From Vreelandella olivaria (lineage in GTDB: Bacteria; Pseudomonadota; Gammaproteobacteria; Pseudomonadales; Halomonadaceae), in NCBI RefSeq assembly GCF_023507745.1, contig NZ_JALPZO010000172.1, positions 62,001 through 126,000 on the forward strand: a stretch of DNA of 64,000 nucleotides. Reading direction: 5' to 3'. The notes below the pieces were generated by a model that saw nothing but the letters and a program-made list of their open reading frames with translations, searched no databases and was not told where the DNA came from. Shown here piece by piece: positions 1-64,000 of the stretch (positions within the stretch are counted from its first letter, which is position 1; each line of letters opens with the position of its first letter). The position numbers were made by a program, and so were the translations under genes.

Positions 1-1170
1 AAAGAAGGATTTGCCGTCACCCCGGTTATCCACCAGATGTGGGAAGAGGCTTACCACCATTACTCGGTCTATCCCGATGCAGCCTTTAAACCCTGGTACG
101 ACACCTTTGCCCCAAAAGGCCGAGCGCCCCGACCGGGAGAGGTGTGGTCTTCTCCCGGCCACGCTAAAAGCCTGGCGGCCATAGCAGCTACCAACGCGGA
201 TGCTTTTTACCAAGGCGAACTGGCCGATGCAATGGATGCATTTTCCCGAGAGCATGGCGGTTTGCTACGCAAAGCAGACCTTATGGCCTACCAGCCAGAA
301 TGGGTAGACCCTATTAGCGTGCGCTACAAAGGTCATGATATCTGGGAGATTCCGCCTAACGGAAGCGGCATGATTGTTCTCCAGGCGCTGGGTATGCTGG
401 AACGGCTGGAGGAGTGTGGGGGAGATCCCGTGGAAACGCTGCACCGCCGCATTGAAGCCACCAAGCTGGCCTATGTTGACGGCTTTAAGCATATTACCGA
501 ACGGGCAGCAATGGCCCCCACAACGGAGCAGATGCTTAGCGATGCGTACTTAAAAACGCGAGCCGCGCTGATTGGTGAACAAGCGGTAGACCCGATTCAT
601 GGTAATCCACTGCAAGGGGGAACAGTTTATCTTGCTACCGCAGACAACGACGGCAACATGGTGTCGCTGATTCAAAGTAACTTCAAAGGGTTCGGCTCAG
701 GCATGGTAGTACCGGAAACCGGTATCAGTCTGCAAAATCGCGGCTGGTCGTTCTCACTTGACCCGCAGCATACCAATGCTCTGGCCCCTGGCAAGCGCAC
801 CTATCACACGATCATTCCCGGCTTTATTACCAAAGATGACCAGGCGGTTGGGCCATTTGGGGTAATGGGCGGCTATATGCAACCCCAAGGGCACGTACAG
901 GTCGTTACCGCCATGCTGGAAGATCATTTGAACCCCCAGGCAGCCCTCGATATGCCACGCTGGAAGTGGACAAAAGGGAAAACGATCGAAGTAGAGGCAA
1001 ACTTCCCCAATCACCTTGCCCTGGCGCTGGCACGCCGTGGACATCATATCGTAAAAGTGGCCGATTCGATTAGTTTTGGCCGAGGCCAGATTATCTTACG
1101 ACACCCTGATACAGGCGTATTGGAGGGTGGCACCGAACCACGTACCGATGGAGCAGTGTTGCCGATCTAG
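1..1170 (+). CDS. Gamma-glutamyltransferase family protein, 3' part
   Basis: The frame is open from the first base, so the N-terminus lies outside the window; 389 codons are visible. The product belongs to the Ntn-hydrolase gamma-glutamyltransferase family, which cleaves or transfers gamma-glutamyl groups and is autoprocessed ahead of a catalytic threonine. The likely nucleophile is the Thr encoded at 622-624 in a GGTVYLATAD context, which would give a small subunit of about 180 residues. Downstream motifs fit the family: a glycine-rich GFGSGMV stretch, LQNRGWSF, and APGKRTYHTIIPG. Residues after GGPM... lead into the usual QAALDMPRW segment. An intrinsic terminator follows. Family confident; substrate (glutathione or another gamma-glutamyl compound) not determined. 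Confidence 0.9.
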   Translation, partial: KEGFAVTPVIHQMWEEAYHHYSVYPDAAFKPWYDTFAPKGRAPRPGEVWSSPGHAKSLAAIAATNADAFYQGELADAMDAFSREHGGLLRKADLMAYQPEWVDPISVRYKGHDIWEIPPNGSGMIVLQALGMLERLEECGGDPVETLHRRIEATKLAYVDGFKHITERAAMAPTTEQMLSDAYLKTRAALIGEQAVDPIHGNPLQGGTVYLATADNDGNMVSLIQSNFKGFGSGMVVPETGISLQNRGWSFSLDPQHTNALAPGKRTYHTIIPGFITKDDQAVGPFGVMGGYMQPQGHVQVVTAMLEDHLNPQAALDMPRWKWTKGKTIEVEANFPNHLALALARRGHHIVKVADSISFGRGQIILRHPDTGVLEGGTEPRTDGAVLPI

Positions 1171-1196
1171 GTACTGAATTCCACATGAGATGACAT

Positions 1197-1232
1197 AAAA
1201 GCGTTGCTGCCATGCACAACGCTTTTATTTTG
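1197..1232 (+). terminator. Intrinsic terminator after the ggt-like gene
   Basis: A 10-bp perfect stem, AAAAGCGTTG (1197-1206) with CAACGCTTTT (1217-1226), is followed by ATTTTG. The upstream A-run could also let it act on the other strand. Confidence 0.8.
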
Positions 1233-1339
1233 TTGATGTAGCGATACGAACGGTTTGCGCCTGGTTAGGCTAAACATATCAAAACAGAAAGGATGACTAT
1301 AGTTAAGGTTGATCCTACATTGCCACCTGGAGTTATCTC

Positions 1340-1759
1340 ATGTCTGAATCAATGCAAGGCTCTTGCCTCTGTAAGGCGGTTACCGTTTCAGTGACACCCA
1401 GCAAACTGCATGTGGATGCCTGCCACTGCACCATTTGCCGTACCTGGGGAGGTGGACCGATGTTTGCAATTGGTGAGCTGCAGGATTTTCAGCTGAAAGG
1501 AAGTGAACATGTCAGTGTTTACCATTCATCAGAGTGGGCAAAGCGAGGTTTTTGCCGTCATTGTGGCACGCACCTTTATTTCCACCTCAACGATCAGGAT
1601 CAGTACCTGGTTCCTGCTGGACTGGTGGCCGGAGATCATCCCCTCGCCTTCAACATGGAAGTCTTCATTGAAGAGAAACCGGCTTTCTATGAGTTTGCCA
1701 ACCCTACGCAAAAACTAACCGGTGAGGAGCTGTTTAAGCTATACAGTGGACAGGCGTAG
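1340..1759 (+). CDS. GFA / CENP-V family zinc protein
   Basis: 139-aa protein of the GFA (glutathione-dependent formaldehyde-activating enzyme-like) fold. The zinc-binding cysteines are visible as CLC near residue 10, CHCTIC around 29-34, and CRHCG around 72-76. These are the three clusters expected for the family, and the length is typical. Most members have no proven reaction, so the name gives the fold rather than a function. The gene stands alone between a terminator upstream and the arfA gene on the opposite strand. Confidence 0.85.
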   Translation: MSESMQGSCLCKAVTVSVTPSKLHVDACHCTICRTWGGGPMFAIGELQDFQLKGSEHVSVYHSSEWAKRGFCRHCGTHLYFHLNDQDQYLVPAGLVAGDHPLAFNMEVFIEEKPAFYEFANPTQKLTGEELFKLYSGQA

Positions 1760-1783
1760 TCGGTCCCAGCGCTGTGTAAACAA

Positions 1784-1810
1784 TAAAAAAACCGGCCTGG
1801 ATAGGCCGGT
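1784..1810 (-). terminator. Intrinsic terminator of arfA
   Basis: ACCGGCCT (1791-1798) pairs with AGGCCGGT (1803-1810) around a GGAT loop. Read on the minus strand the hairpin is followed by a run of seven T, about 70 nt beyond the arfA stop codon. Confidence 0.8.
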
Positions 1811-1880
1811 AAGCTGATGAAAATCTGCACGGCATAGTGTATGCAGAGATGCCAAGGGGAGACATCGCCAAAACGCCTGA

Positions 1881-2030
1881 TTAAGCGGCTTGGCGATACC
1901 TCCTGGAGGTATCGCGCCCTTTGCGCGAATAACTGCCTTTGCCTTTTTTAGGTGTTTGCTGCTGCATTTTGAACATCGGTGTACGCAACTGTGCTTTCAA
2001 CGCGTTATCACGGATCTTACCCTTCTTCAT
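1881..2030 (-). CDS. arfA: Alternative ribosome-rescue factor A (ArfA)
   Basis: 49-aa basic protein beginning MKKGKIRDNALKAQL. It carries the ArfA signature KGKGSYSRKG at residues 30-39, closely matching E. coli ArfA (KGKGSYMRKG after KGQIKDNAIEALL). ArfA recruits release factor RF2 to ribosomes stalled on non-stop mRNAs as a backup to trans-translation. The start is supported by GGAG six bases before ATG. The ORF is complete with a TAA stop, but a strong hairpin lies inside the last third of the coding region. This resembles enterobacterial arfA, where such a hairpin causes mRNA truncation so that ArfA is made only when tmRNA fails. A truncated product would end just after the essential KGKGSY motif. 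Confidence 0.93.
   Translation of the reverse strand: MKKGKIRDNALKAQLRTPMFKMQQQTPKKGKGSYSRKGRDTSRRYRQAA
1893..1915 (-). promoter_or_regulatory. Hairpin inside the arfA coding region
   Basis: Perfect inverted repeat GCGATACCTCC / GGAGGTATCGC with one central base, within the last 12 codons of arfA. By analogy with E. coli arfA, where RNase III cleaves such a hairpin, it is probably the site that generates the non-stop message. The structure is seen directly; the mechanism is inferred. Confidence 0.7.
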
Positions 2031-2138
2031 ATCGTACTCCTGAATTCTTAAGAGCGTCTTATGAGGCGGCGCATCACGTACGCGCCGCCCTTACGATTTC
2101 ATTTGGCGCCATCAGTTCCGCATGGTGCGCTTCTTTTT

Positions 2139-2948
2139 TTATTCATCCCACGCCGGGGCAAAGTCAGGATTGGCAATGCGTTCCTTACGATCCAGTTTGG
2201 CAATTTCCGCCATCTCATCATCGCTTAACACCAAATCAAATGCGGCAATGTTACTTTGAATATTGCGCGAACTGCTGGAGGACGGAATAGCAATCATATT
2301 GCGCTGTTTCACCCAGGCAAGGGCAATTTGTGCAGGCGTTACGTCATGTGCTTCGGCTATTAGCTTCAAGGTAGGGTCTTGCATTACCTTACCTACCGCC
2401 AACGGCATAAAGGCAGTCACTTTAATACCAAGCTGCTCGCAGTGATCAACAAGCCTGCGGTTTTGTAGAAACGGATGCACTTCAATTTGGTTTGTCAGTA
2501 TTTCACCTTGACCTAAAATGCCCACCGCTTCATCCAACTGCTGGATCGTAAAGTTTGAAACGCCAACACGACGCGCCTTACCAACCTGTTTCACCTCTTT
2601 TAGTGCGGATAGATACTCCACCATTGGCACCGCATCGTTAGGCGATGGCCAATGAATCAGTAACAAATCAACATAGTCGCTACCTAATTTTTTAAGACTC
2701 TCATCCACACTGGCTTTAAGCGTGGCGGGTTCCAGGTTATCAAACCACACCTTTGTAGTCAGAAAGATCTCTTCCCGTGGTACGCTACTTGAGACAATCG
2801 CCTGGCCTACACCAGCTTCATTATTGTAGAACTGCGCCGTATCAATATGGCGATACCCCGCACCCAGCGCCGCGTGGATACTTTGGGTTAAAGTGCCACC
2901 TTCCAGACGAAAGGTGCCAAACCCAGGGTTGGGTAGTTCATTGTACAT
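2139..2948 (-). CDS. dkgB: Aldo/keto reductase, DkgB type
   Basis: 269-aa NADPH-dependent aldo/keto reductase. The sequence aligns along its whole length with E. coli 2,5-diketo-D-gluconate reductase B: FGTFRLEGG at the start, HIDTAQFYNNEAGVGQAI with the catalytic Asp and Tyr, TTKVW with the catalytic Lys, and LLLIHWPSPND with the catalytic His. The NADPH-binding end reads IPSSSSSRNIQSN. Cytoplasmic; likely reduces small ketones or aldehydes such as methylglyoxal or diketogluconate. The start ATG follows AGGA at suitable spacing. Monocistronic, read toward arfA. Confidence 0.88.
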   Translation of the reverse strand: MYNELPNPGFGTFRLEGGTLTQSIHAALGAGYRHIDTAQFYNNEAGVGQAIVSSSVPREEIFLTTKVWFDNLEPATLKASVDESLKKLGSDYVDLLLIHWPSPNDAVPMVEYLSALKEVKQVGKARRVGVSNFTIQQLDEAVGILGQGEILTNQIEVHPFLQNRRLVDHCEQLGIKVTAFMPLAVGKVMQDPTLKLIAEAHDVTPAQIALAWVKQRNMIAIPSSSSSRNIQSNIAAFDLVLSDDEMAEIAKLDRKERIANPDFAPAWDE

Positions 2949-3182
2949 CCGTTACATCCTGTTGGTTTTGATAGCGTGTTAACTAATATGAGGGATAGGC
3001 ACGCTTACTTCAACCCTCCTCATAAAACGTCTGGAGTGCGCCACTGATATTTCTACGGCCACCCTGGGTATATGGGCAAGGACGCGCTGCGCGCTAACCT
3101 ATTGGACTTTTTTTGGTTTTCACTACGCCAAACTGAACAAGCAAAGGATAGAATAAAATATTCGCCTGCTAATGATAATATC

Positions 3183-4442
3183 ATGACTTCAATCCACAAC
3201 ACGCCAAATGCCACAGCCCCGCCCGTACTGCCTCTGCACCGCCAGCCAGGTTTTCTGAGCTTTTTACTGTCGCGATTGGCGGCAGTGTTCGCCATGCAAA
3301 TTCAGGCGATTGTTGTTGCCTGGCAGGTATACGATATTACCCGCGACCCCATGTCATTGGCGTATGTAGGCTTAGCGCAATTTATGCCTATGGTGGTACT
3401 GCTTCTGCCTGCGGGGGATTTTGTCGACCGATATTCACGCAAGCGCATTTTGCAACTTAGCTGGGCAGTACAAGGAGTGTGTAGTGCGCTGCTGCTCACA
3501 CTTTCGCTGAATGGCAGCCAGAACGTGAACGGTTTTTATGCAGTACTTGCACTGTTTGGGGCCGCACGCGCCTTTACCGGGCCTGCCTTACAGAGTCTAT
3601 TGCCCAACATTGTGCCCCGTACGCAGTTGGCCTCTGCTATTGCGTTGAATAGCTCCATTATGAAAATCGCCGTTATTGGCGGCCCTCTATTAGGCGGCAT
3701 CCTTTATGGGCTGGGTGGTGGCAGTCTCGCATACAGCGTATGTTTAGGCTGTTTTATTACCGCTCTGGCACTGCTGTTTCCGGTGCCTATCCGCTACGCT
3801 GAAGCCGCTAAAACACTGGAAAGTACCGCCATAAAGCGCTTTTCAGCGGGCATTCGCTACATTCGCCATCAGCCCATTATCCTGGGCGCCATTTCGCTGG
3901 ACCTGTTTGCGGTCTTGCTCGGTGGCGTGGTGGCGCTGCTGCCTATCTATGCACAGGAAGTGCTTCACGTTGGGCCGGAAGGGTTAGGGGCGCTGCGTAG
4001 CGCGATTGCGGTGGGCGCCCTGCTCATGGGGCTTTATTTGGGCATTCGCGGTATTAAGCGGCGTGCAGGCTTGGTTATGTTTGTGGCGGTGGCCATTTTC
4101 GGCTTAGCCAATCTTGTGTTTGCCTTCTCGACGATTTTCTGGATTTCGCTGGTTGCCATGCTAATTGCAGGAGCTGCCGATATGATTAGTGTCTATGTGC
4201 GTATGACACTGATTCAGCTTGCCACTCCTGATGAGATGCGCGGGCGCGTCAATGCGGTCAATATGCTGTTTATCGGTTCCAGCAACGAGCTTGGCGAGTT
4301 CCGCGCTGGCAGCATGGCGGCATGGTTTGGTGCCGTCCCTGCTGCCATTATTGGCGGTGTTGGTACACTGGCAGTTGTTGGCGCCTGGATGAAGTTTTTC
4401 CCAACACTACGTCGCATCGATCGTTTCGATGATGCCCGCTAA
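3183..4442 (+). CDS. MFS transporter, EntS/MFS_3-like
   Basis: About 419-aa multi-spanning membrane protein of the major facilitator superfamily. The loop 2-3 signature appears as GDFVDRYSRKRIL, and a second half repeat is also seen (MRGRVNAVNMLFIGSSNELGEF), which is characteristic of the MFS_3 / enterobactin-exporter-like group. An in-frame ATG at 3072 would add 37 hydrophilic residues that do not look conserved, so 3183 is preferred; neither start has a strong Shine-Dalgarno sequence. The 3' end overlaps the convergent cobA gene by 36 bp. Substrate unknown. Confidence 0.8.
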   Translation: MTSIHNTPNATAPPVLPLHRQPGFLSFLLSRLAAVFAMQIQAIVVAWQVYDITRDPMSLAYVGLAQFMPMVVLLLPAGDFVDRYSRKRILQLSWAVQGVCSALLLTLSLNGSQNVNGFYAVLALFGAARAFTGPALQSLLPNIVPRTQLASAIALNSSIMKIAVIGGPLLGGILYGLGGGSLAYSVCLGCFITALALLFPVPIRYAEAAKTLESTAIKRFSAGIRYIRHQPIILGAISLDLFAVLLGGVVALLPIYAQEVLHVGPEGLGALRSAIAVGALLMGLYLGIRGIKRRAGLVMFVAVAIFGLANLVFAFSTIFWISLVAMLIAGAADMISVYVRMTLIQLATPDEMRGRVNAVNMLFIGSSNELGEFRAGSMAAWFGAVPAAIIGGVGTLAVVGAWMKFFPTLRRIDRFDDAR

Positions 4443-5306
4443 CAATGCCGCCGGGCTTTCCGCCACCATGCTCACCACACTGCCCACCATAATCAAGCAG
4501 GGCGATGGTAGCGGGTGTGCAGCTAGCCGAGCTGGTATATCAGCCAGCGTCCCCACCAATGCCTGCTGCTCCGGCTGGCTGGCATTGGCTACCAGCATAA
4601 TCGGCCACTCATCAGGCAGGCCAGCGTGGCGCAGACCGTGGCAAATCGCATCTACCTTGGAAAGTCCCATATAGAACACCAGCGTCTCATCCTGGCGGGC
4701 AAGGGAAGCCCAGTCCGGTGCGCCACCCTCCCGGCAAAGCTGCGCGGTAATAAAGCGCAGCTGCTGGGCGTGACCACGGTCAGTAAGCGGAATCCCCATG
4801 CTGGCAGCGGCGGCGGATGCAGCCGTAATGCCAGGCACAATTTCTGCACTTAGCGATGCCTCTGCCAAGGCCGCCAGTTCCTCACCCATACGCCCAAACA
4901 CACCAGGATCTCCCCCTTTCAGGCGTACAACCGATTTACCAGCCTGGGCGAGTTTAACCATTAGTGCGCCTATCTCAGCCTGAGGAACACTGTGATGCCC
5001 ACGGGCCTTGCCAACATAGTAACGTTCAGTACCTGTTGGAATCAGTGCCAGGACATCATCGCCCACCAATCGGTCGTAGACCACTGCATCGGCTTGCATA
5101 AGCAAGCGCGCAGCTTTTAAGGTAAGCAGCTCCACATCACCACTTCCGGCACCCACTAAATAGACCTTGCCCGGCTGGCAATCACCGCGCAGGGGCAGGC
5201 GTAACGGGGATGATACGTTACGGCCAAAGGGCGCTAATACCCGTTGGCTCAGGCGCATAAAGGCCTCAGGCCACTTTCGGGTTAACTGTTTGCTTAGCGC
5301 ACGCAT
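4407..5306 (-). CDS. cobA: Uroporphyrinogen-III C-methyltransferase (SUMT)
   Basis: 299-aa protein that makes precorrin-2 from uroporphyrinogen III using SAM, the first step toward siroheme, the cofactor of the NirB nitrite reductase encoded nearby. SUMT motifs are present: VGAGSGDVELLTLKA, VVYDRLV, RLKGGDPGVFGR, VPGITAASAAA and GIPLTDRGHA. About 45 residues precede the methyltransferase domain. The start ATG at 5306 has AAGGAG nine bases upstream; the frame stays open further upstream inside nasA, but those residues are unlikely to be used. It overlaps the nasA 3' end by 41 bp, so the two are co-transcribed and probably translationally coupled. CysG's dehydrogenase/chelatase half is absent. 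Confidence 0.93.
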   Translation of the reverse strand: MRALSKQLTRKWPEAFMRLSQRVLAPFGRNVSSPLRLPLRGDCQPGKVYLVGAGSGDVELLTLKAARLLMQADAVVYDRLVGDDVLALIPTGTERYYVGKARGHHSVPQAEIGALMVKLAQAGKSVVRLKGGDPGVFGRMGEELAALAEASLSAEIVPGITAASAAAASMGIPLTDRGHAQQLRFITAQLCREGGAPDWASLARQDETLVFYMGLSKVDAICHGLRHAGLPDEWPIMLVANASQPEQQALVGTLADIPARLAAHPLPSPCLIMVGSVVSMVAESPAALLAGIIETIDAT

Positions 5307-8004
5307 CTGGCCGCTCCTTGTTAAGTATCGATTTAAGTTCCGGAATACAACTACCACACTGGGTACCACAGGCAAGCCGTGCACCTAGTGCTTCCACACT
5401 ACGGTCACCTGAGCGGATAGCCTTCACAATGGTGGCCTGCCCCACCTGGTGGCAGCTACATACCATCGGCCCTGTCTCTGAGGCCCCATCATCACAACCA
5501 GCCAGTAACCGGCGACGATGAGATAGCGTTAGCGTAGCATCACCAAAGCGTGCTTCAAGCCAGGCTAGCCCAGGCAACTCCTGGGGCGGCCCCACCATCA
5601 ACCACCAGCTTAGGTGGCCATTCACCACTCCTGCCGCACGTAATCTACCCTGCCCGGCATCCTCGCACCAGAGTGAGGCGGGTATGCCCAGCCAGGTTCC
5701 CATTTGCGCCAGCCAATTACTAACGGGAACGGTACCGGCAAGCTGCCAGCGCTCACAACTGCCCATGGGAATGTGTGACCAGTAATCAGCCTCGCACCAG
5801 GGGCGACTACTATTGAGACCGACACCTTTGGCCACTAACAGCGTCGCCTGCCAGGCCATGTGCAGCTTCGTTAGCGCCACCGCACCGTGTTTGGCTTCCG
5901 GTTGACCAGACACCGGATCGGTATAGCCCGTAATCAATGCCCCACTCCGTCCCTGCCCGGTAAAGCAGTCAGTCCAGTGCATGGGCACAAACACTTCCCC
6001 CGGACGCTGGGCCGGGGATATACGCACCCGCCCACGATACTCACCCGCAACGGCTGTTAATGTGGCAAGCTCCTGGTCGGCAAGCCCCGCCTTTTCCGCA
6101 TCCACCGGGTGCAACTCAACAAACGGCTCTGCACGATGACTCATCAAGCGCGGAGCACGTGCGGTTCGGGTCATGGTGTGCCACTGGTCCCTGACCCGTC
6201 CGGTATTCAACCGCAGCGGATAAGTGGAACTAAGTGGCTGGGTCGGCATCCGCGGCTCAATGGGCAGGAGCCTTGCCCGGCCATTAGGCGTTGCAAATAC
6301 GCCATCTTCAAACAGCCTGGGCGTACCACACGGGCACTGCTCCGTGACGGGCCATTGAATCGGCGAGAGTGCATCATAAGCATCTTGCCCTAAACCTGCC
6401 AGTCCAGAGATATCAAACAACCGCTTACCATCACCCGCGTTTTCAAATCCCGACAGTTGGGCATGCTCATTAAAGATTTCATAGGGGTGCCCATAGCTAA
6501 AGGCTTCGCCAAACCCCATGCGTTTTGCCACTTCACAGATAATCCACCAGTCATGCCGCGCCTCTCCAGGGGGAGGCAGCATGCCACGCTGGCGCGAGAT
6601 ACACCGTTCGGAGTTGGTCACCGTGCCATTTTTTTCCGACCAGCCGGACGCTGGCAACACAATATCAGCATAGGGCAGCAGGTCGGTATGGGCAGCGCAT
6701 TCCGAAACGATCACCAGCGGGCAGTTAGCCAATGCACGCCGTACCTTGGCAGCATCGGGCATACTAACGGCAGGATTGGTCGCCATCACCCATAGCGCGG
6801 TTATCTCACCACGCTCAATAGCCTCAAACAGATCAACCGCTTTGTGACCGGGCGCATGGGGTAGCGTGGGCGCCAGGTGCTCGGTGGCCCAGAAACGGCT
6901 CACCCGCTCACGCGCACCTGGCGTATGGTAATCCATATGGGCGGCAAGCTGGTTGGCAAGCCCGCCGACTTCACGTCCCCCCATGGCGTTGGGCTGGCCA
7001 GTGATCGAAAAAGGTCCCGCTCCCGCAAGGCCAATTTTACCACCAGCCAGGTGGCAGTTGATAATGGCATTACTCTTATCAGTGCCACTGGTGGATTGAT
7101 TCACTCCCTGGGAATAGAGTGTTACCACATGTAGTCGGCTGGCAAACCAGTCATAAAACGTCTCCAGATGCGTTGGGTCTATATCACAGATGCTGGCCAC
7201 ATCAGACACCCGGCCTGCGGTTTGCTGGGCAACGCGTAATGCTTCATCAAAACCATCGGTACAGCGTTCGAGATAAGCACTATCCAGTTGATTATTCACC
7301 GCCATCCATGCCAGCAAACCATTAAAGAGGTAGGCATCGCTGCCCGGCTGAACCCCCAGATAGAGGTCGGCAATATCACAGCTATCCGTCACCCTGGGAT
7401 CAATGACCACCACACGCATCAGTGAATTGCGCTCTTTAGCGGCCTTCAAACGCTGGTAAAGCACGGGATGGTTCCAGGCAAGATTGGAACCGACCAGGAC
7501 TACCAACTCAGCCTCTTCCACATCTTCGTAACTGCAAGGCACTGCATCTGCTCCAAACGCACGCTTATAGCCTGCAACAGCGGAGGCCATGCATAGCCGC
7601 GAGTTGGTATCCAGATGAGGTGTTCCGATAAACCCTTTAAACAGTTTGTTGGCGACATAGTAGTCTTCGGTTAAGAGCTGCCCGGAAAGATATGCAGCGA
7701 TGGAGCGGTTACCATAGGCCAAACGATGCGCCTGAAGTCGCGTGGCAACATCGGTTAACGCCTGCTCCCAGGAAACCTCGACACCATCAACCCGTGGGCG
7801 CAGCAACCGTCCCTGCTCGCCAAGGGTTTCATGCAAGGCAGCGCCTTTTACGCAGAGGCGGCCAAAGTTGGCCGGGTGCTTCTGATCACCCTCAACAGAG
7901 GTTAATACCCCCTTGTTTAACGTTGCCTTGATACCGCAGCCAACGCCACAGTATGGGCAGGTTGTGCGGTGTTCGTTTCCAGCCGTCCGATCAGCCTGTG
8001 GCAT
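5266..8004 (-). CDS. nasA: Assimilatory nitrate reductase, catalytic subunit
   Basis: About 912-aa molybdopterin (bis-MGD) oxidoreductase reducing nitrate to nitrite in the cytoplasm. The N-terminal [4Fe-4S] motif is CPYCGVGCG followed by GRLCVKG. The body shows molybdopterin-family blocks such as NSRLCMASAVAGYKRAFG, with the Mo-ligand Cys region, and LNTGRVRDQWHTMTRT. The last ~70 residues form a BFD-like [2Fe-2S] domain (MVCSCHQVGQ ... CGTQCGSC), as in Klebsiella NasA. The ATG at 8004 has AGAGGG eight bases upstream; the in-frame GTG at 8010 would sit too close to it. A partner flavoprotein is encoded divergently at 8650. No nitrate transporter is present in the window. Confidence 0.95.
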   Translation of the reverse strand: MPQADRTAGNEHRTTCPYCGVGCGIKATLNKGVLTSVEGDQKHPANFGRLCVKGAALHETLGEQGRLLRPRVDGVEVSWEQALTDVATRLQAHRLAYGNRSIAAYLSGQLLTEDYYVANKLFKGFIGTPHLDTNSRLCMASAVAGYKRAFGADAVPCSYEDVEEAELVVLVGSNLAWNHPVLYQRLKAAKERNSLMRVVVIDPRVTDSCDIADLYLGVQPGSDAYLFNGLLAWMAVNNQLDSAYLERCTDGFDEALRVAQQTAGRVSDVASICDIDPTHLETFYDWFASRLHVVTLYSQGVNQSTSGTDKSNAIINCHLAGGKIGLAGAGPFSITGQPNAMGGREVGGLANQLAAHMDYHTPGARERVSRFWATEHLAPTLPHAPGHKAVDLFEAIERGEITALWVMATNPAVSMPDAAKVRRALANCPLVIVSECAAHTDLLPYADIVLPASGWSEKNGTVTNSERCISRQRGMLPPPGEARHDWWIICEVAKRMGFGEAFSYGHPYEIFNEHAQLSGFENAGDGKRLFDISGLAGLGQDAYDALSPIQWPVTEQCPCGTPRLFEDGVFATPNGRARLLPIEPRMPTQPLSSTYPLRLNTGRVRDQWHTMTRTARAPRLMSHRAEPFVELHPVDAEKAGLADQELATLTAVAGEYRGRVRISPAQRPGEVFVPMHWTDCFTGQGRSGALITGYTDPVSGQPEAKHGAVALTKLHMAWQATLLVAKGVGLNSSRPWCEADYWSHIPMGSCERWQLAGTVPVSNWLAQMGTWLGIPASLWCEDAGQGRLRAAGVVNGHLSWWLMVGPPQELPGLAWLEARFGDATLTLSHRRRLLAGCDDGASETGPMVCSCHQVGQATIVKAIRSGDRSVEALGARLACGTQCGSCIPELKSILNKERPDACAKQTVNPKVA

Positions 8005-8067
8005 TTGCACTTCCCTCTGGCGCTAAAAAGCAAAAAGCGCCCAAGCGAGCCTCAATAAAGAAGCCTG

Positions 8068-8088
8068 CCTGGACGCCGTTGTCTCAGG
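8068..8088 (-). promoter_or_regulatory. ANTAR-like hairpin in the nasA leader (tentative)
   Basis: On the minus strand CCTG-(A)-GAC closes an AACGGC hexaloop with GTC-CAGG, i.e. seven base pairs with one bulged A. The loop has A at position 1 and G at position 4, the invariant bases of ANTAR-protein target hairpins. A second AACGGC loop with only a 3-bp stem sits upstream (8123-8134). I found no clear overlapping terminator, so antitermination here is much less certain than on the nirB side. Confidence 0.4.
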
Positions 8089-8217
8089 GGCACCCTAAAG
8101 GTGCCGTACTCATCAGTTTTTTGCTGCCGTTAGCGTTGTTGGTCGCAATTAGTGATTATCATGTTTGTTGGCAAAAATAAGCTGCTATGAGCCGTTATTA
8201 CTTGTTGCCTTTAACAA

Positions 8218-8233
8218 AGCAAGCAACAGGCCG
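8218..8233 (-). promoter_or_regulatory. Possible sigma-54 promoter for nasA-cobA
   Basis: Minus-strand CGGCCTGTTGCTTGCT has the GG-N10-GC spacing and a TTGC -12 element expected for sigma-54 promoters. It lies about 215 bp upstream of the nasA start. Nitrogen-regulated nas genes commonly use this sigma factor. Confidence 0.45.
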
Positions 8234-8468
8234 ATCTCTTCAATAAACAAAAAAACCATTTAAAAACAAAAATATAGTAAAAATCAATCAAGCCAGTCAA
8301 GGCGTACATAACGCTAACCACACCGTTTCAACGAATTATTTCGGTGCGCGACAGCCGTATTGCGCACCAGAAAAGTGCTCCAGCACTATTACCAGAGGGT
8401 GACACACATCGTCGGCTTTCAAGCAAGCCACTGATAAAAAAGAAGTAATCATATCTTCAGCGAGAGCT

Positions 8469-8484
8469 GGCTGAATTTTTGCTG
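8469..8484 (+). promoter_or_regulatory. Probable sigma-54 promoter of the nitrite-reductase operon
   Basis: TGGCTGAATTTTTGCT has GG-N10-GC spacing with good TGGC and TTGCT elements. Predicted initiation near 8495 would place the first ANTAR hairpin about 18 nt into the transcript, which matches the layout of known nas leaders. Confidence 0.6.
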
Positions 8485-8512
8485 TAACACACACTACACA
8501 AACTTATGATGT

Positions 8513-8568
8513 GGCAGCCAACGGCGGCTGCCAAGCGTGACTTACAACGCTAATGGGCAACGACGCCC
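8513..8568 (+). ncRNA. ANTAR-type two-hairpin leader of the nir operon
   Basis: Hairpin 1 is GGCAGCC / GGCTGCC (about 8514-8532) closing a short loop that begins with A and reads (A)ACGGC. Hairpin 2 is GGGC (8555-8558) / GCCC (8565-8568) closing the hexaloop AACGAC, with A at position 1 and G at position 4. The 3' arm of hairpin 2 is also part of the 5' arm of the terminator at 8563-8613, so the two are mutually exclusive. This is the arrangement bound by ANTAR antiterminators such as NasR or NasT; no such protein is encoded in this window. Confidence 0.7.
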
Positions 8569-8613
8569 CTGACACCCCTTCTTCTGGAGGCTGCGTGTCA
8601 GGGGCGTTTTTTA
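8563..8613 (+). terminator. Leader terminator (attenuator) ahead of the nir operon
   Basis: A 13-bp perfect stem, ACGCCCCTGACAC (8563-8575) with GTGTCAGGGGCGT (8595-8607), is followed by TTTTTATT. It lies between the promoter and the first start codon, so it must be bypassed for expression. Confidence 0.85.
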
Positions 8614-8649
8614 TTGCCTGACACCCATGCAGAACAGAAGGAGCCACCC

Positions 8650-9951
8650 ATGGAATCCGTTGCCCGGTGCTCATCTAACGACCACCTAGTGATTATAGGT
8701 AACGGCATGGCCAGCCACCGCCTGATTGAAACGCTGGTATGCCACACGCAGCGCCCACAGCACATTACTGTGATTGGTGAAGAGTCCGTGCCAGCCTATA
8801 ACCGCATCCTGCTTTCTCCCTTACTGGCGGGCGAACTCAACCCTCAAGAACTCACACTGCGTGGCCAGACCTGGTATGCCGAGCAGGGCATCACATTACG
8901 GCTGGGAGAGGCCGTCATTGCCATTCATCCTGGCGCTAGACGCATTACCACGACGCAGGGTGAACTGCACTACGACTGTCTGGTAATTGCCACCGGTTCA
9001 CAGCCCACGCTGCCCAATGTGCCAGGTATCACGCTCGAAGGGGTGCATACGTTCAGGGATTTACGGGATGCAGAGGCCCTGGCAGCCATTGCCCAACGCG
9101 GTGGTGATGCGGTGGTGATTGGCGGCGGGTTACTGGGCCTGGAAGCCGCGGAAGGCCTGCGCAAACGTGCAGGAAAAGCACTCAATGTCAGCGTATTACA
9201 GCGCAGTGAGCGGCTGATGAACCGCCAGCTTGATGACACCGCTGCCAACTTGCTGCAACACACACTGACTGAGCGCGGCCTGAACATTATTACCCATGCC
9301 TCGCCCACCGCACTGGAGGATAACGGCCACGGGTATGTGCAGGCTGTACAGCTAAGTGATGGCCGTCGCCTACCCGCCGATAGCGTGATTATTGCCGCAG
9401 GGATTACACCGAACGTGGACCTTGCCCGGCAAGCAGGACTGGCTTGCGACCGCGCCATTGTCGTTGACAATCACCTGGCCACGTCTCACGCGCATATTTT
9501 TGCATTGGGTGAATGTTGCCAGTATGAGCAATACACCTACGGTCTGGTGGAGCCAATTTGGCGACAGGTTGAAGTGCTCGCCGCCAGGCTATGTAACGAT
9601 ACCACTGCGGGTTACCAGGAAGTTGCCACCGCTACCAAGCTAAAAGTGAGCGGTATCTCGCTATACGCGTTCGGGCCTACGCACCCCAGCCCACACCATG
9701 AAGTGCTGCGCTATCACGACCCGGGACAGGGTGAGTATCGCCGCTTGCTGCTGCGTGATGGCCGTATTGAAGGCGCAGTGCTGTATGGCGATACCCACTA
9801 CGGCCCCTGGTATTTCGAGCAGTCGTTAGCGGGTGCCAACATCGTTACCTGCCGCCAGGCACTACTGTTTGGCCCAGCCGATACCCAAGCGCTACAAGAG
9901 GCACAGGCGCATAGCGAGCCCTCCACCCTATCCACCCAAGAGGCGGCTTAA
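8650..9951 (+). CDS. nasC: NasC-like FAD/NAD(P)H electron-transfer subunit of nitrate reductase
   Basis: 433-aa pyridine-nucleotide-disulfide oxidoreductase-type flavoprotein. It shows an N-terminal FAD motif (VIIGNGMASHRLIE), a second dinucleotide motif (VVIGGGLLGLEAAEGL) and the closing FAD motif (IFALGECC). It resembles the N-terminal half of NirB and the NasC electron donor of assimilatory nitrate reductase. Position supports this: it heads the operon with nirB two bases downstream and lies divergent to nasA. The ATG at 8650 has AAGGAG upstream; the TTG at 8614 overlaps the terminator and is unlikely. Role as NasA reductase is inferred from family and context. Confidence 0.82.
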   Translation: MESVARCSSNDHLVIIGNGMASHRLIETLVCHTQRPQHITVIGEESVPAYNRILLSPLLAGELNPQELTLRGQTWYAEQGITLRLGEAVIAIHPGARRITTTQGELHYDCLVIATGSQPTLPNVPGITLEGVHTFRDLRDAEALAAIAQRGGDAVVIGGGLLGLEAAEGLRKRAGKALNVSVLQRSERLMNRQLDDTAANLLQHTLTERGLNIITHASPTALEDNGHGYVQAVQLSDGRRLPADSVIIAAGITPNVDLARQAGLACDRAIVVDNHLATSHAHIFALGECCQYEQYTYGLVEPIWRQVEVLAARLCNDTTAGYQEVATATKLKVSGISLYAFGPTHPSPHHEVLRYHDPGQGEYRRLLLRDGRIEGAVLYGDTHYGPWYFEQSLAGANIVTCRQALLFGPADTQALQEAQAHSEPSTLSTQEAA

Positions 9952-9953
9952 CT

Positions 9954-12461
9954 ATGGCAACCCCCACAAATCTGGTCATCATTGGTAACGGCATGGTCGG
10001 CCACCACTTGGTCGAGCAGCTTGTTGAAAGCGGCTCGCTTGAAAGCATCAGGGTGACGGTCTTTGGTGAAGAGCGCCACCGCGCCTACGACCGTGTTCAC
10101 CTTTCCGAGTATTTCAGTGGCCGTGATGCAGAGTCTCTTGCGCTGTGCGATGGCGATTACTACGCCCATCACGGCATCACCCTGCGCACTGGCGAGGCAG
10201 TCACTCGCATTGACCGTGAGCAGCAGGAAGTAGTGACGACACAGGGCCGCTACCCGTATGACCAGTTGGTGCTGGCCACAGGCTCTTTCCCATTTGTTCC
10301 CCCCATCCCCGGCAATGATAGCGAAGGCTGCCTGGTGTACCGCACCCTTGATGACCTGGACGCCATTCAGGCAGCCGCGAAAAATGCCACCAACGGCGTA
10401 GTGGTAGGCGGTGGGCTACTGGGGCTGGAGGCCGCCAATGCCTTGCGTGGCCTTAACCTGGACACGGCGGTAGTGGAGTTTGCCCCCCGCTTAATGCCGA
10501 TGCAGGTGGATAACGAAGGCGGTGAGCTACTCAAGGAAAAAATTGCCGCTCTCGGTGTTCAGGTGCTCACTGAGCGAGCCACCCAACGTATCGAACCCGG
10601 CGATACCAGCCGCCTGCGCATGGTGTTCCAGGATGGCAAAATCCTCGAAACCGATCTGGTTGTGTTTTCGGCGGGCATACGCCCCCAGGATACCCTGGCA
10701 CGGGAGTGTGGCCTGACGCTTGGTGAGCGCGGCGGCGTGGTCATCGATGATCAGTGCCGCACCAGTGACCCTGCCATTCTGGCCATTGGCGAAGTAGCGC
10801 TATGGAACCAGAGTATTTTTGGCTTAGTGGCCCCAGGCTATCAAATGGCCAAGGCGGCCCTCGCGACGCTTACCGGCGGCGATATGCGCTTTAGCGGCGC
10901 CGACATGAGCACCAGGCTAAAGTTGTTAGGGGTAGATGTGGGCTCCATCGGTGATGCCCATGGCACCCAAAACCCCGGCGCAAGGATGTTCCGCTACCTG
11001 GACCCACTCACCCAGGTGTACCGCAAAATGGTGGTTTCCGGCGATGGCAAGAAGCTGCTGGGGGCCATGCTGGTGGGCGACAACGGCGTGTACGATACGC
11101 TGTTGCAGTACTACGCCAATGGTATTGAACTTCCCAAGGAGCCTGCCTCGCTGATCCTCCCCCAGCAGAGCGGGGCCGCTCCAGCTCTCGGCCCGGATGC
11201 ACTGCCGGAAACCGCCATGATCTGCTCCTGCCATAACGTCACCAAGGGAAGCATTTGCGCCACTATTGACAGCGGGGCTGCTGACCTCGCCAGTGTAAAA
11301 GGTGCCACCCGTGCCAGCACTGGCTGCGGTGGCTGCGCGGCACTGCTTAAAAGTGTGGTGGATCACGAACTGGCAGCCCGCGGCATTGAGGTGGATAAAT
11401 CAATCTGCGAACACTTTGCCTACACCCGTCAGGAGCTGTACGACATTGTACGGGTTGAGGGCATCAAGACGTTCAGCACACTGATGGCCTCCCATGGCAA
11501 TCCCGAAACCCAGCGCCTGGGATGCGATATCTGTAAACCGGCGGTGGCCTCGATTCTGGCTTCCTGCTTCAACGAACCGATTACCGATGCCGCCCATGTG
11601 CCTCTGCAGGATACCAACGACACCTTTATGGCCAATATGCAGAAAAACGGCACCTATTCCGTGGTACCACGCATCGCGGGTGGCGAAATCACACCGGATA
11701 AGCTGGTCGTACTGGGCCAGGTAGCCCAGAAATATCAGCTTTATACCAAAATCACCGGCGGCCAGCGCATTGACCTGTTCGGCGCCCGGCTGGAAGACCT
11801 ACCGGAAATCTGGACTGAATTGATTGCCGCTGGCTTTGAAACCGGCCACGCCTATGGTAAATCCCTGCGCACAGTAAAATCCTGCGTGGGCAGCACCTGG
11901 TGCCGCTATGGAGTACAGGACAGCGTGGGCATGGCCATAAAACTCGAGAATCGCTACAAGGGTCTGCGTGCGCCTCACAAGATTAAATTTGGTGTCTCTG
12001 GCTGTACCCGGGAGTGTGCCGAAGCGCAAAGCAAAGACATCGGCATTATCGCCACCGAAAACGGCTGGAATCTCTATGTATGTGGCAATGGGGGCATGCG
12101 CCCACGCCACGCGGAACTGTTCGCAACCGACCTGAATGACGAACAGCTTTACCGCACAATCGACCGTTTCCTGATGCTTTATGTGCGCACCGCTGACCGC
12201 CTGCAACGTACATCCGTATGGCGTGAAAACCTGGAGGGTGGGCTTGAATACCTCAAAGAGGTGATTCTGGAAGACAGCCTGGGGCTAGGCAGTGAGCTGG
12301 AACGGCAAATGCAACGTGTGGTGGATAACTACCAGTGTGAATGGGCTAATGCCATTAGCGACCCGGAAAAACTCAAGCGCTTTAGAAGCTTTGTAAATGA
12401 TGCTCGCCCCGACCCATCCATCATCATGACATCCGAGCGCGGCCAGCCTCGCCCTGTTTAA
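9954..12461 (+). CDS. nirB: Nitrite reductase [NAD(P)H] large subunit
   Basis: 835-aa assimilatory nitrite reductase converting nitrite to ammonium. Domains in order: FAD/NAD oxidoreductase (about 1-400; VIIGNGMVGHHLVEQ and VVVGGGLLGLEAANAL), a BFD-like [2Fe-2S] domain (CSCHNV ... STGCGGCAALL, about 424-475), a nitrite/sulfite reductase ferredoxin-like half domain (about 560-620), and the siroheme/[4Fe-4S] domain. The last carries KSCVGSTWC and SGCTRECAEAQ, the C-x5-C and C-x3-C cluster ligands. Siroheme supply is covered by cobA across the control region. nirD follows after 34 bp. Confidence 0.97.
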   Translation: MATPTNLVIIGNGMVGHHLVEQLVESGSLESIRVTVFGEERHRAYDRVHLSEYFSGRDAESLALCDGDYYAHHGITLRTGEAVTRIDREQQEVVTTQGRYPYDQLVLATGSFPFVPPIPGNDSEGCLVYRTLDDLDAIQAAAKNATNGVVVGGGLLGLEAANALRGLNLDTAVVEFAPRLMPMQVDNEGGELLKEKIAALGVQVLTERATQRIEPGDTSRLRMVFQDGKILETDLVVFSAGIRPQDTLARECGLTLGERGGVVIDDQCRTSDPAILAIGEVALWNQSIFGLVAPGYQMAKAALATLTGGDMRFSGADMSTRLKLLGVDVGSIGDAHGTQNPGARMFRYLDPLTQVYRKMVVSGDGKKLLGAMLVGDNGVYDTLLQYYANGIELPKEPASLILPQQSGAAPALGPDALPETAMICSCHNVTKGSICATIDSGAADLASVKGATRASTGCGGCAALLKSVVDHELAARGIEVDKSICEHFAYTRQELYDIVRVEGIKTFSTLMASHGNPETQRLGCDICKPAVASILASCFNEPITDAAHVPLQDTNDTFMANMQKNGTYSVVPRIAGGEITPDKLVVLGQVAQKYQLYTKITGGQRIDLFGARLEDLPEIWTELIAAGFETGHAYGKSLRTVKSCVGSTWCRYGVQDSVGMAIKLENRYKGLRAPHKIKFGVSGCTRECAEAQSKDIGIIATENGWNLYVCGNGGMRPRHAELFATDLNDEQLYRTIDRFLMLYVRTADRLQRTSVWRENLEGGLEYLKEVILEDSLGLGSELERQMQRVVDNYQCEWANAISDPEKLKRFRSFVNDARPDPSIIMTSERGQPRPV

Positions 12462-12495
12462 CCCTATAACGCGTCCAATCATTACGAGAATTGCT

Positions 12496-12870
12496 ATGAC
12501 AGCCACTGCCCTAAAACAGGACATACCCCCTAAAGCATGGCAACTGCTCTGCACAAAAGCCGATCTGGTTGCATTTTCCGGTGTTGCTGCCTGGCTGGAA
12601 ACATCCGAAGGCGCCGCCCAGGTCGCCCTCTTTTATCTGCCCGGTTACGGTAACGAGCTGTACGCTGTTGATCACTTTGACCCGTTTTCCAACGCCTATG
12701 TGATCGCCCGGGGGATTGTGGGCGACCTAAAGGGGCAGCCAGTAATCGCCTCCCCCCTCTATAAGCAGCACTTCCGCCTTGAGGATGGCCAGTGCCTGGA
12801 GGACGACAGTGTCCGGCTGCGCACCTGGCGCGTCAGCTTCAAGGGCAATGAGGTGTGGATTGAGAGCTAG
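12496..12870 (+). CDS. nirD: Nitrite reductase [NAD(P)H] small subunit
   Basis: 124-aa Rieske-fold protein of the NirD family, the partner of NirB. Conserved stretches include ALFYLPG-type strand patterns, GRGIVGDLKGQPVIASPLYKQHF (partly seen as IVGDLKGQPVIASPLYKQ) and DGQCLED. The usual iron-sulfur Cys/His ligands of true Rieske proteins are missing, as is normal for NirD. Last gene of the operon; a terminator follows. Confidence 0.93.
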   Translation: MTATALKQDIPPKAWQLLCTKADLVAFSGVAAWLETSEGAAQVALFYLPGYGNELYAVDHFDPFSNAYVIARGIVGDLKGQPVIASPLYKQHFRLEDGQCLEDDSVRLRTWRVSFKGNEVWIES

Positions 12871-12877
12871 GGCAATG

Positions 12878-12922
12878 CACTGTGGCTGTGGGCCGCCCAC
12901 CCTTCAGCCACAGTGTTGTTTC
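12878..12922. terminator. Terminator between nirD and the convergent lysR gene
   Basis: CACTGTGGCT (12878-12887) pairs with AGCCACAGTG (12906-12915), followed by TTGTTTC on the plus strand. Its position between convergent genes suggests it may serve both. Confidence 0.65.
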
Positions 12923-12930
12923 AACGTAAC

Positions 12931-13827
12931 TCACGACTGTGCTCTCCCATAGACACATCCCGCAGACACAGAGTCATTCAAGGTATCAATAAAACGCGAG
13001 AGCGCAGGTGACCATGTCCCTGGTTCGGTCGTGGCAAAATAAGTATCCACATCCGCGATGGGTTTTGGCAGTTCCAGGTAGTGAATATCAAAACGCTGCT
13101 GGTGCGCCTGAACCGTTGCAAGGGGCAGCACGGTATATCCCATGCCCGCGACAACGCAACCCAACATTGCATCTAACGTGCCGAATTCAAATATCCGTAT
13201 AGCATTGATCCCATAAGAGGCCAGAAGCAGCTCAATACGCTGGCGATAGCTACAGCCCTGGCGAAACGCAAGGAAGGTGGATGCCAGCCACTGTTCCGAA
13301 GAAGGCATGCTAGACATGGGCTTGGGACCGACCAGCACCAACTGTTCACTAAAGACGTTAAGTAAATGATAGCGATGATGCTCAAGGCGCCCCGCAACGA
13401 ACACACCCTCCACCTCCCCTGCCCGCAGCAACTCAGTTAGCTCGGCGGTAGGCCCGGTAGTGAGTGTTATATCCACCTCAGGATAGGCGGTGTGGTAAGC
13501 CGCCAGAATCGGCGGGAGACGCAGTGCCATGGTGGTTTCCATTGCCCCGATGCGCAGCCGGCCGCACGCACCCTGGTCGCGGGTAAACAGATCAAGCGCT
13601 TCATCATGGGCCACCAATATCCTTGTCGCATATTCGACAAGCGCGTACCCGGCAGAGGTTAGCCGGGCCTGACCGTTACGGTGAATAAGCTGGGCGCCCA
13701 GTTCCTCCTCCAGTTTCTTGATGTGGGCTGTCACATTGGATTGCACCGTATGCAAGCGCTGTGACGCCGCCACGAAACTACCGGTTTCAGCCACCGCCAT
13801 AAACAGACGTAACGATTTAAGCTGCAT
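12931..13827 (-). CDS. LysR-family transcriptional regulator
   Basis: 298-aa LysR-type regulator. The N-terminal winged helix-turn-helix reads LRLFMAVAETGSFVAASQRLHTVQSNVTAHIKKLEEELG, given here only in part: MAVAETGSFVAASQRLHTVQ then SNVTAHIKKLEEELGAQL. The C-terminal effector-binding domain starts near residue 90. It is divergent from the MFS transporter / glutathione transferase operon (184-bp gap), which is the probable target. Effector unknown. Confidence 0.9.
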   Translation of the reverse strand: MQLKSLRLFMAVAETGSFVAASQRLHTVQSNVTAHIKKLEEELGAQLIHRNGQARLTSAGYALVEYATRILVAHDEALDLFTRDQGACGRLRIGAMETTMALRLPPILAAYHTAYPEVDITLTTGPTAELTELLRAGEVEGVFVAGRLEHHRYHLLNVFSEQLVLVGPKPMSSMPSSEQWLASTFLAFRQGCSYRQRIELLLASYGINAIRIFEFGTLDAMLGCVVAGMGYTVLPLATVQAHQQRFDIHYLELPKPIADVDTYFATTEPGTWSPALSRFIDTLNDSVSAGCVYGRAQS

Positions 13828-13864
13828 GCCAAGCCTGCCTTATTGCGAAAGCCATCTCATAACA

Positions 13865-13879
13865 TGATAGTTACTATCA
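13865..13879. promoter_or_regulatory. Probable LysR operator
   Basis: TGATAG-TTA-CTATCA is a perfect dyad 37 bp upstream of the lysR start and about 130 bp before the MFS gene. Position and T...A symmetry fit a LysR box. Confidence 0.5.
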
Positions 13880-14011
13880 CAACAAATCACTTTTAGAAAA
13901 CACTTTCGCTGCCTAAGCTTTCCCCAGGCCATAGCACACGCCCGCATGGTGTGCGGCAGGTGCTCATAAACTCAGATATGGATTGAACATCAGAGAGGTA
14001 ACATTGGCAGC

Positions 14012-15220
14012 ATGATGCTTAAAAGGGACTTTCCTGCTCTGACCATGGGCATTATGGCCACACTGGCGGGTATCGGTTTAGCTCGCTTTGCCTATACCCC
14101 ACTGTTACCCGCCCTGATCCAACAACAGTGGTTTAGCGACAGTCAGGCTGCCTACCTGGGAGCAGCCAACCTGCTGGGCTACCTGATCGGTGCACTCTCC
14201 AGCCACACACTGTCGGAGCGCTACTCTCCAAGGCTGGTGATAGCAATAAGCTTCACTGGCATCGCTTTTAGCTTTCTGCTCTGCGCCTTTCCAGCCAGCT
14301 TCTCCTGGTTCTTTATCTGGCGGCTGGTCTCGGGTATCGCCGGTGCGGTTCTGATGGTGGTCGGCCCATCATTGGCGTTAGCAGCCACACCTGTTGACCG
14401 CCGCCCCCAGGTGGGCGCATTGATTTTTACCGGTATTGGCCTGGGCGCACTGCTGTCAGCATGGGTCGTGCCACTACTGCTGGATGCTGGCCTGCTCATC
14501 ACCTGGACCACATTAGGAGTGATCACTATGATCGCGGGTATGCTCTGTGATCACGGCCTGAAACAGCTCACCACGACAGCCGTATCACCTGCCCAGCATA
14601 GCCGTTACCAAGAGTCGCCTGTCGGCATGAAGGCGTTGTTGGTCTGCCTGGTGATTGGTGCTTACACCCTGGATGGCGCGGGCTTTGTGCCACACACGGT
14701 ATTTTGGGTCGATTATCTGGCAAGGGAGAATAGCTTAGGCAACCATGCAGCTTCACTGCAGTGGGAGATTTTTGGTGTAGGGGCTATTTGCGGCCCGCTG
14801 ATCGCTGGGGCTTTTACGAAGCGGTTGGGCTGGCAACGCGGGCTTGTATTTGCATTTCTCGTCAAAACCGCTGCCATTGCGTTGCCTTTGCTATCTCTGG
14901 GCATGCTCAGTCGCTCTCTCTCTTCGTTCCTGGTCGGCGCAATGATTCCCGGTATCGTTGCGCTAACCTCCGGGCGCCTCGTCGAGCTGGTGGGGCCAAC
15001 CTCCCATAAGAAGTATTGGGGCCGTGCCACGGCTGCGTTCGCTTTAGCACAGGCGATATCGGGATATGGCATGTCTGCCCTGTACATATACTGGGGCAGC
15101 TATACACCGCTGTTTGCCATCGGTGCTCTTATGCTGGCCACTGGCAGCCTGTTGATTCTTCTCAGCCCTGGCGTACAAGCACGTTACGGCCATATACCCC
15201 CTCATACCAGGAGGCAATAA
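14012..15220 (+). CDS. YbfB/YjiJ-family MFS transporter
   Basis: 402-aa integral membrane protein with about 12 hydrophobic segments. The opening GIGLARFAYTPLLPAL is typical of the YbfB/YjiJ group of the major facilitator superfamily. Two ATGs (14012, 14015) are possible starts. Its stop codon overlaps the start of the following glutathione transferase gene by one base (TAATG), so the two are translationally coupled. LysR-YbfB/YjiJ-GST gene sets recur in proteobacteria; the substrate is not known. Confidence 0.85.
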   Translation: MMLKRDFPALTMGIMATLAGIGLARFAYTPLLPALIQQQWFSDSQAAYLGAANLLGYLIGALSSHTLSERYSPRLVIAISFTGIAFSFLLCAFPASFSWFFIWRLVSGIAGAVLMVVGPSLALAATPVDRRPQVGALIFTGIGLGALLSAWVVPLLLDAGLLITWTTLGVITMIAGMLCDHGLKQLTTTAVSPAQHSRYQESPVGMKALLVCLVIGAYTLDGAGFVPHTVFWVDYLARENSLGNHAASLQWEIFGVGAICGPLIAGAFTKRLGWQRGLVFAFLVKTAAIALPLLSLGMLSRSLSSFLVGAMIPGIVALTSGRLVELVGPTSHKKYWGRATAAFALAQAISGYGMSALYIYWGSYTPLFAIGALMLATGSLLILLSPGVQARYGHIPPHTRRQ

Positions 15221-15822
15221 TGGAGCTTTTTCTAAATGCAACGTCACCCTATGCACGCATGGTGCGCATCATCGTCATGGAGAGAGGACTGGCTGATACC
15301 GTCACCCTACGCTGGTGCGACCCCTGGGCCGACGACGCCGACCTGATACGCGCCAACCCAGCCGGACGCATACCTGCCCTGATTACAGCAAAGGGCACCA
15401 CATTGAGCGAATCGCTCCTGATTGCACTTTACCTTGATAGCTTTGGGCAGGCGGAGCCAATGCTTCCCCACGACCAGTTGGAACAGGTGCTACATTTTAC
15501 CGGGCTAGGCCAGAGTTTAATGGATGCTGCCTTTACCACCGTGATTTCCAGAAAGCATCAGGACAGTGAGGCTGATGGGGGCGTACTGGGCCAGCGCCGT
15601 TGGCGGGGCATACGACGCACTCTTGATCAACTGGAAGGCGAGCTTCCGACGCCTCAGCCCACCTCAAACGTCACTCTGGGAGATATAGCTGTTGCCGTAG
15701 CGTTGGACTACCTTAGCTTCCGGCTGCCCGAGCTGACATGGGGCAATAGCCGCCCTCAACTTAAAGCCTGGCACCATACGGTATGTAGCCGTGATAGCTT
15801 TAGGCAGACCGCCTTTGCATAA
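15220..15822 (+). CDS. Glutathione S-transferase
   Basis: 200-aa GST. The N-terminal thioredoxin-like domain begins MELFLNATSPYARMVRIIV, with SPYAR as the glutathione-activating region, followed by NPAGRIPAL (cis-Pro) and LSESLLIALYLD (gamma-glutamyl contact Ser). A helical C-terminal domain follows (GDIAVAVALDYL). The start has a near-perfect AGGAGG six bases upstream and overlaps the upstream stop codon. Likely conjugates or reduces a compound handled by the co-transcribed transporter; inferred from linkage only. Confidence 0.9.
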   Translation: MELFLNATSPYARMVRIIVMERGLADTVTLRWCDPWADDADLIRANPAGRIPALITAKGTTLSESLLIALYLDSFGQAEPMLPHDQLEQVLHFTGLGQSLMDAAFTTVISRKHQDSEADGGVLGQRRWRGIRRTLDQLEGELPTPQPTSNVTLGDIAVAVALDYLSFRLPELTWGNSRPQLKAWHHTVCSRDSFRQTAFA

Positions 15823-15975
15823 CAGCGGCTCGCTGCATCAAAAGTCCTTCCGCCTTGTAGATGTTACTTCCAGAAAGATGAGCACAGTCAGTTAGGTGCG
15901 GTACTGAAGGAAATGCAGCAGAAAGGTGCCACTTACTTAAAGCGGCTGAGTAAGGCCGCTTCTTCGCTATGGAAG

Positions 15976-16776
15976 TCATGTATCAAATTTAAATAACGTT
16001 CTCGGTGAGTTATTCAGAATGTAGTGGCGATCGTCCATATTCGGCACCCAGGTTGATAACCAATGGTAAGTATCGAGATACGAGTGCTTATTTTCGTGCC
16101 GTGTCCAAGGCCAATCGCTACCCCACACAAGCCTCTCCCGACCCAAGTGGGCTAATAGCGCCTGAATATATGGTTTAAGGGTTTTGACTGGCGAGCGATA
16201 GGGAGCAGACATCTTCACCCACACACGTCCTGTGTTAGCCATTTCCAATAGCAAGCAGAACCCTTTGTCATACTGCGGGTCGTCTTGCTGTGGTAAACCA
16301 AAGTGGTCAATGACTAGCGTCACGCCGCTCTCCTGCAGTGCGGGCAGGATTTCGGGTAGCCGTACACTTTCCAAGTGAAGCTCCAAATGCCAATCCAGCA
16401 GTTTGAGCTGCTTAAGAAAGCTCTGCCACTCGGGGTCATCAAGATCAGGCAACTCACTTCGCCTTTCCACCAGATTCCAGCGAACCCCCACGACTCCTGC
16501 TGCACTCAGTGCAAGCATGGTTTGATAGCTGGCATCCTTTGGTAGCTGCACCACACCTCTATAATGAGAGCCTAGCTGGGTTAGCCTCTCAAGAAGCATT
16601 GTATTGTCATTTCCCAAGAAACTTGGCTGAACAATCACTCCCCCAAGCAGATCGCACTTATTCAGGTTCTGTTGCCAAACTCCCACTGGTGCAGGCCGGG
16701 AGGGACGATAGTTAGAGCCTAAGGTGTCATTTATCGTTGAGTAGACATGTGCATGACAATCGAAACCCAGCTTCAC
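15976..16776 (-). CDS. Amidohydrolase, 2-pyrone-4,6-dicarboxylate hydrolase-like
   Basis: 266-aa TIM-barrel metal-dependent hydrolase of the amidohydrolase-2 family. Visible motifs: FDCHAHVY near the start (metal-binding H-x-H), LVIDHFGLPQ (His) and VWGSDWPWTRHE (catalytic Asp), the pattern of LigI-type lactonases and related hydrolases. Cytoplasmic. It is divergent from a GntR regulator and a TctCBA transporter, so it probably opens a lactone or related carboxylate taken up by that transporter. Exact substrate not determined. Confidence 0.82.
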   Translation of the reverse strand: MKLGFDCHAHVYSTINDTLGSNYRPSRPAPVGVWQQNLNKCDLLGGVIVQPSFLGNDNTMLLERLTQLGSHYRGVVQLPKDASYQTMLALSAAGVVGVRWNLVERRSELPDLDDPEWQSFLKQLKLLDWHLELHLESVRLPEILPALQESGVTLVIDHFGLPQQDDPQYDKGFCLLLEMANTGRVWVKMSAPYRSPVKTLKPYIQALLAHLGRERLVWGSDWPWTRHENKHSYLDTYHWLSTWVPNMDDRHYILNNSPRTLFKFDT

Positions 16777-16836
16777 TTTAATTCCTCATGATTGGATTTT
16801 TTCAGGTGTTAATGATTTTAACCTGCAATGTTAGCC

Positions 16837-16866
16837 CTAGACTTAAGTCTAGTTCTCTAGAGAACT
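16837..16866. promoter_or_regulatory. Twin 16-bp palindromes, GntR operator candidate
   Basis: CTAGACTTAAGTCTAG (16837-16852) and AGTTCTCTAGAGAACT (16851-16866) are both perfect palindromes overlapping by two bases. They lie midway between the divergent amidohydrolase and gntR-tct genes, where one regulator could control both directions. Confidence 0.65.
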
Positions 16867-16936
16867 GGTTGACGAGAAGTATACACTGGTATTTAGTAAC
16901 AGCAATAAGTGCACCATGACCAGCTAAGGATCTCCC

Positions 16937-17698
16937 ATGCACACAACTCAGCTTATGCGCACCGACGAGCGATTGCCTCTCTATGCACGACTGCGCGATC
17001 AATTGGCATCGCGTATCGCAAATGGTGAGTGGACTCCTGGTGATGCCATCCCCTCGGAAAACCGGCTGGCTGAAGAATATAGTGTGGCACTCGCTACGAT
17101 GCGGATGGCTTTAAAGCAACTCGCTGATGAGGGGCTTTTGGAACGGCGCCGTGGCAAGGGCACCTTTGTAAAACAGCCAGCGTTCCGTGCGGATCTGTTT
17201 CGTTTTTTCCATGTGCATGATGTTAATGACCCTGATAGCCCGGTTATTCCGGAAAGCCGGATTCTGTCATGCACAAAAGTGCCGATCCCGAGCGAAGCCC
17301 ATCACGCCTTTGGCGGTGGTGCTGATACTCACTGTATAAAAATTGAACGGGTACGCCTCTGGTCTGGAGAGCCTCTACTCTTTGAAGAGCTTTATCTTCG
17401 GCTGCCAGATTTCGAAGGCTTTATGTCACTTGACTTTAAGTCCATAGGGCCACTGCTTTATCCCACGTTTCTTGAAGAGTTTGGAATTCTGATTTCATCG
17501 GCTACCGATGAACTCTCATTCAGTAGTGCCACTGAAACCAGCGCGCAGCATCTCAACCTGAAACAGGGGGACCCTGTAGCAGCAATCCAGCGTACTGCGC
17601 GGAATCCTGTTGGCCGCACTATTGAGTATCGCCAGGTTCACGGACGACCCGAACGCTTTAGATACCGAGTCACCCTCGGTGAGCAAACCAGCGCTTAA
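16937..17698 (+). CDS. GntR-family regulator, HutC/UTRA type
   Basis: 253-aa regulator. An N-terminal winged helix (LYARLRDQLASRIANGEWTP; LAEEYSVALATMRMALKQL; RRRGKGTFV) is followed by a UTRA ligand-binding domain with the typical ERVRLWSGEPLLFEELYLR segment. It probably represses the adjacent tctCBA and amidohydrolase genes in the absence of their substrate. It heads the plus-strand operon (33 bp to tctC). Confidence 0.92.
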   Translation: MHTTQLMRTDERLPLYARLRDQLASRIANGEWTPGDAIPSENRLAEEYSVALATMRMALKQLADEGLLERRRGKGTFVKQPAFRADLFRFFHVHDVNDPDSPVIPESRILSCTKVPIPSEAHHAFGGGADTHCIKIERVRLWSGEPLLFEELYLRLPDFEGFMSLDFKSIGPLLYPTFLEEFGILISSATDELSFSSATETSAQHLNLKQGDPVAAIQRTARNPVGRTIEYRQVHGRPERFRYRVTLGEQTSA

Positions 17699-17730
17699 CT
17701 TCCTAACGACATAAAATAATAGGCATAAAA

Positions 17731-18693
17731 ATGAAAACGACATTTCTTCTCTCCAGCATTGCACTAACCGCCTTCTCACTCTCGCCGGCCATGGCCAGTG
17801 ATTACCCGACAAGACCTATCGAAATTATCGTGCCTGCGCCCGCAGGCGGCGGCACAGACAATATGGCACGTATGCTTAACCAGTATCTTCAGGATGAGTT
17901 AGGCCAACCGGCCGCTGTGATTAATGTTGCGGGGGGTGGTGGTGCCATTGGTGTTAACCAATTAGCACGTGCCCGTGCCGACGGTTATACGCTGCTTTCC
18001 ACCTGGAATAGCCCTATTACTACCGTGCCCCATATGCAGCGGGTCCAATACTCCTATGAGACCTTAACGCCCATTATCAGCACGTCTCAAAGCGCATACA
18101 CCATGTGCGTTTTGCCAGACTTCCCTGCCGATAATGCAGAAGAGTTCATTGCTGAGTTAACCGCTAACCCGGGTAAATATACCTACGGAAATGATGGCGT
18201 GGGTGGAACAATGCGCTTAGCAGCAGAGCGTATTTTTGGTGCGTTAGAGATCAATGCCCGGCCCATTCCATTTGGGGGGGCAGGCGAAACGCTGCAGAAT
18301 TTCCTCGGCGGTCACGTGGATATTTATGGCGGTTCCATTCCTCCCGTACTTCCGTATGTTGAAGATGGCACCGCCAAGTGCCTGCTTGTGACCTCCGCCC
18401 AGGATAATGAGGCATTACCCGATGCCTCCGGCTTGGAGGCTCTGGGTTACCCTGAATTAGAAACGGTTTTGTGGCGCATGTTGCTGGCCCCTGAAGGCAT
18501 GGATGCCAGCCGCGTTGATATCGTCGCCGATGCAGTAACCCGCGCGGTGGAAAACCCTGGCTACCAAGAGTTTCTGGCAGCACAAGGAGAGACCTTAAAC
18601 CTTGTGCGTGGCGAGGACTTGCGTGAGCGCATGCACGTTGAGTTTGAGGCTATTGGCGAGACGCTGGAAAACCTTGGACTTAAAAGATTTTAA
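17731..18693 (+). CDS. tctC: Tripartite tricarboxylate transporter, substrate-binding protein
   Basis: 320-aa periplasmic binding protein of the Bug/TctC family. A signal peptide is present (MKTTFLLSSIALTAFSLS, cleavage after AMA-S). The mature start DYPTRPIEIIVPAPAGGGTD is diagnostic, as is GGGGAIGVNQLARARADGYT. It presents a carboxylate ligand to the TctAB membrane complex encoded next. Confidence 0.93.
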   Translation: MKTTFLLSSIALTAFSLSPAMASDYPTRPIEIIVPAPAGGGTDNMARMLNQYLQDELGQPAAVINVAGGGGAIGVNQLARARADGYTLLSTWNSPITTVPHMQRVQYSYETLTPIISTSQSAYTMCVLPDFPADNAEEFIAELTANPGKYTYGNDGVGGTMRLAAERIFGALEINARPIPFGGAGETLQNFLGGHVDIYGGSIPPVLPYVEDGTAKCLLVTSAQDNEALPDASGLEALGYPELETVLWRMLLAPEGMDASRVDIVADAVTRAVENPGYQEFLAAQGETLNLVRGEDLRERMHVEFEAIGETLENLGLKRF

Positions 18694-18721
18694 TCGACAT
18701 CAACACGGCGAGATTTAAGCC

Positions 18722-19174
18722 ATGAACTTCAGAGATTTGATCTCTGGCATTACCTTCCTCACCTGCGGTGTTATAGCGACGCTGGTGGGGAAGGATTTTT
18801 ATGCCGATTCAGCCTACGTGCCCATGGGTGTAGGAGTACTAATGTGCCTGTTTGCCATACCCGTAATATGGCGTGGTGCTATCAGTGTCATTCGTTATGA
18901 AACACGCACCGGTCTCACCAGCCAACCAATGGTTATTGATCCAGCGCGTTTCGGTATAACACTTATTTGCTGTGTCATTTATTACATCGCGTTACCGGTA
19001 GTGGGCTTTTACACAAGTAGCACTCTATTTATTTGCATACTGGCCTTTCTACTGGGAGAGCGGCGCCCCACGATCATTATCTTTATCGCCCTGAGTTTTA
19101 TCGCTTTGCTCTATGGACTATTTGCGTTAGTTCTCAAGCGCTCTCTGCCTGTTGAGTTTTTCCTCGCCTCATAA
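18722..19174 (+). CDS. tctB: Tripartite tricarboxylate transporter, small membrane subunit
   Basis: 150-aa TctB-family protein with four predicted membrane segments (about 10-28, 38-55, 78-100, 115-140). It lies between tctC and tctA, the standard order. Small subunit of the sodium-coupled uptake system. Confidence 0.88.
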   Translation: MNFRDLISGITFLTCGVIATLVGKDFYADSAYVPMGVGVLMCLFAIPVIWRGAISVIRYETRTGLTSQPMVIDPARFGITLICCVIYYIALPVVGFYTSSTLFICILAFLLGERRPTIIIFIALSFIALLYGLFALVLKRSLPVEFFLAS

Positions 19175-19189
19175 AGAGGAGGTAACCTT

Positions 19190-20701
19190 ATGTTTGAATC
19201 TTTATTTCATGCACTCCCAGTTGCGCTAAGCACTGAGTCTGTCATTAGCATGCTCATTGGCACACTGGCGGGAATACTCATTGGCGCCCTACCCGGCCTG
19301 AATCCGGTGATGGCAATTGCATTGATGCTACCTTTAACCTATGGGCTTGATCCGCTGATTGCGCTGGGTTTGGTGGCAGGTATCTATAATGGCTCTATGT
19401 ATGGAGGAGCAATTCCCGCCATTTTACTAAAAATACCCGGCACACCTTCTGCAATAGCAACCACTTTTGATGGCTACCCCATGACACAAAATGGCCAGGG
19501 TGGCTTAGCGCTGAAAACCGCATGCTGGTCGTCCGCTATTGGTGGCGTATTCAGCGCCCTGGCATTGATGACACTGGCGCCGCTGCTGGCCAAAGTCACG
19601 CTAGCCTTCGGCCCGGCTGAATATTTTTGGGTCGCGACCTTCGGGCTCATCAGTATTGCTGTACTGGTTGGCAAGGATGTAAGCAAAGGCATGCTATGTG
19701 CATTACTAGGCGTACTAATAGGCCTGGTAGGCGTTGACTCATTAACGGGTGAAGAACGCTATACGTTTGGCAGCCTGTATTTAACAGGTGGTTTCGAGCT
19801 GCTTATTGTTCTTATTGGCCTCTATGCCATTCCCCCTATTATTGAAATGGCCGAGAACAAAAGCAGCTCACACTTCAATGCCGAGAGCTTTAAGGTCAAC
19901 GCGAGTGTTACCGGCGTGAGCTTAGTGCGCCAGCACTGGAAAACATGGACCCGATCATCGTTGATAGGTATCAGCGTTGGAATATTGCCTGGCGCGGGCG
20001 GTAACCTGGCGGGACTATTAAGTTATAATGAAGCCAAGCGCAGATCTCCAGAGCCCGATAGTTTTGGCACTGGCAACCCTGTAGGTATTGCAGCTGCAGA
20101 GTCTGGAAATAGTGCGGATAACGCATCATCCATGATTCCTTCCCTTACATTAGGCATCCCAGGGAACCTGATTGCGGCGCTGGTACTTGGCGCACTGATG
20201 ATCCATGGTCTCCAACCGGGCCCTCAGCTTTTCACCCGGGCTCCCGATGTCGTGTTCGGCTTTATGTGGCAGATGCTGCTAACATCGCTGGTACTGCTAC
20301 TACTGGGAGGGATGGTTGCCACACGCCTGTTTGCCCAGGTATTAAGACTGCCTGCTGCCTTATTAGTCCCAACTACGCTCGTACTTATGGCAATAGGTGT
20401 TTACACCGTTAATGGAAGAGTAACGGACCTGTACGTAATGTTAGCGTTTGGCTTGCTCGGCTATGTATTAAATCGCCTTGACTACCCACTCGCTCCTGTC
20501 GTACTTGGCATCTTGCTTGGCCCCATGGCTGAGCAAAACCTGCGCCTCTCCATGCTGATATCCCAAAACGACTGGACAATACTCTTTACTCGCCCTATTT
20601 CTCAAGGAATAATTTTACTACTGCTATTTGTTCTTTTTTCAAAATTATGGAAAGGTGGCTGGAGTAGGTTGATAGCTTACTTAAAAATTAAAAACCAATA
20701 A
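19190..20701 (+). CDS. tctA: Tripartite tricarboxylate transporter, large permease subunit
   Basis: 503-aa TctA-family permease with about 11-12 membrane segments. The signatures IGALPGLNPVMAIALMLPL and GILPGAGGNLAGLLSYNEAKR are the two family repeats. The start is preceded by GAGGAGGT. It completes a TctCBA system. Co-localised amidohydrolase and UTRA regulator suggest uptake of a di- or tricarboxylate or lactone. Confidence 0.95.
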   Translation: MFESLFHALPVALSTESVISMLIGTLAGILIGALPGLNPVMAIALMLPLTYGLDPLIALGLVAGIYNGSMYGGAIPAILLKIPGTPSAIATTFDGYPMTQNGQGGLALKTACWSSAIGGVFSALALMTLAPLLAKVTLAFGPAEYFWVATFGLISIAVLVGKDVSKGMLCALLGVLIGLVGVDSLTGEERYTFGSLYLTGGFELLIVLIGLYAIPPIIEMAENKSSSHFNAESFKVNASVTGVSLVRQHWKTWTRSSLIGISVGILPGAGGNLAGLLSYNEAKRRSPEPDSFGTGNPVGIAAAESGNSADNASSMIPSLTLGIPGNLIAALVLGALMIHGLQPGPQLFTRAPDVVFGFMWQMLLTSLVLLLLGGMVATRLFAQVLRLPAALLVPTTLVLMAIGVYTVNGRVTDLYVMLAFGLLGYVLNRLDYPLAPVVLGILLGPMAEQNLRLSMLISQNDWTILFTRPISQGIILLLLFVLFSKLWKGGWSRLIAYLKIKNQ

Positions 20702-20704
20702 TTT

Positions 20705-20755
20705 AAAAAACTGCCGTTTGGCTTATTGATATAATAAATCAAGCGGCAGTTTATC
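20705..20755. terminator. Terminator after tctA
   Basis: AAACTGCCG pairs with CGGCAGTTT across a long AT-rich loop that itself has short inner pairing. T-rich flanks exist on both sides (six T on the minus strand), so it may act in both directions. Confidence 0.6.
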
Positions 20756-20779
20756 ATTTCCCATAAATCAACCATAGTA

Positions 20780-20952
20780 TTGTTCAATGCTGCCATAATA
20801 TGCTGGGCAACACATTCAGGGGTACAGAAGTGTTCCGGCCTCGCCTCGATATACTGCTCAAACCACGCTCGCTCTATGGTTTCAAACTCCAGCAGCTCAG
20901 CTGCATCTTCCGGGGTAATGAGACTGAATGTCAGGTCATTGGCATGGTGCAT
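20780..20952 (-). pseudogene. Truncated GNAT acetyltransferase remnant
   Basis: From ATG at 20952 about 50 residues (MHHANDLTFSLITPEDAAEL, then LEFETIERAWFEQYIEARPE) resemble the N-terminus of RimJ/RimL-type N-acetyltransferases. Similarity stops near AQHIMAALN and the frame drifts into unrelated AT-rich sequence ending at 20677. The acetyl-CoA-binding region is absent, so this is best read as a broken gene, its 3' part lost next to the tct operon. Confidence 0.5.
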
Positions 20953-21098
20953 CTGCACAAGTCTCCGTGTGGTGCTTCGCCACACGTGCCTACGTGGCAT
21001 GAGCCAACTTTGCATACAGCAAGCATTCGATATAGTGCTAACAAAGTTGCTATCCTTATCGGCTATTTATCTATGTGTGCATTGGAGCAAAAAAGTTC

Positions 21099-22028
21099 GT
21101 GAAAACTGAATCCAGTACGTTAGCGTTTTCCGCCATCATGGCATTACTGATTGGTTCTGCGGGCATTGTGGCTACCTTGGCCTCCAACTCCCAAGCCATT
21201 CTGCTGGATGGGCTGTTCAACCTTATCTACTTTAGTGTGGCACTGGTCACCATCAAGGTAAGCAAACTGGCTAGCCGCCCCGATAGTGAATCTTACCCCT
21301 TTGGATACAGCTACTTTGAGTCGCTGGTTAATCTATGCAAAGGGTTATTGATTCTGGGAGTATCCATTTTTGCATTGATTGATGCCATTGCCGCCCTGTT
21401 AACCGGTGGTCGAGAAATTTCAGCTGGGCTGGCGGTCATTTATGCTCTGTTTGCGACCTCCGCCTGTTCACTGACGGCGTGGGTGATGTACCGTAGCCAA
21501 CGACATGTGCATAGCCCTCTCATCGCGGCGGATAAACTTAACTGGATCGTGAATAGCGTTATCTCTGCCGCCGTATTGGCAGCGTTTTGTCTGGTTATGC
21601 TATTTGAGCGCCTGGGCTGGCAAACCATCCTGCCTTATGTGGATTCGGTATTAGTGATTGCAGTCGTGGTGCTGTGCTTGGGGGTGCCTGTACGCATGGC
21701 CTCTCAGGCACTGCGGGAGCTACTTAATAAAACGCCTGAAGAAACCATCGCCGCCCCTGTTAGGCAGGCCGTTGCACGTGGGCTAACGGATATCGACACG
21801 CAGGAAGTCCGAGTGCGGATGGTACGTCCTGGCCGTCTCCTGTACGTCATAGTGCATGTTATACTGCGCGAGCCCGATACCTCGATTCATACACAGGATC
21901 AATTACGCGCTCGTATCGATGAAGAGGTACGCCGCTATTACTCCCCGGTTGTATGCGATGTGGTGTTCACTGCCAATACCCGCTGGGCAGCCCCATCGTG
22001 TGGCCTGCTGATTGAAAAACAGTCCTAA
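21099..22028 (+). CDS. Cation diffusion facilitator (CDF) transporter
   Basis: About 309-aa membrane protein of the CDF family, which exports divalent metals such as Zn, Fe or Mn in exchange for protons. Six membrane segments are visible in the first 210 residues. LLDGLFNLIYF and YPFGYSYFESLVNL are the first family motifs; LIAADKLNWIVNSV is the fifth-segment equivalent with an Asp. A cytoplasmic domain follows. The start is uncertain: GTG at 21099 has GGAG 11 bases upstream, while an in-frame ATG at 21075 lacks one. Monocistronic, with a terminator downstream. Confidence 0.85.
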   Translation: MKTESSTLAFSAIMALLIGSAGIVATLASNSQAILLDGLFNLIYFSVALVTIKVSKLASRPDSESYPFGYSYFESLVNLCKGLLILGVSIFALIDAIAALLTGGREISAGLAVIYALFATSACSLTAWVMYRSQRHVHSPLIAADKLNWIVNSVISAAVLAAFCLVMLFERLGWQTILPYVDSVLVIAVVVLCLGVPVRMASQALRELLNKTPEETIAAPVRQAVARGLTDIDTQEVRVRMVRPGRLLYVIVHVILREPDTSIHTQDQLRARIDEEVRRYYSPVVCDVVFTANTRWAAPSCGLLIEKQS

Positions 22029-22111
22029 CGCTTGCGCTCATTAGCCGGTGTTCAGGTATACGGAATCAGGCTATTGCAAGCACTCAGTCAAGTCTAAAGG
22101 CCAGTAATTAA

Positions 22112-22142
22112 AAATAGGCACTCTAGGGTGCCTATTTAGAAA
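22112..22142. terminator. Intrinsic terminator between convergent genes
   Basis: AAATAGGCAC (22112-22121) pairs with GTGCCTATTT (22128-22137). It lies downstream of the CDF gene and ahead of the convergent dehydrogenase gene. Confidence 0.7.
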
Positions 22143-22168
22143 AAGCAAAAGCGCTTTATCGTTGGTCG

Positions 22169-23422
22169 TTACGACTCTGGATCAAGGCGGTAAAGGCCTC
22201 CATCCTCTTCATCTGTCAAGACGTATAGCAGCCCATCCGGGCCTTGGCGTACATCGCGAATACGCCCCACGGTATCGTCCAGCAGTACTTCCTCATGGGC
22301 TATTTCGTTATTTTCATCAAACACCAAACGGTGTAGCTGCTCGCGGTATAACGACCCGACAAAGAGGCTGTTCTGCCAGGCACTCACATCTTCCCCGGTA
22401 TAAAAGACCATGCCTGAGGGCGCCAACGAGTCTTCCCAAACGTAAGTGGGTACCGTAACCCCCGGGGCTTCAGTACCTAAACCAATATGGGCTTCGGTGG
22501 AGTACTCTGTACCATGCGCCACCATCGGCCAGCCGTAGTTGGCCCCAGCGTCCACCTTATACAGCAGGTCCCCACCATTTGGGCCGTGGTCCACTGCCCA
22601 TAGGTCTCCCGTATCAGGGTGAATGGTCAACCCCTGGTTATTACGGTGCCCAAAGGAGTAGATTTCCGGGCGTAAATTACCTGGCTCTACACCAATGAAT
22701 GGGTTGTCCGGGTGAGCACCGCCATCTTCCTGCAGGCGAATCATCTTGCCACCGGGATTAGTCAGATCCTGTGGCAGATTCTGAACATTGCGATCGCCAA
22801 TGGAAAAAATAATTTCGCCATTGCCAGGGAAAACAATCCGCGAACCGTAGTGGGCACCCGGATGGGTTCTGGGTACTTGACCGTAGAGGGTCTCTACGTC
22901 CGTTAGCTCACCATTATCTGCATCAATGCGAGCACGCCCGACAGCAAGGCCCGTGCCATAGTCAGGTTCATAGGTGCTGAAAGCGCGGGGGTCCCCAGGG
23001 CTGGAGAAGGTAAAATAGATCCAGCCGTTTTCGTCATAGTCAGGGTGAACCGCCACATCCAGTAATCCACCCTGGTTACCGCCCTCTGGGGCAGATAACT
23101 GGTCTTCGTCGGTATCAATTTCAGGCAGATTGCCTAATTCAATACTGTCTTCGCCATCAATCAGGTGCAGGCGACCGGGTCGTTCCGTCACCAGCATACG
23201 TCCGTCTGGCAACCAGGCCACCGCCCAGGGATGTTCTAGTCCACTGACGACCTGCGTGACGCTAAACGTGGCCTCTTCACTCTCAACGCCTGTTGCCACA
23301 CTGTTATCTACCACACTAACATCAGCGTACGCCGCACTTGCGGCACCTGACAGCACGGCCCCACATGCCAACTGGGAAATGAGAGCCTGTTTACGAAACA
23401 AACGCCGTCCTTGAAGTGTCAT
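22169..23422 (-). CDS. PQQ-dependent soluble aldose sugar dehydrogenase
   Basis: 417-aa periplasmic beta-propeller protein of the YliI/Asd glucose-sorbosone dehydrogenase family. A signal sequence with an RRLFRKQ n-region and GAASAAYA precedes the mature domain. Family blocks: LEHPWAVAWLPDGRMLVTERPG, DVAVHPDYDENGWIYFTFS, and the PQQ/Ca region YSFGHRNNQGL and DHGPNGGD. It oxidises aldoses in the periplasm with PQQ. No PQQ synthesis genes occur in the window. Confidence 0.92.
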   Translation of the reverse strand: MTLQGRRLFRKQALISQLACGAVLSGAASAAYADVSVVDNSVATGVESEEATFSVTQVVSGLEHPWAVAWLPDGRMLVTERPGRLHLIDGEDSIELGNLPEIDTDEDQLSAPEGGNQGGLLDVAVHPDYDENGWIYFTFSSPGDPRAFSTYEPDYGTGLAVGRARIDADNGELTDVETLYGQVPRTHPGAHYGSRIVFPGNGEIIFSIGDRNVQNLPQDLTNPGGKMIRLQEDGGAHPDNPFIGVEPGNLRPEIYSFGHRNNQGLTIHPDTGDLWAVDHGPNGGDLLYKVDAGANYGWPMVAHGTEYSTEAHIGLGTEAPGVTVPTYVWEDSLAPSGMVFYTGEDVSAWQNSLFVGSLYREQLHRLVFDENNEIAHEEVLLDDTVGRIRDVRQGPDGLLYVLTDEEDGGLYRLDPES

Positions 23423-23496
23423 GCCATGCTCCTAGCGAAGGTTACAAACTGTATCAGTCTTAACTACCCTTCTCAGCCTAGGAAAACCTCGTACAA

Positions 23497-24285
23497 TCAG
23501 CAATCAACATTAGCAGGCGAAGTTTTTACTTCTACCACCAGATCCGCACAAAACAGCGGCGGAGAGAACTCATTGGGATAACCACCAGGGTTAGCGATTA
23601 TCCGCGTGCCATTGCACAATATATCGACCGGTTCATGCACATGCCCATGCACCCATACATCCATTTTTCCCATTAGTTGCGGCAGGTGGGAAGCGAAAGC
23701 AGGCGACAGTGCATCCCCCAGGAACTGCTCGGGGATACAGCCATGCAAGGGTGCATGGTGGCTGATCACCACCTTTGGGCCAGCAAAGGGTTTAGCAAGC
23801 TCTCTGTTCAACCAGTTCAGCGCTTCACTATGTAGCTCCCGACTAGCTTGAGGGGTAAACACCTGCCCCGGAGCGTAGGTGACAATCCTGAAATCTGGCA
23901 TAACGTGCAGCGCTTTTACTTCCGTCGCTTCCGGGCAGCGGGTGGGGTCATCGGCGTATAGCGCAAAGTCGGTCCATAGCGTAGTGCCATAAAAGCGTAC
24001 CCCACCGATGGTGACAGCACGATTATCCAATAGCTCTATATTATGGCGCGCTGCCTCCAGGGCTAGCTCCTCACGCAGTGCTAGCATTTCAGTGCCGTAA
24101 AACTCGTGGTTTCCAGGCACATATAGAATCGGCATATTTGAAAACTGTTGCCGTGCCCACGCCAACCCTTCTGCTCGTCTATGAATATCCCCAGCCAGGA
24201 TAACCGCATCTGCATCGACATCAGGTAGCTCACGCTCTCCGTCAAAAAACTCTAGATGGAGATCAGACAAAATACGTAAACGCAT
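23497..24285 (-). CDS. Metallophosphoesterase
   Basis: 262-aa calcineurin-like phosphoesterase. Metal-ligand motifs appear in order: LSDLHLEF (D-x-H), ILAGDIH (GD), VPGNHEFY (GNHE), VISHHAP and VHGHVHEP (GHxH). ATG at 24285 with an AGGAG-type site is preferred over an upstream in-frame start. Substrate unknown. Confidence 0.9.
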   Translation of the reverse strand: MRLRILSDLHLEFFDGERELPDVDADAVILAGDIHRRAEGLAWARQQFSNMPILYVPGNHEFYGTEMLALREELALEAARHNIELLDNRAVTIGGVRFYGTTLWTDFALYADDPTRCPEATEVKALHVMPDFRIVTYAPGQVFTPQASRELHSEALNWLNRELAKPFAGPKVVISHHAPLHGCIPEQFLGDALSPAFASHLPQLMGKMDVWVHGHVHEPVDILCNGTRIIANPGGYPNEFSPPLFCADLVVEVKTSPANVDC

Positions 24286-24327
24286 AGTGCTCCTCTTTTT
24301 CTGGCCTATCACTTTTAATAATCACTG

Positions 24328-25125
24328 TTACAGGCTAAGGCGGGCGATAAACTGACGGATAAGATCAACGACCTGCGCTTCCATTTCTCGATGCGGCACA
24401 TGATGAACACCAGGAAGGATTTCACAGTGAGCCGGGCCATGGGTATAGCGGGCAATGCGCTCCGGCTGGCGGTGTGAACCATATTCATCTTTTTCGCCAT
24501 GCAGCACCAGGGTGGGGCAGCTTACCCGCTCAAGGGCAGGTGTAAGCGACCACTCTTTAAACGCCGGATGTAGCCATGTATCGGTCCAGGCATGTAGCAC
24601 CCAGTTGGCCTTATCGCCGTGATATTTTTCCAGCTTGGCAAATTGCTCGGGCGCCTGAAAAGCAACCTGCGCCTCCGTTATCCCAGCGCGGGTGCGTTGT
24701 TCATTAAATGACTGAGCCGCAATCGTAATAAGCCCTATACATTGCGCCTTATAGTGCCCAGCACAATGAATGGCCATACAGCCCCCTACGCTATGCCCCA
24801 GGGCAATAAACTGTTTGAGTTGCAGCGCTTGATAAAGTGCTGCAAAACTGGCCGTAGGCTCGTCGTCGATAAAGCTTAATGGCGGCGGTGACAGCGCTGC
24901 CGAAGAACGGCCAAAGCCTAGCCTGTCGTAGGCAATCACCTTCTGCTGGGTGGCAGCACACAACGCCGCAGGAAAACTGCGCCAAAGGTCCACACAACCG
25001 AGTGAGTCATGATAGAGCACAATGGGTATATCCGAACATGCCTGTTGCGGCTCCCAGATGCGGCTAAACAAGCAACCGCCGGGCACCGTTACCCAGCGGT
25101 CATGGCGAGTGGTTGTTGGTGTCAT
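24328..25125 (-). CDS. Alpha/beta-fold hydrolase
   Basis: 265-aa alpha/beta hydrolase. The nucleophile elbow is ALGHSVGGC (Ser near residue 112), oxyanion region LYHDSLGCVDLWR, acid region LHGEKDEYG, and catalytic His in PGVHHVPHRE. Preceded by the poxB gene on the same strand but separated by about 57 bp. Substrate class cannot be told from sequence. Confidence 0.88.
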   Translation of the reverse strand: MTPTTTRHDRWVTVPGGCLFSRIWEPQQACSDIPIVLYHDSLGCVDLWRSFPAALCAATQQKVIAYDRLGFGRSSAALSPPPLSFIDDEPTASFAALYQALQLKQFIALGHSVGGCMAIHCAGHYKAQCIGLITIAAQSFNEQRTRAGITEAQVAFQAPEQFAKLEKYHGDKANWVLHAWTDTWLHPAFKEWSLTPALERVSCPTLVLHGEKDEYGSHRQPERIARYTHGPAHCEILPGVHHVPHREMEAQVVDLIRQFIARLSL

Positions 25126-25182
25126 GGCTCTTCATCTTATCAGTTTATTATGAGCAAAAAGCCAAGATAGCATGACGCGTGG

Positions 25183-26895
25183 CTAGCGTTTTAAGAAGTT
25201 GCTCTTCACTAAATGTACGACATCGTCCATTCGTCCACTAAGTACTGCCTTGGCGGAGTAGAGTGCCGTAGATGCCACTTGCCCCGCCTCTACTTTTGGA
25301 GGCATTACCAGTTCCATAGGGTTCACCACAACATCCAATAAGGCAGGGCCGGGTTGTGCCAGCCATTGGCCAATGGCGCTCTCCAGCTCATCTTCACGTT
25401 CAACCCGCTGCCCCCACAGTCCCATCGCCCTGGCCACCTCACCGAAATTGGGGTTTTCAAGTTCAGTGTACGCATCCAGCAGCCCTTCAACCTTTTGCTC
25501 CAACTCCACAAAGCTAAGCGAATGGTTGTTGTACACCACAATTTTAAGGGGGATACGATGCTGTACCAGAGTAAGTAAATCGCCCATTAACATGGATAAG
25601 CCACCATCACCACACATGGCTATTACCTGACGATCGGGATAGGCAAGTTGGATGCCTAGTGCCTGTGGATAGGCATTGGCCATGGTGCCATGATGCAGGC
25701 TAGACAGTGTGCGCCGCTGCGCAGAAGAGCGAATATGCCGCAACATCCACACATTGACGCTCCCCGTATCAGCGGTGATCAATGCATTTTCAGCCGCATG
25801 GTGATCAATCGCCAAGGTGAGTTCCTGGGGGTGAATCACATCGGCATCACGGCTTTTATGCGCTGACTTTTCAAGCGACCTGGCATAGCGCTTTTGGCAT
25901 TTTTCCAGCCAGCGCGTACGGGTATTCGCTGCAACAACCTGCGAAAGCGCTTCGCAGGTATCACGAAGGCTACCTACAATGCCAACCTCGACAGGGTAGC
26001 GCTTGCCAATTTGCGTGGGGTCGTGATCTATCTGAATAATGTGTGCACGTTCAGGGTAAAACTGACTAAATGCAAAGTTACACCCCAACATTAACAGAGT
26101 GTCACATTCAGCCACGGCGTAATAGCCACCCTCCAGACCATAGACCCCGGTCATACCCACCTGGTATGGGTTATCATATTCAATGAAATCTTTTGCCCGT
26201 GATGTCCAGGCAATGGGTGCCTGCAGCTTTTCTGCCAACGCCATTACCTGCTCCCGGGCATCCGCACAGCCAGACCCGGCAAAAATCGTAATATTACCAC
26301 CTTGATTCAGCAGCTCGACGGCGGGAACCAGTGCTTCAGCACTGGGGCGAATCGAGTATTCAAACTGATGAGCACGGTAGCCTAACGGGTTCTTCGGGAC
26401 TTGCGTCATTACATCGCCAGGTATAATCAGTACTGCAACCCCGCGCCGGGCAAGCGCCGCCTGGGCTGCCTGAACAGTCATTCGGCGGGCCTGCTCTGGA
26501 GAGGCCACGGTTTCGCAAAACACGCTGTATTGCTTATAAATATGAGCTTGATCAACCTCCTGTGGAAACTGGCTCCCGGTTTCACTGAGTGGTGTTTGGC
26601 TGGCAATGAGCACCACAGGAGCACCATTTCGATGGGCATCGAACAAGCCATTAACAAAATGCAGGCTACCAGGGCCACAAGACCCAGCGCATAGCGCCAG
26701 TTCCTGGGTTATATAAGCCTCGCCGCCTGCGGCAAAGCCGCCCACTTCCTCATGGCGTACGCCGACCCACTCAACGTCACTTTGCCGCAAGGCATCCGTG
26801 AAGTGGTTAAGCGTATCCCCCACAATCCCATAACAACGCTTCGCACCTGCATTTTGCAGCGTTTCAACCACGATTTCGGCAACATTAGCGCTCAT
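25183..26895 (-). CDS. poxB: Pyruvate:quinone oxidoreductase (pyruvate oxidase)
   Basis: 570-aa ThDP-dependent enzyme. N-terminal pyrimidine-binding domain with the conserved catalytic Glu (GVRHEEVGGFAAGGEAYIT), central FAD domain, and C-terminal ThDP motif GDGGLSMLMGDLLTLVQ ... YNN. PoxB-type enzymes oxidise pyruvate to acetate and CO2 and pass electrons to membrane quinone through a C-terminal amphipathic helix; the end here (VHLVKSNFLKR) is compatible with one. ATG at 26895 has GAAAGGAG upstream. Confidence 0.92.
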   Translation of the reverse strand: MSANVAEIVVETLQNAGAKRCYGIVGDTLNHFTDALRQSDVEWVGVRHEEVGGFAAGGEAYITQELALCAGSCGPGSLHFVNGLFDAHRNGAPVVLIASQTPLSETGSQFPQEVDQAHIYKQYSVFCETVASPEQARRMTVQAAQAALARRGVAVLIIPGDVMTQVPKNPLGYRAHQFEYSIRPSAEALVPAVELLNQGGNITIFAGSGCADAREQVMALAEKLQAPIAWTSRAKDFIEYDNPYQVGMTGVYGLEGGYYAVAECDTLLMLGCNFAFSQFYPERAHIIQIDHDPTQIGKRYPVEVGIVGSLRDTCEALSQVVAANTRTRWLEKCQKRYARSLEKSAHKSRDADVIHPQELTLAIDHHAAENALITADTGSVNVWMLRHIRSSAQRRTLSSLHHGTMANAYPQALGIQLAYPDRQVIAMCGDGGLSMLMGDLLTLVQHRIPLKIVVYNNHSLSFVELEQKVEGLLDAYTELENPNFGEVARAMGLWGQRVEREDELESAIGQWLAQPGPALLDVVVNPMELVMPPKVEAGQVASTALYSAKAVLSGRMDDVVHLVKSNFLKR

Positions 26896-27058
26896 CAGCG
26901 ACTCCTTTCGCACCAGGTATTTAGTGATAGCAATCCCTTACAGCGTAGTTGCTGTTTCACTGCTGTGCCGATCTTGGTAGGGATTAGCTCAATCAAATGC
27001 TGCATTGCAACAAAAAACCGCTATACTGTTTAGTGTTGCCCAGCAGGAGGGTCACGCT

Positions 27059-27172
27059 ATGACAATGTTGATACCAATTCCGGCGCGCGATGATGAAGTT
27101 CTGCACTTTTGGAGCTTACAAGCCAAATGGCAGCGAGCCGCCAATGAAGCGCTAACAGCCTATTTTGGCTGA
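27059..27172 (+). CDS. Small protein, 37 aa
   Basis: ATG is preceded by AGGAGG at eight bases and the ORF ends just before a strong terminator, so it forms a complete transcription unit. The product starts MTMLIPIPARDDEVLHFWSL and ends EALTAYFG. I do not recognise it. Its central part (D-V-L-x-F-W ... KWQRAA ... AL-AYF) resembles the 40-aa peptide at 27458, suggesting a duplicated small-protein gene. Both would form one amphipathic helix. Confidence 0.6.
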   Translation: MTMLIPIPARDDEVLHFWSLQAKWQRAANEALTAYFG

Positions 27173-27215
27173 AAACTGCGTTTTCTCTCCCCTTTAGACG
27201 AAAAGATAACGACAC

Positions 27216-27245
27216 AAGCCGACGTTGAACGTCGGCTTTTTTATT
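27216..27245 (+). terminator. Intrinsic terminator after the 37-aa gene
   Basis: AAGCCGACGTT (27216-27226) and AACGTCGGCTT (27228-27238) form an 11-bp dyad followed by TTTTTATT. Confidence 0.85.
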
Positions 27246-27457
27246 ATGAAAACCTTTTCCACTCAACCACATGGGTAGTTTTCTTACCTAAATGTAAGCC
27301 AAATCTTACATGCTGTGGCAACTCACCTACATCCTATGGGCTAGCCGTGACACATAAAAACGCATAGTATCTGTCGTCACGGCCAACTTGCTGCGCTGCA
27401 CAACACAGGCTGTATATAACAAAAATATTCTTCAATTTCTATTAAGGAGTGCTCGCC

Positions 27458-27580
27458 ATGCAGTATTCAGTTACCCAAAACCAGGCGATGAAAGTGGATG
27501 TTATCGAAGTGTGGGCGAAACGAGCCTTACAGCAACGCGCCGCTTTTGATGCCATTGCCGCCTACATGCGCCAACAATAA
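27458..27580 (+). CDS. Small protein, 40 aa
   Basis: ATG is preceded by AAGGAG at eight bases. The product starts MQYSVTQNQAMKVDVIEVWA, continues with KRALQQRAAF and ends AAYMRQQ. Function not recognised. Compared with the 37-aa peptide upstream it shares a V-I/L-x-V/F-W-x-x-(Q)A-K ... QRAA-x-x-A-I/L-x-AY pattern. A GC-containing hairpin (27594-27617) follows. Confidence 0.6.
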   Translation: MQYSVTQNQAMKVDVIEVWAKRALQQRAAFDAIAAYMRQQ

Positions 27581-27593
27581 TTTTTTGAGTATT

Positions 27594-27617
27594 AATGCCT
27601 CGAACTATCGGGGCATT
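27594..27617 (+). terminator. Possible terminator after the 40-aa gene
   Basis: AATGCCTCGA pairs with TCGGGGCATT (one G-T wobble) around ACTA. The U-tract is poor (GTTGTATA), so termination may be weak. Confidence 0.4.
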
Positions 27618-27654
27618 GTTGTATATAGCCTGTTTGCCCCTGCTTCACGTTATT

Positions 27655-28203
27655 TTACGGCCCACTATCAACCTTATCCGAATCAGTAAGCTGCACCAAG
27701 TAGGTGTCTTGTAAAATATACATCCGTTTTACATCACGATACTTGCCGTTGATAAAGAACTCCTGAACCAGGTGCCCCTCCTCAATAAAACCGCTCTCTT
27801 CGTAAAGGTGGATGGCTTTGACATTTTCTACCGCCACAATAAGGTAGACTTTGTGAAGATTCAGGATAGTAAATGAGTAGTGCAGCGCCTGACCGATGAG
27901 GGAGCGGGCGAACCCTTTCCCTTGATGCTCCGGTGTAATAATGATCTGAAACTCAGCACTGCGATGAATGTAGTCAATCTCGATCAGCTCTACCAGGCCA
28001 ATCGCATGGCCAGCACTATCTTCCGCGACAAAACGGCGCTCTGCGTTGTCGTGAATATGCTTGTTATAAAGCTCTTCCAGTTCATCAAAGGACTCGTACG
28101 GCTCTTCAAACCAGTACGACATAATGCTTTGATTGTTATTTAGTTCGTGAACAAAACGCAGATCACTGCGTTCCAGAGCGCGTAAATAGAGTTTATGACT
28201 CAT
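27655..28203 (-). CDS. speG: Spermidine N(1)-acetyltransferase
   Basis: 182-aa GNAT enzyme that acetylates spermidine and spermine. It matches E. coli SpeG throughout: [45 protein letters not shown], the acetyl-CoA loop [11 protein letters not shown], and [14 protein letters not shown] near the end. The ATG at 28203 gives the usual SpeG N-terminus; an upstream in-frame extension to 28266 lacks similarity. Controls polyamine levels in the cytoplasm. Confidence 0.93.
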
Positions 28204-28272
28204 TGTTTGCCACTCGACTACCATTAAACCTAGGTTGTTGGGCGTTATCAGTTGCCATTGGTTCACTACTTA

Positions 28273-29487
28273 TCACTTACCCTGGCGTTGAAAGGAAAAC
28301 AGTGCCGCCAGAGGATGGTCTTTACCCTCAATAAGGGCACGTAGTAGCCCCGCACCAATCAAGCTATAAGTAATGCCATTACCACCATACGCCATGGCAA
28401 AGTGCACCCTTGGCCCAAGCGCTTCATGGGGTCCAAAATAAGGTAAACCATCTTCCGTTTCTGCAAAGGTTCCTCCCCAGCTAAAGGTGGGGTTGATCTC
28501 CAGCGAAGGCCATAACGCTTCCACTTTGGCCGCAAGGCCTTGCGCCTTTTCGACTACCCTGGCATCCCGTCGCTGGGGAATATCCTCGTCATCATCATCT
28601 CCACCCACCAACAGACGCCCATCCTGAGTTGAACGCAGATATAAATAGGGCCTGGCCGATTCCCACACCAGCGTATGGCGCAACTTACCCAATGCTTCAG
28701 TGGGCAAAGGATCAGTTACGAAGGCATAGCTACTGCGATTGGCAGCAACAGGGGCAGGTAGCCACGATTGCGCTTCGTAGCCCGCCGCCACAACTACCTG
28801 CTGGCAACTTAGCGTGGCGCCATTGGCAAGCAAAAGCTCAATGCCCCGCTCATTTTGCTGCATGCGATTCACCTGGGTACGGTCATAAACCTCTCCGCCC
28901 CGTGCAACCACTTTATCAAACAGCTGATACGCCATGCGGTACGGGTCCACGCTGGCGGCAAGTTCGGATAAAATAGCGCCTGGTGCTTCAAACCCATAAT
29001 CAGCCAGCACCTCATGGTGCCCCAGCCATGTCACATCGAACCCATACTTTTTGCGCAAGGCCAGTTCTGCTTTCAAGGCAGCCACATCGTCACCATTGCT
29101 GGCAAAGTAGAGGCTCTGATGGCGCTCAAAGGCGACATCACCCAACTCGGCGGCTATGCTTTCCAAGGATAGGATAGCCTCGGCGCAGGCACGATAAGCC
29201 ATGACTGCATTTGCCTCACCATACAACTCAGCCAAATGCACCATGTGGGTATCAATTTCGTATTGCAGCAAGGCGGTGCTGGCAGCAGAGCTTCCCCACC
29301 CTACATCACGGCGCTCCACCACTACCACGTGGTGGCCATGGCGACTAAGCTCGTCAGCTATTAAAGCACCGGTAATACCTCCCCCAATAATCACTACCTC
29401 GCAGTGATGGTCGCGACGTAGCTGCGGAAAAGGGGTTAATAATCCATTTTTAATCGCCCAAAACGGGTAACCACTTTTAAGATCCAT
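28273..29487 (-). CDS. FAD-dependent amine/amino-acid oxidoreductase (DAO family)
   Basis: 404-aa DAO-family flavoprotein. N-terminal FAD motif VVIIGGGITGALIADELSRHG; GWGSSAASTALLQYEID follows, as in glycine oxidase/sarcosine oxidase-like proteins. The C-terminal FAD contact region is MAYGGNGITYSLIGAGLLR. Substrate unknown; putrescine/polyamine or amino-acid oxidation would fit the neighbouring speG but is not shown. Read in the same direction as speG, 69 bp apart. Confidence 0.85.
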   Translation of the reverse strand: MDLKSGYPFWAIKNGLLTPFPQLRRDHHCEVVIIGGGITGALIADELSRHGHHVVVVERRDVGWGSSAASTALLQYEIDTHMVHLAELYGEANAVMAYRACAEAILSLESIAAELGDVAFERHQSLYFASNGDDVAALKAELALRKKYGFDVTWLGHHEVLADYGFEAPGAILSELAASVDPYRMAYQLFDKVVARGGEVYDRTQVNRMQQNERGIELLLANGATLSCQQVVVAAGYEAQSWLPAPVAANRSSYAFVTDPLPTEALGKLRHTLVWESARPYLYLRSTQDGRLLVGGDDDDEDIPQRRDARVVEKAQGLAAKVEALWPSLEINPTFSWGGTFAETEDGLPYFGPHEALGPRVHFAMAYGGNGITYSLIGAGLLRALIEGKDHPLAALFSFQRQGK

Positions 29488-29575
29488 CTTATCGCCTATG
29501 CTGGGTTGTCATGCAGTATGCTGTTAACAATAGTTGGTTATTGCCACATTACCCTGCTCAATGAAGGAAAAGCAG

Positions 29576-30583
29576 ATGATTGATTTACGTAGTGATACAG
29601 TGACCCGCCCCACTGCCGCTATGCTTGAGGCCATGGTGTCGGCCCCTGTGGGAGATGATGTGTGGGGAGATGATCCAACAGCGAATGCCTTTCAAGCCAG
29701 ATTGGCCGAGCAGACAGGTAAAGAAGCCTCGCTGCTGTTTCCCAGCGGCACCCAGAGTAATCTGGTGGCTTTAATGGCTCACTGTGAACGTGGTGATGAG
29801 TATATCGTTGGGCAAAATGCGCACACCTATCGCTATGAGGGGGGTGGAGCAGCAGTATTGGGTAGTATTCAACCACAACCCATTGAGCATGCCGAGGATG
29901 GCAGCTTACCCCTTGAGAAAATCGCAGCAGCGGTTAAAGCGGATGACTTTCACTTTGCCAGAACACGGCTACTGGCGCTGGAAAATACCATTGGTGGCAA
30001 AGTATTACCTGCCGAGTACGTGAAAGAGGCCACTGACCTGGCTCGTCAGTTTGGATTGGCTACTCATTTGGACGGCGCGCGGCTGTTTAATGCAGTCGTG
30101 GCTACCGGTTCATCACTTAAGCAGTTGTGCCAGCCATTTGATAGCGTATCGCTGTGCTTCTCCAAAGGGCTTGGCACTCCCATGGGTTCCGCTCTGGTTG
30201 GCTCCCAAGAGCTAATTGATCGGGCACGACGCTGGCGTAAGATGGTAGGCGGCGGTATGCGCCAGTCAGGTATTATTGCCGCAGCCTGCCAATACGCGCT
30301 GGATCATCATGTGGACGATCTGGCCCATGATCACCGGCGCGCGGCGCGCCTTGCACGGGGGTTGGCCGTACTACCCGGCATCGAAGTTCTCTCTCAAGCA
30401 ACCAATATGGTATTTGCACGCATTCCCTATGAGCATGTACAGCCGCTTGCCGCGTGGCTGAAAGAGCAAGGTATATTAATTGAACTGCTCTACGCCACGC
30501 GCTTTGTTGTCCATCGCGATATCGACGATGCGGATATTGATGAAGTACTGGCAGTGATGGATAGCTATTTTCGCCAGTATTAG
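29576..30583 (+). CDS. ltaE: Low-specificity L-threonine aldolase
   Basis: 335-aa PLP enzyme cleaving threonine and allo-threonine to glycine and acetaldehyde. Motifs: MIDLRSDTVTRPTAAML at the N-terminus, LFPSGTQSNLVAL, LENTIGGKVLP, HLDGARLFNA, and SLCFSKGLGTPMGS with the PLP-binding Lys. ATG at 29576 follows AAGGA at eight bases. Convergent with argO. Confidence 0.95.
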   Translation: MIDLRSDTVTRPTAAMLEAMVSAPVGDDVWGDDPTANAFQARLAEQTGKEASLLFPSGTQSNLVALMAHCERGDEYIVGQNAHTYRYEGGGAAVLGSIQPQPIEHAEDGSLPLEKIAAAVKADDFHFARTRLLALENTIGGKVLPAEYVKEATDLARQFGLATHLDGARLFNAVVATGSSLKQLCQPFDSVSLCFSKGLGTPMGSALVGSQELIDRARRWRKMVGGGMRQSGIIAAACQYALDHHVDDLAHDHRRAARLARGLAVLPGIEVLSQATNMVFARIPYEHVQPLAAWLKEQGILIELLYATRFVVHRDIDDADIDEVLAVMDSYFRQY

Positions 30584-30591
30584 TACGGTAC

Positions 30592-31200
30592 TTACAGCCC
30601 GGCTCCCAGTGCCAAATGCACGGCAATAGCCGCCATCATCAGGCCAATCAGCCCATCAATGATGCGCCAGGCAACAGGGCGGGAAAGCCAGGGAGAAAGC
30701 GCAGCCCCACCCCAGGCCAACAAGCTAAACCAGAGAATGGATGCAGTAGAAGCGCCGGCAATAAATACACCAGCGCTCTCCTGCTGTGCACCAATTGCAG
30801 GGATCAGTAGCAGTGTATCCAGATAAACCTGGGGGTTCAGCACAGTAACCGCCAAGGTTGCCAGAACAACACTACGCAAGCTGCGGGTAGTTGTCTTACC
30901 TGCACGCAGGCCTTCTTGCCCACTGGCGGCACGCCAAAGCGCCTGGGCAGCCAACCAGCTTAAAAATATGACGCCTACCCAGCGCATCGCATCCATAGCG
31001 TTGGGCATGGTGAGCAGTACTGCGCTTGCGCCAAACATACCCACTATCAGCAGAAGAATATCCGCACTTATGCACAGCCCAGCGGACCACCAGTGGTATT
31101 CTCGATGTACTGCCAAGCCCAATACATAGGCGTTTTGCGCCCCGATAGCCATAATGATACCGCCACATACCACCAAGCCTGTTAAATAGCTCTCCCACAT
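30592..31200 (-). CDS. argO: LysE/ArgO-family amino-acid exporter
   Basis: 202-aa membrane protein with about six hydrophobic segments. The LysE/ArgO signature is GAQNAYVLGLAVHREY near residue 20. Exports basic amino acids such as arginine or lysine. ATG at 31200 has AGGA upstream. It is divergent from an ArgP-like regulator, the expected activator, which supports the assignment. Confidence 0.88.
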   Translation of the reverse strand: MWESYLTGLVVCGGIIMAIGAQNAYVLGLAVHREYHWWSAGLCISADILLLIVGMFGASAVLLTMPNAMDAMRWVGVIFLSWLAAQALWRAASGQEGLRAGKTTTRSLRSVVLATLAVTVLNPQVYLDTLLLIPAIGAQQESAGVFIAGASTASILWFSLLAWGGAALSPWLSRPVAWRIIDGLIGLMMAAIAVHLALGAGL

Positions 31201-31521
31201 GCCCTTTTCCTCACTATGCCCTTCAAGGCTGGATAAAGGCGATAGGTTACGCGGCAGCAATCATTAACAAAAATCATCCTGCTAATACTTCATTAGTTAT
31301 GCTTATAATCAATCAAGCAAGCAGCCAAGTCCCTGCTGGTATTTCATAGAGAAACATGGCCTAACAGCCCACCCAGTTAGCCAACTGGCAGGCCGTGCAT
31401 TGAGATGTACTAAACAACCAGGATAATCAAGCTGTTGATTTTACATTAAGGCGTTTGATTAGCTTTGTGTAACCATCACGTTATGATGTGTCCTTGAGGG
31501 CTTAGCTGATGGGGGTACCGC
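31201..31521. promoter_or_regulatory. argO-argP intergenic region
   Basis: About 320 bp between the divergent genes. It is AT-rich and should contain both promoters and the ArgP site, but I could not pick out a specific operator by eye. Confidence 0.4.
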
Positions 31522-32388
31522 ATGTTCGACTATAAACTGCTGCATGCGCTGGCCACCGTGGTGGAGTGTGGCGGCTTTGAGCGGGCTGGCGATTTACTGG
31601 GCCTTTCTCAGTCAGCGGTTTCCCAACGCATAAAAGCGCTTGAAGTGCGCCTGGGGCAGCCAGTGTTAGTCCGTCACCCTAAGCTATCGCCGACCCCAGC
31701 GGGCCAACGACTGCTTGCCCACTATCAGCAAGTACAGCTGTTGGAGCAGGATTTGCACCATGCACTGCCTACTCTGGATAATGCGGCACCCAGGCTACGC
31801 ATTGCGATTAATGCTGATAGCGTGGTGACCTGGTGGGCAGCGGCGGTGGCGGAAACCTGCCAGGCAGACGGCGTATTGCTGGACCTCGTGATTGAAGATC
31901 AAGAAGTGGGATTAAAACGCCTGAAGGACGGCGATGTCGCCGCCTGCCTGTGTGCAACACCACAACCTGTCGCAGGAGCACGCTGCATTAAAATTGGCGA
32001 GATGCATTATCACCCACTTGCCTCCCCCAGCTATGTGGCACGCTATTTTCCTGATGGCCCTACCCCAGAAGCCTTCCAGCAGGCGCCTGCGATTGTTTTT
32101 GGCCCCCATGATCAGTTGCAGCACCGTTTTCTTGCTCAGTGTGGGTATCACGGGTATTTCCCCTATCATTTATGCCCTTCGTCCGAAGGCTTTGTACGCC
32201 TCGCAGCGGCAGGCATCGGCTATGGGATGATTCCCCAACTACAGACAGTTAAGCAGTTACAAAGCGGACAGCTCGCTAGCATTGCCCCTGGCCGCTCTCT
32301 TACGGTTCCCCTCTATTGGCACTTCTGGCGTCATAGCAGTCAACTAGTACAGCGCCTAACAGAAAGGCTGAACCGCCTCACGCTTTAG
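31522..32388 (+). CDS. argP: LysR-family regulator, ArgP type
   Basis: 288-aa LysR-type regulator of the ArgP/IciA group. The N-terminal domain shows LLHALATVVECGGFERAGDL and LSQSAVSQRIKALE, where the GGFE-x-AA/G pattern is characteristic of ArgP. It activates argO in response to arginine in E. coli; the same role is expected here from the divergent argO homologue. Confidence 0.88.
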   Translation: MFDYKLLHALATVVECGGFERAGDLLGLSQSAVSQRIKALEVRLGQPVLVRHPKLSPTPAGQRLLAHYQQVQLLEQDLHHALPTLDNAAPRLRIAINADSVVTWWAAAVAETCQADGVLLDLVIEDQEVGLKRLKDGDVAACLCATPQPVAGARCIKIGEMHYHPLASPSYVARYFPDGPTPEAFQQAPAIVFGPHDQLQHRFLAQCGYHGYFPYHLCPSSEGFVRLAAAGIGYGMIPQLQTVKQLQSGQLASIAPGRSLTVPLYWHFWRHSSQLVQRLTERLNRLTL

Positions 32389-32517
32389 CATCATAGCGGT
32401 GGGTTGTGGCAGAAAGGCGGCTACACTCAAAGTGTTCATCCAGGGTTTGTCCGACAAGTCGATGATCGAGCGCAAGCAGTTTTCGTACAAAGCCTAGCAT
32501 CACAGGGAACTTTGTTT

Positions 32518-33891
32518 ATGTTATCACCTCTTCAAACCTCAGCCCTGCTGGTTGCGAGTGGCCTACTCATCGCAAACGTAGCCAATGGACAAGCGTCAAG
32601 CGCTGCCCCTCTTTGGAACGAGGCCTTAATCAGTGCTGCCCAGCAAGTGACGCTGGGGCCTAGGCCGCTCTTTTTAGTTAACGATATGAGTGCTGATAAT
32701 GCTCATGAACGACGACTAAAAGCAGAATTGCTGGCCTGCGCGGCGGAGCAAACCCAATGGCAACGCTCTCCCTTAACCATTGGGCATCGAGGTGCACCCC
32801 TTCAGTTTCCAGAACATACTCTTGAGTCCTATTTGGCGGGCGCCCAGGGGGGAGCTGGCCTACTAGAGTGTGACGTTGCGTTTACCGCAGATGAAGAGCT
32901 GGTATGCCGACACTCTCAGTGTGACCTGCACTACACCACTAATATTGTGGAAACTGAATTGGCTCAGCAGTGTAGTGTTCCCCCCGCATTTGATGACACC
33001 ACCGGTGAACTCACTAATGCGGCTGATATACGTTGCTGCACCAGCGATATCACACTGGCTGAATTCCGCACATTGCAGGGCATGATGGAAGGGGTGAATA
33101 GCGACGCCACCACGCTGGAAGCATACCTGGCTGGTACACCGGCCTGGCGCACCGAGCTATATGCCACTAGAGGCACGCTAATGAGCCATGCAGACAGCAT
33201 CGCTCTCTTTCAGCAGCTTGGCGTTAAGATGACTCCAGAGTTAAAAATTCCAGAGGTAGAGATGCCATTTACTGGCCATTCAGAGCCGGGCTTTACCCAG
33301 CAGGATTACGCACAAAAGTTGATAGATGAGTATAAGGCAGCAGGCATTAACCCCCAGGATGTTTACCCGCAGTCGTTTAATCTTGAAGACGTGCTCTATT
33401 GGATTGAAAACGAACCCGAGTTCGGTGCTCAAGCGGTCTACCTGGATGGCCGCTATGACGATGAGAGCTTTGACCACAACGACCCGACCACGTGGCAACC
33501 CAGTATGGCCGAACTGGTCGAACAGGGAGTTGCCATTCTCGCCCCACCCACCTGGATGTTGCTCGAACCTAACCCTGAATTCACTAAATCAGACAGTGAT
33601 CAAGCCGCTAGTGACACGGGTCACCAGCGCCGGCTTCAACCGTCGCGTTATGCCCAGGAAGCCCGCGATGCAGGACTATTGCTGATTGCATGGACCATGG
33701 AGCGCTCAGGGCCATTAGCTGAAGCAGACCAGTGGTATCACCAAACCACTCAGGCTGTCATACAGCGGGAGGGGGACCAACTGATCACTATCGATGCATT
33801 AATAAACGATGTTGGCGTGCTGGGCATCTTTAGCGATTGGCCAGCAACGGTCACCTTTTTTGATAACTGCGCTCAACGTGGTGCACCTTAA
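32518..33891 (+). CDS. Glycerophosphodiester phosphodiesterase, exported
   Basis: About 457-aa GDPD-family protein. A hydrophobic signal segment ([15 protein letters not shown]) follows the preferred ATG at 32518, which has AGGGA upstream; the frame is open back to 32404 but that extension lacks a signal peptide at its start. Catalytic motifs: [17 protein letters not shown] (HR and E), [11 protein letters not shown] (E-x-D) and CRHSQCDL (His). It should hydrolyse glycerophosphodiesters in the periplasm. Many Cys residues suggest disulfides. Confidence 0.88.
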
Positions 33892-33929
33892 ATCACTGAT
33901 GAATAATTGAAAATTATTTACGGTCAGTT

Positions 33930-34487
33930 TTAATCAAACAAACTCATTCGTTTCATCACGTTATCGCGTTTGATTCGCCAATGAAACAGTGCCCCCACCA
34001 CGTGTAGCACCACCAAAACAGCAATGGCCCACCCCAGGCGTTCATGCCACATAAACAGCTGTTCTGACAGAGCATCATGCTCCCCGATGAACCTCGGTAA
34101 ATGCCAGTGGAAAAACTCTACTGGAAAGCCACCCGTGGCGGTAGCCGCCCAGCCAATAATGGGCATGATCACCAACGCCAGATAGAGCAAGTGATGCACA
34201 CTGGTACTCACTAGCCGCTCCAACACATGTAAGGGAGGATCATGATCCGGCACCACAAATGCCAGGCGGGTAATAATGCGCAGCGTCATTAAGAGTAAGA
34301 TAATCATGCCCAGCGTTTTATGACTGGTATAAAGGAGGTTGGTGAGTGTATTCCCCACTAAACTCACCGCTCGCTCATAACCAAGAGCCCCCAGCATTAA
34401 CCCACTCGCCAACGAAAGCAGTACCGCCCCTGCCACCAGCCAGTGCAGTATCCGGTGCGGGTAGATATAGTGATCCAACTCGTGCAT
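33930..34487 (-). CDS. Cytochrome b561
   Basis: 185-aa four-helix membrane cytochrome b. Haem-ligand histidines are in HRILHWLVAG (helix 1), TSHKTLGM (helix 2), VHHLLYLALVIMPIIGW (helix 3) and VLHVVGALFHW (helix 4). Likely transfers electrons from quinol to a periplasmic acceptor or superoxide, as for YodB/CybB. Confidence 0.9.
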   Translation of the reverse strand: MHELDHYIYPHRILHWLVAGAVLLSLASGLMLGALGYERAVSLVGNTLTNLLYTSHKTLGMIILLLMTLRIITRLAFVVPDHDPPLHVLERLVSTSVHHLLYLALVIMPIIGWAATATGGFPVEFFHWHLPRFIGEHDALSEQLFMWHERLGWAIAVLVVLHVVGALFHWRIKRDNVMKRMSLFD

Positions 34488-34556
34488 TCAGTGCTCCTAG
34501 CGGCCAATCACGTTATGTAGCGTTAAGCTTAGTGCAGTCACGAACGCTTGTAGGTA

Positions 34557-34715
34557 TTAATCACACTCTCTTTTGATCAATTTTCTGCTGTAACTTTCTG
34601 GAAGCAGCGAATTGCTTTGAGGAGCCGAACCATACACCTCACAAAAAGCCTCGGTAATAGGTATTGCCAGCTCCCATTGCTGTTTCACATCACGCGGGAA
34701 TTGCTGAAGAGTCAT
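34557..34715 (-). CDS. Hypothetical protein, 52 aa
   Basis: Complete small frame starting MTLQQFPRDVKQQWELAIPI and ending YSRKLIKRECD, with AAAGGTG about 11 bases before ATG. I do not recognise it; it may be the remnant of a longer gene, since the sequence reads like an internal helix-rich segment. It is AT-richer than its neighbours. Confidence 0.35.
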   Translation of the reverse strand: MTLQQFPRDVKQQWELAIPITEAFCEVYGSAPQSNSLLPESYSRKLIKRECD

Positions 34716-34771
34716 AATGGGATATGACACCTTTCAGTTAATAGACCAGCCAAAGCACCACCTTGTAATGC

Positions 34772-35635
34772 CTACGTGGATGCCGCCAGTTGCTCCCGTA
34801 TTAACTCACCCAGCCGCCTTGCCGGCTCTGAGGGACGATGCGGTGCACGGTGCAACGCCAACTCAATCATGGGTAAAACAGGCAACCCGCTGCTTTCATC
34901 CAGTGGCCGCAGCGAAGGTGTCAGCATACTCCGGGTAACCACCACCACGGCCAGTCCAGCCGTCACGATGGGCGCCAGCCCTGCCATGGATTGGCTGGTA
35001 TAGGCAACACGCCACTCTCTCCCCGCCGCCAGTAGCGCCTGCTCCGCCACTTCGCGAAAAACATCCGCACCTGGAGAGTACAGCGCCAGGGGGATAGGAT
35101 CGCTTAGTGATGGTTGCTGGTTAACACCGACGGCCCAAATCAGTGGCTCACGGCGAATAACCTCTCCTCCTGGCGAGTTGCGTTGTCGCGTTACCAACGC
35201 CAAATCAATATCGGCTGTTTTTACCTGCTCCACAAGGTGGGCGCTGGTGCCACAAATCACCTTTAGCCCCACCGCCGGATACAGCTGGTGAAAATAGGCA
35301 AACACAGAAGGCAACAGCGAGGCGTAATCCTCAGGGATACCGAGTGTCAAATCACCGGTCACTTGGCGGGCCTGCATGTCGTTCCAGGCTTCATCATTCA
35401 GGGCCAGTAAACGACGCGCATGGGAAAGTAAGCGCTCACCTTCTGACGTAAAGCGCAGCCTTCGCCCCTCCCGTTCGTGCAAACTCATACCAAGTTGAGC
35501 TTCTAGCCGTTGTAACTGCATGCTCACTGTCGACTGGGTATACGCCAATCGCTTTGCCGCTGCGGTGACGCTACCGGTATCGGCGATGGTCACTAGCGTC
35601 CGTAATAGTGTCAGATCAAGTGTTGGTGCGCGCAT
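34772..35635 (-). CDS. LysR-family transcriptional regulator
   Basis: 287-aa LysR-type regulator. Helix-turn-helix region: LLRTLVTIADTGSVTAAAKR and LAYTQSTVSMQLQRLEAQLG. The effector domain follows from about residue 90. It is divergent from an EamA exporter (100-bp gap), its likely target. Confidence 0.9.
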   Translation of the reverse strand: MRAPTLDLTLLRTLVTIADTGSVTAAAKRLAYTQSTVSMQLQRLEAQLGMSLHEREGRRLRFTSEGERLLSHARRLLALNDEAWNDMQARQVTGDLTLGIPEDYASLLPSVFAYFHQLYPAVGLKVICGTSAHLVEQVKTADIDLALVTRQRNSPGGEVIRREPLIWAVGVNQQPSLSDPIPLALYSPGADVFREVAEQALLAAGREWRVAYTSQSMAGLAPIVTAGLAVVVVTRSMLTPSLRPLDESSGLPVLPMIELALHRAPHRPSEPARRLGELIREQLAAST

Positions 35636-35735
35636 ACATCACCATTATTGATATAACCAATCAAAAAAGATCGATATTGTGATGGGTGGTTGCTGAGTAT
35701 GCTGTGGGCTATCACCACAAGGCAAGGAGAAACCC

Positions 35736-36623
35736 ATGCAACCCGTTCACCCTCACGAGGTCGTTGCACGTTGGTACAGTGTTGGGGCAGCGCTTGTGGC
35801 CGTGATGCTCTGGAGCGTTGCACCGCTGATGGCAGAGCTTGCGCGTACCACTCCGCCTTTCCAACTAACAGCGCTTACGTTATTGGCTGGCGCACTGGCC
35901 ACGCTTCCTTTAAGCCGGCAGATCAATGTTTCCCGTGCCAATATGGCTTGGCAGCTCAGCGTCTGGTTGGGCGTTCCGTTACTTATTGTTGGGGCTGTTG
36001 GTAGCTACTTTATAGGTATGCGTCTCGCACCCGCTGCGGAAGCTGCGCTGATTACCTACACATGGCCCGTGCTGTTCGTACTGCTAAGCCAGTGGAGCCG
36101 CTTTGGCAGGTTGAAAATGGCGGGAGTGATAGGCGCACTCATTGCTTTTTCAGGCGCCGCAGTACTACTCCTGCCTCAGGCACTGAATGGAGGCTTTGGG
36201 GGAGCGGCCACTGGCTACGGATTGGCCTTAGTCGCTGCCTGCTGCTGGGCACTCTACTCCTGGCTGGGTCAAACCGCACCGGTGGCGTTATCCCCACTGT
36301 TGCCACGGTTACTGCTTATTGCCTGCGCTATCGCAGCAAGCGCCAGCTTTATTACCGAGGGCAATCCGAGTGTGGTAAATGGTGAAGCCCTGCTGGCTGG
36401 CATTGCACTCGGATTGGGGCCCTATGGAGTGGCAATGGTAGCCTGGGATAAGGCACTGCGCTTTGGACAAGCCAGTGTTGTTGGCAGTCTCGCCTACGGG
36501 GTACCCGTTCTAGCGGCCCTTATATTGGTGCTGGCAGATATGAGCGTCCTGGACTGGCGGCTACCTACTGCCGCCGTCCTGGTGGTCATCGGCTGTTTAA
36601 AAGCAGGCCACGTAGCTGGCTGA
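35736..36623 (+). CDS. EamA/DMT-family transporter
   Basis: 295-aa membrane protein with two EamA repeats and about ten membrane segments. PAAEAALITYTWPVLFVLLS is typical of the first repeat's end. AAGGAG lies nine bases before ATG. Probable small-metabolite exporter under the adjacent LysR regulator. Confidence 0.85.
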   Translation: MQPVHPHEVVARWYSVGAALVAVMLWSVAPLMAELARTTPPFQLTALTLLAGALATLPLSRQINVSRANMAWQLSVWLGVPLLIVGAVGSYFIGMRLAPAAEAALITYTWPVLFVLLSQWSRFGRLKMAGVIGALIAFSGAAVLLLPQALNGGFGGAATGYGLALVAACCWALYSWLGQTAPVALSPLLPRLLLIACAIAASASFITEGNPSVVNGEALLAGIALGLGPYGVAMVAWDKALRFGQASVVGSLAYGVPVLAALILVLADMSVLDWRLPTAAVLVVIGCLKAGHVAG

Positions 36624-36628
36624 GCGCC

Positions 36629-37402
36629 TTAATGGCCTAAATAACGTGGCTTTGCTATGCCCTCCAGCTCATCAGTGGTTATCGTCAAGGAGGGCTGCCC
36701 TACAGCATAGGGGGCGATGTCATAAACGTTGTACTTCACCTCCCAGCCGGTTTCCAAAGGGGCAATATTACGGCTATCGCTTAAAGGCCAGGTGGCAGCA
36801 AACTGCTCATCCTGCTCCATCTCAGCCATCCAGCGCTGGTGCGCCTGGCCAAGCACCGCCTGAAACGCCTCCTGCTGCCCACCCAAGAGCATGTCATCGC
36901 CCGTTACAACGCGCTGTTGGCGTTCATCAATCACCATAAATTCTGTCATTGGCAACCCATGAGCCTGCCCGGCATGGTAGACATAGCTGTTGAGCTCCAG
37001 CACCAGAAGGTCGTTGTGGTGGGCGTATACGTCAGCCTTCAGCAGCGCTTCACTGGCCATAAAATCAGGCCGTACCTGGCTATCTTCTGTTGCCAGATCG
37101 AAGAAGTTTTGCGCATAACCATCCCAGCTCTCCGCTGGCAGTGCACTCTCTTCGGTAATCCCCATGGCAAGTGTTAATAAGCGCGCTTGCAGTTGCTCAG
37201 TCAGCTCTGGCGACTGAGGAAACTCTAATGCTGACACCGTCACTGCTGAACAGTTTTCCCCCTGGCAGTCCGGCGCTACATAGTATTTTTCCACTGCCAG
37301 AGTGGCAAGGGAGAACGGCTCTGCGTTGCTGTTCTCCGATGTTTGGCACCCGCTAAGCAGTAGCACCATAAGGGCACATAATCCACTGGTAACTCGCAGC
37401 AT
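36629..37402 (-). CDS. DUF3298-type lipoprotein
   Basis: 257-aa envelope lipoprotein: a signal peptide ends in the lipobox LLSGC at residues 15-19. The C-terminal half (LLVLELNSYVYHAGQAHG and WEVKYNVYDIAPYAVG) matches the DUF3298/RsiV-type domain. Function not established. Converges with the EamA gene, 5 bp apart. Confidence 0.75.
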   Translation of the reverse strand: MLRVTSGLCALMVLLLSGCQTSENSNAEPFSLATLAVEKYYVAPDCQGENCSAVTVSALEFPQSPELTEQLQARLLTLAMGITEESALPAESWDGYAQNFFDLATEDSQVRPDFMASEALLKADVYAHHNDLLVLELNSYVYHAGQAHGLPMTEFMVIDERQQRVVTGDDMLLGGQQEAFQAVLGQAHQRWMAEMEQDEQFAATWPLSDSRNIAPLETGWEVKYNVYDIAPYAVGQPSLTITTDELEGIAKPRYLGH

Positions 37403-37483
37403 AAAACCTCCTTGTTGGCAGACATCAGGCCATTCTTTTAAGTGGTGTGTTTCAAAGCGACTTATTTAGTTTAGCCAAATGTA

Positions 37484-37517
37484 AACACCCTTGCTGCATA
37501 AAGCGAACAAGGGTGTT
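37484..37517 (-). terminator. Possible terminator of the PPC-repeat gene
   Basis: AACACCCTTG (37484-37493) pairs with CAAGGGTGTT (37508-37517); on the minus strand it is followed by TACATTT, a modest U-tract. Confidence 0.5.
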
Positions 37518-37566
37518 AAGGCGATACGTTGGTAACAGATGTACTACATTTTACCTATCTGGCATT

Positions 37567-39012
37567 TTACGTATCTGGCTGCATTTCAGTTGGCTCGGTA
37601 CGTACTTCCAGCTCATACAAGCCACTGCCACTGGCACTGAAACCACGTGCACTCACTGTATAGGTACCCGGCAGCAGCGCTTGTTCCAGAAGTGAATTGG
37701 TGCCACCACCACCATCGTCATCGCTATAGGAAACGCCTTCGCCATATAGCTCGATATAGGTGTCGAAGTCAGTGGAGTTCATTCTTATCGTGACCAGCGA
37801 GCTTTCCTCTAACGTAAGTTCATACATCAGTGGCTCACCGCTATACCAGCCATTTAGCGTTTCATCAGGCGTTAACGCGCCCTCATTACGCAGCTCTACG
37901 CCTTCGGGTAACTCTTTGAGCTCAACCGACAGGGTGAATAAACCACTGTCGTAGCCAAAGGCCGTACGGGCAGTCAACTGATAGACACCTGGGGCCAGGA
38001 AGTCAGTAATACGGGCATCCAGGTTGCCAGCGCTGTCATCATCTTCACGGTAGTAGCCGTTAGGCCCCTGTAGTACCAGATACGAGTCGACATCGTTTGA
38101 CCCCATCTGGACCTGATACATGCCCGCCTCTTCAATTTCCAACTCATATTGAAGGTCTTGACCGCTGTACCAACCGTTTAAAGAGTCATCGGGGGTAATG
38201 GTGCCATCATTACGCAACTCACCATCTCCCGGCAGTTCTCGCGGCTCGGCAGTTAAGGTGAATACACCATTGCCATCACCATATGCAGTACGTGCTGTCA
38301 GCTTATAGTCGCCTGGCGCAAGGAAATCAGAGATCCGTGCATTCAGATTACCTGCGCTGTCATCATCTTCACGGTGGTAGCCATGGGGGCCTTCCAGCAC
38401 TAAATAGGCATCGAAGTCATCCGCATGCATCTCAATTTGGTACATGCCTGCTTCTTCGATTGTCAGGGTTAGCTCACGGGCAGTGCCATCCAACCAGCTA
38501 TCAATCGGCGCGTCTATGGTGAGCGTGTCCGAATCACTCAGTTCAATGGTACGGCTATTAATGCTGAAGGGACCGTAGCTATGGGCATCAGCTCCACTGA
38601 CCACCACGATATAGTCGCCACTCTCTTCGATACGGTGACGGACCGTTGGGGCACTTTTCAGCAGTTCGAGCTGATCATCATATAAAGCGACAATCCCTTG
38701 CAGAGCCCCACGCAGGGAAATCTCTACCAGTTCATCCTCTTCCAGGCTAATGGCATAACGTAAGAACCGGCTGCCATCTTTACCATTTAACTCACCGGCT
38801 GAGGTGATTTCACCACGAGTACGCTCACCCAACGTTAAACTATCCAGGCCCGCCACTGCGGAGTTTCGGTACTGCTCTGCCGCGGCGTTTTCCTCGGCAG
38901 GGGGTCCCTCAACGGCAGGTGTCGCGCCAGGCATTGCTTGCGCTGCTAAAAAGCCAACAACAGCACCGCCGACCGCAGCGATGATCAGCGTGAATGGGGA
39001 AGACTTGGCCAT
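37567..39012 (-). CDS. PPC-repeat exported/anchored protein
   Basis: About 481 aa. An N-terminal hydrophobic segment (FTLIIAAVGGAVVGFLA) probably anchors or exports it. The rest is several pre-peptidase C-terminal (PPC)-like beta domains; two adjacent repeats are nearly identical, sharing LNGWYSGQ/E, YREDDDSAGNL-ARI-DFLAPG and YQLTARTA-Y/FGY. The Asp-rich DDDSAG loops suggest calcium binding. No catalytic domain is attached, unlike most PPC proteins. ATG at 39012 follows AAGGA. Function unknown. Confidence 0.75.
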   Translation of the reverse strand: MAKSSPFTLIIAAVGGAVVGFLAAQAMPGATPAVEGPPAEENAAAEQYRNSAVAGLDSLTLGERTRGEITSAGELNGKDGSRFLRYAISLEEDELVEISLRGALQGIVALYDDQLELLKSAPTVRHRIEESGDYIVVVSGADAHSYGPFSINSRTIELSDSDTLTIDAPIDSWLDGTARELTLTIEEAGMYQIEMHADDFDAYLVLEGPHGYHREDDDSAGNLNARISDFLAPGDYKLTARTAYGDGNGVFTLTAEPRELPGDGELRNDGTITPDDSLNGWYSGQDLQYELEIEEAGMYQVQMGSNDVDSYLVLQGPNGYYREDDDSAGNLDARITDFLAPGVYQLTARTAFGYDSGLFTLSVELKELPEGVELRNEGALTPDETLNGWYSGEPLMYELTLEESSLVTIRMNSTDFDTYIELYGEGVSYSDDDGGGGTNSLLEQALLPGTYTVSARGFSASGSGLYELEVRTEPTEMQPDT

Positions 39013-39331
39013 ACGTGCATCCTTGTTCGGTAGCAATAATGCGGAAGATAAAGCAAGCCGAAATTATATGACGCTTAACTGAATAAAGTGAGCATTTAAT
39101 AGAAACATTGCAGTGCACAAAAGCAGCGTCTGGAACTCATCCGCTGGCTCGCGATAACTTACTGAATCTCAAGCCCATAACGCCAAGATTAAAAAATCGT
39201 AATTTTGAGGCCATTTGTAGCGATCTCCTTAAAGCTTGCCGTCTCGAAAAGAGCACGTTACTATCCTTGAGCCTAGCAGGCACCTCATCAATGAAAGTGG
39301 CATTAGTGACACATAAAACTGAGGTACTCCC
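39013..39331. other. Intergenic region, no gene seen
   Basis: 318 bp between divergent genes. No convincing small ORF or structured RNA; expected to carry the two promoters. Confidence 0.4.
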
Positions 39332-39715
39332 ATGGGAGCCCATAAACGATTACTCCAAACGAGTTGCTTAGCGGCGTTACTCATTACCTTCACCGCTAAT
39401 GGTGCTTTTGCACACGGTCTAGAAATACAGGAAGGTGTTGCTTCCTTCTATAGTGACCGCTTCCAGGGTGCCACCACCGCCAGTGGAGAACCCTTCGACC
39501 AACAGGCACTCACCGCAGCGCACCCAAGCTTGCCGTTTGGAACCAAAGTGCTGGTAACACGTCCCGATACCGGGCAGGAAGTAGAGGTGCTGATCAACGA
39601 CCGCGGCCCCTTTGTGCAAGGGCGTATTATTGATCTTTCAAAGCGGGCGGCCAGCAAGTTAGGCATGATTCGCCGGGGCACAGCCCCCGTGATGCTGACC
39701 CTGTTAGACTCATAG
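39332..39715 (+). CDS. RlpA-like septal ring lytic transglycosylase family protein
   Basis: 127-aa secreted double-psi beta-barrel protein. A signal peptide ends at ANGAFA-HG. RlpA motifs: GVASFYSDRFQGATTASGEPFD, TAAHPSLPFGTKVLVT and VLINDRGPFVQGRIIDLSKRAA. It lacks the SPOR domain of full-length RlpA. Predicted to act on peptidoglycan in the periplasm. Confidence 0.88.
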   Translation: MGAHKRLLQTSCLAALLITFTANGAFAHGLEIQEGVASFYSDRFQGATTASGEPFDQQALTAAHPSLPFGTKVLVTRPDTGQEVEVLINDRGPFVQGRIIDLSKRAASKLGMIRRGTAPVMLTLLDS

Positions 39716-39775
39716 CGAATTAACGGATAACACACCCGCAAGTGTGTGATACCCCTTAAACGATCAGTGTCGCAA

Positions 39776-39806
39776 GGCGGCCCACCACCGGGCCGCCCAT
39801 TTGTAT
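39776..39806. terminator. Terminator between rlpA-like and TonB receptor genes
   Basis: GGCGGCCC (39776-39783) pairs with GGGCCGCC (39790-39797), followed by CATTTGTATT. It separates convergent genes. Confidence 0.6.
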
Positions 39807-39829
39807 TAACTGCCCCACCAATCACAACG

Positions 39830-41884
39830 TTAAAAACGCAACGCTACTCCACCGTACACACTGCGCCCAGGAGCAGGCTCATAGAAACGGCCAAAGGTGC
39901 CATTCAGGCGTACATTAGCGTAGTGGTCATCATCTAATAGGTTGCGCACCCCTACATAGGCATTAAGCCGGGTATCACCACCCAACTGCCAACCATCGCC
40001 AGTACGCAGGTTGACCAGCCAGTAGCTATCGATCGCAGTTTCATTGGCATTGTCTGCCACCATACCACCCACATACTCGGTTTCCAGGGTGGCAAAACGC
40101 TCTCCCTGCCCCTCCCAGGTCAACTGACTGACCCAGGTTTGTTCTGGCAAGCCAGGAATGCGGTTTCCATCAAAGCGCTCGGCAGGCGTTGAAAAACGAT
40201 CAAACTCGTAACGTGCCAGCGTCAAGGCGCTACTTAACCGCCACTGATCAGCAAGCTGCCAGCCCACCGCCAGCTCCACGCCATCCCTGTTGGTGTCGCC
40301 AGCATTCTGGTAGAACGTGCGCGCCCCTTCATCAAAGGGCACCAACTCATCGCGTACACGCACTGAAAAGAGTGCCATATCATAATCCATGGCCAATGGT
40401 TCGATATAACCACGTAAGCCCACTTCACGGTTCCAGGCTTTTTGCGGCTCAATGGCTGGATTAAAACCACCTCCAGCGGGGTTGGCAAATTCGGCAAAGG
40501 ACGGTGTTTCAAACGCGGTGCCGGTATTGATATACGCTTGATGCTGAGGACGATAACGGTAACTTAAACCTGCCGAACCGCTCCACTCATTAAAGGTACG
40601 CTTGCCACTCTGGTCACCATCCACCAGATAGCGGTCATCCACCTCAAGCGCTACACGATCAAACCGCGCTCCTAGTGAAAACGTCACTGCTTCAGAAAGA
40701 GACAGATCAGCCTGAGCAAAGATTCCCGTTGCTGTGGCAGTTTGCGTTTCCTCGGCCACCTGCTCACCAACAGCGCCCTGTGAGTTCACGTCATTGCGAA
40801 AGCGGTCGTCGTCCTGACGCGCCACATCGACTCCCACAATGTAGCTCAGCGGTAAACTGCCCAACGCGACATCCTGATGATGCTCACTACTGGCACCCAC
40901 ATAGTCACGCTGATAACCCAGGCGGCTATCCCCCACGTAGGGTAATTGCTGTTCAAAATCGCGCTGGGCAATAAACCCTCTCAAATAGAACTCGCCAGGG
41001 CCCGCTGCCAGATCTTCATACTGCAAACCTATCAGCTGTTGATCCACACTTTGCCGTGCATCCAGGGCTAAGGAGTTGGGTGCGGCCTGATGACGCCCCT
41101 CCGCCACTTCCTGTGCAGTAAGCGCCCCGGCATCCTCTGAGCGTGGGTTCTCAAGTAAATTAATAATCGCCGTTATCGCCCGTTCACTACCCAGCTCCCG
41201 GCGTAACTTGGCATTGAGCAAGTACTTCTCGGTAGAGCTTTGTTCACGATAGCCACCGATATTAAGGGCAGACAGACTAACGTTATGCGACCACCCTTCA
41301 TGGGCACCACTATTCTGAAGCGCCACTTTTTGATAACCATCGCTACCCGCACCAACACTGAACCGGGAGCCGGGGTTTTCCCGACCATCTGCGGTGGTAA
41401 TATCAATCACACCACCCGCTGCATTGCCATACAGCACAGATGAAGGGCCACGAATCACTTCAATACGTTCTACACTGTCCAAATCAATAGCATCCAACTG
41501 GGCTTGCCCATCAGGAAGCGTATAGGGAATGCCATCCACCATGACCGTAATACCGCGCACACCAAAAGGGGCACGTGCTCCAAAGCCGCGTATCGCAATC
41601 CGCTGCCCCTGGGCAAAATTATCGCGGTTTTGCAGAAACACACCGGGTACACGCACCAATGATTCATCCAACCGGACCCGCTGTTGCCCCTGGGAGATAT
41701 CATCCGCTTCCAGCGTCGATACCGCCGCAGGCGTGGCATAGAGTTCGCGGGCAAGGCGTGGTGCGCTCACTTCCACCGTTTGCAACTCAGTCGCCGCTTC
41801 ACCATCCGTAACCGTTTGGGCCCATAACGGGCTGGCGATAACAGTGCTTGTAAGTAGCAGCGAAGACGGCATTAACTTTCCCAT
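39830..41884 (-). CDS. TonB-dependent receptor
   Basis: 684-aa outer-membrane receptor. Signal peptide ending LWAQ-TV. The plug domain shows RIAIRGFGARAPFGVRGI, VMVDGIPYTLPDGQAQ and ERIEVIRGPSSVLYGNAAGG. A 22-strand barrel follows and ends with the usual aromatic residue (GGVALRF). Probably takes up a ferric siderophore or similar chelate; FecA-like overall. An AraC regulator is encoded just upstream on the same strand. Confidence 0.92.
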   Translation of the reverse strand: MGKLMPSSLLLTSTVIASPLWAQTVTDGEAATELQTVEVSAPRLARELYATPAAVSTLEADDISQGQQRVRLDESLVRVPGVFLQNRDNFAQGQRIAIRGFGARAPFGVRGITVMVDGIPYTLPDGQAQLDAIDLDSVERIEVIRGPSSVLYGNAAGGVIDITTADGRENPGSRFSVGAGSDGYQKVALQNSGAHEGWSHNVSLSALNIGGYREQSSTEKYLLNAKLRRELGSERAITAIINLLENPRSEDAGALTAQEVAEGRHQAAPNSLALDARQSVDQQLIGLQYEDLAAGPGEFYLRGFIAQRDFEQQLPYVGDSRLGYQRDYVGASSEHHQDVALGSLPLSYIVGVDVARQDDDRFRNDVNSQGAVGEQVAEETQTATATGIFAQADLSLSEAVTFSLGARFDRVALEVDDRYLVDGDQSGKRTFNEWSGSAGLSYRYRPQHQAYINTGTAFETPSFAEFANPAGGGFNPAIEPQKAWNREVGLRGYIEPLAMDYDMALFSVRVRDELVPFDEGARTFYQNAGDTNRDGVELAVGWQLADQWRLSSALTLARYEFDRFSTPAERFDGNRIPGLPEQTWVSQLTWEGQGERFATLETEYVGGMVADNANETAIDSYWLVNLRTGDGWQLGGDTRLNAYVGVRNLLDDDHYANVRLNGTFGRFYEPAPGRSVYGGVALRF

Positions 41885-41935
41885 GGCATCCTATCCTGGT
41901 GAGTTCTCATATGTGGTTCTGGAATTTAGGATAGC

Positions 41936-41956
41936 CGCTTCACTGCTAGTGAAGCG
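41936..41956. promoter_or_regulatory. Palindrome upstream of the TonB receptor gene
   Basis: CGCTTCAC (41936-41943) and GTGAAGCG (41949-41956) form perfect 8-bp arms with a 5-bp spacer, about 50 bp ahead of the start codon. Candidate operator or 5'-UTR hairpin; it does not look like a Fur box. Confidence 0.4.
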
Positions 41957-42052
41957 CTTATTTGTGTCAACTATCTCTCCAGCAGAACACACCTGTTCTT
42001 GTTGTATAGCATTAACTTGCAGGTAGGCAGGTAATAAACGCTTATCACGCTA

Positions 42053-42997
42053 TTAGTGCGGCAAAGCGATATCTGCCAAGTGAGTTGGCGGCAACAGCCC
42101 CAGAACCTTCTTCATGGAACGTACCTCCTCAGTGGGCGGTCGACCGAAAAAGCGCTTAAATTCACGGCTGAACTGTGATGCACTTTCATACCCCACTCGA
42201 TTCGCTGCTGACGCAGCCGTTAACCCATCCCGTATCATCAGCAGCCGGGCATGGTGCAAACGGGTGGATTTAATGTACTGAATAGGGGATGTTTGAGTAA
42301 CGGCTTTGAAGTGAACGTGAAAAGCAGGTGTGCTCATGCCCGCCTCTCCAGCCAGGCTACTGACCTCCAGTGTATCAGCGTAATTCGTATGAATTCTCCT
42401 TAAGGCCTTCGCGATTTTACCAAACTGGCCATAATGTGAGAGCGCAGAACGAACGCTACCGCCCTGCTCGCCCACCAGCACCCGATAGAAGATTTCTTTG
42501 ACAATGAGAGGGGCCAGGATGCGTGCGTCTGCTGGGGAGGCCAAAGCGTCCAGCAAGCGTAATGTCGCATCCAGCAGTGGCTCTCCAAGTGGGGTAGACA
42601 GCATCCCCCGTGGTGCATCCAGCGTATTACCACCCGACGCTTCCAACATCGTTACCAGTTCAGAGATAACCACCGCATCCAGCCGGATAGAAAGGCCAAG
42701 CATCGGCTCTTCCGGGCTTGCTTCCGTTTCCGATGTGAATGGTAACGGCACTGAAAGCACAAGATAGTGTTGTGCATCATAGATATAGATGTCATCTCCC
42801 AGATAACCACGTTTACGGCCCTGGCAGATAATCACGATGCAGGGTTCATAAAGAGCAGGGGTATGTTTAAGGGGACGGTTAGCGCGCATTAAGCGCACGC
42901 TATCCAACAGCGACTGGGTGTACCCTTCATGTGGTGCTAATTGATACAAGCGCTCGATAATCCTGTCGTGAACCTGAGAGTCGCTACCTGTCGTCAT
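42053..42997 (-). CDS. AraC-family transcriptional regulator
   Basis: About 314-aa regulator with the AraC-type N-terminal domain (YEPCIVIICQGRKRGYLGDD) and two C-terminal helix-turn-helix motifs (SSLAGEAGMSTPAFHVHFKA; ANRVGYESASQFSREFKRFF). Divergent from an SDR gene set, the common arrangement for this subgroup and the likely target. Start taken as ATG at 42997; GTG at 43006 is possible. Confidence 0.9.
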   Translation of the reverse strand: MTTGSDSQVHDRIIERLYQLAPHEGYTQSLLDSVRLMRANRPLKHTPALYEPCIVIICQGRKRGYLGDDIYIYDAQHYLVLSVPLPFTSETEASPEEPMLGLSIRLDAVVISELVTMLEASGGNTLDAPRGMLSTPLGEPLLDATLRLLDALASPADARILAPLIVKEIFYRVLVGEQGGSVRSALSHYGQFGKIAKALRRIHTNYADTLEVSSLAGEAGMSTPAFHVHFKAVTQTSPIQYIKSTRLHHARLLMIRDGLTAASAANRVGYESASQFSREFKRFFGRPPTEEVRSMKKVLGLLPPTHLADIALPH

Positions 42998-43220
42998 ACC
43001 CACCACCTGCTCACTGGATGCAGTTTGATAAAGAAAACAATAAGCCCGTCAATATGCGTCATTACGGTATAAGAGCAATATACATGCTTTATGCTGAAAC
43101 TCAGTACCTAAAACCATCCATCAAATAGAATTAGGCAAACATGCAATAGAATTGTCTCTATTGCCACTGCCAGCCAGCCTCTAATCTTCTCCAGGTACAT
43201 ACCCTCTGGAGGATTAACCC

Positions 43221-43955
43221 ATGCCCCATTCATCCACATCCAAAGTCATTTTATTAACCGGCGCCAGCAGCGGCATTGGCGAGGCCACTGCCCGCTGGCT
43301 AGCAAGGCAAGGCCACCGGCTGGTCATTGGCGCCCGCCGCACGGATAGGCTGGAGGCATTGAGCCACGCCATTCGTGCCGATGGTGGCACGGTGGATTAT
43401 CAAACGCTGGACGTTACTGATCTTGCAGCTATGCAAGCGTTTGCCAATTTCGCGCTCAATACCCATGGCCGTATCGATGTCATCATCAATAATGCCGGTG
43501 TTATGCCGCTTTCACCCTTGGCAGCGCTCAAGATTGACGAGTGGAACCGCATGATTGATGTCAATATTCGCGGTGTTCTCAATGGCATCGCTGCCGTTCT
43601 ACCCACCATGCAGGCTCAGGAAAAGGGCCAGGTGATCAATATTTCCTCCATTGGCGGCCTTATGGTCGTGCCTACCGCTGCCGTTTACTGCGCCACCAAA
43701 TATGCCGTACGCGCTATTTCCGATGGATTACGCCAGGAAACCAATAACATCCGCGTCACCTGTGTCTATCCAGGCGTGGTGGAGTCCGAACTGGCGAACA
43801 CCATCACCGACCCCGAATCGGCCAAACTGATGGAAACCTATCGGCAGATTGCTCTCAAACCCGAGGCCATTGCATCAGCCATCGCGCATGTTATCGGTCA
43901 GCCGGATGACGTTGATACCAGCGACATTGTGGTACGACCCACAGCGAGCAACTAA
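43221..43955 (+). CDS. Short-chain dehydrogenase/reductase
   Basis: 244-aa classical SDR. Cofactor motif TGASSGIGEATARWLA, then NNAGVMPLSPL, with catalytic Ser in INISSIGG and the YCATK (Y-x-x-x-K) motif. Arg after the Rossmann turn (GARRTDR) suggests NADP(H). First gene of a three-gene plus-strand set, preceded by CTGGAGG. Confidence 0.93.
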   Translation: MPHSSTSKVILLTGASSGIGEATARWLARQGHRLVIGARRTDRLEALSHAIRADGGTVDYQTLDVTDLAAMQAFANFALNTHGRIDVIINNAGVMPLSPLAALKIDEWNRMIDVNIRGVLNGIAAVLPTMQAQEKGQVINISSIGGLMVVPTAAVYCATKYAVRAISDGLRQETNNIRVTCVYPGVVESELANTITDPESAKLMETYRQIALKPEAIASAIAHVIGQPDDVDTSDIVVRPTASN

Positions 43956-43996
43956 TTCTTGCCCATGTTTTTAGCAACGACTCCGCGGAGTAAATA

Positions 43997-44446
43997 ATGA
44001 AACGTCAAATGGCTTTATTGCCCTTCCTGACGCTTGCCTGCGCACTATTTCCGTTTGCTGCACAGGCAACGACGACAGAAGCCCGCAGCGAGCGAGGAGC
44101 AGAAGTAATTCGCAATCTTAATCAAGGTGCAGACCAACCAAACCTGGAAGCAATGCGCGAAGAGTTCCCTTTTCTCGCCGAAGCCACGGAAGCTTATGCT
44201 CTTGGCGATGTCTGGAGTCGTTCTGGCCTTGATGACCGGACACGCCAACTGACAGCAGTAGCGGTGATGGCCGCCCTGGGCGAGGTTGGCATGATGCGTG
44301 TCCATGCGGGTTACGCACTTAACATTGGCGTTAGCGAGGAAGAGCTTAAGGAAGTGATCTATATGATCACGGTACCTGCTGGCTTCCCCCGTGCCATTGC
44401 TGCATCTCAGGTTCTATCCGAGCTGTTTGCCGAACGTGATACCTAG
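43997..44446 (+). CDS. Carboxymuconolactone decarboxylase-family protein, exported
   Basis: 149 aa. A signal peptide (MKRQMALLPFLTLACALFPF, AQA) precedes an AhpD/CMD-like domain: DVWSRSGLDDRTRQLTAVAV, then MMRVHAGYALNIGVSEEELKEV. The CxxC of peroxidase-type AhpD is absent, so a non-peroxidatic, periplasmic member. Context with an SDR and an Atu4866-domain protein is common in such AraC-controlled sets. Confidence 0.85.
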   Translation: MKRQMALLPFLTLACALFPFAAQATTTEARSERGAEVIRNLNQGADQPNLEAMREEFPFLAEATEAYALGDVWSRSGLDDRTRQLTAVAVMAALGEVGMMRVHAGYALNIGVSEEELKEVIYMITVPAGFPRAIAASQVLSELFAERDT

Positions 44447-44458
44447 AGAGAGGTGTTT

Positions 44459-44818
44459 ATGCAAGAGACTCAGCTTCCCATCTACTGGCAACGTGCACTG
44501 GTGATCGCTGGCATCATCACGGTGTTTCCAGCAGCCACCACTGCTCAACCAACCCACAATAACGGAGACGACGCTATGGCAGACCACCCCTATGTTGGCA
44601 TGTGGGTCACTGAAGATGGCCGGGTGCGTCATGAGCTTTTACCCAATAACCGCTATGATGAGGCCCGCGGTGAACGTGAAAGCGCTTATCAGGGTCGCTA
44701 TCAGGTGACTGATAACTACATAGAATATTGGGATGACACCGGTTTCACCGCTGATGGCGAATTCATTGATGATGTGCTGTATCACGGCGGTATGGTGCTA
44801 TACCGGTCTGTTGAATGA
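44459..44818 (+). CDS. Atu4866-domain protein
   Basis: 119 aa. Hydrophobic N-terminal segment (ALVIAGIITVFPAATTAQ) consistent with export, then the small beta-barrel Atu4866 domain with YVGMWVTEDGRVRHELLPNN, RYDEARGERESAYQGRY and DDTGFTADGEF. GAGAGG lies six bases before ATG. Function unknown; third gene of the SDR set, 12 bp after the previous stop. Confidence 0.85.
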   Translation: MQETQLPIYWQRALVIAGIITVFPAATTAQPTHNNGDDAMADHPYVGMWVTEDGRVRHELLPNNRYDEARGERESAYQGRYQVTDNYIEYWDDTGFTADGEFIDDVLYHGGMVLYRSVE

Positions 44819-44966
44819 AACAACTACGCTCCCCCCTTGCGACGCGATGGGGGGAGCTCTGTCTGCAGTATCAATCGCACCGACCATTTACTTTACGGCG
44901 CGTCTCACTACAACTGGAGGGTGGGCTCAGCGAATGAAAAACTCACCCGCCTCCAGGGAGATTGAT

Positions 44967-45926
44967 TCAAGAGAGCCATTCACGCTTACGAGCACGTATC
45001 AGGCTAGCAACCACCGATATAGTCAAGATAGAGGCAATGACACTTAGCGAGAGCCATACCGGCACTTTAATCCAGTCCACTACCAGCATCTTGACGCCAA
45101 TGAACACCAGAATCATCGCCAGACCATACTTTAAAAGTGAGAAACGGTCACCTACATCGGCCAATAGAAAGTACATCGCACGCAACCCCAGAATGGCAAA
45201 CAGGTTGGAGGTCAGCACAATAAAGGGGTCGGTAGTAATCGCAAAAACAGTGGGAATACTATCAACAGCAAAAATCATATCTGAAATTTCGACCAGTACC
45301 AGAGCCAGGAAAAGAGGCGTGACCATACGCATCCCATCCTGAACGACAAAGAAACGTTCGCCCACCATCTGCGGTGTAATCGGGAACCGGTTACGCATCC
45401 ATTTTAATAACGGATTCTGCTCTAAATCCTCCGACTGCTCCGCTGAGCGCACCATTTTAATGCCGGTAAACACCAGAAAGACGCCAAAGACGTAAAGAAT
45501 CCAGTGGAAGTCCGAAATAATCCAACTTCCCATAAGAATCATTATGGTACGTAAAAAAACAGCACCTAAAATGCCGTACAGCAGCACGCGTCTCTGAAGC
45601 TCCAGCGGAACACAGAAGTAGCTGAAAATCATCATCCAGACGAATACGTTATCGACCGCCAAAGATTTCTCAACCACATACCCTGCAAAGAATTTCAGTG
45701 CCGTGTCGTTAGCAATGTCGCGCCCAACCGTCAGGGCCAGATACACCCACAGGCCAATACCAAAGAGAACCGCTACAGAGACCCAGGCAATAGACCACCC
45801 GGCGGCTTCTTTTAGCGATACACGATGACGCTCTCCTCCTTTAAAGATAAGCAAATCAACCGCCAGCATTACTAATACAATGGCTGCGAAGATGCCCCAC
45901 AACCATCCATTTCCCATCGTTTGCAT
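44967..45926 (-). CDS. alx: TerC/Alx-family membrane protein
   Basis: 319-aa protein with about nine membrane segments, the size of E. coli Alx. TerC-family motifs: FAGYVVEKSLAVDNVFVWM, LLYGILGAVFLRTIMI, and ISDMIFAVDSIPTVFAITTD with the acidic metal-binding residues. It probably exports manganese. The preferred ATG at 45926 follows a terminator hairpin and a yybP-ykoY riboswitch, strong evidence for Mn control. An in-frame extension to 46139 would translate the riboswitch and is rejected. Confidence 0.92.
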   Translation of the reverse strand: MQTMGNGWLWGIFAAIVLVMLAVDLLIFKGGERHRVSLKEAAGWSIAWVSVAVLFGIGLWVYLALTVGRDIANDTALKFFAGYVVEKSLAVDNVFVWMMIFSYFCVPLELQRRVLLYGILGAVFLRTIMILMGSWIISDFHWILYVFGVFLVFTGIKMVRSAEQSEDLEQNPLLKWMRNRFPITPQMVGERFFVVQDGMRMVTPLFLALVLVEISDMIFAVDSIPTVFAITTDPFIVLTSNLFAILGLRAMYFLLADVGDRFSLLKYGLAMILVFIGVKMLVVDWIKVPVWLSLSVIASILTISVVASLIRARKREWLS

Positions 45927-45948
45927 CGCGCCACCTATCTCAAGGCAA

Positions 45949-45986
45949 TAAAAAAGACCCGCGTCCGAAGGACACAGGTCTTTTTT
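45949..45986 (-). terminator. Expression-platform terminator of the Mn riboswitch
   Basis: On the minus strand AAAAAAGACC ... GGTCTTTTTT, with an inner TGTCC-TTCG-GGAC-type stem, ends in a T-run about 23 bp before the alx start codon. It can only control, not end, the operon. Confidence 0.85.
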
Positions 45987-45999
45987 GCAATAGATAGAA

Positions 46000-46122
46000 C
46001 GCACGAGACCTTGCCCTTCGGCAAGGTCTCGCTTGCAACAGTATCTGTTGCCTGTGATGCCGGGCGACCATTTAAGGTCAGCCGTCATGACGACACCACA
46101 GCGAAAAGCTACTCCCCTTGTA
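46000..46122 (-). ncRNA. yybP-ykoY manganese riboswitch
   Basis: Minus-strand RNA carries the hallmark elements: GGGGAGTAGC (46117-46108), a central region with CATGACGGCTGACC and CCCGGCATCAC, and the closing stem CGAGACCTTGC / GCAAGGTCTCG (46031-46004). Located in the leader of an alx/terC gene, the classic target. High Mn is expected to favour expression by relieving the downstream terminator. Confidence 0.9.
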
Positions 46123-46501
46123 TGCTCAATACTAGCCACTCCTTTAGTGGTGTCAAATACTCAATTATCTGTTGCAGTCTAATGATGGTATTCGCTAATT
46201 TCACCACAGCCCCAGCGCCCCATTCCCCAAATGTCATTCACGCTAACAGCACACTGAATGGTCGGCCGATGGCGACAGAGTTCAACCCGCCATCCGCCGC
46301 ACTCAGAAAAAAAATGTAAAAGGCTTTGACCTAAGCCCAGAAGCATGACAATGTAGTGTCAGTTGGAAAGCAAGCAGCATGGTTTCAGAAGCGTACGATC
46401 TTTTTCGGCAGCCTGATATTGTATTCCTTGTTTCACCCACTACTTCATCTGGGTAATACCAGGAATTTTATTACGGCGCATTAGCGCGAAAGGATCTACA
46501 C
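46123..46501. other. alx-csp intergenic region
   Basis: Divergent promoters are expected here. The csp message probably has a long 5' UTR as in other cold-shock genes. No ORF with a credible start was seen. Confidence 0.4.
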
Positions 46502-46708
46502 ATGGCAACTGGCACAGTTAAATGGTTTAACGACACCAAAGGTTTCGGCTTTATTGCTCCTTCTGACGGTGGCGACGATCTGTTTGCTCACTTCTCCGAA
46601 ATTCAGTCTGACGGCTTCAAAACCCTTCAAGAAGGCGCTAACGTCTCCTTCGACGTTACCCAGGGTAAGAAAGGCCTCCAGGCTTCTAACATCAAGCAAA
46701 TCTCCTAA
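46502..46708 (+). CDS. Cold-shock protein (CspA family)
   Basis: 68-aa single cold-shock domain. RNP1 reads KGFGFIAP and RNP2 is in [18 protein letters not shown] lies upstream of ATG. RNA chaperone; whether cold-inducible cannot be read from sequence. Confidence 0.95.
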
Positions 46709-46749
46709 CCCTTAGGTTAAGTATTTGCTCGGGCCTTTCCAGGCCCAAT

Positions 46750-46785
46750 AACAAGGCCCGCTTATGCGGGTCTTGTTGCATTTTG
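46750..46785 (+). terminator. Terminator after the cold-shock gene
   Basis: AACAAGGCCCGC (46750-46761) pairs with GCGGGTCTTGTT (46766-46777) with one wobble, followed by GCATTTTG. A second small hairpin, GGGCCT-TTCC-AGGCCC (46731-46746), precedes it. Confidence 0.75.
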
Positions 46786-46796
46786 CCCTTTCAGTC

Positions 46797-47675
46797 TCAA
46801 ACACGCTGCCACGCAGTCAAACGCACATCCACCGTCAGAGTTAATTCCTCCAAAGCTTCTGCACGCGCACGCCCATCGGCAGTGGCACGGTACAGATGTG
46901 GCGTCATAGCCAATAAATCACTAATCATCCCCTTTCCTTCAAGCTGCAACTCGTAGCATAACGTCTCAGTATACTGATACCCAAAGCCCTCGGGCACTGC
47001 CAGCCCACCTGAACGCTCTGGCTTTAAGGCTGGATAGATCACTTCCCTTAGCTGCCGCAAGTGATTCGGCCCTGCTTCCACCTGAAGCAGTAAGCCTCCC
47101 TCCTTCAACACGCGGGAAAACTCGCTATACACAGGAAACCCAAACATGCACAGCACACTGTCTAGCGCTCGCGACTGAACCGGTAGGTGCGCATTACTGC
47201 CGACTACCCAGCTTGCCTGATGCGTTTGCTCGGGCGCTAATTGCCTCTCCTGTTTGGCTGCTGACAAAACCGCCCACTTGGAAATATCCAGCCCCATCAG
47301 CGCAAGCGAGTGCACACCAGAAACTGCCTGCACCAACTGCCGCAGGTAATAACCCTCACCGCACCCTGCGTCCAAACAACTGTACTGCGCTTGCTGCACA
47401 GCAAGGATATCGCGGTGCTGGCTAATTGCACGTCTCACCAACGCAGCAATGGGCTGATAATGCCCGCTATTTAAAAACCGCTGGCGGGCAGCCACCATCG
47501 TCTTACTATCGCCTGGATCGTGTGAACGCTTATGTTGCACGGGTAGCAGGTTGACGTAGCCTTGCTTGGCAATATCAAAACCATGCCCATTCACACAACA
47601 CAAGGCACCGCCCATTAACTTGAGTGGCTTCCCATCTAATGGGCATGCCAGTGCTTGAAACGGGATGTTACTCAT
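46797..47675 (-). CDS. rlmA: 23S rRNA (guanine-N1)-methyltransferase RlmA
   Basis: 292-aa SAM-dependent methyltransferase. The diagnostic block DIAKQGYVNLLPVQHKRSHD follows the N-terminal zinc-ribbon region; the SAM motif is CLDAGCGEGYYLRQL and the catalytic region reads VLCMFGFPVYSEFSRVL. In E. coli RlmA the zinc site is C-x2-C ... C-x3-H; here the second Cys is Asp (CPLD), while CCVNGH keeps the others. Modifies G745-type sites of 23S rRNA. Confidence 0.9.
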   Translation of the reverse strand: MSNIPFQALACPLDGKPLKLMGGALCCVNGHGFDIAKQGYVNLLPVQHKRSHDPGDSKTMVAARQRFLNSGHYQPIAALVRRAISQHRDILAVQQAQYSCLDAGCGEGYYLRQLVQAVSGVHSLALMGLDISKWAVLSAAKQERQLAPEQTHQASWVVGSNAHLPVQSRALDSVLCMFGFPVYSEFSRVLKEGGLLLQVEAGPNHLRQLREVIYPALKPERSGGLAVPEGFGYQYTETLCYELQLEGKGMISDLLAMTPHLYRATADGRARAEALEELTLTVDVRLTAWQRV

Positions 47676-48298
47676 AGATGATTCATGCAGGAGTGAGGAT
47701 GCGGGTTAGTACCGCAATCAATGCGGCTCAAAATAAAGAATTGGTTATCTTACCAGGGTAACAGCAATAAAACTGAAGAACGCACCTCATCAAAATTAAC
47801 CTCATCAACTGAGATAGTACAGCGCCTCAGATACAAGCAGAGCCATCCTACATAGTGGTTGACAGGTCGTGCCACCCCATCCAGAAGATCTGCGAATCGG
47901 GCATTTCCAGGCACCTGACAAGACAGCCCCGGCTCAGGGACAGCCGTTACAGTGCCTATTACGACATTCACTGTAGGCCTATGGCACAGTTTAACAGGTA
48001 TTCCATATCAGCTTGGTATGGCAATGAACATACGACGTATCACCGACACACTCTTCATACATCAGTGATGTGCTTCCCAGCAACACGATAGAAACACCAT
48101 ATACAGAATACCAAAAATCCCACCACTTTATTATTACAACATACGTATCACTCTAAAAACCAAAACATATATTTTAATAATAATTATCTGTATTTAAAGA
48201 AAAAAACATCATACCAACGACGACAAACAAGCATCTGAACTGATTCTCTCAGGAAACGCCTTGACACTGACAAGCCTTCAAAGCTAATCTCAAAAAAC
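47676..48298. other. Long AT-rich gap ahead of the island
   Basis: About 620 bp with no convincing gene. Short frames exist but none has a good ribosome site together with recognisable sequence. The end near 48100-48200 is markedly AT-rich, which may mark the island boundary. Confidence 0.5.
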
Positions 48299-48320
48299 GG
48301 TTCTTGGTATACCAAGAACC
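48299..48320. promoter_or_regulatory. GntR operator 1 (22-bp perfect palindrome)
   Basis: Core TTCTTGGTATACCAAGAA extended by GG and CC on either side. It lies 107 bp ahead of the diiron-protein operon. Longest and most perfect copy of the TGGTATACCA element repeated through the island. Confidence 0.8.
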
Positions 48321-48426
48321 ATAAAGAGAGGGTGCGCTTATGCTGTAACCGGCCCTCACACTTTGTTCCACCAACAACAGCAACCACGACTACCAATCCA
48401 AACAGTCGACCGCAGGAGACTCCCCA

Positions 48427-49158
48427 ATGACTCAGTTAATGAATCGAGACGATTTCCGCACTGCACTAGAGGAAGCCATCAAAGGCAAAAGTGCCAATAA
48501 AGCCCCTTTCAGCATCGCCTGGGCAAGTGGCAAGCTATCCAGAGAGCATCTTTCCCGCTGGGCGGAAAATCATTATCACTATGTAGGCCCCTTTGCCGAT
48601 TATCTGGCCTATATTTACGCCAATACGCCCGAAACCTATACGGAAGCCAAGGATTTTCTACTTCAGAACATGTACGAGGAAGAGCTTGGCGGTGATCGCC
48701 ATACTGACTTGCTGATCCGCTTTGCTGAGGCGTGCGGTACTACGCGTGAGCGCGTCGAAAACCCTGACAATATGTCGCCAACTACGCGGGGGCTGCAGAG
48801 CTGGTGCTATGCCATAGCCATGCGCGAACATCCCGTTGTTGCGGTCGCGGCACTCGTTGTTGGCCTGGAATCACAAGTGCCTTCCATTTATCGCAGACAA
48901 ACCCCAACCCTTCGCGAGAAGTACGGCTTCACTGACGAGGAAGTCGAATTCTTTGATCTGCACATTGTTTCCGACGAGATCCATGGTGAGCGCGGCTATC
49001 AGATCGTGCTCGAACATGCTGACACTGTCGAGCTGCAACAGCGTTGCTTGCGCATATGTGAAATTGGCGCCCAGATGCGTTTGCTCTATACCACCGCGCT
49101 TTACTATGACTACGTTGCAAGCGATCTCCCCATCACCGAGCTGGATATGGCTGCCTGA
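48427..49158 (+). CDS. Heme-oxygenase-like diiron protein (PqqC/TenA/CADD-like)
   Basis: 243-aa all-helical protein of the heme-oxygenase-like diiron oxidase (HDO) group. All six metal ligands seen in CADD-type proteins are present at matching spacing: E85 and H92 (EELGGDRH), E148 (GLESQVP), and H179, D183, H186 (HIVSDEIH). Such proteins activate O2 for C-C cleavage, N-oxygenation or desaturation of small amines and acids. First gene of the island's plus operon; AGGAG precedes ATG. A ferredoxin and its reductase encoded downstream could supply electrons. Substrate unknown. Confidence 0.8.
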   Translation: MTQLMNRDDFRTALEEAIKGKSANKAPFSIAWASGKLSREHLSRWAENHYHYVGPFADYLAYIYANTPETYTEAKDFLLQNMYEEELGGDRHTDLLIRFAEACGTTRERVENPDNMSPTTRGLQSWCYAIAMREHPVVAVAALVVGLESQVPSIYRRQTPTLREKYGFTDEEVEFFDLHIVSDEIHGERGYQIVLEHADTVELQQRCLRICEIGAQMRLLYTTALYYDYVASDLPITELDMAA

Positions 49159-49238
49159 ACTCCAGACACCCATGAACCATCATGCCTGCCCCTCCTGCAG
49201 AGGAGCGGCAGGTTGACGAGTACCAGTGACCTGATGAG

Positions 49239-50702
49239 GTGAGCACTTTGAATCCTACCCCGTTGTTTCTCAATTACATTGATGGCCAATGGGCTGCCAG
49301 CACCACAGGCCAGACCTTTGAAAATCGCAACCCAGCCGAACACGATGAACTGCTGGGCAACTTTCAGGCCTCCTCCGCCGATGATGCCCGCCTCGCGATT
49401 GAAGCGGCTGACAGTGCATTTTCAGGCTGGCGGGCAACGCCTATTTCCAAGCGAGCCAAAGTGCTCAACGGCGCTGCAGATTACCTGGAAGAAAACATTG
49501 AGGCCTTTGCCGAAGAGCTGACGCGAGAAGAGGGCAAGCTGTTAAGCAATAGCCGCGACGAAATTGCACGCTCAGCCCAAACGCTGCGCTTTTACGCTGT
49601 TGAAGGCCTGACGATTACTGGCGAAACCTTTCCCCAGGATGATGCAAAAATGACGGTATACACCCAGCGTGAGCCGCTGGGCGTTGCGTCCATCATTACC
49701 CCGTGGAATTTTCCAATCTCGATACCTGCCCGAAAAATTGCCCCTGCTTTAATTACCGGCAACACCGTTGTCTTTAAGCCCTCATCAGACGCCCCTTTAA
49801 TTGCTTACCGTCTTGCCGAAGCACTTCACCACGCTGGCGTACCAAAAGGCGTTTTCAATTTCATCACGGGCAGCGCATCCGCTCTGGGGCAAGAACTCAC
49901 TACCCATACTGCCATCAAGGCCATCTCCTTTACCGGATCGACCCAGGCAGGCGAAGCCATTCAGCAAGCAGCCGCCATGAGCACACGCACACAGATGGAA
50001 CTAGGGGGCAAAAATCCTCTTATCGTGCTCGCCGATGCCAATCTCGACCAGGCTGTCGACCTGACGATCAAAGGTGGCTTTTCCCTAACTGGCCAAGCAT
50101 GCACAGGGACCAGCCGCGTGCTAATCGAAAAATCGGTCAAAACGGATTATCTGGAACGCCTGGTTGCCAAGGTCAAGGAATTGAAGATTGGCAACGGGCT
50201 GGCGCAAAGCACTCAGATCGGCCCTCTTGCCACCCGACAACAGCTTGATACGGTATTGCGTTATATCGACATTGGCAAACGCGAAGCCGCGCATATCCAT
50301 GGCGGAGAACACCTTACAGGTGAAGGGTATGACAACGGATACTTTGTTTCTCCAGCCATTTTCAGCGATGTGACCCAGCAGATGCGCATTGCTCGCGAAG
50401 AGATATTTGGGCCGGTCGTAGCCATTATCGAGGTTGATGGGTATGAAGACGCCATCGCCAAGGCCAATGACTCTATGTATGGCCTATCCGCGGCCCTTGC
50501 GACTCAGAACCTCGAGTATATACAACGCTTTCCAAGCGAGATTCAGTCCGGAACCGTCAAGATTAATCGCACAACGACGGGCAACCTGGTGAACGCCCCG
50601 TTCGGAGGCCTCAAGCAATCAAGCACATCGACTTTCCGAGAATCTGGACGCGCCGGTCTCGACTTTTTCACCCAAACCAAAACCATATATCTAGGTTACT
50701 GA
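49239..50702 (+). CDS. NAD(P)-dependent aldehyde dehydrogenase
   Basis: 487-aa ALDH resembling succinate-semialdehyde/lactaldehyde-type enzymes. Motifs: ITPWNFPISIPARKIAPAL, FTGSTQAGEAI, catalytic Glu in MELGGKNPLIV and catalytic Cys in GQACTGTSRVL. Start codon uncertain: GTG at 49239 or TTG at 49248, the latter placed better behind GAGGTGA. Likely oxidises an aldehyde made by the island's pathway. Second gene, 80 bp after the diiron protein. Confidence 0.9.
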   Translation: MSTLNPTPLFLNYIDGQWAASTTGQTFENRNPAEHDELLGNFQASSADDARLAIEAADSAFSGWRATPISKRAKVLNGAADYLEENIEAFAEELTREEGKLLSNSRDEIARSAQTLRFYAVEGLTITGETFPQDDAKMTVYTQREPLGVASIITPWNFPISIPARKIAPALITGNTVVFKPSSDAPLIAYRLAEALHHAGVPKGVFNFITGSASALGQELTTHTAIKAISFTGSTQAGEAIQQAAAMSTRTQMELGGKNPLIVLADANLDQAVDLTIKGGFSLTGQACTGTSRVLIEKSVKTDYLERLVAKVKELKIGNGLAQSTQIGPLATRQQLDTVLRYIDIGKREAAHIHGGEHLTGEGYDNGYFVSPAIFSDVTQQMRIAREEIFGPVVAIIEVDGYEDAIAKANDSMYGLSAALATQNLEYIQRFPSEIQSGTVKINRTTTGNLVNAPFGGLKQSSTSTFRESGRAGLDFFTQTKTIYLGY

Positions 50703-50736
50703 CCCCCTCCCCCTGACGATAATTTCAAGGTGAATC

Positions 50737-51216
50737 ATGAAAACGTTTTTCCGACTGGAACTCGAAGAAGCTAAATTAATGGTCGAAGCGGCCAAAAAGC
50801 GCTCTGAAGAAATCAATGTGCTGGAGAGCATCTGCATTGTCGATGAAGGTGGCTATCCCCTCGCCTTGGAACGCATGGACGGCGCACGGGTTACCGGCCC
50901 TCAGATCGCCTGGAACAAAGCATTTACGGCTGCGGGCCACAAGCGCTCTACCCACCTATTCAACACCCCCCCCAATGGCCCGGCTCTACCAGGTAACGAA
51001 GCTTTCGGTATCCAATGGAGTTTTGAAGGAAAATTTGCCGTTTTCGTTGGCGGCTTCCCCATCGTGGTTGATGGCGAAGTGGTAGGTGGCGTTGGCTTGA
51101 GTGGCGGTAATGGAGAACAAGACACTCAAGCAGGTCTGGCTGCTTTACAAGCCCTGCAGGATCACTTGCGCAACAGTGGTCACGAAGTCGTCGTTCAGGC
51201 GGACATTAAAAAGTAA
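50737..51216 (+). CDS. GlcG/HbpS-family protein
   Basis: 159-aa protein of the GlcG/HbpS (heme-binding-like) fold: SICIVDEGGYPLALERMDGA, NKAFTAAGHKRST and the glycine-rich GGFPIVVDGEVVGGVGLSGG. Family members sit beside oxidative catabolic genes and some bind heme or cobalamin-like ligands, but no reaction is established. No signal peptide, so cytoplasmic here. AAGGTG precedes ATG; 34 bp after the aldehyde dehydrogenase. Confidence 0.85.
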   Translation: MKTFFRLELEEAKLMVEAAKKRSEEINVLESICIVDEGGYPLALERMDGARVTGPQIAWNKAFTAAGHKRSTHLFNTPPNGPALPGNEAFGIQWSFEGKFAVFVGGFPIVVDGEVVGGVGLSGGNGEQDTQAGLAALQALQDHLRNSGHEVVVQADIKK

Positions 51217-51325
51217 GCGGGACCAAGCGAAGGCGCTGGCCTTCGCTTTCGTTGATCCAACGAGAAGCCAACTTCGACATATAAGCATTCGGCACTTCTG
51301 ATATTGAGGTGCCAAGGAGGCCGTC

Positions 51326-52342
51326 ATGACCTATTCCATAACGCTTTCAGAAACCTCCGATACGTTTGATGTTCAGCCCAACGAGCCGATACTGATTGCT
51401 GCTGAGCGTGCCGGCCTACAGCTAATGCATGACTGCCGCTTCGGCGGCTGTGGTGCCTGCCGCATTAAACTGCTGAGTGGCCAGGTAAGCTACGAAGAAC
51501 CTCCTTTCGGACTAACCGAAGAAGAGCGCGGGCAGGGATATGCACTGGCCTGCCAGGCGATGCCACAAAGTGATCTTACTATCAGTGCACAGTTACGCCC
51601 TGAAGGTTTTATTCCTGCCGATTATCACGTCGCGACCATCGCTCAAATCGAAAAGCTCAGCCATGATGTCATTCATTTGATATTGCGTATTCCTACCGCT
51701 GCCGAGGTAAGTTTTCACCCTGGCCAGTACCTCAATATCATGCTGGATGATGGCTCACCTCGTAGCTTCTCGATGGCCTCACCACCGAAGGGTGATCTCT
51801 TCAACTTGCACATTCGTCGTGTGCCAGGAGGGTTCTTTACCAGCCGACTGGAGAGTCATTACCACATCGGAGACACACTGGATGTAGAGCTTCCCCTGGG
51901 TAATTTTCGCTATGACGCACAAAGTTCCCGCGACCTCCTGATGATTGCAGGCGGTACAGGGCTCGCTCCAATCAAAAGTATTATTGAGTCATTGCGAAGT
52001 ACTCCGCCTACGCCCCGCATCATGCTGTACTGGGGGGTCCGTCGCGCCGAGGACCTATACCTGGATGAGTTGCTGTGCCAGTGGGCTCGTGAACTCACTA
52101 ATTTCCACTACATTCCCGTGCTCTCAGAGGCTGATGGACAGTGGCAAGGTGCACGCGGTTTTGTCCATGAAGCTGTATGCCGCAATCACGACGACCTAAG
52201 CCAATTCGATGCCTACCTTTGTGGACCGCCCCCGATGATCGCTGCCGCCAAGCGGGAATTACCCCTACGCGGCATCAACGTCGAACGTATTTTCGCCGAC
52301 AGTTTCAACTTCACTCACGAACTTGATGGCAGCGTGGCCTAA
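51326..52342 (+). CDS. [2Fe-2S] ferredoxin-NAD(P)H reductase component
   Basis: 338-aa electron-transfer protein of the oxygenase-reductase family. N-terminal plant-type ferredoxin domain with C37, C42, C45 and C76; FAD domain with PRSFSMAS; NAD domain with IAGGTGLAPIKSII and CGPPPMI. AAGGAGG lies five bases before ATG. Passes electrons from NAD(P)H to an oxygenase or to the separate ferredoxin encoded 23 bp downstream. No Rieske oxygenase alpha subunit is encoded, so the diiron protein is the best candidate acceptor. Confidence 0.92.
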   Translation: MTYSITLSETSDTFDVQPNEPILIAAERAGLQLMHDCRFGGCGACRIKLLSGQVSYEEPPFGLTEEERGQGYALACQAMPQSDLTISAQLRPEGFIPADYHVATIAQIEKLSHDVIHLILRIPTAAEVSFHPGQYLNIMLDDGSPRSFSMASPPKGDLFNLHIRRVPGGFFTSRLESHYHIGDTLDVELPLGNFRYDAQSSRDLLMIAGGTGLAPIKSIIESLRSTPPTPRIMLYWGVRRAEDLYLDELLCQWARELTNFHYIPVLSEADGQWQGARGFVHEAVCRNHDDLSQFDAYLCGPPPMIAAAKRELPLRGINVERIFADSFNFTHELDGSVA

Positions 52343-52365
52343 GCCACTGCCTAAGGTGTATCGCT

Positions 52366-52656
52366 ATGCTGGATATCACTTTCATCACCAATAATAACAA
52401 GACCGTTAGCGCCCCGGAGGACTCCAACCTGCTGCGTGTCTCACTCCGCGAGCAGGGAGGCATCCCTTTTAAATGCGGCGGAGGCTTATGCGGCACCTGC
52501 AAGTGTCGCGTTGAAGAGGGCCGTGAACATACCGATAGCATTAAGAAGAAAGAGCAAAAGTTACTCAGCGAGGATGAGTTAGCACAGGGATATCGACTCG
52601 CCTGCCAAACATTCCTCAAGGGGAATGTTAAAGTCTCCTGGGAGACACGCGCATGA
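52366..52656 (+). CDS. Plant-type [2Fe-2S] ferredoxin
   Basis: 96-aa ferredoxin with cluster ligands C37, C42, C45 and C80 (FKCGGGLCGTCKC ... GYRLAC). AAGGTG precedes ATG. Its last codons overlap the aspartate dehydrogenase start (ATGA), so both are translationally coupled. It has an extra Cys at 47. A relative is encoded at 61051. Confidence 0.92.
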   Translation: MLDITFITNNNKTVSAPEDSNLLRVSLREQGGIPFKCGGGLCGTCKCRVEEGREHTDSIKKKEQKLLSEDELAQGYRLACQTFLKGNVKVSWETRA

Positions 52657-53477
52657 ACAAAACGGCAAAGCGCCAGATCCGGGCAGGGCTGATTGGCTAC
52701 GGTACCGCAGGCCGTGATGTGGCCAAGGGAATTCTGGCAGGAAATGCTGGCGACTGCCAGCTTACAGCGGTACTGGTGCGTAATAGCCACCGCTATTCGG
52801 GCACTGAGCTACCTGCGGGTACATTAACCGACAGTATCGATGCATTTTTCAATGCGGGCCTGGATGTTGTTATCGAAACAGCCGGACATGATGCCGTACG
52901 GCATTACACCAGTCACGCTTTGTCGAAAGGCTGCGATGTCATGGTTGTGTCGGTCGGCGCTTTTAGTGACCAGGCCCTACTCAATGACACTCTTGAAATA
53001 GCCCGACAGCAAGGCAAACGGGTGATCATTCCCTCAGCGGCCATTGCAGGCCTTGACCGTCTATCCGCAGCCACCCTGGGCCACGTGGACAGCATCACAC
53101 TAACGACACGCAAGCCTGTTAAGGCTTGGCGAGGTACCTTTGCGGAAGAAATCCTCAATCTGGATACGATTAGCGAGCCAACGCTGGTATTCGAGGGTAA
53201 TGCTCGTGAATCGTCACGCCTCTTCCCCGAAAGCGTCAACGTTTCAGCCGCGCTCAGCCTTGCAGGAATCGGTTTCGAATCCACCACCGTGCGCGTTCTG
53301 GTCGACCCAACCATTGAGAAGAACATTCATGAGGTTTCTGCTCAAGGGGTATCCGGAGAAGTGCGTATTGAAGTGCAAAATACCCCTTCGCCCGGCAACC
53401 CCAAAACAGGGTATATCGTCGCAATGAGCATTCTCAGCTCTCTGCGCCAATTAACCTCTCCGATGATATTCAGCTAA
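52653..53477 (+). CDS. Aspartate dehydrogenase
   Basis: 274-aa NAD(P)-dependent amino-acid dehydrogenase of the NadX/AspDH family. Rossmann motif GLIGYGTAGRDVAKGI; SVGAFSD; IPSAAIAGLDRLSAA; FPESVNVSAALSLAG; and NTPSPGNPKTGYIVAMS at the end are family blocks. It interconverts aspartate (or a related amino acid) and the imino/keto acid plus ammonia. It may release or capture nitrogen from the pathway substrate. No nadA/nadC is nearby, so NAD synthesis is an unlikely role. Last gene of the operon. Confidence 0.9.
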   Translation: MNKTAKRQIRAGLIGYGTAGRDVAKGILAGNAGDCQLTAVLVRNSHRYSGTELPAGTLTDSIDAFFNAGLDVVIETAGHDAVRHYTSHALSKGCDVMVVSVGAFSDQALLNDTLEIARQQGKRVIIPSAAIAGLDRLSAATLGHVDSITLTTRKPVKAWRGTFAEEILNLDTISEPTLVFEGNARESSRLFPESVNVSAALSLAGIGFESTTVRVLVDPTIEKNIHEVSAQGVSGEVRIEVQNTPSPGNPKTGYIVAMSILSSLRQLTSPMIFS

Positions 53478-53544
53478 CCTTCCCTTAGCTCTACTATCGG
53501 CATATACATCACAGCGGGTATAAACAAAGAAGCAACATGGTACG

Positions 53545-53585
53545 AAAAGCGCCCTCTCTTTAAAAAAGAGAGGGCGCTTTTTAAC
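53545..53585. terminator. Strong bidirectional terminator
   Basis: A 16-bp perfect stem, AAAAGCGCCCTCTCTT (53545-53560) with AAGAGAGGGCGCTTTT (53566-53581), loop TAAAA. It separates the convergent operons of the island. Confidence 0.9.
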
Positions 53586-53637
53586 TACGTTATAACTATT
53601 TTCAAAAGCTATCAGCAGAAAGTCATCTGCACAATAA

Positions 53638-54744
53638 CTACACTACAAATGGGGTCACGAAGAAGGCAATCAGGAAAGCGGTTATAACGCGCATGAGAAT
53701 TCCAAGCACGGCGGCCCCCATCGCTTCACGCTCGGTTAAGTCCGAACTTTCCGACCAGACAACGGGCACTTGCCCAAAGATAGCGGATAACGGCAGACCT
53801 GATGAAGCCAACACAAAAGAGCCAACCACCAGCGACGGATCTATTTCACTAGCAATGGACTGCAACTGCCCCATCGCCAGTGTTGGGCTTACCAGAACCG
53901 ATAATACGCCGGTTTCAGGATGAATATTAAGATGGAGCATGACCCATCCCAAGCCCGACTCAACCGGCGCCCAAACGCCTATGTAATCCAGCACACCAAT
54001 CACCGCAAAAACGAGCGCCACCGCTGGAATTAAAATCAGCAATAACAACTCCACCCCCTCCCGAGCAGCCCTAAACAGGGTCGGGATAAATTCCCGGTCT
54101 GGGGTAAAGGCTGGCAACTGACCAATATCCACATGGCGTACATCGCGATAGACCAACTTCGAGAGTAAAAAAGGGCCAATTAGCAAAGGCAGGAACACAG
54201 CCAACAGCACCACAATGAAGACGTTAACTCCTGCAAAAGCCAACGCCATCAACCCAAGCATGAAAGTAGAGAAGGATTGCTGGGACTGTACCATCGTGGC
54301 GACAGCCAGTTTCTGCTCGTCTTTTGTTGCACCTGCCCGTTTGAGGATCGGCCCGGAGATTTTTCCTGCTGCGTTAATATCGCCAAAGATATTATAAATA
54401 CTAGGAATAATAACCGCCGGGTTAACCTTAAATAGCTTCATTGCAGGCACAAAGATACGCATTAGCGCATCAGTGAACCCCAATCGCTCCAACAGCCGAC
54501 CAATAATAACACTGACGATAATGGCGGTACCCACCACCCCTGTCAGGAAGACATCCACCACGACTGGGCGTACCGAGTCGATAATAGCATTAAAAAGACC
54601 AGCCAAACTGGTAGGGGAAAACAGCAAAAATAAAAGGCAGATACCAAGTAGTACTAGCCCCACTATCTCAATACGTCTCCAAGCACGCTTGGCAATAGAC
54701 AGTGTTTTTTCCCCGGCTTGGGGGTCGGAAAGTGATGTTTTCAT
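53638..54744 (-). CDS. Nucleoside-recognition (Gate) domain membrane protein
   Basis: 368-aa protein with about nine hydrophobic segments and two Gate-like repeats, similar in layout to YjiH and SpmA/SpmB-type proteins. Typical segments: FLTGVVGTAIIVSVIIGRLL, NIFGDINAAGKISGPILKRA and QSQQSFSTFMLGLMALAF. ATG at 54744 has CAGGAG six bases upstream. Probably a transporter; substrate unknown, plausibly the island's compound. 31 bp after the NIF3-family gene. Confidence 0.7.
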   Translation of the reverse strand: MKTSLSDPQAGEKTLSIAKRAWRRIEIVGLVLLGICLLFLLFSPTSLAGLFNAIIDSVRPVVVDVFLTGVVGTAIIVSVIIGRLLERLGFTDALMRIFVPAMKLFKVNPAVIIPSIYNIFGDINAAGKISGPILKRAGATKDEQKLAVATMVQSQQSFSTFMLGLMALAFAGVNVFIVVLLAVFLPLLIGPFLLSKLVYRDVRHVDIGQLPAFTPDREFIPTLFRAAREGVELLLLILIPAVALVFAVIGVLDYIGVWAPVESGLGWVMLHLNIHPETGVLSVLVSPTLAMGQLQSIASEIDPSLVVGSFVLASSGLPLSAIFGQVPVVWSESSDLTEREAMGAAVLGILMRVITAFLIAFFVTPFVV

Positions 54745-54775
54745 GAGTAACTCCTGGAAGAGGGTTGAGTATGCT

Positions 54776-55798
54776 TTAAACATCGCTCAGTGCATGTTTG
54801 CCCAACAGGTGACTAGCAGCCATTTCCTGTGCATATATCTGCATTGTTGGGGAACCGACCTGTCTTACGGGCGTAGAAGTGACTCGGTCCCGAAACAGCA
54901 CAACCTCAACACCTTCGAGCAACTCATCAAGGGCATGTGCCAATGGCAACCCGTTTTCCAGTATCTCCATGACATGGCAATTGCCAACCATGAAATTGAG
55001 ACCCAACTCTCTAGCCGTTTCAACCAGCGGGTGACCCTCATAAACTCGACTGATTGATGCCAACACAGTATCAACATATGGGTTTTCTGCGATGGCTCGC
55101 CGCATATCATCTGAAGAGAAGCCGGTATGCGGGAAAAAATGTAATATCTGTTCCACTTGGCTCTCACGTGTACCAAGATGAATAAAGCCATGCGTTTCGA
55201 CACTGGTTTCACAGATAGAGAAAATACCTCTTAACTGTCGCTCAGCATCCAGTAGCGCTCGATCCTGGTCCAGCGCCATGAAGCTATCAAGGCGATCCAG
55301 AATATCTCCCAATGTTTCGATACCAGGCAATGTGTTGCCGATATACATAATATTGCCATGTACACCACCATAAGAGATGCTACCTTTTTGTATCTTATGG
55401 CCATGCAAATACGGAATTCCAGGATGCAGGCCATGAAATGCCTCATGGCACTCCAAACCAGCGATGTCATAAAGATCCAGATAGTTTTTCAGGGTGACGC
55501 CACCACAACTGGCAGCATCCGCGATAGGATGATGCGCAACAATAGCGTCCACTTGCGTGGCCCCCGCCAGTTCAATGACCACTTCAGTCATCGTCATACA
55601 GACAGCTAGTTTCTTTACCTCCCTGCCCGGATTGCCATAAATCAATCCAGGTATTTCCAATACCTCCTTACCGTAAATACCCGATGACTTCATGATCACA
55701 AAGGGGTGATCCCCACGTTTTACCTCATCCATGGATGAGACAGTTCTACCACCAGTAATGGCGCTTAGTGCGTTGACGATGTCAGAGACGGTTGTCAT
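54776..55798 (-). CDS. NIF3/YbgI-family protein
   Basis: 340-aa protein of the NIF3 family: metal-binding VDAIVAHHPI and a C-terminal ECHEAFHG-type/GNCHVME His-rich portions. Longer than the usual ~250-aa bacterial NIF3. Function of the family is unsettled (dinuclear-metal hydrolase-like; GTP cyclohydrolase I type 2 is a common but doubtful name). Start ambiguous: ATG at 55798 has AGAGGAAG upstream, but an in-frame ATG at 55873, behind GGGGGGAG, would translate through a terminator-like hairpin. Confidence 0.75.
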   Translation of the reverse strand: MTTVSDIVNALSAITGGRTVSSMDEVKRGDHPFVIMKSSGIYGKEVLEIPGLIYGNPGREVKKLAVCMTMTEVVIELAGATQVDAIVAHHPIADAASCGGVTLKNYLDLYDIAGLECHEAFHGLHPGIPYLHGHKIQKGSISYGGVHGNIMYIGNTLPGIETLGDILDRLDSFMALDQDRALLDAERQLRGIFSICETSVETHGFIHLGTRESQVEQILHFFPHTGFSSDDMRRAIAENPYVDTVLASISRVYEGHPLVETARELGLNFMVGNCHVMEILENGLPLAHALDELLEGVEVVLFRDRVTSTPVRQVGSPTMQIYAQEMAASHLLGKHALSDV

Positions 55799-55817
55799 TG
55801 GTTTCTTCCTCTGGGAC

Positions 55818-55870
55818 AAAAAAAACCGCCAGCACAACCCTAGGCGAAAGCCCAAGGCTGCACTGACGGT
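55818..55870 (-). promoter_or_regulatory. Attenuator-like hairpin before the NIF3-family gene
   Basis: On the minus strand ACCGTCAGTGCAG ... TGTGCTGGCGGT forms a long imperfect stem followed by eight T, ending only about 20 bp before the 55798 start codon. No room remains for a promoter, so transcription must read through. A short in-frame leader ORF (MTVSAALGFRLGL...) starts at 55873 behind a strong ribosome site and spans the hairpin. Confidence 0.6.
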
Positions 55871-55975
55871 CATTGAGCACTCCCCCCTTTCAGGGTGAGT
55901 TCATATCACCAGTCAACGTGCTCCAAAGATTTGCGTATTATGCTCCATCTCAATAACGAGATATTTCTCGCTAAG

Positions 55976-56329
55976 CTAGAGGTAATCACGCACATCCTTT
56001 TTCATTATTATCAGCGTGGCGGAAAGCTCAGCATCCGGATCGTAATCCTTTAGAATGGACACCACCTCGAAAGCATACTTCTCAACCAGCCGCTGCTTAA
56101 ACTCCTGCTTAAACCCCTTGATTAGATAGTGATCTGCCAATTCACTAACGTTGCTATTCAATTGACTTAAATAACCCAGGGAGGGGACCCGACGGTGCAC
56201 AGCCATAATGAGAATCCGCTCCCCCTGAATATCCACTTTCTGCCGCACGACACCAATCCCAAAGATACGGTAGTTAGTATCATTGTACTCTTTGATGATG
56301 TCCTGCTTTAGATCGCCCAGCGTTGTCAT
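55976..56329 (-). CDS. DUF2294-like small protein
   Basis: 117 aa, no signal peptide. The C-terminal half (KGFKQEFKQRLVEKYAFEVV, then ILKDYDPDAELSATLIIM) resembles the DUF2294 pattern in which an Arg/Lys-rich helix is followed by a G/A-x-EVV strand and a D-D element. Function unknown. It has its own GntR operator copy upstream (56485-56494), so it belongs to the regulon. Confidence 0.55.
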   Translation of the reverse strand: MTTLGDLKQDIIKEYNDTNYRIFGIGVVRQKVDIQGERILIMAVHRRVPSLGYLSQLNSNVSELADHYLIKGFKQEFKQRLVEKYAFEVVSILKDYDPDAELSATLIIMKKDVRDYL

Positions 56330-56484
56330 GACGGAATCGTCTCGTAAGAAGTTAAACCGTACGATCCCTGCACCAACCTATCCATTTTCGTAACCGCCAT
56401 TGCAATCACAATTATTACAATGACAAGTTCTTTTCCCGTCACTAAGTTTCGTGAGCACCCAGGCAGCTAGAATTTTTAGGCATC

Positions 56485-56494
56485 TGGTATACCA
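56485..56494. promoter_or_regulatory. GntR operator 2
   Basis: TGGTATACCA, perfect 10-bp palindrome, between the end of gntR and the DUF2294-like gene, about 155 bp upstream of the latter's start. Confidence 0.7.
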
Positions 56495-56551
56495 CAGTAT
56501 TTATCGACAAACTAGCCAACCTATTACCGGGTGTCAAGTATGCCAATTAAA

Positions 56552-57214
56552 TTACACCTGCGAACGACTCATATAAGCCTTGCGTGACTTTTCAAGGTGT
56601 ATCTGAGTAAAGCTAACCGCCAAGTCCTCTTCACCATTGCGGATAGCGCCGAGGATATCGCGGTGCTCCCGTAGCGCCTCTTTTGTACGCCCAGGCAAAC
56701 CACTACTCAGATTGGAAAAGGCACGCACATAATCCTTTAAATCGACCAGCATCTCATGCAACTTAGGGTTTCCTGCCGCCCGTCCGATGAGATCATTGTA
56801 TTTGACGTTCAGCTCAACGGCATCCTCAACATCACCATTAAGCTGAGCAGTTTCCATCTCAACCATCAACTGATCTATTTCAGCTACAATATCGCCATTG
56901 ATTTTCTGGGCAGCCAACCTGGCTGCCAACGATTCAAGCGAAGAAAGGATCATGAAAACCTCCAGTATCTCGGACTGGGGAATTTCATTAACCACCACTC
57001 CTTTACGCGGAACCGTTCGTACAAAACGCTGGGTTTCCAAGCGAAAAAGCGCTTCGCGGATAGGTGTGCGACTAATATTAAGTTTCTCAGCAAGCACCCG
57101 CTCTATCAAACGATCTCCTGGCTTGTACTCACCACGCAAAATCGCATCTTTCAAATAGGTATAGACCTTATCACGAATCGGGGACAAGTCCTGTTGGCTC
57201 CAGAGTCCAGGCAT
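56552..57214 (-). CDS. GntR-family regulator, FadR/FCD type
   Basis: 220-aa regulator. N-terminal winged helix: KVYTYLKDAILRGEYKPGDR, LAEKLNISRTPIREALFRLE, and VPRKGVVVNEI. C-terminal all-helical FCD domain with D/H metal-site pattern (ELNVKYNDLIGRAAGN; REHRDILGAIRNGE). FadR-type GntR proteins bind short TGGT-N-ACCA palindromes, exactly the element repeated across this island, so this is very probably the local regulator. Its own promoter has a variant site. Confidence 0.93.
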   Translation of the reverse strand: MPGLWSQQDLSPIRDKVYTYLKDAILRGEYKPGDRLIERVLAEKLNISRTPIREALFRLETQRFVRTVPRKGVVVNEIPQSEILEVFMILSSLESLAARLAAQKINGDIVAEIDQLMVEMETAQLNGDVEDAVELNVKYNDLIGRAAGNPKLHEMLVDLKDYVRAFSNLSSGLPGRTKEALREHRDILGAIRNGEEDLAVSFTQIHLEKSRKAYMSRSQV

Positions 57215-57274
57215 GGGAAGCTTCCTTGGCGATGACCATAGGCGGGATAAATTTGGTTATCATCATACCATGCT

Positions 57275-57309
57275 GACTACATTTGGTGCACCAGGAACCA
57301 AATGTAGTC
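57275..57309. promoter_or_regulatory. gntR promoter dyad with operator variant
   Basis: Arms GACTACATTTGGT (57275-57287) and ACCAAATGTAGTC (57297-57309) are a perfect 13-bp inverted repeat. TGGTGCACCA (57284-57293), an operator variant, lies across the left arm. It sits about 60-95 bp upstream of gntR, consistent with autoregulation. Confidence 0.6.
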
Positions 57310-57351
57310 AAAGAAACCAGCCTGCACATTCTTCAGAGCATCCAACTGCTG

Positions 57352-57657
57352 TCAGGCACACTTCTCCAGACGCGTATCAATCGTCCCAAACGTAACGAGT
57401 TGATTCAGTTCCTTACGAGCTTCTTCAAGCGTATCAAAGCGCTCGAAGAATTTAAGCCTCACACGATTGGTAGTACCTTTGTCCCCCACCTCAACGATAC
57501 TCACCCGCTCTTCCAGCGCGTTCTCTTCTACCTTAGCAATGGTGAAATACGCCTTCTTACGTTCATAGAAGTAATATTCATACGACTCGACTGGCCGTAT
57601 CCCCTGGTCAGGTAACGCATCATACTCATCGAATTTACTGGTCATAATTATATACAT
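57352..57657 (-). CDS. Hypothetical protein, 101 aa
   Basis: Acidic soluble protein starting MYIIMTSKFDEYDALPDQGI. AGAGGAGAG lies before ATG, so it is likely expressed. Mixed strands and helices (AYFTIAKVEENALEERVSIV; FDTLEEARKELNQLVTFGTI). I do not recognise a family. It lies between the creatininase gene (76 bp upstream) and gntR, all on the minus strand. Confidence 0.65.
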   Translation of the reverse strand: MYIIMTSKFDEYDALPDQGIRPVESYEYYFYERKKAYFTIAKVEENALEERVSIVEVGDKGTTNRVRLKFFERFDTLEEARKELNQLVTFGTIDTRLEKCA

Positions 57658-57733
57658 TGCCAACTCTCCTCTATGGTTAGGTACCCTCTACGTTTTACGC
57701 CACACACATTTATCCCTTGACAATAAAAACTTA

Positions 57734-58504
57734 CTATTCCGCTGCACCAAGCAAATCATTCACAGACTTAACCAATCCATCTAACGCCTCTTCCACGATA
57801 GCTTCCCCAATCGAGAAACTGGCTTGGGTGGCATCACCTATGCAGCCATTACGAGTCATCTCTTCATAGCGATAAAACCCCTGAACGGGGTTGCCCGGAC
57901 GCAGGCCTTGCCAGCGACCACCCTCGACGATATCCCCCTTCACCAGCTTATCCCGTCGAACGAGCGTTGGGGCCAGATACAAAGCTTCCGAGACTTCTCG
58001 CTCACAACTATGTCCATAAAGTGTCGAGTGAATGTAAGCCTGCATGGACTTCTTTGCCGCTGCTGTGGTTTTTGCGTAGTAGCACTCCACTTCCAATTCC
58101 TGGTAAAGAGTGGCACACGCGAGTCCCAGTGTGGACTGGTTGCCGCCATGGCCATTAAGAAACAAAACCTTCTCAATGCCGTGATGCTTTAACGACGTCA
58201 CCATATCGTACAATACCGCCATCAACGTTTCCGGCCGAAGGCTGATGGTGCCGGGAAAGTTCAGGTGATGCGGTGAAACCCCCATATTGACGGTCGGCGT
58301 CACCAACACTCGGGGATAAAGCCGCCCCGCAAGCCGTTTCGCCATCTCCGTTGCCAGAACAGCGTCACAACTCTCATTCATGTGAGGGCCATGCTGCTCG
58401 TGTGCCCCCACTGGGACAATGGCCATTTTGACTGTTTCGAGCGCCTGCTGAACCTCAGGCCAGGTCATTTCGGTTAGCAGATAGCAAGGGGCTACCCTGG
58501 TCAT
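57734..58504 (-). CDS. Creatininase-family amidohydrolase
   Basis: 256-aa member of the creatininase family (creatininase, FAPy/formamide deformylase, MftE). Metal ligands are visible in PVGAHEQHGPHMNESCDAV (Glu, His, Asp), FLNGHGGNQST (His) and CEREVSEA (Glu). These enzymes cleave cyclic or linear amide bonds, so it is the natural candidate for opening the island's substrate. GAGGAG lies eight bases before ATG. An operator copy is 116 bp upstream. Confidence 0.88.
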   Translation of the reverse strand: MTRVAPCYLLTEMTWPEVQQALETVKMAIVPVGAHEQHGPHMNESCDAVLATEMAKRLAGRLYPRVLVTPTVNMGVSPHHLNFPGTISLRPETLMAVLYDMVTSLKHHGIEKVLFLNGHGGNQSTLGLACATLYQELEVECYYAKTTAAAKKSMQAYIHSTLYGHSCEREVSEALYLAPTLVRRDKLVKGDIVEGGRWQGLRPGNPVQGFYRYEEMTRNGCIGDATQASFSIGEAIVEEALDGLVKSVNDLLGAAE

Positions 58505-58619
58505 CGAACACACTCCTCATAACAGTAAGCACCAAGGTCATGTAAGCCCTTTTCCGGCTAGCCCTTTGAGGGCAGCAACCAAGCTTATCAACCACATAGT
58601 CGATCAACCAAAATGGCTT

Positions 58620-58631
58620 TTGGTATACCAA
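58620..58631. promoter_or_regulatory. GntR operator 3
   Basis: TTGGTATACCAA, perfect 12-bp palindrome upstream of the creatininase gene. Confidence 0.75.
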
Positions 58632-58768
58632 CAATCCAACACTAGCTCACATCTACTGATTATGTAAAGCTCTGAATGTGGGCATGCACGACGCCACTCA
58701 AACCCTGTCTACACCCACAAGTTATCAAAACGAGGCAGTTGCGCCTCATCCATTTCGATTTATGGAAT

Positions 58769-58779
58769 TTGGTATACCT
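58769..58779. promoter_or_regulatory. GntR operator 4 (imperfect)
   Basis: TTGGTATACCT matches the element except for the last base, in the same intergenic region. Confidence 0.5.
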
Positions 58780-59006
58780 ATATTGACGAATCCTCTCGGC
58801 TGGGCATATCCTAGTCAAACAATCGATTTTAAATAATAAAAACGACTATCCGCCGCTCATATAACACACTGATATATCAGTGTTCTTACTGATGAAAATG
58901 ATTAAGAGCGGGTGTTAAATCGCAATGAACCATGAAGCCTACCCCTACAGCTTCACCTCTGTTGAGATGTTCAAAGAGGGAAAAAATAGAGTAAAAACAT
59001 CGTCTT

Positions 59007-59016
59007 TGGTACACCA
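59007..59016. promoter_or_regulatory. GntR operator 5 (variant)
   Basis: TGGTACACCA within CTTTGGTACACCACAAAG, about 360 bp ahead of the permease gene. One base differs from the core. Confidence 0.5.
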
Positions 59017-59376
59017 CAAAGTCACCAATCACGTATGTTCCTCCCGTGGCGATGCCATTTGCTCGTATCCATATCGCCCGCGCGCAACCGCAATGCCGCC
59101 ACGCCTGTCTCGCTTATTACCTGCCCGATTAAACACCTGTCAGCCAATTCAAGCTTCCTGCCACTGTAGCAGCCTACGCAAGCGACATCCTCGTGACCGG
59201 CAGGCCTCCACTCACGCTCAGCGATGCTCAAGGGGGTTGGTCATGCAACGACGATGACAATAAAGACAGATAAATGTGTTCCTGGGGGATATCACATGCA
59301 CTGCCCTTCCAAACACGCTCCAGCACCAATAAACCACTTCTGACAATCAAGACCTCATGACTAGACAAGGTGCACC

Positions 59377-60849
59377 ATGGATCAAATAGAACTGGTACAA
59401 CTCACTGCATCGCACTGGATATTCCTACTTGTCATCCTGGCAATATTCATCTCAATCGGCTTTAGGAAAGGCGTTATTATTCCATCCATTCTGGGCATTC
59501 TCATTCTGGGCCTCCTGGCGGATGCTCCTCAAGAAGGCCTGCTGAACCAAACCATTTTTGCGATTCAGGTCGTTTTTAGGGCACTGCTAAATGCCGGCAA
59601 TGAACTCTTTGACATCATGCTGGTTATCGCCCTCATGGTGGCCATGCTGAAATCATTACAAAGCATGGGTGCGGACCGAATGATGATTGCTCCTATGAAA
59701 AAGCTAATGATTAGCCCATGGAGCGCCTTCTTCGTACTTGGCATTACAATGTACATCGCTGCCGCTTTTTTCTGGCCGACGCCTGCCGTTGCCCTGGTGG
59801 GGACCGTACTCATTCCTGTCGCCATGCAGGTCGGTCTGCCTGCTATTGGTGCCGCAATGGCTGTCAATCTGTTCGGACATGGCATGGCACTGTCTGCTGA
59901 CCCAATCATTCAAGGTGCCAGCCGTCTAACGGCGGGTGCAGCTGGTATCGAAACCACCGAGCTGATCCCATATACCCTTCTATTCTCATTTACCGTCGGC
60001 ATCATCGCAGTCACCATTGGCTTCCTAAAGCTCAAACGTGATATGAGTTGCGGCCGTATTCAAGCCTCCACTGGCGACCAGGTGTTTGTTCCCAAATCTG
60101 CTGGTGCTGCCGCCACCCATCCGGCCACCCTCTCAGAAGAGCCTACACCTAACCCTTACGCAAAGTTGTTTGCTATCGCTGTCCCTACCATACTGCTCGG
60201 TATCGCAGGACTGATGATTTACCGTGCCCTGCTTCTACCAGACCAGGCGATTCGTGGCGGAAACGCCACCGCCCTGTTGGGTGGTACGGCTACCGTATTG
60301 CTGGTTCTGTCTTCTTTCGCCTCGCAGGGCCACAAAGCACTCGATGGGATCAGCCACTTCACACGAGAAGGCTTCTTCTTTGCGATCAAAATATTTGCTC
60401 CCATTATCCCCATTGCTGGTTTTTTTCTGCTGGGTCATCCAGCACATTCTGAAGTCGTCATCGGTAGTACTGCACCAGGCTACCTGTTCGACATTGGTCA
60501 TAACATAGGCTATTTCATTGAAGGTAATGTCTTCCTTCTGGCCTTCGGCATGGCATTTATCGGCTTACTGACCGGTATGGATGGATCCGGCTTTTCTGGC
60601 TTACCTTTGGTAGGCTCACTCTCTGGAGCACTGGGTACCGGCGCAGGCGTCAATATTGCCGTGCTGGCAGCACTTGGCCAGGTAACCGCCATTTTCGCTG
60701 GTGGTGGAACACTCGCCGCCTGGGCTTTTGGAGTTGCCGCAGACGCGGGAATCGCAGGCGTCAGCCCCGCCGAACTGGTACGCCGTAACGTGGTGCCCGT
60801 CCTAACCGGCGTAGTCGCAGCGACCTGCCTAGCCATCCTATTGATGTAG
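59377..60849 (+). CDS. Large permease, probable carboxylate or ion transporter
   Basis: 490-aa integral membrane protein with about 12 hydrophobic segments. Two halves end in hairpin-like glycine-rich stretches (AAFFWPTPAVALVGTVLIPV; GMDGSGFSGLPLVGSLSGAL), as in GntP/CitM/DctM-like ion-transporter superfamily members. I could not assign a named family. AAGGTG lies four bases before ATG. Its place behind the operators suggests it imports the island's substrate. Confidence 0.75.
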   Translation: MDQIELVQLTASHWIFLLVILAIFISIGFRKGVIIPSILGILILGLLADAPQEGLLNQTIFAIQVVFRALLNAGNELFDIMLVIALMVAMLKSLQSMGADRMMIAPMKKLMISPWSAFFVLGITMYIAAAFFWPTPAVALVGTVLIPVAMQVGLPAIGAAMAVNLFGHGMALSADPIIQGASRLTAGAAGIETTELIPYTLLFSFTVGIIAVTIGFLKLKRDMSCGRIQASTGDQVFVPKSAGAAATHPATLSEEPTPNPYAKLFAIAVPTILLGIAGLMIYRALLLPDQAIRGGNATALLGGTATVLLVLSSFASQGHKALDGISHFTREGFFFAIKIFAPIIPIAGFFLLGHPAHSEVVIGSTAPGYLFDIGHNIGYFIEGNVFLLAFGMAFIGLLTGMDGSGFSGLPLVGSLSGALGTGAGVNIAVLAALGQVTAIFAGGGTLAAWAFGVAADAGIAGVSPAELVRRNVVPVLTGVVAATCLAILLM

Positions 60850-60997
60850 AGCCATATGCGGGAGTCCAGGCCGTCGCTGCCTGGCCAGTCACATGCTCCT
60901 TGTGGGTCGCTGTCCATCCGTTTCTGTTCCAAGGAGCGGCCCAAGCTCGCAGCATCACTTTAATAGCGACAAGTTGACACAATCACACTAATGGCTC

Positions 60998-61011
60998 ATG
61001 GTATACCATGG
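60998..61011. promoter_or_regulatory. GntR operator 6
   Basis: CATGGTATACCATG is a perfect 14-bp palindrome, flanked by ATGGCTC and GAGCCAT so that the dyad extends to about 28 bp with one extra base. It lies 40 bp before the ferredoxin start. Confidence 0.75.
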
Positions 61012-61050
61012 AGCCATTAACTTTTATCTTATAACTTTCAGGTGACTTCA

Positions 61051-61350
61051 ATGCCACTGATTACGATCCATAAAAATGGTGAAACACACCAGGGAGAGAT
61101 ACAGCCAGAGACCAACTTGGTAGTGCGTGCAGGAATACGACAATTTCCTTACCCACACCTAAGCTATGGTTGCGGAATGGGCAAATGTTCCAAATGCATG
61201 TGTCTGATTATTAAAGGAGGAGAAACATTACCAGCGCCTAATTGGAAAGAGAAAAAAATGCTGGGGACAAAACTAGAGCAAGGCTATCGGCTGGCCTGCC
61301 AACTATGGGTCAAAGAGGATCTTGAGCTATCGCAAAACATATCATCCTAA
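61051..61350 (+). CDS. Second plant-type [2Fe-2S] ferredoxin
   Basis: 99-aa ferredoxin with ligands C41, C46, C49 and C83 (YGCGMGKCSKC ... GYRLAC). Only about one third of its residues match the ferredoxin at 52366, so it is not a recent copy. AGGTG precedes ATG; GTG at 61042 is an alternative. Monocistronic under its own operator. It may serve the same oxygenase or a different acceptor. Confidence 0.9.
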   Translation: MPLITIHKNGETHQGEIQPETNLVVRAGIRQFPYPHLSYGCGMGKCSKCMCLIIKGGETLPAPNWKEKKMLGTKLEQGYRLACQLWVKEDLELSQNISS

Positions 61351-61689
61351 ATAGAACGCCCCCAACCCAGTACAAGAACTTTCTTAGCAAGAGTAGTCAG
61401 GACTAACCAACCGTACACCGCCGTTGCTTCTTCCCCCTTTATTTAGCCGTAGGCGATCACCATCCTTGATGATCGCTTCACTATACGACTTATCGTTCTC
61501 TCCTCTTACCCTGAGTCGCCGTATATAATCTTGAAACAGTTCGTATTGTCACTAGCGTACTGCCAACACTGACGTCCTGGTGGACATGCCAATGCTCGAA
61601 AAAGCGCAGTACTCATACAATAATTAGGCTCGTAAGTCCTGTTATTCAGAAGTAAGTCGGAGAGTGAATGCCATGGGCAAACCATTCGA
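61351..61689. other. Gap after the island
   Basis: About 340 bp without a gene; holds the degenerate repeat described separately. No terminator with a clear T-run was found directly after the ferredoxin. Confidence 0.4.
61520..61575. repeat. Degenerate copy of a gene 3' end
   Basis: 56 bp here match 63655-63710 (inside the partial gene at the window end) with about seven mismatches, in the same orientation. It is a non-coding remnant, so it probably marks an old duplication or insertion boundary around the EamA/LysR pair. Confidence 0.7.
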
Positions 61690-62595
61690 TTAACGCGTCA
61701 CCAATACTATTCCTACTAAAATGACGCTACCGCCTATTAGAAAACCCACGCTCAGTGGCTCGCTGAGAAATAGGGTACCAAAAAGAACACCGAAAAGTGG
61801 TGCCAAAAAAGAGAACACTCCTAGCTGAGAAGCACGATAGCGCCGCAGTAATGTGAACCAAAGCAGCAGGGCACCAAACGAAATAATTAACGCCTGAAAG
61901 CCGAGGCTAGCAACAGCCATGGGGGTAAATTGAGCGCTTATTAACTGGCCTGATATGGCCGCCATCGGTACTAGTAAAAGTGCAGTTAAAATCAGCTGGT
62001 AGCTCAAAGTGAGTTCCGGTGGAGCCTCCGAAAGGGAGGTTTTGCGGATCACTATAGTCGTGGCCGCCCATGAGAGACCCGCGAGCAAGCCTAATACATC
62101 ACCGATGATAATATCGATGCCATGCGAACCGTTTGGCGCCATGGCAATCACCATACCCATAAATGCCAACCCAACTCCCCACCATTGACGAGTTGAGAGC
62201 TGCTCACCGGGCACCCATAGATGCAGCCCAAGAGCTGCGAAGATGGGGGCGGTATAGAGAAACACCGACATATGTGAGGCATGCGTATAAGTCAGCCCCC
62301 ATGCCACCAACGCAAATTCGCAAGTAAAACCCAAACCCACCAGAGCCCCTGGCCGCCAGTTCAGATGAACATCTTGCCAGCGAATTCCTCGCATATACAC
62401 CAATGGTATAGCTAATCCACCAGCGACAAATGAACGTAAAGCGACCTGAGCCAGAGGTGAGATATCCTCAGCTACTCCCTTAATAGCCACTTGCTGAAAA
62501 CCTAGTACCAGACAAAATATGAGCATTAATGATGCAGCAGTTGTATCGACAGATTTACGCTCATAGCCTGCCGTTGTACTGCTTTGATGATTCAT
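61690..62595 (-). CDS. EamA/DMT-family transporter
   Basis: 301-aa membrane protein with two EamA repeats and ten predicted membrane segments. LAQVALRSFVAGGLAIPLVY in repeat 1 and LLRRYRASQLGVFSFLAPLF in repeat 2 are typical. Divergent from a LysR regulator (97 bp). Substrate unknown. Confidence 0.87.
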   Translation of the reverse strand: MNHQSSTTAGYERKSVDTTAASLMLIFCLVLGFQQVAIKGVAEDISPLAQVALRSFVAGGLAIPLVYMRGIRWQDVHLNWRPGALVGLGFTCEFALVAWGLTYTHASHMSVFLYTAPIFAALGLHLWVPGEQLSTRQWWGVGLAFMGMVIAMAPNGSHGIDIIIGDVLGLLAGLSWAATTIVIRKTSLSEAPPELTLSYQLILTALLLVPMAAISGQLISAQFTPMAVASLGFQALIISFGALLLWFTLLRRYRASQLGVFSFLAPLFGVLFGTLFLSEPLSVGFLIGGSVILVGIVLVTR

Positions 62596-62692
62596 TGTGA
62601 GCCCCTATGACGTTGAGAGGCCCATTGCAGCAGGATGAAAACTCTCGTACAAATGATTACTTATCAGCCCTAGACTCAGGAAAAATCACTCT

Positions 62693-63628
62693 ATGAGAAT
62701 TGAAAGGCTACCGCTTAATGCACTCCGGGCGTTTGCCGAAGCGGCGAGAGAGAACAGCTTCAAAGCCGCCGCTTATCGTCTAAGCGTGACGCCTGGAGCG
62801 GTTAGCCGACAAGTCAAACAGTTGGAAGAGCACTTAGGGGTGATACTCTTTGATCGTCATGCCAATGGGGTATGTGTTACCGATGCTGGTCGGTTACTGG
62901 CTGACGATGTGCAAGCTGGCCTTCTACGTATCGCCAGCGGCGTCCAGCAAGCGACTGAACGCTCAGAAGACACCTTTCGTTTGCTGATCAGCGCACCGCC
63001 TTCATTCCTACAGCTTTGGCTACTACCTCGCCTCACAAGCTTTGAAGCCAATGAGCAGCAAATAGAAATATCTTTAGATGCTGAAGCACGTTTGACACCA
63101 CCGTATTGGCAAACAAATCGGGCACGGCTATCGCTACGCTACGGCGAGGGGCCTTGGCCTGACGCTAACAGTGTGCGCCTATTCGACGACACCCTGTTTC
63201 CCGTTTGCTCCCCCTCACTACTCACCAAAGAAAATGTAACGTTACCTAGAGATTTGCTGGCACAAACACTACTCACCGTAAATTGGAGTCCTCATTCAAG
63301 CCGTTCCTTTCCCGGCTGGAGCGACTGGTTTAAAAGCACAGGAGTAATGATGAAAAAGATGCCCAGCCAACGCCAATACTCGCTCTACAGTTTGGCACTT
63401 GATCAGGCCATTGCCGGGCAAGGTGTTGTGCTGGCCAGCTACCCTCTCATCGCTGACCGACTGGAGAGCGGTGTTTTGGTGCGCCCTTTTGGTAGTCGGT
63501 TTCCTCTCACCTTGCCATTTTCTTACGACCTAATTCTGCCTAATGAGGGGGTAATACCACCTGCGGCTAACCGTTTTATAGAGTGGCTAGAGCATGAAGC
63601 AGCTCTCTTTAGTGGCACCTCTATTTAA
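62693..63628 (+). CDS. LysR-family regulator, GcvA-like
   Basis: 311-aa LysR-type regulator. The N-terminus LPLNALRAFAEAARENSFKA, then AAYRLSVTPGAVSRQVKQLE, is the GcvA-type helix-turn-helix. Its 3' end overlaps the convergent partial gene by 8 bp. Likely controls the divergent EamA exporter. Confidence 0.92.
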   Translation: MRIERLPLNALRAFAEAARENSFKAAAYRLSVTPGAVSRQVKQLEEHLGVILFDRHANGVCVTDAGRLLADDVQAGLLRIASGVQQATERSEDTFRLLISAPPSFLQLWLLPRLTSFEANEQQIEISLDAEARLTPPYWQTNRARLSLRYGEGPWPDANSVRLFDDTLFPVCSPSLLTKENVTLPRDLLAQTLLTVNWSPHSSRSFPGWSDWFKSTGVMMKKMPSQRQYSLYSLALDQAIAGQGVVLASYPLIADRLESGVLVRPFGSRFPLTLPFSYDLILPNEGVIPPAANRFIEWLEHEAALFSGTSI

Positions 63629-64000
63629 TTCCATTAGTCCTGCTTTTGAGCCCTCGCATATAATCTTGAAACAGCTCGTATTGCCACTGGCGCACTGCCA
63701 GCACTGACGTGGTGCCAAAGCGCTTGTGGATAGGTAACCCGCTTTCCCGCTCACATAAGGCATGAAACTCTTTGGCCAGCCGCTGCATCGTCTGCTGCCA
63801 CTCTTCATTACCCGCATGGGATAGTAAGCCATTCAGTACAATCAGCTTTTCACTGTCACTATCAAAGCGTGAGTGGAAAAAATCGTTAGCGATATACTGC
63901 TGAAAGAAACGCTGGATCGGACCACCTGGGCGCCAGCGGAAATTGGCCGCCACGCGCCGCCGGATGCGGTTACCTGGCAGCAGCTCAATCAGTTTGAGCC
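63621..64000 (-). CDS. Partial gene, possible XRE-like regulator C-terminal part
   Basis: The frame is open to the window edge, giving about 125 residues (LKLIELLPGNRIRRRVAANF near the edge, then GGPIQRFFQQYIANDFF). It ends NGIK-stop. The pattern looks like the C-terminal domain of some helix-turn-helix regulators, but I could not identify the family with confidence. Its 3' 56 bp are duplicated at 61520-61575. Confidence 0.5.
   Translation of the reverse strand, partial: LKLIELLPGNRIRRRVAANFRWRPGGPIQRFFQQYIANDFFHSRFDSDSEKLIVLNGLLSHAGNEEWQQTMQRLAKEFHALCERESGLPIHKRFGTTSVLAVRQWQYELFQDYMRGLKSRTNGIK

Follow-up and report, generated by a model that had tools for sequence, protein, structure and literature searches.

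The window, the whole 64,000-nucleotide stretch that was analysed, carries at 48427-61350 an island of genes built around an HDO-family protein (Table 1). Every gene that an earlier note had named there was recovered in open reading frames and in Pfam and NCBIfam scans, although a recurrent gene product of about 100 amino acids, hypK, had been overlooked. Six genes, from 48427 to 53477, lie on one strand and are separated by gaps of at most 109 bases in the ORF list. The gene scans also bore out the note's remark that the unit encodes no oxygenase other than HDO.

Table 1. Genes of the HDO island and of the window's left edge, with positions in the window and counts among the 83 surveyed loci.
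Feature	Coordinates	Strand	Evidence and distribution
HDO-family dimetal oxygenase, 243 aa, core	48427..49158	+	PF14518 5.3e-39, fold, ligand residues
Aldehyde dehydrogenase (ALDH), 2,5-dioxovalerate/KGSA-dehydrogenase-like, core	49239..50702	+	PF00171; 81/83 loci
GlcG/HbpS-like protein, core	50737..51216	+	PF03928; 80/83 loci
Ferredoxin-FAD/NAD reductase fusion (FNR)	51326..52342	+	Fer2 + FAD_binding_6 + NAD_binding_1; 69/83 loci
[2Fe-2S] ferredoxin Fd1, core	52366..52656	+	PF00111; 81/83 loci
L-aspartate dehydrogenase (AspDH), replaceable slot	52653..53477	+	TIGR03855 above cut-off; 17/83 loci
Gate-domain membrane protein, peripheral	53638..54783	-	PF07670; elsewhere only L086
NIF3-like protein, peripheral	54776..55873	-	PF01784; elsewhere only L086
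hypI, 117 aa, peripheral	55976..56329	-	no Pfam family; elsewhere only L086
GntR/FCD regulator	56552..57214	-	PF07729 + PF00392; same similarity cluster in 82/83 loci
hypK, ~100 aa, undescribed component	57352..57663	-	81/83 loci
Creatininase-family hydrolase, replaceable slot	57734..58513	-	PF02633 1.3e-66; 16/83 loci
Membrane protein TRANS, putative transporter, unnamed family, core	59377..60849	+	family in 75/83 loci
[2Fe-2S] ferredoxin Fd2, core	61042..61350	+	PF00111; 63/83 by gene call, 67 by tblastn
Gamma-GT-like hydrolase gene, 3' part, cut by window edge	37..1170	+	ends GntR2-ChrA-ChrA-TctCBA-like-gGT block

We compared 83 loci: three plasmid hits, and 80 of the 506 relatives of HDO that a species-level collection contains. 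Their genes were called by a codon-score script, with which genes can be missed, and grouped by BLAST; loci cut by contig ends stay in all counts. HDO is 84-96% identical across these loci, including those of other genera and classes (orders and classes being assigned from the loci themselves), whereas a search of 96 host relatives at E 1e-20 did not recover it. The gene set has apparently been passed between distantly related bacteria by horizontal transfer.

HDO, Fd2, hypK, Fd1, GlcG, ALDH, GntR and the transporter form the core of the island, and FNR is usually present. The grouping exceeds chance, with each core gene found in 63 to 83 of the 83 loci; HDO, GlcG, ALDH, Fd1, hypK, GntR and TRANS occur together in 74. 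Where present, Fd2, hypK and Fd1 lie at median distances of 81, 636 and 982 bases from HDO. The unit drawn by the earlier note was nevertheless too wide: the Gate, NIF3 and hypI genes are not core, recurring outside the window only in a Marinobacter locus (L086) within the locus stretches examined, and the slots held here by AspDH and the creatininase-family gene are filled by other families in other lineages. Searches of open-licence PMC papers brought up no description of the gene set and no orthologous cluster already assigned to a substrate, the finding that would have told against the note. Homarine catabolism was considered for the island, and the literature search gave nothing relevant.

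The modelled structure of HDO (AF2 pLDDT 83.7) indicates that it is a genuine member of its family, with a heme-oxygenase-like helical fold, a motif of three histidines and three carboxylates, and a predicted dimetal cofactor. Its fold matches PqqC (1otw, Z 23.6), CADD (1rcw, 23.2), UndA (4wwj, 20.4) and BesC (7twa, 18.8), and the ligands E85, H92, E148, H179, D183 and H186 are kept in 90 of 90 aligned sequences, the window's included. The closest PDB sequences are p-aminobenzoate (pABA) synthases and PqqC. With CADD, a self-sacrificing p-aminobenzoate synthase, HDO shares the fold, the six metal ligands and, when structurally aligned with 1rcw, 25% identity. In CADD, however, Tyr27 is self-sacrificed and Lys152 is the amine donor, according to PMC11965152, whereas the corresponding positions in HDO are Ser29 (90/90 aligned sequences) and Gln158 (89/90, with Thr once). 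HDO also scored 101.6 against the NCBIfam CADD model (cut-off 200) and 53.9 bits against the PqqC model TIGR02111 (cut-off 240). Residues and scores together rule out assignment as CADD or PqqC. Further differences from CADD are the ferredoxins, FNR and hypK nearby and the catabolic-looking setting.

hypK has a listed TTG start, with a second methionine two codons into the translation. Its alignment joins the window's sequence to 33 of 78 genes called in loci other than L004-L006; none of these 34 members matched Pfam over any cut-off, and no PDB sequence relative was found. Its confidently modelled fold (AF2 pLDDT 92.7) gave no Foldseek match at E 0.001 or better and a top VIA-align Z of at most 3.9, which neither points to a role nor implies a new fold. 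hypK was found in 7 of 349 genomes, all of them among the 8 that carry HDO, and in 0 of the 341 others (Fisher 7e-14). The hypK and HDO searches were treated as one sample because their settings, genome number and listed genomes agree; this sample overlaps the 83 loci, the contigs of L105, L106 and L108 being equal in length to those of L072, L048 and L026. hypK is probably a dedicated partner of HDO, to judge from this co-occurrence, and is likely to serve as a coupling or docking component.

Among the other partners, the ferredoxins and FNR travel with HDO, in agreement with the earlier note, though FNR was not found in 14 of 83 stretches, Bradyrhizobium included, and the locus of a metagenome-assembled genome (L072, on the same contig as L105) lacks both ALDH and FNR. 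ALDH scored best against NF052305 (564.9 bits, cut-off 750) and reached 563 against NF042993 (cut-off 770); falling below both equivalog cut-offs, it was rejected as a 2-oxoglutarate semialdehyde dehydrogenase proper. TRANS has no Pfam family over cut-off and no PDB relative.

On balance, we consider the island likely to be a catabolic module that moves horizontally and is centred on a reductively fed, multicomponent HDO. NAD(P)H would supply electrons, which the Fd-FNR protein and both [2Fe-2S] ferredoxins would relay to the HDO dimetal site, with hypK coupling or docking with HDO and GlcG acting beside it. A small substrate, taken up through TRANS or set free by a hydrolase that differs between lineages, would be oxidatively cleaved or hydroxylated to an aldehyde, which ALDH would oxidise; AspDH or an OCD-family enzyme, where present, would take the resulting amino or imino acid. 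The module probably serves such aldehyde-forming catabolism. The GntR2-ChrA-ChrA-TctCBA-like-gGT block is a possible second part of the system; in some Billgrantia and Halomonas loci, L008, L018 and L020 for example, ChrA, ChrA and gGT genes stand in a row directly upstream of HDO.

Within this multicomponent frame, C-N or C-C cleavage, desulfonation and lactam routes are alternative chemistries. The substrate may be an amino acid or N-substituted amino acid, split by BesC-like fragmentation or N-dealkylation into an aldehyde, ammonia and an amino or imino acid such as aspartate or iminosuccinate; we hold this as a serious, if tentative, possibility. Amino and fatty acids are the main substrates of characterised HDOs, and BesC yields formaldehyde and ammonia (PMC13108848); the near-universal ALDH and recurring amide hydrolases fit the route. 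AspDH passes the curated equivalog TIGR03855 (216.2 bits, cut-off 206.55) and its PDB relatives are aspartate dehydrogenases. AspDH occurs in 17 loci and an OCD-family enzyme in 29, so that one or the other is found in 46 of 83 and no locus has both; the OCD protein from Cupriavidus has relatives among imine reductases, including the iminosuccinate reductase 6rqa and mu-crystallin. Neither was found, however, in 37 of 83 stretches, and the OCD protein of L004 scored only 113.5 against the BhcD model (cut-off 500). The path proposed in the earlier note, in which the creatininase-type enzyme would open a lactam or cyclic amide after its import and HDO would then carry out the oxidation, appears quite unlikely to us. 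Its premises of a conserved unit and recurrent hydrolases stood: creatininase (16 loci, the gene lying close to hypK), amidase (20), gamma-GT-like (13) or alpha/beta hydrolase (3) genes occur in 44 of 83 loci, at least one in each, and in L072 Fd1 forms a fusion with an alpha/beta hydrolase. A common amide or lactam start found no support, as 39 of 83 stretches, including those of every Achromobacter locus (24) and every Bradyrhizobium locus (7), have none of these four families. The families are unrelated, and removal of a side chain or N-acyl group would fit equally well; the window's own enzyme scored 102.6 against the creatininase model TIGR04448 (EC 3.5.2.10), short of the cut-off of 235. 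Of the 13 loci that have an M20-like hydrolase, recognised by eye and kept outside these counts, 12 belong to Achromobacter. It is very improbable that a biosynthetic or cofactor-related HDO of the CADD or PqqC kind sits by chance in a catabolic neighbourhood: such enzymes are its nearest PDB sequences, but the replaced CADD residues, the low model scores and the ALDH, transporter and GntR genes that almost always accompany it argue otherwise.

The TauE/SafE and ChrA families include exporters of sulfur oxyanions. A TauE/SafE-type gene is found in 43 of the 83 loci and ChrA in 15, never both; as reckoned from contig ranges, HDO is no more than 13 kb away from 24 of the 38 ChrA matches in 8 genomes. 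In 14 of the 24 Achromobacter loci, genes for SorA and SorB lie roughly 1 kb from HDO (the sole pair scanned, in L065, is above both equivalog cut-offs), and 10 Cupriavidus loci carry Xsc-Pta with another TauE (one Pta and one partial Xsc, at 415 bits against a cut-off of 676, were scanned). These neighbours hint at a sulfonate substrate. HDO would then hydroxylate the sulfonate-bearing carbon to give sulfite and an aldehyde, with export of the sulfur oxyanion by TauE/SafE or ChrA; homocysteate, for example, would yield aspartate semialdehyde, then aspartate (ALDH) and oxaloacetate (AspDH). A known msm cluster carries TauE/SafE and SoxCD too (PMC4433239). Such oxygenolytic desulfonation is nonetheless rather doubtful. 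In a tree of 14 of the 43 HDO-linked TauE proteins, 20 of 22 PF01925 matches from two genomes and 3 xsc-linked proteins, the HDO-linked sequences formed their own clade (100/100), apart from the xsc-linked and other paralogues, so their cargo may differ from that of xsc-linked TauE; long branches were flagged and the tree holds no characterised TauE. This position weakens the case for sulfite export that the TauE genes might otherwise make directly. The TauE/SafE family is also broad (each of 14 genomes has 4-17 matches), SorAB and Xsc-Pta are each confined to a single genus among the loci, 25 of 83 loci, all 7 Bradyrhizobium among them, have no TauE/SafE or ChrA exporter, and the host's ChrA pair lies on the same contig 52 kb from HDO. 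We regard as unlikely, though worth stating, the bolder proposal of a new class of multicomponent C-S cleaving (desulfonating) oxygenase in which an HDO takes the place of a Rieske, flavin or 2-oxoglutarate enzyme, with hypK as a previously undescribed coupling protein, spread as a mobile module across gamma-, beta- and alpha-proteobacteria.

The favoured module, a reductively fed HDO, has parallels in how known systems work. Soluble methane monooxygenase-type systems combine a diiron oxygenase (a ferritin-like hydroxylase) with a reductase and a small extra protein. The island offers a similar set, but no ferritin-like hydroxylase gene is among those scanned, and hypK has no counterpart in Pfam or the PDB. 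Methanesulfonate monooxygenase MsmABCD likewise has its own ferredoxin and reductase and is encoded beside TauE/SafE and sulfite dehydrogenase (PMC4433239); it is, however, a Rieske hydroxylase with alpha and beta subunits, whereas a sulfonate substrate for the island is hypothetical. NAD(P)-linked amino- or imino-acid chemistry is predicted as for L-aspartate dehydrogenase and BhcD, although the island-type OCD scores far below the BhcD cut-off. With BesC, UndA and other HDOs the protein shares the fold and 3H/3C ligands, and small acid or amino-acid substrates are plausible. The roles reviewed for those enzymes are biosynthetic: a 2026 review counts about a dozen validated members and calls for the rest to be deorphanised, and its main text nowhere contains the word "ferredoxin", though one redox partner, MboB, is named (PMC13108848). 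Here, over 83 loci, an HDO comes with its electron chain already to hand, with an accessory protein that fits no described family and with near-constant catabolic partners. Electron supply to HDOs and their possible catabolic use are now directly testable in laboratory strains, of which Cupriavidus metallidurans CH34 is one that has the module.

More distant relatives keep less of the set. L091 retains only HDO, GlcG and GntR, so ferredoxins and hypK do not stand beside every HDO relative. L110, whose HDO is 77% identical, is without hypK, ALDH and FNR; genes for a TPP enzyme, an aldolase-type protein and an FAD monooxygenase lie close to a partial AspDH-like gene there.

The genes that the earlier note had named at 48427-61350 were all present in the ORF listing and profile scans, with one addition, hypK, encoding a protein of about 100 residues. 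Six plus-strand genes spanning 48427-53477 (HDO, ALDH, GlcG, the ferredoxin-FNR fusion, Fd1 and AspDH) lie no more than 109 bases apart and may form a single operon. The minus strand carries Gate, NIF3, hypI, GntR, hypK and creatininase, and a second plus-strand group holds TRANS and Fd2. Among the loci examined, hypI, NIF3 and Gate adjoined the module in the window and one Marinobacter locus only.

Features of the module, its variants and neighboring genes
Feature	Coordinates (strand)	Loci, of 83
HDO	48427-49158 (+)	83
GntR	(-)	82
ALDH	(+)	81
hypK	57352-57663 (-)	81
Fd1	(+)	81
GlcG	(+)	80
TRANS	(+)	75
FNR	(+)	69
Fd2	(+)	63 by gene call, 67 by tblastn
AspDH/OCD slot		AspDH 17, OCD-family 29; either 46, both 0
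Hydrolase slot		creatininase 16, amidase 20, gamma-GT-like 13, alpha/beta hydrolase 3
Exporter slot		TauE/SafE 43, ChrA 15; both 0, neither 25
hypI	55976-56329 (-)
hypI, NIF3-like, Gate	window 53638-56329
hypI, NIF3-like, Gate (Marinobacter)	L086 17527-20310
Simpler relative	L091 9429-12150
Two-HDO cluster (Cupriavidus basilensis KF708)	L044 5900-10732
Fd1-hydrolase fusion	L072 7705-9033
ChrA-ChrA-gGT block, window contig	L095 8378-15170; window 37-1170
Nitrate/nitrite assimilation-like genes	window 5266-12461
Second tripartite tricarboxylate transporter-like set	window 17731-20701

The AF2 model of the HDO (pLDDT 83.7) aligned structurally with PqqC (Z 23.6), CADD (23.2), UndA (20.4) and BesC (18.8). 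E85, H92, E148, H179, D183 and H186 did not vary in 90 of 90 aligned HDO sequences, among them the window's own and that of L091, which is 45% identical. The positions of CADD Tyr27 and Lys152 (residue roles as described in PMC11965152) are Ser29 and Gln158, the latter once Thr, and profile scores fell far under the CADD and PqqC cut-offs; these residues and scores rule out either identity. The window protein is an HDO and neither CADD nor PqqC.

We compared 83 loci, comprising the best 80 of 506 HDO relatives found on genome contigs and three of six plasmid hits. HDO, GlcG, ALDH, Fd1, hypK, GntR and TRANS occurred all together in 74. Gene order varies across lineages while content is kept, a pattern that favors a functional tie over a block merely inherited together. 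In the simpler relative, the 45%-identical HDO is accompanied by GlcG and GntR only, divergent from a gene for a 272-residue protein that looks Rieske-type by eye.

The association of hypK with HDO was also seen in a sample of 349 genomes (HDO profile at E 1e-40, hypK profile at E 1e-4): all seven genomes with hypK were among the eight with HDO, at most 5 kb from it (Fisher's exact test, 7e-14). The eighth carries the 77%-identical HDO of locus L110. No Pfam family scored over cut-off for 34 hypK members, and the PDB sequences gave just two matches (E 0.031 and 1.7), taken as chance. The hypK model, predicted with confidence (pLDDT 92.7), is mostly strands with one helix, and fold searches gave no informative match. 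From its gene company, hypK may be a coupling or docking partner.

A search at E 1e-20 did not find the HDO in 96 host relatives, including 60 from the same genus, and a class-wide sample of 369 genomes yielded the host and two weak matches (30-32% identity). Profile searches, counting host and centre genomes, gave matches in 5 of 398 genomes across the phylum and in 2 of 347 and 8 of 349 in two orders. Nevertheless, the best 80 of the 506 relatives are 84-96% identical, from Billgrantia, Bisbaumannia, Halomonas, Saccharospirillum, Marinobacter, Cupriavidus, Achromobacter, Paraburkholderia and Candidimonas to Bradyrhizobium, Bauldia, Devosia and others, and six Caballeronia and Cupriavidus plasmid or chromid records carry it at 86-89%. 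This patchy occurrence at high identity suggests spread by horizontal transfer. Two HDO copies occur in one Cupriavidus basilensis cluster, and in another genome (G1106) two matches lie 8 kb apart.

The near-constant ALDH suggests that the HDO step yields an aldehyde. AspDH scored above the TIGR03855 cut-off and is swapped for an OCD-family enzyme that has mu-crystallin, thiomorpholine-carboxylate dehydrogenase, alanine dehydrogenase and iminosuccinate reductase among its PDB relatives; together these point to amino- or imino-acid chemistry. That the HDO oxidatively cleaves an amino acid or an N-substituted acid is a possible, tentatively held reading. Both enzymes are missing from 37 of the 83 locus stretches, so their step is not universal; one such locus (L085) has a saccharopine-dehydrogenase-like gene. 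Desulfonation is rather unlikely, although TauE/SafE (alpha/beta loci) and ChrA (gamma loci) act like alternatives, 14 of the 24 Achromobacter loci have SorA/SorB roughly 1 kb from HDO (the L065 pair, which was scanned, passed both NCBIfam cut-offs), and 10 Cupriavidus loci have Xsc, Pta and another TauE some 9 kb away (scans covered one Pta and one Xsc, the latter truncated by the locus end). Across seven gamma genomes, 24 of 34 ChrA matches lay within 13 kb of HDO, as reckoned from match positions. However, SorAB and Xsc-Pta are each confined to one genus among the 83 loci, 25 loci show neither exporter, and TauE/SafE is a frequent protein type, with 4-17 matches in each of 14 genomes, the HDO-linked ones forming their own clade in a tree with long branches flagged. 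The host has four further ChrA matches, two of them on the same contig 52 kb from HDO. This upstream ChrA pair belongs to a GntR2-ChrA-ChrA-TctC/B/A-like-gGT block that reaches the window start; in Billgrantia, similar ChrA-ChrA-gGT genes directly adjoin HDO.

The earlier note had a creatininase-type enzyme open a lactam or amide before oxidation by the ferredoxin-fed HDO, a path we consider improbable. A link to hydrolases is supported, in that unrelated hydrolases recur (at least one of the four kinds in 44 loci) and Fd1 is naturally fused to an alpha/beta hydrolase (Fer2 plus Abhydrolase_3) in L072, though hydrolysis is not supported as an opening step shared by all loci; 39 loci have none.

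The main text of a 2026 HDO review (PMC13108848) covers about a dozen validated enzymes with biosynthetic roles, names one redox partner, MboB, and lacks the word 'ferredoxin'. We found no description of this module in searches of the open-licence PMC literature. We regard the module as a new, multicomponent and probably catabolic setting for an HDO-superfamily member. Elsewhere in the window, translations suggest putative molybdopterin nitrate reductase and nitrite reductase genes and the second tricarboxylate transporter-like set, its TctC recognized by tblastn.
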